Of a DNA stretch of 20,430 nucleotides, positions 1-20,430 are shown one piece after another. The notes beneath the pieces were generated by a model that was not told where the DNA came from, searched no databases, and saw only the letters and a program-made list of their open reading frames with translations. Origin of the DNA: a virus. Position numbers and translations under genes: made by a program. The DNA lies in the IMG/VR virus record IMGVR_UViG_3300047564_002537, positions 1 to 20,430 of that record, one strand, 5' to 3'. Numbering within the stretch: position 1 is the stretch's first letter; every line of letters begins with the position of its first letter.

Positions 1-57
1 GAGGCGAAGTTCGCACCTTCTTCCTTTCGACATGAAACTTTCACTTATGAGGACTAA
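1..57 (+). CDS. C-terminal end of an upstream gene (partial)
   Basis: Frame 1 is open from the window edge to a TAA at 55-57 and encodes 18 residues ending in HETFTYED. The stop overlaps the ATG of the next gene by one base (TAATG), typical of translationally coupled phage genes, and the Shine-Dalgarno-like GAGGA of that gene lies within its last codons. Too little remains to identify the product. Confidence rests on the stop/start overlap and the matching strand. Confidence 0.6.
   Translation, partial: EAKFAPSSFRHETFTYED
49..53 (+). promoter_or_regulatory. Shine-Dalgarno of the basic 49-residue gene
   Basis: GAGGA lies four bases upstream of the ATG at 57 and inside the end of the preceding reading frame. 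It decides the start of a gene that is otherwise easy to miss. Confidence 0.6.
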
Positions 58-206
58 TGGCTGTTAAATCGAAAATCGGCACCGCTAGCATTCAATTCCA
101 ACCTGGTAAGCCTAAAATGACTTGTCAAGGTAACTCAAAAAACACCCGTTACTCGGCTACATCCCGGAATCGCGCTCGCAAGAAGTACAGAGGTCAAGGA
201 AAATAA
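57..206 (+). CDS. small, very basic protein of 49 residues, function unknown
   Basis: The ATG overlaps the previous stop (TAATG) and sits four bases behind a GAGGA Shine-Dalgarno sequence at 49-53, which fixes the start. The product has 13 lysines and arginines among 49 residues and no aspartate or glutamate, so its charge is strongly positive. It starts MAVKSKIG, has a QPGKPK turn near residues 15-20, and ends in a cluster of basic residues (RNRARKKYRGQGK). There is no signal peptide or membrane segment. The next gene follows after four bases, so the three open frames at the left edge look like one operon. The composition would suit nucleic-acid binding, or a packing peptide in the particle, but that is inference; I do not recognise a named family. 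Confidence 0.8.
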   Translation: MAVKSKIGTASIQFQPGKPKMTCQGNSKNTRYSATSRNRARKKYRGQGK

Positions 207-210
207 TAAA

Positions 211-636
211 ATGATCGAAGAGGTTCTGCAATGGATTAAGCATATTTCACTCAAGAGACCTGAATTAAATGGTTTCGCTGTTTGTCCCTTTGCAGAATCT
301 GCTTCTTACGAGATAATTGAACATTCTATTTGCGGCATCTCCCCTATTGAGGGTGTGGATGTCGCAATTTTTATTGTCGAACCATACTTAACGTCTGAAG
401 TTCTAAGAGATTATCGCATTCAATACAATTCCATGTTTCCAGATTATGAATTTCTAGAGGATGGAATGGATGAACCAACCTTCTTAGAAGGAATTCAGAC
501 AAATTTTGGTAAGGCCAATCTAATGTTGATTCAAAAAAAGGATCATCTAGAAAAAATGCGTAAACTTTTGAGTGAGACTGACTATTATTCTATGTGGGAT
601 CCAGAAATTTTGAGTAAAATTCAGCAGTCTAAATAA
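211..636 (+). CDS. conserved-looking acidic protein of 141 residues, unknown function
   Basis: The ATG at 211 follows a CAAGGA ribosome-binding element (195-200), ten bases upstream, that lies in the end of the previous gene. The product is soluble, with no signal peptide or membrane helix. It begins with a probable helix containing W8, then a motif GFAVCPFA around residues 21-28, a second cysteine at 41 (SICG), a hydrophobic strand VDVAIFIVEPYL and a charged, probably helical C-terminus. The CPFA motif after an LN pair faintly recalls DUF1415 proteins (NLCPFA), but the rest of that family is not visible, so I do not assign it. It lies directly before speD in the same direction, separated by a short AT-rich gap, so a link to host metabolism is possible but unproven. 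Confidence 0.8.
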   Translation: MIEEVLQWIKHISLKRPELNGFAVCPFAESASYEIIEHSICGISPIEGVDVAIFIVEPYLTSEVLRDYRIQYNSMFPDYEFLEDGMDEPTFLEGIQTNFGKANLMLIQKKDHLEKMRKLLSETDYYSMWDPEILSKIQQSK

Positions 637-672
637 ATTTTTTGCTCGACAACTGAATTGGAACGCTTTTCT

Positions 673-999
673 ATGGGGAAGCACCTCCTTCTTGAGGTGT
701 ATGATGTAGATTATGATCTTATTAATAACGTAAGTGACCTTCAAGAAGTCATGATTACGGGAATTGATCGAGCAAAAATGACAATTTTGAATGTATTCTC
801 TTATTGTTTCATTCCCCAAGGGTGTACAGTCGTCATTGCTCTTTCAGAAAGTCACGTTTCTTGCCACACATGGCCTGAAAATGGGTGTTTAGCAGTTGAT
901 GTTTACACTTGTGGTGATGGAAATCCCAAGTTGATCGCTCTAGAAATCCTAAAATACTTAAATTCTGACAATTACTCACTTAGAGAGATTGATCGTTAA
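673..999 (+). CDS. speD: S-adenosylmethionine decarboxylase proenzyme (SpeD)
   Basis: SpeD removes the carboxyl group of S-adenosylmethionine to give the aminopropyl donor for spermidine synthesis. The enzyme is made as a proenzyme that cuts itself before a serine, which becomes the pyruvoyl cofactor. From the ATG at 673 the product is 108 residues, close to the short bacterial class (about 120-130). The motif SESHVSCHTWPE covers residues 58-69, with cleavage expected between E59 and S60. H65 and C80 (VYTCG) keep the same spacing from the serine as the catalytic His and Cys of the Thermotoga enzyme (S63, H68, C83, from memory). An in-frame TTG at 658 would add five residues, but MGKHLLLE is the family-like beginning. 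No speE is visible here, so the product would feed a host aminopropyltransferase. speD is a common auxiliary metabolic gene of cyanomyoviruses. Confidence 0.93.
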   Translation: MGKHLLLEVYDVDYDLINNVSDLQEVMITGIDRAKMTILNVFSYCFIPQGCTVVIALSESHVSCHTWPENGCLAVDVYTCGDGNPKLIALEILKYLNSDNYSLREIDR

Positions 1000-1020
1000 A
1001 TAGTAATGTGGAGATAGCAA

Positions 1021-1062
1021 CCTCCTTTTAAAAGTTCTGTGACAGAAAAAGAACTTTGGAGG
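1021..1062 (+). promoter_or_regulatory. possible hairpin hiding the ribosome binding site of the 51-residue gene
   Basis: CCTCC at 1021-1025 is complementary to GGAGG at 1058-1062, and AAAGTTC at 1031-1037 pairs perfectly with GAACTTT at 1051-1057. The stem would therefore have 7 + 5 pairs with a five-base bulge (1026-1030) and a 13-base loop. GGAGG is the Shine-Dalgarno sequence of the ATG at 1068, so folding would block translation. A competing GGAG at 1010-1013 can pair with CTCC at 1022-1025 and free the site. The pairing is seen directly; regulation is inferred. Confidence 0.45.
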
Positions 1063-1067
1063 CTAAA

Positions 1068-1223
1068 ATGGAACACGATTCGAAGCAATTCCTTCAAGAA
1101 ATCGCTGGAGAGGGCAAACATGACCTCAAAAAGCAGACTTTACTTCATGAAGAGATCAGGAATGATGAGGATTATGATGATTGGGAGTATGGAACAGAGC
1201 CCAGTTACGGAAAATCGTCATAA
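1068..1223 (+). CDS. small acidic protein of 51 residues, function unknown
   Basis: This short gene has the best ribosome binding site in the window: GGAGG at 1058-1062, five bases before the ATG. The product starts MEHDSKQF and has a likely amphipathic helix through residues 5-31, then an acidic, aromatic tail (NDEDYDDWEYGTEPSYGKSS). It has about 14 acidic against 6 basic residues, no cysteine and no membrane segment. Its TAA stop lies inside a late-promoter-like CATAAATA, so the end of this gene and the start of the gp25 transcript are interlocked. A longer frame at 1039-1227 in another phase overlaps it but lacks a ribosome binding site. I do not recognise a family; a small scaffold or inhibitor-like protein would fit its size and charge, but that is a guess. 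Confidence 0.75.
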   Translation: MEHDSKQFLQEIAGEGKHDLKKQTLLHEEIRNDEDYDDWEYGTEPSYGKSS

Positions 1224-1226
1224 ATA
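1219..1226 (+). promoter_or_regulatory. T4-type late promoter before gp25
   Basis: CATAAATA matches the cyanophage late-promoter pattern NATAAATA and seven of eight bases of T4 TATAAATA. It overlaps the stop of the 51-residue gene. Transcription would start near the purines at 1231-1233, about 15 bases before the gp25 ATG. Confidence 0.6.
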
Positions 1227-1247
1227 AGTCAGATTCTTGTCTTTTTC

Positions 1248-1649
1248 ATGGCTATAACAAGGATAAGTAAGTCATTCAAAGATATTAGCTTGTCCTTCAA
1301 GCCTCATCCGGTGACCAAAGACCTTCAAATTCTTAAGAATGAGAACGCGATTCGTCGTGCTGTGAGAAATTTGGTGGAAACTATCCCATCAGAGAGGTTC
1401 TTTCAGTCAGATTTGGGTACAAACATCAGAGGACTGCTGTTTGACTTCGTAGATTACGGTACTGCATCCGCAATTGAGACCCAAATTTACGAAGTAATCT
1501 ATGCATATGAACCTAGAGTGGATAATGTTGCTGTACTTGTAACTCCAAGACCAGATCAAAACGAATTTGAGGTGTCTGTTCAGTTCGATATTGTTGGTCA
1601 GTCTGTTACTGCACAAGAATTTACCTTCATTTTAGAAGCGACGCGATAA
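1248..1649 (+). CDS. 25: baseplate wedge subunit gp25
   Basis: gp25 belongs to the gpW/gp25 family, which includes TssE of type VI secretion. It sits in the inner baseplate, holding the wedge to the first sheath disc and helping to start sheath assembly. The product is 133 residues, essentially the length of T4 gp25 (132). The hallmark EPR triad is at residues 88-90, after the helix ETQIYEVIYAY. The N-terminal half has the usual AIRRAVRNLV helix (about 34-43), followed by PSERFFQSDLG, and the C-terminal half forms strands (VAVLVTPR, EFEVSVQFDIV). Three bases separate it from gp6, so the two are probably coupled. No clear Shine-Dalgarno precedes the ATG, only a pyrimidine tract, and the promoter at 1219-1226 would give a very short leader. 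Confidence 0.95.
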   Translation: MAITRISKSFKDISLSFKPHPVTKDLQILKNENAIRRAVRNLVETIPSERFFQSDLGTNIRGLLFDFVDYGTASAIETQIYEVIYAYEPRVDNVAVLVTPRPDQNEFEVSVQFDIVGQSVTAQEFTFILEATR

Positions 1650-1652
1650 AAA

Positions 1653-3560
1653 ATGCCACTCACTAAGTTTGCTAACCTAGATTTTGACCAAATTAAGGTA
1701 TCCATCAAGGATTATCTCCGTGCAAATTCAAATTTCACGGATTTTGACTTTGAAGGATCCAATTTTTCGGTCTTAATTGACACTCTGGCATATAATACCT
1801 ATATTTCAGCGTTCAATGCCAACATGGTTGCCAACGAATCCTTCTTGGATTCGGCAACTCTGCGTGAAAACGTCGTTTCTTTAGCTAGAAATATTGGATA
1901 TCTGCCCAGATCTCGTCGGGCAGCAAAAACAACGGTCAGTTTTACGATTCCTTTTACTGGAGATAGTGGAACTTGCACTCTGAAGGCAGGTTTACTGTGT
2001 GTTGGATCGTATGATAACACATCATACATGTTTTCTATCCCAGCAGATATTACAACAACATCTCCTTTAACAAATCCAGCTGGTGAAGACAATGGCCCTA
2101 GATTAGCAACGTTTACTGACGTTGAAGTTTACCAGGGAACGTTCTTAACCAAGTCATATAGAGTCAATGGATCTATTGATCAGAGATTCATTCTCAATAA
2201 TCCACATATTGATACCTCAACTTTAAAAGTTAGAGTAAAAGGCCCCTCCGAAACTGGTTCTGGAAGAGAATATACAGTTGTTGACAACATTCTCAACGTA
2301 AATGCCAACTCTGAAATCTATCTTCTGCAAGAAGTGCAGGATGAGAAGTATGAAATTCTCTTTGGCGATGGAATTTTTGGTAAAAAGTTAGAAAATGATA
2401 CAATTGTCACATGTTCTTACATTGTAACTGATGGCCCTGATGGAAATGGGCCTTCTCAGTTTGATTTGTCTGCTGATTTAAGGTCTGCGCTCGATGCTTC
2501 CATCATTCCCACATCTACAGTTACCGTAGTTGCCGCTAGAAGCGCCCAGGGAGGCGCTGAAGTAGAAGATCTGGAGTCTATCAAGTATTTTGCTCCTAGA
2601 CTCTACTCAAGTCAATACAGAGCGGTTACAACGAGAGATTATGAAGCAATTATTTCTTCAATTTATCCAGATACTGAATCTGTTTCTGTAGTTGGTGGAG
2701 AAGAATTGGATCCACCCGAATATGGGAATGTAATCATCAGTATCAAACCCAAAAATGGATCATTTGTTTCTGAATTTAACAAACAATTGATTCTTTCCAA
2801 ACTCAAGCAGTATTCTTTGGCTGGAATTAATCAGAAAATCATTGACCTTAAGATTCTTTATGTTGAGATTGATTCCTATGTTTACTACAACGCAAGTAAA
2901 GTAACATCTGCATCTGATCTTCAGACTACAACACTGAATAGCATCACTCAATATTCAAAATCTATTGATCTAAACAAGTTTGGTGGTAGATTTAAGTATA
3001 GTAAGGTATTATCTGTAATTGATGGTGCTAGTGATGCAATTACATCTAACATTACTAGAGTGATCATCAGAAGAGACATGAGATCTCAACTGAATCGCAC
3101 AGCGCAATATGAATTGTGCTTTGGTAATGCCTTTAGAGCAGTGGCCAGTGGTAGAAATATCAAGAGCACTGGATTTAAGATCCTTGGAGTTTCTGACACT
3201 GTATATTTCACTGATATTCCAAACCCAGATTTAAAAACTGGTGTAATTTCAGTAGTGAGACAAGTAAATGACGAAGTTCTTGTCATCAAAAAAGATGCAG
3301 GAACAGTAGACTATGAAACTGGGGAGATTTTGATCAATTCAATTACAATTACGGACACTACACAACCCGATGGTGTAATTGAAATTCAAGCCGTTCCTCT
3401 TTCCAATGATATCATTGGACTGAAGGATATTTACTTGAGTTTTGACGTTGGAAATAGCACAATAAATATGGTGAAGGACACCATTTCCTCTGGAGATCAA
3501 ATTTCTGGAGTTGGATTCCAAGTAACACCAAATTACGTTGACGGGACATTAACGAGGTAA
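1653..3560 (+). CDS. 6: baseplate wedge subunit gp6
   Basis: gp6 forms the continuous inner ring that joins the six baseplate wedges and rearranges when the tail contracts. The family also includes gpJ of P2-like phages and TssF of type VI secretion. The 635-residue product is close to T4 gp6 (660). The N-terminal region (NFTDFDFEGSNFSVLIDTLA, residues about 27-46) followed by helices ending in NIGYLPRSRRAA is characteristic. Residues about 309-369, around YRAVTTRDYEAI and the strand before KPKNG, form the conserved gpJ-like core. The ATG lies three bases behind gp25 without a strong ribosome binding site, which suggests coupling. The last 100 bases contain a late-promoter-like AATAAATA. The stop is one base from the next ATG. 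Confidence 0.94.
   Translation: MPLTKFANLDFDQIKVSIKDYLRANSNFTDFDFEGSNFSVLIDTLAYNTYISAFNANMVANESFLDSATLRENVVSLARNIGYLPRSRRAAKTTVSFTIPFTGDSGTCTLKAGLLCVGSYDNTSYMFSIPADITTTSPLTNPAGEDNGPRLATFTDVEVYQGTFLTKSYRVNGSIDQRFILNNPHIDTSTLKVRVKGPSETGSGREYTVVDNILNVNANSEIYLLQEVQDEKYEILFGDGIFGKKLENDTIVTCSYIVTDGPDGNGPSQFDLSADLRSALDASIIPTSTVTVVAARSAQGGAEVEDLESIKYFAPRLYSSQYRAVTTRDYEAIISSIYPDTESVSVVGGEELDPPEYGNVIISIKPKNGSFVSEFNKQLILSKLKQYSLAGINQKIIDLKILYVEIDSYVYYNASKVTSASDLQTTTLNSITQYSKSIDLNKFGGRFKYSKVLSVIDGASDAITSNITRVIIRRDMRSQLNRTAQYELCFGNAFRAVASGRNIKSTGFKILGVSDTVYFTDIPNPDLKTGVISVVRQVNDEVLVIKKDAGTVDYETGEILINSITITDTTQPDGVIEIQAVPLSNDIIGLKDIYLSFDVGNSTINMVKDTISSGDQISGVGFQVTPNYVDGTLTR
3461..3468 (+). promoter_or_regulatory. 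possible late promoter for the giant gene, inside gp6
   Basis: AATAAATA matches NATAAATA and lies 94-101 bases upstream of the giant gene's ATG, within the gp6 reading frame. The position is plausible for a separate late transcript of the giant, but a chance match in AT-rich coding DNA cannot be excluded. Confidence 0.35.
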
Positions 3561-3561
3561 G

Positions 3562-4371
3562 ATGATTGAGACCGCAATTGATCAACGGGTCAAGATCAGC
3601 CAGCTGATCGAGGGACAACTCCCAGAGTACGTCGTTTCAGAGTCTCCATTATTTGTTGATTTTCTAAAACAGTACTATACTTCGCAACAATATCAGAGCG
3701 GGCCTGTTGATCTGCTTGAAAATATTGATCAGTACATCAAATTAGATAATCTGACTCCAGAAGTTCTCGAAGGTAGAGTTGGTGTAACTCAAAGTGTATC
3801 TACTACAGATACCACAATCTATGTTAACTCTACTAAGGGATTTCCCAATGAGTATGGACTTGTTGGGATTGGTACTGAAATTATTAGTTACACTGGTGTA
3901 ACAACTAATAGTTTCACTGGATGCATTCGTGGTTTCAGTGGCATCACATCGTATAGATCGGGAACAGACTCCGAGTCTTTAACGTTTTCGACTAGTTCGG
4001 CCATTCCTCATGAGTCTGGTGTTACTGCACATAACCTCAGCACGTTATTCCTCAAAGAGTTCTTCAGAAAACTCAAGATTTCTTTTGCTCCTGGTTTGGA
4101 AGATCAGGATTTTACGAAATCTCTTAATGTAAATAATTTTATCAAATCTCTTAGAGGATTTTATGAAGCAAAAGGAACGACAGATTCCTTTAGAATTCTC
4201 TTCAGAGCACTTTATGATGTTAATGCCAAAGTTGTAGATCTTGAGCAATTCCTCAACAAGCCTTCTGCGGCAAACTATAAAAATAGACTTACATTGATTG
4301 CTGACTCAATCTCTGGAGACCCAGAGAAGTTGGTCGGACAAACTTTATTCCAAGACGCTAATTCTTTAACT
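3562..4371 (+). other. gp7-like wedge core domain of the giant protein
   Basis: Residues 1-270 hold the only clearly helical part: an opening helix (VKISQLIEGQLPEYV), SPLFVDFLKQYY near residues 28-39, then LFLKEFFRKL and a segment from about residue 193 with the pattern FY..KG...S...LF..LY, followed by LVGQT at 257-261. The same order and pattern occurs in the C-terminal quarter of T4 gp7, from memory. In the giant this core is at the N-terminus, with a GFP-type beta module inserted at residues 74-134. Confidence 0.65.
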
Positions 4372-7300
4372 GGTGTTGGTGCCGCGAGTGCTCCAATCTC
4401 CGAAGTTGAAGCATTTACCATTCAAAATAAGAGATACTATAAGATTTCTCTTTTCTATGGTTATGACAATCCCCCATCTGGATTCTTTGGGTCATATAAA
4501 CAGCCTGGTAAGTCCAAAGTAATCGGAACTTATGGAACCAGTGCAGATACTATCACGGTTGACTCTACGATTGGGTTCCCTGCCTCTGGAACAGCGATTG
4601 TAGGCGTAAATACTATAACCTATACTGATAAGACTGTAAATCAGTTCCTAGGCGTTTCTGGCATCACTCAGAGCATTAATGAATCTGAAGACATCAGAGA
4701 GGATCTGGTAGTTTATGGATTCGAAAATGGTGTTTCAGACAATAAAGTTGAACTTAGATTGACTGGTGTTCTGAATGAATTCAATATCCCCCCAACGTAT
4801 CAAAATGCTGATGTTGGAGAGGAAATCAACGTCAAGTATGTTGGTAAGAAAATTCTCAATCCAGAAGTCAAGTCTTACGAACAGACCTTCTTTAACTCTT
4901 GGGAATATAACCCAACAAACAGAGTTCAAATTGAAAGTTTTACTGGTTCTGCATTTACTCTGGCACTGGATCTTGACAGAGTGCAGATCAGAACAGGAGA
5001 TACCGTTCAGATCCTTGCTCGTGGAAGCAACACAGTTTTAGGAACGGCTCAAATTACAATTGATAATGCCGTAACAGCAACTAATGACTGCACTCTTTCT
5101 GGTAGCATTGTTTCCTCTTTAAATCCATCTACAAAATATGATATTCGTCGTGTTGTAAAGAAAGCGACATCATCTGACAATATTATCAAGAATGGAGAAG
5201 AAGTAGTCATCTCCGACATTCAAAATACTTACATCTCTAATGATGATACTTTTGGATTTGTCGCAAGTAACTCTCTTCCCTCATATGAGATTACTACCCC
5301 AATTATTTCCAAAACTCTTTCAGAAGCTTCTGCCTCCTCTGGTGGTGTTCAGGAAGTAGATTCCGATAATCGTTATTCTGTTCTGGCTTTTGATACCGAT
5401 GTTCCATTTATTACCGGAGACGAAGTAATCTATACTGTTGGAACAGCATCAACCACTCTTGGAATGGTTGAAGGATTTGATGGTATTCAAGAAGGCCGTT
5501 ACTTTGTTGAGGTGCAACCAGATCCCAAGAAAATTAAACTTTGTGTTGCAAGATCATTTATTGATGCAGAAGACTACGTTAAGTTTGCAGCATTGCCAAG
5601 TGGTTCTGGTACACATGTTTTCACATTAGCATCTCAGGCAAATAAGCAGATTGAACCCCAGGCTCTTCTTAAAAAATTCCCACTTTCGCAAAACCTTCAG
5701 TCTGGTGACAAGACTTTAACATCTCCAGGCCCAGTTGGTATGTTGCGTAATGGTGTTGAGATTCTCAACCCAAGATCTGAGGAGTTTATTTACTACGGCC
5801 CAGTTCAATCAGTTTCTGTTCTTAACGGCGGAAATGATTATGACGTAACAAATCCTCCAACAGTATTAATTGGCAATCCATCAGTTTCTACAGGAACTAC
5901 GGCTCTTGTTGAACCAGTAGTTGTAGGGAATATCAAGAGTGTGTCTGTAGACCCACAAACTTTTGATATCACAGAAGTATTTTCCGTATCCGTAAGTGGA
6001 TCTAATGGAAAGAATTCTCAGTTAGAACCAATCATTGAGAACCGATATAGAGAGGTAGCATTCAATGCTGCTGATAGTTTTTATGGAGGTGGAATTGGAA
6101 CTTCAACTGAGACAATTACTTTCCTAGACGAGCATAATTTCCTAACTGGCCAGCAGGTTGTTTATGATAGAAATGGTAATCCTGCATTAGGTATCGGAAC
6201 TTTCTTGGGTGGTAATGAAGACACTGGACTGACATTGAACAGTGGTGGTTCCTACTTCATCCAGAAGATTAATAATAAGTCGGTTTATCTGTATCAGAGC
6301 ATCAACGATCTCAATGCAGGTATTAATACTATTGGATTTACAACTGTAGGAACGAGTGGTATTCATAAATTTAGATCTTTCGATCTGAAGAAGACACTCT
6401 CTGGAATTAGAGTTATCAATCCTGGATCTGGTTTTGCTAGTAGAAGACTTAGAGTAAATCCAACTGGAGTATCGACAACAAAGAACACCATTACTTTCAC
6501 AAATCATGGATTTAAAGATGGTGAACTAGTTGCATATGCAGCCACTGGTGGATCTTCTATTTCTGGTCTGAATACAAGCAATCAGTATTATATCCTCAAT
6601 TCAGAAACTAATAATTTCCAACTTTCTGATGCTGGAGTTGGTGGAACAATCAAGACAAATTATGATAGACAAATCCCAGTAAACTTTACATCTACTGGTG
6701 TCGGATATCAAGAATTTAATTATCCTTCAGTAACGGTTTCTATTAACGTTGCATATGCAAATACAGTTGGTGTAATTACTGCTACTCCATCCATTCGCGG
6801 AAGCATTGAACAACTGTTCTTATATGAAAGTGGATCTGATTATGGTTCTGAGATTGTCGATTTTCATAAGAGACCTTTAGTAAGCGTTGTAAATGGAACT
6901 GAGGCTCAGTTAAATGCCATCGTTTCTAATGGAAAAATTATTTCAGTTCAAATTCTTTCTGGCGGTAAGAATTACAAATCTGCTCCTGACCTGACAGTTA
7001 TTAGTACATCTGGAACTGGAGCAAAACTTAGAGCGATTGTTAATGGTGGAACGATCACTAATGTTATTATTCAAAGTGGTGGAATTGGTTATGATGCAGG
7101 AACCACAAATATTAAAGTATCTACAGTTGGAAGCGGTCTTGTTGCGAATACTTCTGTAAGAAAATTAACTATTAACAAGACTAAGAGATTTGAAGAATAT
7201 GGTGGACAGTTCTTATTCAGCAATGAAGTAAACAAGGGATTAGAATACTCCATCCTTGGATATAATGACACCTTAAGGTCTGCATTTTTTGATACAGACG

Positions 7301-10300
7301 TAAACGTACACTCTCCCTTGATTGGATGGGCTTATGATGGTAATCCCATTTATGGGTCTTACGGTTACTCTGATCCAGAAGATACTTCTTCTGGTATTGT
7401 TAGATTATCATCTGGTTATGTCCTAAACACAGGATCGGTACAAAATCGTCCTGTAGGATTTGATGATGGATTCTTTATGGAAGATTATCAGTTTACTGGA
7501 TCTGGGCAATTAGATGCACATAACGGTAGATTCTGTAAGACTGTAGACTTCCCCAATGGCGTTTACGCATACTTTGCAACTTCTGAAATTGATGCCACTA
7601 CAGGTAATCTAAAACCACAATATCCATATTTCATTGGACAGTCATATAGAACTACTCCAATTATCGAGAACTTATATGGAAGAGATGCAATAGATCAATC
7701 TAACTTTGATTTTGAGTCTGGAAACTATAGCAGAAACACATATCCTTATTTGCTTGGAGAACCTAAAGCTGATAACGATTACATCTTAGAATCATATGAA
7801 TTAGCAACTCAGAAAGCAATTGTAGAAACAGTTTCTTCTGGAGTGGTGGAAGAAATTAGAGTTCTTTCTCCTGGAGATCGTTATAGAGTAAATGAACCTC
7901 TTTACTTTGATGAAGTTAAGAGTGGAGGTGAAGGACTAGATGCAGTTGTATCTGAAATTAGTGGAAAGAGCATTATTGAACTGAATACCAAATATAGAGA
8001 TTATAGTGGTATTGTTTTTGAGAAGACTAGCAATCAAACCATTACAGGAACAATTGGTACTTATCACGATCTTAAGACTGGTGATACCATTGTTGTCTCT
8101 GGTCTCAGCACTTTCGTAAAAGGACTTGCTGGAAAACAAGTTGTTGGTGTTGTCAGTGCAACGGCTTCTCTTGTAGATCAAATTAATGCTGGATCTGCTG
8201 GAGATGTAATTGATGTCCAAGTATCCAGTATTCCTTCGTTTGTTAGCGTTGGGTCTAGCATTAGTATTGGTGCAGAACTCTTCAAAGTTCTCAATAAAAT
8301 TGATATTCAAAATCTTCTGAGACTGCAAAGATCTGGTGGTGGTATCTCCACCATTGGTGTTGCTGTATCCTTCTTACCAAACAAGTTTACGATTAGTCTT
8401 GAGACTGATGATTTTGAATCTAAGAAACAAGATACCATCTTCTTCAACGCATCGGAAACCGTAGGTATTGCAACTACTTCTGGAATCAGCGCAACTCTAA
8501 CGTATACACTGTCTGGCGTAACTTCTCAGCGAAATGTCCCAGCACAAACTATCTACATTCCAAACCACCCATTTACAAACAATCAAAGAGTAATTCTTAC
8601 CACCCCTTCCACTGGAAATCCACTGGTTGTAAGACCTGGTTATGGTGCAACAGAATATTTGCCATCTGCAGCTGGAGTTGGAAAGACAGTTTATGTTGTA
8701 AACGTAAGTAAAGATTTAATTGGTTTGAAGACCTCTCTTGCTGGAGAGCAATTGTTCTTCTTAGATGGTTCTCAAAATAGCGATCAATACAAGTTTGTCT
8801 CCGAGTTTTCGAATGTAACTGGTACAGTACGCAAAATTGAAACCACTGTTGCAACCGCTTCAACGCATGTACTTGAAAATAATGATATTGTTACATTCTT
8901 TGTAAAACCAAAAGGAAACTTTGGCATTGGAGCTGCGTCCTCGGTCTCTCTTTCTTACAACACTCTTGTAGACAGCGTTGTTGTTAACAGTGTTGGATTT
9001 AATTCTACCGGCATCAACACATCTAGCGGAAGAATCACCCTTGCTTCTCATGGATTTAAAACAGGTGACAAAGTAGTATATGAAGGATTAGAACCTGCAG
9101 AAGGTCTTGTTAATGGATCGTACTTTGTCTTTACTATTGACGAGAACACTTTTAGTTTAGCGAAGACGAAAACAGATCTCAATTCTGTCCCTCCAGTTCT
9201 TGTAAACATCACTGGAATTGGCGCTACTCATACCGTTGGTCTTATCAATCCACAGATTCCCGTAATTAGAAACAGAAATCTTGTATTTAATTTAACAAGT
9301 TCTACATTAACTGGATACAAACTGAAATTCTTCTACGATAAGGAATTTAACAATCCAGTTGTTTCTGTAGCAAGCAGCTCTGTCTTTGATATTCAAGAGA
9401 CTGGTGTTATTGGTTCTACAGGAATTGCTACCGTTGGATTCAGTTCTGCTTGGCCAACCAAGTTATATTACAACTTAGAGAAGTCTGGTTATCTTTCAAC
9501 TTCTGATACTGATGTAAGTTCTTATTCTGAAATCAGTTATAGTGATAGTAAGTATAATGGAACTTTCAGAGTCACTGGAATTGGAACAACAACTTTCACA
9601 GTTTCTCTGATTGATCAACCAGAGACTACGAAGTATGTTCAAGGTGATTGCTCCGAGTTGAGATATACAACCAAATCAAGAACTGCAAATGGTGGTATTG
9701 AAAAGGTAAAAATTGTTTCTCCTGGATTTGGATTCGAGTCAAGACCAGACTTTGTTGGTGTTGGATCTACTTCTACCGGAATCAATGCTATCTTAGAAGT
9801 AAATTCTAAGACCATTGGAAAAGTACAAAGTACGAGAGTTGTTAATGCTGGTTTTGAATACCCCAGCGATAAAACATTAACAGCAGCTGCACTTATTCCC
9901 TCTTGGACTCAGGTTTCTGATAATTACACTATTAAAGATGGTGACATTATTGTCACTTCTGGCGGCAAAAACTATACTAATCCACCACAGTTTGCTCTTG
10001 TCAACAGCGAAACTGGAGAAAATGTTGGTAATGGTGCTTATGCAGCAATAATGAATGAGAATTCAATTGATTCTATTCAAGTTCTTAAGCAACCAACAGG
10101 TTTGGCTGGAGTAGGTCATACTTTATATACTCTTTCAAATAGTAATGGCGTTGTTATCACAAGTGTTGATAGTGTTGCTTCTGGTATTGTTACAGTAACT
10201 ATTCAAACTCCTGTACTTGGATTTACTACTGCGCCAGTAGCTATTGGAGATAAGATTTTTGTCGATGGCATATCTCTTTACTTTGATGGCAATTATGATG

Positions 10301-13300
10301 GTCATAACTCCAAAGATCATGGATTCAGATTCTTTGAAGTTCAAAATGTAAATGCTTCTGTAAACCCAGTAACAGTAACATATAGTCTCGTTGGAATTGC
10401 TACTCAAGAGGTTGGTGTTGCAGTAACAAATACTAATAGTACAGCATCTCTTGTTAAATTTGAAGACTATCCCGTATTTAATATCTCTTTAACTAGAGAA
10501 GAGTTTTTAGTCAATGAAAAACTTCAAGTAAGCACTGGTGCTGGATTCTTTGACACTGACCTTGTTGTTGTTAAGTCCCAAGGAGATATTCTCAAGGTTA
10601 AGGGATCTTACAGACTTAAAGTAGGAGACAAGGTAAAAGGAGTTCAGGATGGATTTGTAGCAACGATCCTTATTCTCGAAGATTATGAAAGCACTTTCAA
10701 GGTAAGTTATGATGTTCAGCAATCTTATGGTTGGTCTGATCAAACTGGATTTACAAACAGTGACATTTCTGTTATTCCAGATAATAATTACTATCAGAAT
10801 CTTTCATACACTGTTCAAACTCCTCTTGAGTGGAAAACAATTGTTGGCCCTATGAATAGACTTCTTCATTCTAGCGGAATGAAGAATTTTGCAGATATGG
10901 AAATCAAGTCTCCAGCATCTGCGGCCGCAGCTGCGGGAGTTAACACAACAACATCTGCAAGTGGAGTATTGATTGATTACGTCTTTGAGGGAAGAGCAGA
11001 TCAAATTAACAATTTTGATCTCGCCGCTGACATTGATGTTGTTTCCAATGTATCACCTTCTATTACATTGCAGAATAAGAAGTTATCTTCTTTCATCAAG
11101 TGCCTTACAAATAGAGTTCTACTAATAGATGATATTTCTAGAGAATTTTCAAGTAAAGAACTTAATACTAGAACATCGCAAACAATTGTTTCTTATCCAA
11201 AGTCTATTCCATTCCAGAGAGTTTTAGTTCTTGGTAAGGATGTTCTTAATCCATTTGAATATCAATTCAGTGAATTGATTGTAATGAATACGACCGAAGG
11301 TGTATTTGTTCTTCAAAAGTCAGATACTAGAAGTGGAGATGATGATGTAATTACATTCTCCACGGAACTTGATGATGCCGGAGTAATTGACATTAAAGCC
11401 GAACCAGTTAGAACTGGAATTAATTACGATTTTAAAGTTGTCCGTCAATTCTTTGATTCTAACGTAGGTGGAGTATCTACCCTAGACGTTGGTATTGCCT
11501 CTGTAACAGGTCTTACAACGTCCGTAGGTATCGGGACAACCCTAACCCTTTTCAACGGCAATGCAACCGATTTGCAAGGTTTTACAGCACACGTTGCAAT
11601 TACAAGACCATCTGATCAGTTTGGAAACTACCACGAAGTTGTTGTTGATCACAATGGAACTGATACATATCTGGCCGAATTTGGTTACGATACTAGTTAC
11701 AGTGAAGGAGGGATTAGCACATCCTTTATTGGAACATTTAGATCTTATATCGATAGTGGTAGACTGAAACTTGACTATACGAACAATGGTTCTGAGTCTA
11801 TTGTTGCAAGAGTTAGAGTCGTAGGTCTTAATAAACCATCTTTTGCTGGTGTTGGAACTCAATCGTTTAAACTTGACATTCAACAATCGGGAACGGAAAG
11901 ATCAGCTCGTTACCAAAGTAGTGTTGTTTCAGATACAATCACTAGTTCTGGTTACGCAGTAACAGCTGTTGGATTTGCAACGGATACAGATCTTGCTTCT
12001 AAGTCGATTGTAAGAGTTGCTATTGGAAATAGCGTTAATGTTTCTCAGGTAATTTTCTCGGCCGAAGGTAATAGAAATAGAGGTGATCTTACAGAATATC
12101 CTCAACTGACTATTGGAGATTCTTCCGGTCTTGGAACATTTGGCACAAGATTCTCTGGAAATAACTTCGAATTGGTATTTTATCCTGACGCACACCAAGG
12201 TGTAGCAACTATTACTGGTTATCATGAAGTCTTCTACAAAGACTCAGATTCAAATGCAGATGATATTCCAGATATTAAATTTGGTAGAAACATCGAATCT
12301 TATAGTGAAGAATTCTTCAATGGACAAGGAGATCAATTAGATTTCGAATTGACAAGTGATGGATATCCAATTTATGCTAAAGTTTTTAACCCAGCAAAAA
12401 CTTCTACTCTTGATACAACCACTGGTATCTTCACAATCAAAAATCACTTCTTTGTTACTGGACAAGAATTAATCTATACTCCAGAGAGCAGCGTTATCGG
12501 CGTATCCTCTGTTTCTCTCTCTATCGGTTCTACTTTGTCTGGTGGTGGAAGTGGAGTTGGTGATCTTTTGGTTGGTTTTACTACGATCACTGGATTAACA
12601 ACCACTAGTGGGATGCAAGTATCTCAAGAAATTATTGGGCCTGGAGTTTCTGCTGGTGCAACAATCGTAAGTATTGGATCTAGTGCTAAATTCTTCGTTG
12701 CAACCAGTAACGGAACAAAAGTTCTTACAGGTGTTGGCAATACTGCGATATTTGCTCTTAATGAGACTATTGTTTCAAATACAGATTATACTGGTTTTGG
12801 TACAATTACATCTATTGGAATCAACTCCATCACTGTTGCAAATAACGTTCCTGCTGGAGTTGGAAGCGCATATTATTCAACCTCTCTGGCTCCATCCGTT
12901 ACTATTTCAATTGCTGGTGCGGCAACTACAATCAGACAGACATTCAGATCTGGAATTACCACAGATGTTATTCCAACTACGGTCTATGCGATTAAACTGA
13001 CTGAGGACACATTTAAACTAGCAACCAAGAAAGACTTTGCTATTGCTGGCATTGGTATGACATATACCTCAGTCGGATCTGGTAATGCTCATGTTCTGGA
13101 CACAACAAAGAAACTTGAGAAATCCTTGATCACTCTTGATGGTATTAATCAAGCTCCAATTGCTTTTGCCGATTTAACATATGAACTTAGAGAATCGATC
13201 GGTGCTGCAACAACTACATTTGCTCTGAGTGGAATTACTTCCATGAAACCTGGAGATATTCTCAGGGTTGGATCTGAGTATATGGCAATTAATAATGTTG

Positions 13301-16300
13301 GTCTCGGAACAAGTTCAGGAAACGTTTCTGGAATTGGAACATTTAATGTTGTTAATGTAACCAGAGGAGCTGTTGGTACGTCTGCATCTGCAAAGTCAGA
13401 TGGAGACACTGCTAAGATTTACAGAGGATCTTATAACATTGTAAGAAACAAAATTCATTTCACAAACGCTCCTTCTGGAACTGGATCTGAAGAAATTACT
13501 GATGAAAGAAATCTTTCCGTAGCAAATGCAACTTTTGGTGGACGTGTTTATCTAAGACAAGACTACACAAACAACGCTCTGTTTATTGACGTATCTAATC
13601 AATTCAGTGGTATAGCAAGAACCTTCAATCTTCGCACAGATGATGATAACCCAGTTGGTTTTGAAACTGGTGGTAGCGTCTTGTTCTTGAATGGAATATT
13701 CCAAGCCCCAACTACTCTTAATAATAGTGGTAAGTCATACACTCTAGATTCCTCTGTTGCGGGAGTAACTAGCGCAGTGTTTAATGGTGTAAGACTTATT
13801 GATGGAAGTCCTTATATTTCACTAACTGATGTTAATAATAATGAACTTCCCAGAGGTGGAATTATTGTTTCTTTGGGTAGCACTGGAGGTATTGGTATCG
13901 CTCCTCTTGTTGGAGCTCAGTATAGAGCGATCACAGGTGTTGGTGGTACAATTGCAAGTTTAGTTGGATTCGGAACTACTTTAGGTAGAACTGCTCTTTC
14001 CATTAGCACTGCTTCTTATAATAATACCACTGGTATTATGGAAGTTACCACTACTACACCTCATGGTCTGACTGGAACTGGTCAACAAGTATACATGATT
14101 GGTCTTGAGTTTGCTTGCGCTGCTGCTCATGCTGGTGTAACAACAACAATCTTCCCAGATGGAACAAGAGGTCATGTATTTGAAGTGGTTGGAGTTGGAT
14201 CAACAACAATCTTCTCTGCAGACATTGGCATTAGCACAATTGGCCACGATTATGTAACTGGAGGAACAATTTACCAACATAATGTAAATCTCAACAATGG
14301 TTCTGGATATAGAGGCCCCGTTTCTGTTGCTATTACAGATCTTGGCACTGGTGCTGGTGGAACAACTGGTTATGGTGCGGTAATCAGCGCAACCGTTGGT
14401 GCTGGTGGAACTTTGACCCTGAGCATCAATAATCCTGGTGTTGGATACAATAATCCCGTTGTTATCATTCCCGACCCAACGTATTCCAATTTAAGTATTG
14501 AAGGTATTTCCAGAATTGGAATTGGATCTACAACTGATACTGGATTAGGATGCAGAATTACTCTAGATGTTGGTGCAGGAACAACAACTATTGGTGATGA
14601 CTATCATTTTGTTAATGGTTTTGTTCTCGAAAATCCTGGTTATGGATTTAGAAGAGGTGATGTTTTTAGACCAGTTGGTCTGGTTACAGCAGTTGGAGCT
14701 GGTTCTACATTTAGAGACTTTGAACTCACCGTAGAAGCCGTTTATAACGATAGTTTCTCTGCATGGCAATTTGGTCAAATCGATTACATCGATTCCATCA
14801 AAGATCTTCAGGATGGACAAAGAAGAAGATTCCCACTCAAGCAAAACTCTCAACTCTTGAGTTTCCAAAAAGATGAATCCCTTGCTTCTTCTTCAGCGAT
14901 TGATTTAGCAAACGTTCTATTGATCTTTGTTGATGGCGTTATTCAGGTTCCTCAAGTTGCCTATGAGTTTGATGGTGGAACAAGTTTCGCCTTTACTCAA
15001 GCTCCTTCACCAGAGTCTGATATTGAAATTTTCTTCTACAGAGGAACTAGTGGAACTGATAGTTTCCAAACCGCTCAGGCCGAAACAATTAAACCTGGAG
15101 ATACTGTAACTCTCAGAAAACTCGGTCAAAATGATGGAACAATCACTCAAGATTCTAGACTTGTTCAAGAGATTGCATCTGCTGACAAGATGTCAACTAA
15201 CATCTATGTCAATCAGGGAATCAATGAGACAATCTATCGTCCTCTTGATTGGAGAAAGCAAAAGTCTGATAAAATTATCAATACAGAAATTATCGATAAG
15301 ACAAGAGATGCTCTTGAGGGACAAATCTACCCTGTTGCTAGACTAATTGGTGATTTATCTGAGTCGGCAACTGAAGTATTTGTAGATAATGCAAGATTCT
15401 TCCAATATGAAGAGTATGCTGATGGAGCTCCAAATGCAGTTACAGTTGCAACTGATGTAATTATCATTGATCCAACTGAAAATGTTGGTGCTTCTATTAC
15501 TGCAGTTGTTGCATCCAACTCCACATTATCATTCAATATTATCAATGGTGGATCTGGATACGCCGGAACTTCTGTTCAACTTTCTATTGCACCTCCTCCT
15601 AGAGTTGACAATGCAAAGTATGGCATTGTTGGTGTTGGTACAACTGCCATTGCAAGGGGACTTATTACAGCAGGCGTCATTACAAGTGTTGTCATTGATA
15701 ATCCTGGCGGTGGATATACAAATACACCAAATGTCCTTGTACCTAACAATACAGTTAAGACAGATACACTTTCAAATGCTGATATTATTATTGGATTTGT
15801 TGGTGTAATTACAGGAATAACAACTGTTGCTGGTATTGGTACTAATCTTGCAATTGAATTCCAAACAAACTACACTAATTCTTTGGTATCTACCTCTGAA
15901 CTTGATTCTCTAATTGTTGGTTATCCAATTTATGTTTACGATACAACAGTTGGATCTGGAATTACAGCTATCGGTACTCACGATACCCATAGAGTTGGCG
16001 TTGGAACAACATTTGCAGATGCTGTTTATAAAGTTGCTGGAATTTACAGAAATGCCAACGTTGGTGTAATTACTTGTAACATTCTCAGCAGCACTAATAC
16101 TGTTGGACTTGCTACTACTGGAACTATTGCAGTACCAGTGGGCCGCTTCTCATGGGGTAAATTGGCGCAAGGTTCCAGAAATACCACATCTTCAGTTTCG
16201 TTCGCTGTTTCTTCTTACACAACAAATTCTGGATTATCAACTTATCCAATTGTTCAAAGAAGAGGATTTGGATTGAGAGATCTGGGCGCACTCAAAAAAC

Positions 16301-16314
16301 AGGTGTCCAACTAA
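3562..16314 (+). CDS. giant baseplate protein, gp7-like N-terminus plus about 4000 residues of repeat modules
   Basis: One uninterrupted frame of 4250 codons begins at ATG 3562, one base after the gp6 stop, with GAGG at 3554-3557 as ribosome binding site. Its place between gp6 and gp8 is that of T4 gene 7, the subunit that starts wedge assembly. Residues about 1-270 contain helices and the stretch FYEAKGTTDSFRILFRALY followed by LVGQT, which resembles the C-terminal core of T4 gp7 (1032 residues) as I remember it. The remaining chain is Gly/Ser/Thr/Val/Ile-rich, nearly free of cysteine and built of three or four recurring beta modules (HGF, GxGY, GFP and NG-x-Q-x-P types). It has a partial YHYH-type domain (about 1200-1370), an alanine hinge (about 2453-2460) and a C-terminal block (about 3734-3930). 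It probably starts the wedge and spreads outward as plate periphery or fibres. Large genes occur here in other cyanomyoviruses; the family label is well supported, the role of the extension is inferred. Confidence 0.88.
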   Translation: MIETAIDQRVKISQLIEGQLPEYVVSESPLFVDFLKQYYTSQQYQSGPVDLLENIDQYIKLDNLTPEVLEGRVGVTQSVSTTDTTIYVNSTKGFPNEYGLVGIGTEIISYTGVTTNSFTGCIRGFSGITSYRSGTDSESLTFSTSSAIPHESGVTAHNLSTLFLKEFFRKLKISFAPGLEDQDFTKSLNVNNFIKSLRGFYEAKGTTDSFRILFRALYDVNAKVVDLEQFLNKPSAANYKNRLTLIADSISGDPEKLVGQTLFQDANSLTGVGAASAPISEVEAFTIQNKRYYKISLFYGYDNPPSGFFGSYKQPGKSKVIGTYGTSADTITVDSTIGFPASGTAIVGVNTITYTDKTVNQFLGVSGITQSINESEDIREDLVVYGFENGVSDNKVELRLTGVLNEFNIPPTYQNADVGEEINVKYVGKKILNPEVKSYEQTFFNSWEYNPTNRVQIESFTGSAFTLALDLDRVQIRTGDTVQILARGSNTVLGTAQITIDNAVTATNDCTLSGSIVSSLNPSTKYDIRRVVKKATSSDNIIKNGEEVVISDIQNTYISNDDTFGFVASNSLPSYEITTPIISKTLSEASASSGGVQEVDSDNRYSVLAFDTDVPFITGDEVIYTVGTASTTLGMVEGFDGIQEGRYFVEVQPDPKKIKLCVARSFIDAEDYVKFAALPSGSGTHVFTLASQANKQIEPQALLKKFPLSQNLQSGDKTLTSPGPVGMLRNGVEILNPRSEEFIYYGPVQSVSVLNGGNDYDVTNPPTVLIGNPSVSTGTTALVEPVVVGNIKSVSVDPQTFDITEVFSVSVSGSNGKNSQLEPIIENRYREVAFNAADSFYGGGIGTSTETITFLDEHNFLTGQQVVYDRNGNPALGIGTFLGGNEDTGLTLNSGGSYFIQKINNKSVYLYQSINDLNAGINTIGFTTVGTSGIHKFRSFDLKKTLSGIRVINPGSGFASRRLRVNPTGVSTTKNTITFTNHGFKDGELVAYAATGGSSISGLNTSNQYYILNSETNNFQLSDAGVGGTIKTNYDRQIPVNFTSTGVGYQEFNYPSVTVSINVAYANTVGVITATPSIRGSIEQLFLYESGSDYGSEIVDFHKRPLVSVVNGTEAQLNAIVSNGKIISVQILSGGKNYKSAPDLTVISTSGTGAKLRAIVNGGTITNVIIQSGGIGYDAGTTNIKVSTVGSGLVANTSVRKLTINKTKRFEEYGGQFLFSNEVNKGLEYSILGYNDTLRSAFFDTDVNVHSPLIGWAYDGNPIYGSYGYSDPEDTSSGIVRLSSGYVLNTGSVQNRPVGFDDGFFMEDYQFTGSGQLDAHNGRFCKTVDFPNGVYAYFATSEIDATTGNLKPQYPYFIGQSYRTTPIIENLYGRDAIDQSNFDFESGNYSRNTYPYLLGEPKADNDYILESYELATQKAIVETVSSGVVEEIRVLSPGDRYRVNEPLYFDEVKSGGEGLDAVVSEISGKSIIELNTKYRDYSGIVFEKTSNQTITGTIGTYHDLKTGDTIVVSGLSTFVKGLAGKQVVGVVSATASLVDQINAGSAGDVIDVQVSSIPSFVSVGSSISIGAELFKVLNKIDIQNLLRLQRSGGGISTIGVAVSFLPNKFTISLETDDFESKKQDTIFFNASETVGIATTSGISATLTYTLSGVTSQRNVPAQTIYIPNHPFTNNQRVILTTPSTGNPLVVRPGYGATEYLPSAAGVGKTVYVVNVSKDLIGLKTSLAGEQLFFLDGSQNSDQYKFVSEFSNVTGTVRKIETTVATASTHVLENNDIVTFFVKPKGNFGIGAASSVSLSYNTLVDSVVVNSVGFNSTGINTSSGRITLASHGFKTGDKVVYEGLEPAEGLVNGSYFVFTIDENTFSLAKTKTDLNSVPPVLVNITGIGATHTVGLINPQIPVIRNRNLVFNLTSSTLTGYKLKFFYDKEFNNPVVSVASSSVFDIQETGVIGSTGIATVGFSSAWPTKLYYNLEKSGYLSTSDTDVSSYSEISYSDSKYNGTFRVTGIGTTTFTVSLIDQPETTKYVQGDCSELRYTTKSRTANGGIEKVKIVSPGFGFESRPDFVGVGSTSTGINAILEVNSKTIGKVQSTRVVNAGFEYPSDKTLTAAALIPSWTQVSDNYTIKDGDIIVTSGGKNYTNPPQFALVNSETGENVGNGAYAAIMNENSIDSIQVLKQPTGLAGVGHTLYTLSNSNGVVITSVDSVASGIVTVTIQTPVLGFTTAPVAIGDKIFVDGISLYFDGNYDGHNSKDHGFRFFEVQNVNASVNPVTVTYSLVGIATQEVGVAVTNTNSTASLVKFEDYPVFNISLTREEFLVNEKLQVSTGAGFFDTDLVVVKSQGDILKVKGSYRLKVGDKVKGVQDGFVATILILEDYESTFKVSYDVQQSYGWSDQTGFTNSDISVIPDNNYYQNLSYTVQTPLEWKTIVGPMNRLLHSSGMKNFADMEIKSPASAAAAAGVNTTTSASGVLIDYVFEGRADQINNFDLAADIDVVSNVSPSITLQNKKLSSFIKCLTNRVLLIDDISREFSSKELNTRTSQTIVSYPKSIPFQRVLVLGKDVLNPFEYQFSELIVMNTTEGVFVLQKSDTRSGDDDVITFSTELDDAGVIDIKAEPVRTGINYDFKVVRQFFDSNVGGVSTLDVGIASVTGLTTSVGIGTTLTLFNGNATDLQGFTAHVAITRPSDQFGNYHEVVVDHNGTDTYLAEFGYDTSYSEGGISTSFIGTFRSYIDSGRLKLDYTNNGSESIVARVRVVGLNKPSFAGVGTQSFKLDIQQSGTERSARYQSSVVSDTITSSGYAVTAVGFATDTDLASKSIVRVAIGNSVNVSQVIFSAEGNRNRGDLTEYPQLTIGDSSGLGTFGTRFSGNNFELVFYPDAHQGVATITGYHEVFYKDSDSNADDIPDIKFGRNIESYSEEFFNGQGDQLDFELTSDGYPIYAKVFNPAKTSTLDTTTGIFTIKNHFFVTGQELIYTPESSVIGVSSVSLSIGSTLSGGGSGVGDLLVGFTTITGLTTTSGMQVSQEIIGPGVSAGATIVSIGSSAKFFVATSNGTKVLTGVGNTAIFALNETIVSNTDYTGFGTITSIGINSITVANNVPAGVGSAYYSTSLAPSVTISIAGAATTIRQTFRSGITTDVIPTTVYAIKLTEDTFKLATKKDFAIAGIGMTYTSVGSGNAHVLDTTKKLEKSLITLDGINQAPIAFADLTYELRESIGAATTTFALSGITSMKPGDILRVGSEYMAINNVGLGTSSGNVSGIGTFNVVNVTRGAVGTSASAKSDGDTAKIYRGSYNIVRNKIHFTNAPSGTGSEEITDERNLSVANATFGGRVYLRQDYTNNALFIDVSNQFSGIARTFNLRTDDDNPVGFETGGSVLFLNGIFQAPTTLNNSGKSYTLDSSVAGVTSAVFNGVRLIDGSPYISLTDVNNNELPRGGIIVSLGSTGGIGIAPLVGAQYRAITGVGGTIASLVGFGTTLGRTALSISTASYNNTTGIMEVTTTTPHGLTGTGQQVYMIGLEFACAAAHAGVTTTIFPDGTRGHVFEVVGVGSTTIFSADIGISTIGHDYVTGGTIYQHNVNLNNGSGYRGPVSVAITDLGTGAGGTTGYGAVISATVGAGGTLTLSINNPGVGYNNPVVIIPDPTYSNLSIEGISRIGIGSTTDTGLGCRITLDVGAGTTTIGDDYHFVNGFVLENPGYGFRRGDVFRPVGLVTAVGAGSTFRDFELTVEAVYNDSFSAWQFGQIDYIDSIKDLQDGQRRRFPLKQNSQLLSFQKDESLASSSAIDLANVLLIFVDGVIQVPQVAYEFDGGTSFAFTQAPSPESDIEIFFYRGTSGTDSFQTAQAETIKPGDTVTLRKLGQNDGTITQDSRLVQEIASADKMSTNIYVNQGINETIYRPLDWRKQKSDKIINTEIIDKTRDALEGQIYPVARLIGDLSESATEVFVDNARFFQYEEYADGAPNAVTVATDVIIIDPTENVGASITAVVASNSTLSFNIINGGSGYAGTSVQLSIAPPPRVDNAKYGIVGVGTTAIARGLITAGVITSVVIDNPGGGYTNTPNVLVPNNTVKTDTLSNADIIIGFVGVITGITTVAGIGTNLAIEFQTNYTNSLVSTSELDSLIVGYPIYVYDTTVGSGITAIGTHDTHRVGVGTTFADAVYKVAGIYRNANVGVITCNILSSTNTVGLATTGTIAVPVGRFSWGKLAQGSRNTTSSVSFAVSSYTTNSGLSTYPIVQRRGFGLRDLGALKKQVSN
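7150..7680 (+). other. partial YHYH-type domain in the giant protein
   Basis: Residues about 1250-1360 carry the C-terminal hallmarks of YHYH proteins in the right order: HSPLIGWAYDGNPIYG (1250-1265), GFFMEDYQF, LDAHNGRFC (1317-1325), PNGVYAYFAT (1331 on) and YPYFIG (1354-1359). The histidine motif that names the family normally precedes the HSP segment and is not visible here. Some aromatic residues and H1250 and H1320 remain. The domain sits between GxGY-type repeats, as an insert. Metal binding is possible but cannot be claimed. Confidence 0.7.
10700..10960 (+). other. YYQNLSY module and alanine hinge in the giant protein
   Basis: The segment holds GWSDQTGF, DNNYYQNLSY, LEWKTIVGPMNRLLHSSGMK and NFADMEI, a block I associate with large structural proteins of other marine phages. 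It ends in SPASAAAAAGV. The alanine stretch is encoded by the most GC-rich patch of the gene and probably forms a flexible joint between the preceding modules and the long block at about 11000-12400. Confidence 0.4.
14761..15342 (+). other. C-terminal block of the giant protein
   Basis: Residues about 3734-3927 read FVDGVIQVP, YEFDGGTSFAFTQAP, IEIFFYRGTSG, then LRKLGQ and YRPLDWRKQKSDK. The NG/DG-x-x-Q-x-P element also appears at about 13684 (FLNGIFQAP) and more loosely at 11224 (VLGKDVLNPFEY). The sandwich-like strands plus a charged, helical segment could be the part that docks to a partner, which is inference from position only. Confidence 0.4.
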
Positions 16315-16316
16315 CG

Positions 16317-16324
16317 TATAAATA
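16317..16324 (+). promoter_or_regulatory. perfect T4-type late promoter before gp8
   Basis: TATAAATA, the exact T4 late consensus, lies two bases after the giant gene's stop and 25 bases before the gp8 ATG. Transcription would begin near A16330, leaving a leader of about 19 bases. AGGA at 16332-16335 is a possible but distant ribosome binding site. Confidence 0.72.
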
Positions 16325-16348
16325 TCACCATAGGAAACTAGATTTAAA

Positions 16349-17914
16349 ATGCCTGCGCTGGTAACCGACCAATTTAGAATTTTTAATGCCAACAACTTTG
16401 TTTCGGCAATTGAGAGTTCTGACAATTCATTCTACATCTTCCTAGGTTTAGCGAATCCAACTTCGCCAGCCATCGGTTTTGGTAGAACTAGCGATTGGAA
16501 CACGGCCACTACTGGTGCGCCCTCTCCTACCGATAATATCAACTACACAAATAACTCTTACGATACAATGCTGTTTGGTAAGAAAATTACCTCAGCAAAT
16601 GTTAGAAGATTGGTTCGTAGAATTAATTGGTCTCAGGGGACAACTTATGAAATGTATCGTCATGATTACAGCGTAACTAGTCCATCTCCAGTCACAGGAT
16701 CAACCAGGTTATACGATGCAAGATATTACGTCATCAACTCAGACTACAGGGTCTACATCTGCATTGACAATGGATCCAGCGGTACTAACGTTAATGGCAA
16801 TGCTTCACAAGACGAACCCACTTTCACTGACCTCGAACCCTCAAAAGCAGGTGATAGTGGAGATGGCTATGTCTGGAAGTATCTTTACACCGTTGACCCA
16901 TCAGATATCATTAAGTTCGACTCAGTAGAGTATATTTCTGTTCCTGGAAACTGGAGTAGTTCAACTAATGCCCAGATTCAGTCTGTTAGAGAGAATGGCG
17001 ATTCTACAATCAATAACAATCAACTGAAAAAAGTTTATATTGAAAATGCTGGATTCGGTTATGGTATTGGTTTAGATAGAGAGGTTGATATTCTTGGTGA
17101 TGGTACAGGTGGAAAGTGTGTTGTAAGCACAGACACGTCTGGTAGAATTACAGACGTTCAGATCTCTCAAGGTGGTCAAGGTTATTCTTATGGTATTGTA
17201 GATCTTGGGCCTTTGCAAGGTAGCACATTATCACAACTTGCAAAATTAGTTCCCATTATTCCACCATCTAGAGGACATGGTTATGACCTCTACAAAGAAT
17301 TAGGAGCTGACAAGGTTCTTCTTTATGCAAGATTTGATGATTCTACAAAAGATTTTCCAGTAGATACGGTATTTGCACAGATTGGTCTGGTTAAGAACCC
17401 AACTTCTTTTGGTTCTACCACAACATTTACTTCAAATCAGTTTTCTAGTTTGAATGCTGTTAAGTTGTCTTCTTCCTCTGGAACGATTGCTGTTGGAGAT
17501 GAAATTCGTCAGGTTGTTGGAACTTCAACAGCAGTTGGTTATGTTGCTTCGTTTGACACTGAAACAAAAATTCTGAAGTACTTCCAAGATAGATCTTTGT
17601 ATTTCAGTCCTGTGTACGGTGATCAGACTGATTATGTTGGCGTTTCCAGTGAGGCAAAATTTGTAAATTTTGCAGCCTCTGCAAATCCTGTCACAACAGT
17701 TGGTGGATTCTCGGGATCTGTTGACACTGGGTTCTCTGGAATCACTACTATTATCAATAATAAGACTGTAAATCTTGGAGTAAACTTTACTTCTGGACTT
17801 GCAAATCCTGAAATAAATAAGAGGACAGGAGAGATTTTGTATTTGGATAACAGAGCATCTGTTACTCGCAATTCTCGCCAAAAAGAAGATATCAAGGTAA
17901 TTCTGGAATTCTAA
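16349..17914 (+). CDS. 8: baseplate wedge subunit gp8
   Basis: gp8 is a dimeric wedge subunit that binds gp7 and gp10 in T4. The 521-residue product is longer than T4 gp8 (334). The N-terminal third matches by motif: FYIFLG with GFGRTSDW (T4: GRSEPW), VRRINW (T4: PRRDW) and SGDGYVWKYL at 170-179 (T4: PGDGYVWEYL) followed by EYISVP. The end also matches: GEILYLDNR then EDIKVILEF (T4: GEMIYMENR, EEINILFTF). T4 sequences are from memory. In between lies an enlargement, including a GxGY-type module (about 229-281) like those of the giant protein. The perfect late promoter two bases after the preceding stop indicates its own late transcript. The gene order 25-6-giant-8 supports the call. Confidence 0.93.
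   Translation: MPALVTDQFRIFNANNFVSAIESSDNSFYIFLGLANPTSPAIGFGRTSDWNTATTGAPSPTDNINYTNNSYDTMLFGKKITSANVRRLVRRINWSQGTTYEMYRHDYSVTSPSPVTGSTRLYDARYYVINSDYRVYICIDNGSSGTNVNGNASQDEPTFTDLEPSKAGDSGDGYVWKYLYTVDPSDIIKFDSVEYISVPGNWSSSTNAQIQSVRENGDSTINNNQLKKVYIENAGFGYGIGLDREVDILGDGTGGKCVVSTDTSGRITDVQISQGGQGYSYGIVDLGPLQGSTLSQLAKLVPIIPPSRGHGYDLYKELGADKVLLYARFDDSTKDFPVDTVFAQIGLVKNPTSFGSTTTFTSNQFSSLNAVKLSSSSGTIAVGDEIRQVVGTSTAVGYVASFDTETKILKYFQDRSLYFSPVYGDQTDYVGVSSEAKFVNFAASANPVTTVGGFSGSVDTGFSGITTIINNKTVNLGVNFTSGLANPEINKRTGEILYLDNRASVTRNSRQKEDIKVILEF
17812..17819 (+). promoter_or_regulatory. possible late promoter for the DUF4815 gene, inside gp8
   Basis: AATAAATA matches NATAAATA and lies about 100-107 bases upstream of the ATG at 17919, within the end of gp8. 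Spacing and position mirror the element before the giant gene. A chance match is possible. Confidence 0.35.
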
Positions 17915-17918
17915 GACG

Positions 17919-20430
17919 ATGCCACAAAAGACGAACCTGAATGTAAGTCCTTACTATGATGACTTTGGCATTGATAAGGATTTCTATAAAGTCTTATTTA
18001 AACCTGGTTATCCAATTCAAGCCAGGGAACTCAATAATATCCAATCTATTCTACAAAATCAAGTAGAACAGTTTGGTAATCATATTTTCAAAGATGGATC
18101 CGTTGTAATTCCCGGTGCAGCATCTTTTGACGACCAGTATTATGCTGTTAAAATTGACCCTATTCACCTTGGCATTGATGTATCCGTATACATTGATAAC
18201 TTCGTTGGTAAGACAATCAAGGGTCAGACTACGCAAGTAACAGCAACAGTTGTAAATATTCTCCAAGCAGCAGACTCGGAAGAAAATCAACTAACAATTT
18301 ACGTCAAATATAAAGAGTCTGGATCTGCTCTTAGTGTAGGATCTTTCCAAGATGGTGAAGTTCTTATAGCACAAGAAGATGTGGTTTATGGAAACACCAC
18401 AATTACTGCTGGATCTACATTTGCACAGTGTATTGCTTCTGGAGCAACTGCTATCGGTTGTGCTGCTCACATTGATGCCGGCATTTATTTTGTTAGAGGA
18501 TTTTTTGCCCAGGTAGCAAAACAAACTTTAATCCTTGATCAGTACACCAACCAACCAGAGTATAGGGTTGGTCTCGATATTATTGAAACAATCGTAACTG
18601 CTAAAGAAGACAATTCTTTATATGATAATGCGAGAGGATTTTCTAATTTCGCTGCTCCTGGAGCAGATAGATTCAAGATCGAACTCCGATTGGCCAAGAA
18701 AAGCATATCGGATAGAGATGACAAAACTTTTATTGAAATTCTACGACTTACAGAAGGAAGAGTAGAAAAGATCGGGCTTAAGACTCAGTATAATCTCATC
18801 AGGGATTATTTTGCTGAGAGAACATACGATGAGTCTGGAGACTATTCTGTAGAAGACTTTGAGATTGCAGTTAGAGAGACATTAAATGATCGCAAGGGAA
18901 ATAGCGGTCTGTTTTATGATACTCAAAAAACATATAGTGGAAATACTCCTTCCGATGAACTTGCATCTATAACCATCGGGCCAGGAAAGGCTTATGTTCG
19001 TGGATATGACATCCAGAATTTTGGAACAAAAGTTATTGATGTTTCCAAACCAAGGGATACAAAGGCTACAACAACAAATGTCCCATTCAATATGGGCAAC
19101 ATCATCAAAGTTAATAACGTTGTAGGGCAACCTGTAGTCTCCCTGAACACGTCTCAAGTAGTTAACCTATACAATACTCGTAAAACGACTAGAGTCGCCA
19201 CTGGAGCGCCTTCTGATGGCACTCTGATTGGTCAAGCAAGAGTGTATGCCATCAACTCGGATGATCAAAACTACACTGGTGACGAAACTCTGTTTAATTT
19301 ATATCTTTGGGACGTACAAACATATACCCAAATTACACTAAACGTTGCCGGCGATGCTGTAAGTATTCCCGCAACTTCTTATATTGAAGGACTTCAGAGC
19401 GGCGCAACAGGATACGTTGTAACAGCTGCAAGTTCTGGAGATAGAACTATTACTCTTTCCGAAGTCACAGGAACTTTCCAAAAAGGGGAGACTCTGAGAA
19501 TTAATGGCGTAGTAGAGAACCCAAGATCGATTATTAATATCAGGAACTTTACTACAAAAGATATCCACTCAGTCTGGCAAGATACGTCTGCTGTATCTGG
19601 TTATGCAGTTGATTTTTCTGCTGATGTCTTCATGGCACCCAGAACTCCAATTGGATTTAAGATCACAGATAAAGTTAAGTTCACTGCTAACTCGGCTACA
19701 GGATTAACAACTGTTTTCAGTCCCGGTAGAGTATTTTCTGGTATTACGACAGATACTATTATTAGATTCCAAAACACAGCAAAAACTTTACCAACGTTCT
19801 CCAGAGTAACAAACGTCACTACCGATGGACTGGTAATGACTTTGACTGGTGTTCTGACTGTATCCAATGTGTGTGATGGAGGTCTTCCCTCGTCTGCTGA
19901 TGATTACCAAATTGAGGAAATGCTTCCCCAATTTACAAATCCTCAAGATGCATATCTGTTCGCACCCATTGGTAAGAAAAATGTATCTCAAGTAGAGATT
20001 GGAACATCTAATATTGCTATTACTCACCAGTTCAAAGGGGAATCTACTGATAGCAATGGATTAATGACTATCGATGCTTCTGCATCGGGAATTACCAGTG
20101 CATTCTTCGAAACTTATGATCCAGACAGATACACCATTTCATATTCTGGTGGAACTACTGCAAACCTTACGGCTGGTCAATTCTCTCTGACTAACGATGC
20201 AACGACTCTCAATATAACTGGTCTTACAGCATCTCAGAGCAATGTTGTTGTATCTGCAACTCTGAAGAAGAGAGGAATCAAAAATAAAGTTAAAAACTTT
20301 ACTAGAAGTTCTAAGCGTTATGTTAGACTTTCTCAGTTTGAAAGTGCTGGAATTTCTACTGGCGTCACAAACGGTTTAACCTATAATAAGTTTTATGGTC
20401 TGAGAGTAGAAGATAAAGAAATTTCTCTCA
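17919..20430 (+). CDS. DUF4815-type structural protein (C-terminus beyond window)
   Basis: The frame opens at ATG 17919, four bases after the gp8 stop, and stays open to the window end: 837 codons without a stop. The N-terminus carries the recognisable block VLFKPGYPIQAREL, NQVEQFGNHIFKDGS and VIPG (about 25-66), which I associate with DUF4815, a domain of phage tail proteins. Further on come GPGKAYVRGYDI and, near the visible end, RYVRLSQF and YGLRVEDKEISL, also usual for this family. The rest is beta-rich. It occupies the position of T4 genes 9/10, which join tail fibres to the plate, so a role at the baseplate rim or in fibre attachment is likely. No strong ribosome binding site is seen, so coupling to gp8 is probable. 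Confidence 0.82.
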   Translation, partial: MPQKTNLNVSPYYDDFGIDKDFYKVLFKPGYPIQARELNNIQSILQNQVEQFGNHIFKDGSVVIPGAASFDDQYYAVKIDPIHLGIDVSVYIDNFVGKTIKGQTTQVTATVVNILQAADSEENQLTIYVKYKESGSALSVGSFQDGEVLIAQEDVVYGNTTITAGSTFAQCIASGATAIGCAAHIDAGIYFVRGFFAQVAKQTLILDQYTNQPEYRVGLDIIETIVTAKEDNSLYDNARGFSNFAAPGADRFKIELRLAKKSISDRDDKTFIEILRLTEGRVEKIGLKTQYNLIRDYFAERTYDESGDYSVEDFEIAVRETLNDRKGNSGLFYDTQKTYSGNTPSDELASITIGPGKAYVRGYDIQNFGTKVIDVSKPRDTKATTTNVPFNMGNIIKVNNVVGQPVVSLNTSQVVNLYNTRKTTRVATGAPSDGTLIGQARVYAINSDDQNYTGDETLFNLYLWDVQTYTQITLNVAGDAVSIPATSYIEGLQSGATGYVVTAASSGDRTITLSEVTGTFQKGETLRINGVVENPRSIINIRNFTTKDIHSVWQDTSAVSGYAVDFSADVFMAPRTPIGFKITDKVKFTANSATGLTTVFSPGRVFSGITTDTIIRFQNTAKTLPTFSRVTNVTTDGLVMTLTGVLTVSNVCDGGLPSSADDYQIEEMLPQFTNPQDAYLFAPIGKKNVSQVEIGTSNIAITHQFKGESTDSNGLMTIDASASGITSAFFETYDPDRYTISYSGGTTANLTAGQFSLTNDATTLNITGLTASQSNVVVSATLKKRGIKNKVKNFTRSSKRYVRLSQFESAGISTGVTNGLTYNKFYGLRVEDKEISL

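Follow-up and report, generated by a model that had tools for sequence, protein, structure and literature searches.

The gp7 locus and its open reading frame

Is the giant protein encoded between gp6 and gp8 in this viral DNA a true gp7 and, if so, where along its length does the wedge core lie? In the contractile tail, gp7 and two copies of gp6 form the inner wedge, and marine cyanophages count among the most common viruses of the T4-like group. The DNA examined here, hereafter the window, comprises positions 1 to 20,430 of IMG/VR record IMGVR_UViG_3300047564_002537. The giant open reading frame starts with ATG and runs through 4250 codons with zero internal stops, which confirms the single uninterrupted 12.75-kb frame that had been claimed from the sequence alone, and the order gp25-gp6-giant ORF-gp8 is that of the gp7 locus of T4-like phages (Table 1). 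The frame cannot be attributed to chance, since it is kept open in dozens of metagenome relatives, 36 of them longer than 2650 aa, and its dN/dS was 0.04-0.14 in three pairwise comparisons covering nearly the whole length. In IMGVR_UViG_3300046171_000173 the giant gp7 is split over at least six reading frames across the same span, probably by sequencing frameshifts. The window also carries, on the + strand, an S-adenosylmethionine decarboxylase gene upstream of gp25 (658-999, PF02675, E 7e-30, TTG start as listed) and a small gene of phrog_10325 (211-636).

Table 1. Coordinates of the genes, core pieces, inserts and modules of the window; aa numbers refer to the giant protein.
Feature	Position	Strand	Evidence
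gp25	1248..1649	+	profile matches
gp6	1653..3560	+	profile matches
Giant baseplate wedge protein of gp7 type (4250 aa)	3562..16314	+	single open frame; phrog_2885 'baseplate wedge subunit' E=0
Helical first half of core block A (aa 11-67)	3592..3762	+	compact-gp7 HMM, E 1e-10
Insert 1 (aa 68-161), beta-barrel, same module as aa 325-368	3763..4044	+	AlphaFold, VIA Z ~10; module HMM
Second half of core block A (aa 164-297), containing FYEAKG...LVGQT	4051..4452	+	compact-gp7 HMM E 2e-16; hhalign to T4 gp7 E 5.6e-10
gp7 domain V (aa 238-411), split by a barrel	4273..4794	+	VIA Z 8.4 (T4), 8.5 (KP1)
Insert 2 (aa 316-381), domain V insertion forming a second beta-barrel	4507..4704	+	AlphaFold, VIA, module HMM
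Insert 3 (aa 578-2399), ~1,800 residues of beta modules separating blocks A and B	5293..10758	+	A-B distance in 36/36 relatives
GxGY-type repeat (aa 753-796)	5818..5949	+	module HMM
Two E1_FCCH-like barrels (aa 847-880, 972-1016)	6100..6609	+	module HMM
Two GxGY-type repeats (aa 1100-1174)	6859..7083	+	module HMM
YHYH domain (aa 1246-1346)	7297..7599	+	PF14240 E 5.9e-29
E1_FCCH-like barrel (aa 1820-1861)	9019..9144	+	module HMM; Pfam E1_FCCH at aa 1829-1870, E 0.0015
Two GxGY-type repeats (aa 2051-2176)	9712..10089	+	module HMM
Core block B (aa 2400-2457), YYQNLSYTVQTP...LLHSSG	10759..10932	+	compact-gp7 HMM, E 1.6e-9, score 29
C-terminal extension (aa 2461-4250), incl. FCCH-like 2952-2983, 'FVDG' module 3766-3828	10942..16311	+	module HMM
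Beta-sandwich (aa 2538-2632), fold of T4 gp9 C-terminal domain	11173..11457	+	Foldseek E 1.5e-5 to 1qex_A; VIA Z 12.5
gp8	16349..17914	+	profile matches
VrlC-type protein (phrog_358, DUF4815), continues beyond window end	17919..20430	+	profile matches

The family to which the protein belongs is known and already named. Its phrog_2885 match (3405 bits) is unbroken over residues 2-2991 and is followed by further stretches, the C-terminal 477 aa matching profile positions 3713-4178, and T4 gp7 itself matches this profile at positions 196-224 (E 1.3e-4). The first 290 residues are matched by 466 phage records, nearly all from cyanophages, under names such as "baseplate wedge initiator", gp7, "structural protein", "YadA domain protein" and "hypothetical"; the GenBank records of P-SSM2 and P-HM2 use the name gp7. 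The nearest isolate among the matches listed is S-T4, with 41 % identity over 3000 aa and the same upstream neighbours as in the window. Two annotations are misleading, the gp7 orthologue of S-MbCM6 (JN371768, 52645-53079) being labelled gp8 and the OC phage gene that occupies the gp6 position (MT028491, 50207-52090) being labelled gp7. What is new here is the anatomy of the protein, its split core, a likely gp9-like domain and the correction regarding VrlC.

Identity of the N-terminal region

In the giant protein, FYEAKGTTDSFRILFRALY begins at residue 200 and LVGQT occupies residues 257-261. BLASTP of residues 1-290 against T4 gp7 aligned the stretch at 200-263 with T4 734-787 (E 2e-4), and the sequence-only reading was thus right about the near-C-terminal place of the matching core in T4 gp7. 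We then compared the whole chain with the C-terminal halves of seven T4-type gp7s in a sliding profile-profile scan, in which two of the 32 segments were significant by hhalign (1-260, E 6e-7; 131-390, E 5.6e-10), the other 30 giving E values of at least 0.07. The AlphaFold model of residues 1-620, built from 52 sequences, was of moderate quality (pLDDT 68, pTM 0.33), and its best two Foldseek matches among 350,542 PDB chains were gp7 of Klebsiella phage KP1 and gp7 of T4. Only domain-level alignments were used, since the whole-chain TM of this multi-domain model was low (0.09). By VIA, domain V of T4 gp7 (764-851) and the corresponding part of KP1 gp7 (763-846) superimposed on model residues 238-411, with Z scores (8.4 and 8.5) of which the former is close to the level reachable by unrelated folds.

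At the sequence level, neither Pfam domain V (PF21427), which follows the FYxxKG helix at 766-861 in T4, nor domain VI (PF21456) of T4 gp7 matched the giant protein, and a PDB sequence search with aa 1-290 returned nothing useful. The 640-residue N-terminal part of T4 gp7 had no sequence match in the giant protein either; given that the compact gp7s described below also lack it, this part is probably specific to the T4 branch and not a defining feature of gp7. Since the sequence profiles, the best structure matches, the gene order and the small intermediate relatives all agree, the giant protein is the marine-cyanophage orthologue of T4 gp7, as had been supposed from the sequence of its N-terminal region.

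Relatives of the product are present in virions. The S-SZBM1_208 orthologue (6619 aa), whose gene sits straight after gp6, yielded 71 virion peptides by mass spectrometry, with 13.5 % coverage (PMC9146016), and ORF122 of S-CREM2 (77594-83407, 1937 aa), between gp6 and gp8, yielded 91 (PMC10665884). These peptides attest to the presence of the product and do not imply that the chain stays uncut. A second S-SZBM1 protein annotated 'baseplate wedge initiator', S-SZBM1_205 (144259-146106, 615 residues), was also detected in virions. We found no baseplate structure of a marine T4-like cyanophage in the literature searched.

A core in separate pieces

Compact gp7s of 500-630 residues, as in phages OC, BUCT608 and pf16, have two conserved core blocks, A and B. 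HMMs of both blocks were built from compact gp7s only, leaving out the giants and T4, and were run on all gp7s. Outside the marine cyanophages the small and intermediate gp7s measure 631 aa in OC, 503 in BUCT608, 523 in pf16, 528 in RHph_I1_18, 587 in SRB7757, 607 in BUCT-ZZ01, 767 in Cr30, 874 in Mosig, 896 in Melnitz, 903 in phiM9 and 1288 in DLP6. Block A lies at 646-760 in T4 and falls into two parts in Syn9, at 9-59 and 665-808, and in the window protein, on either side of insert 1. Block B, with the pattern YY...SY..I.S....HPxG, is found some 2100 residues further on in the window protein, where its score can be compared with a best score of 2 in the reversed-sequence control, and at matching places in S-T4 (2392-2450), P-HM2 (2604-2660), Syn9 (3459-3506) and S-SZBM1 (3536-3584).

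Both blocks, A then B, were present in all giants tested and in 36/36 long metagenome relatives, where the distance between them was 2074-2177 aa. This distance is about 2700 residues in Syn9 and S-SZBM1, 24 in OC, 29 in SRB7757 and between about 120 and 475 in the remaining gp7s of compact or intermediate size. OC gp7 residues 7-339 give one uninterrupted alignment with T4-type gp7s and align in two pieces with several of the inserted forms. In T4 gp7 itself block B (862-891) is weak (E 0.02 to 0.0016), its assignment depending on the OC bridge. A direct hhalign comparison of the 2341-2600 profile with T4 gp7 was not significant (E 0.12); block B became recognisable only via the compact gp7s. 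In an AlphaFold model limited to block B and its flanks, the flanks folded and this highly conserved block did not (pLDDT ~30), as might be anticipated for a segment whose folding depends on the distant remainder of the core.

Judged from these profile matches, the gp7 core is in separate pieces, namely aa 11-67, aa 164-315 with 382-411, and aa 2400-2457. The layout claimed by the sequence-only reading, a small leading core followed by some 4000 residues, does not hold in that form. A contiguous N-terminal core (~1-270) with a purely additive 4000-residue extension would account for the strongest T4 match falling within residues 1-390; however, the second block is collinear with the compact gp7s and has its counterparts in the four isolates above, and BUCT608 gp7 381-440 independently finds the same block B place in P-SSM5 and S-CAM9, so we regard a contiguous core as quite improbable.

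Inserts, extension and the gp9-like domain

Two copies of one beta-barrel interrupt the core (79-128 and 325-368 by the module HMM), and E1_FCCH-like barrels recur near aa 616, 847, 972, 1820 and 2952. The YHYH domain also lies inside the gp7 of S-T4, P-HM2, Syn9 and S-SZBM1. In the last two of these phages, where the giant gp7 has YHYH as well, a second copy is found in a separate neighbouring gene (Syn9 81762-82448; S-SZBM1 148164-148748). A weak Pfam match to CcmF_C and a PHROG match to head closure Hc2 in the giant protein were taken as chance or generic.

Directly after block B the predicted structure contains a beta-sandwich with the fold of the T4 gp9 C-terminal domain, superimposed by VIA at 2.4 A over 113 residues (model residues 137-309 on gp9 169-288, the part with good pLDDT being 209-302). 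Next by VIA came KP1 gp9 at Z 9.7, then C-terminal domains of tailspikes at 7 to 9, whereas the majority of unrelated rows scored below 6. A match was also given by a second fragment of the Bellamy giant gp7. Since hhalign of this domain against T4 gp8-gp12 gave nothing, the likeness to gp9 is kept as a fold match alone; a PDB sequence search with the profile of aa 2330-2640 gave nothing useful. Given that the fold resembles tailspike C-terminal domains too, the sandwich may serve sugar binding or trimerisation and not the connection of fibres.

In regards to the outer-plate proteins, PF07880, the N-terminal domain of gp9/gp10, had no Pfam match in the giant protein at E 10, and for this reason the protein was not filed as gp9 or gp10. 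PF07880 occurs as a small gene beside the giant gp7 in Syn9 (NC_008296, 79023-79430) and S-SZBM1 (OL473597, 147481-147600), and the protein is present in 6/6 Syn9-type genomes, these two and four fetched by a Syn9 probe. By contrast, a stand-alone PF07880 protein is absent from all seven distinct window-type or P-HM-type genomes tested (S-T4, P-HM1, P-HM2, P-SSM2, Bellamy, ACG-2014f and S-CAM9). The gp11 profiles found nothing in the four cyanophage genomes searched (S-T4, Syn9, P-HM2 and S-SZBM1), and no sequence likeness of the extension to gp10-12 was found by Pfam or by hhalign of the gp9-like domain; the sequence-only proposal that the extension replaces part of gp10, gp11 or gp12 thus gained no support. 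An outer-plate role of the giant gp7 in general is plausible, given the gp9-C-terminal-like fold and the fact that these lineages lack gp9/gp10-type proteins. The same distribution of PF07880, taken with the position of the gp9-like domain behind block B, could suggest that in this cyanophage branch the wedge protein absorbed the fibre-connector role of gp9/gp10, such that one chain per wedge would supply core, outer plate and fibre docking while the stand-alone proteins were lost. We put this forward as a tentative and rather doubtful possibility; the contrast lies between two broad groups, and ancestry alone may account for it.

Discussion

Our favoured reading, to which we assign a probability of about 0.77, is that the protein is a cyanophage orthologue of T4 gp7 whose core is in pieces separated by beta inserts, the pieces refolding into a gp6-binding core and the inserts pointing outward as a peripheral plate. 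It builds on T4, where gp7 is a monomer present six times per tail, in the wedge (PMC3004832), and on phage XM1, whose gp7 orthologue links a pair of gp6-type subunits within the core bundle and holds spikes by two of its loops (PMC10457771). In the giant protein, blocks A and B would fold back together to give one gp6-binding core and the inserts would be displayed outward as the peripheral plate, where YHYH and other insert modules could dock fibres or make contact with the host surface; contact from outside might then be passed to the (gp6)2-gp7 core and trigger contraction. One chain would thereby probably account for the inner wedge as well as for a large share of the outer tail plate, which makes contact with the host cell.

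Could the gene instead encode a tail fibre or adhesin and occupy the gp7 locus without being gp7? According to a published statement, cyano- and pelagimyophages lack gp7 and VrlC apparently takes its place (PMC7029224), the Syn9 copy is annotated 'putative fiber' and the S-MbCM100 copy 'YadA domain protein', and most residues belong to adhesin-like beta modules and the YHYH domain. Against this stand the gp7 core profiles and the structure match. Moreover, gp7 core blocks were found in the pelagiphage Mosig as well as in cyanophages, and S-T4 and P-HM2 carry both gp7 and VrlC (phrog_358), as do OC, BUCT608, DLP6, Melnitz and Mosig with their compact or intermediate gp7s, so that VrlC accompanies gp7 and does not replace it. 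The published statement is therefore contradicted and VrlC is rejected as a gp7 replacement, which leaves a fibre or adhesin in place of a missing gp7 a very remote prospect; the authors of the DLP6 study had already listed gp7 in cyanophages, at ~4-6 % identity (PMC5349666). A further view takes the translated chain as a precursor from which cleavage releases several structural proteins, the fragments alone acting in the virion. The chain is indeed large and modular, and the peptides cover just 13.5 % of S-SZBM1_208 (PMC9146016), but no cleavage site is known, and the ~2100 residues between blocks A and B in every long relative are easier to understand with a one-piece chain; we consider cleavage unlikely.

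Recognising gp7 as present with a split core corrects its published absence and explains why searches lose it. The exact residues are now given for how a wedge core carries thousands of extra residues, and gp7 sizes of 503 to 6619 residues on one core make a clear case of structural-protein growth by nested insertion at few sites.

Comparison with known systems

The records of phrog_2885 or 'baseplate wedge initiator' from P-SSM2, P-HM2, Bellamy, ACG-2014f and S-T4 (3884-5195 aa) are of the same family, with a long-range relation to the window protein, the same neighbours where read and no difference in kind. T4 gp7 (1032 aa; PDB 5IV5) shares the position between gp6 and gp8 and the order of block A, FYxxKG, domain V and block B; it differs in that its core is unbroken and preceded by an N-terminal extension of 640 residues, whereas the giant grew inside the core and after it. 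The compact gp7s (OC, BUCT608, pf16, RHph_I1_18 and SRB7757) have both blocks in the same order as the giant, but are 503-631 aa long and keep the blocks 24-261 residues apart as against ~2100. In regards to T4 gp9, the C-terminal domain (1QEX) has a fold like that of aa 2538-2632 (Z 12.5), with no sequence similarity detected, and gp9 is a separate trimer while the gp9-like sandwich is part of the giant gp7 chain. Finally, gp17 of Vibrio phage XM1 is alike in principle, a wedge core protein whose loops hold host-binding spikes (PMC10457771), although it has 242 aa against 4250 and the likeness is drawn from its published description.
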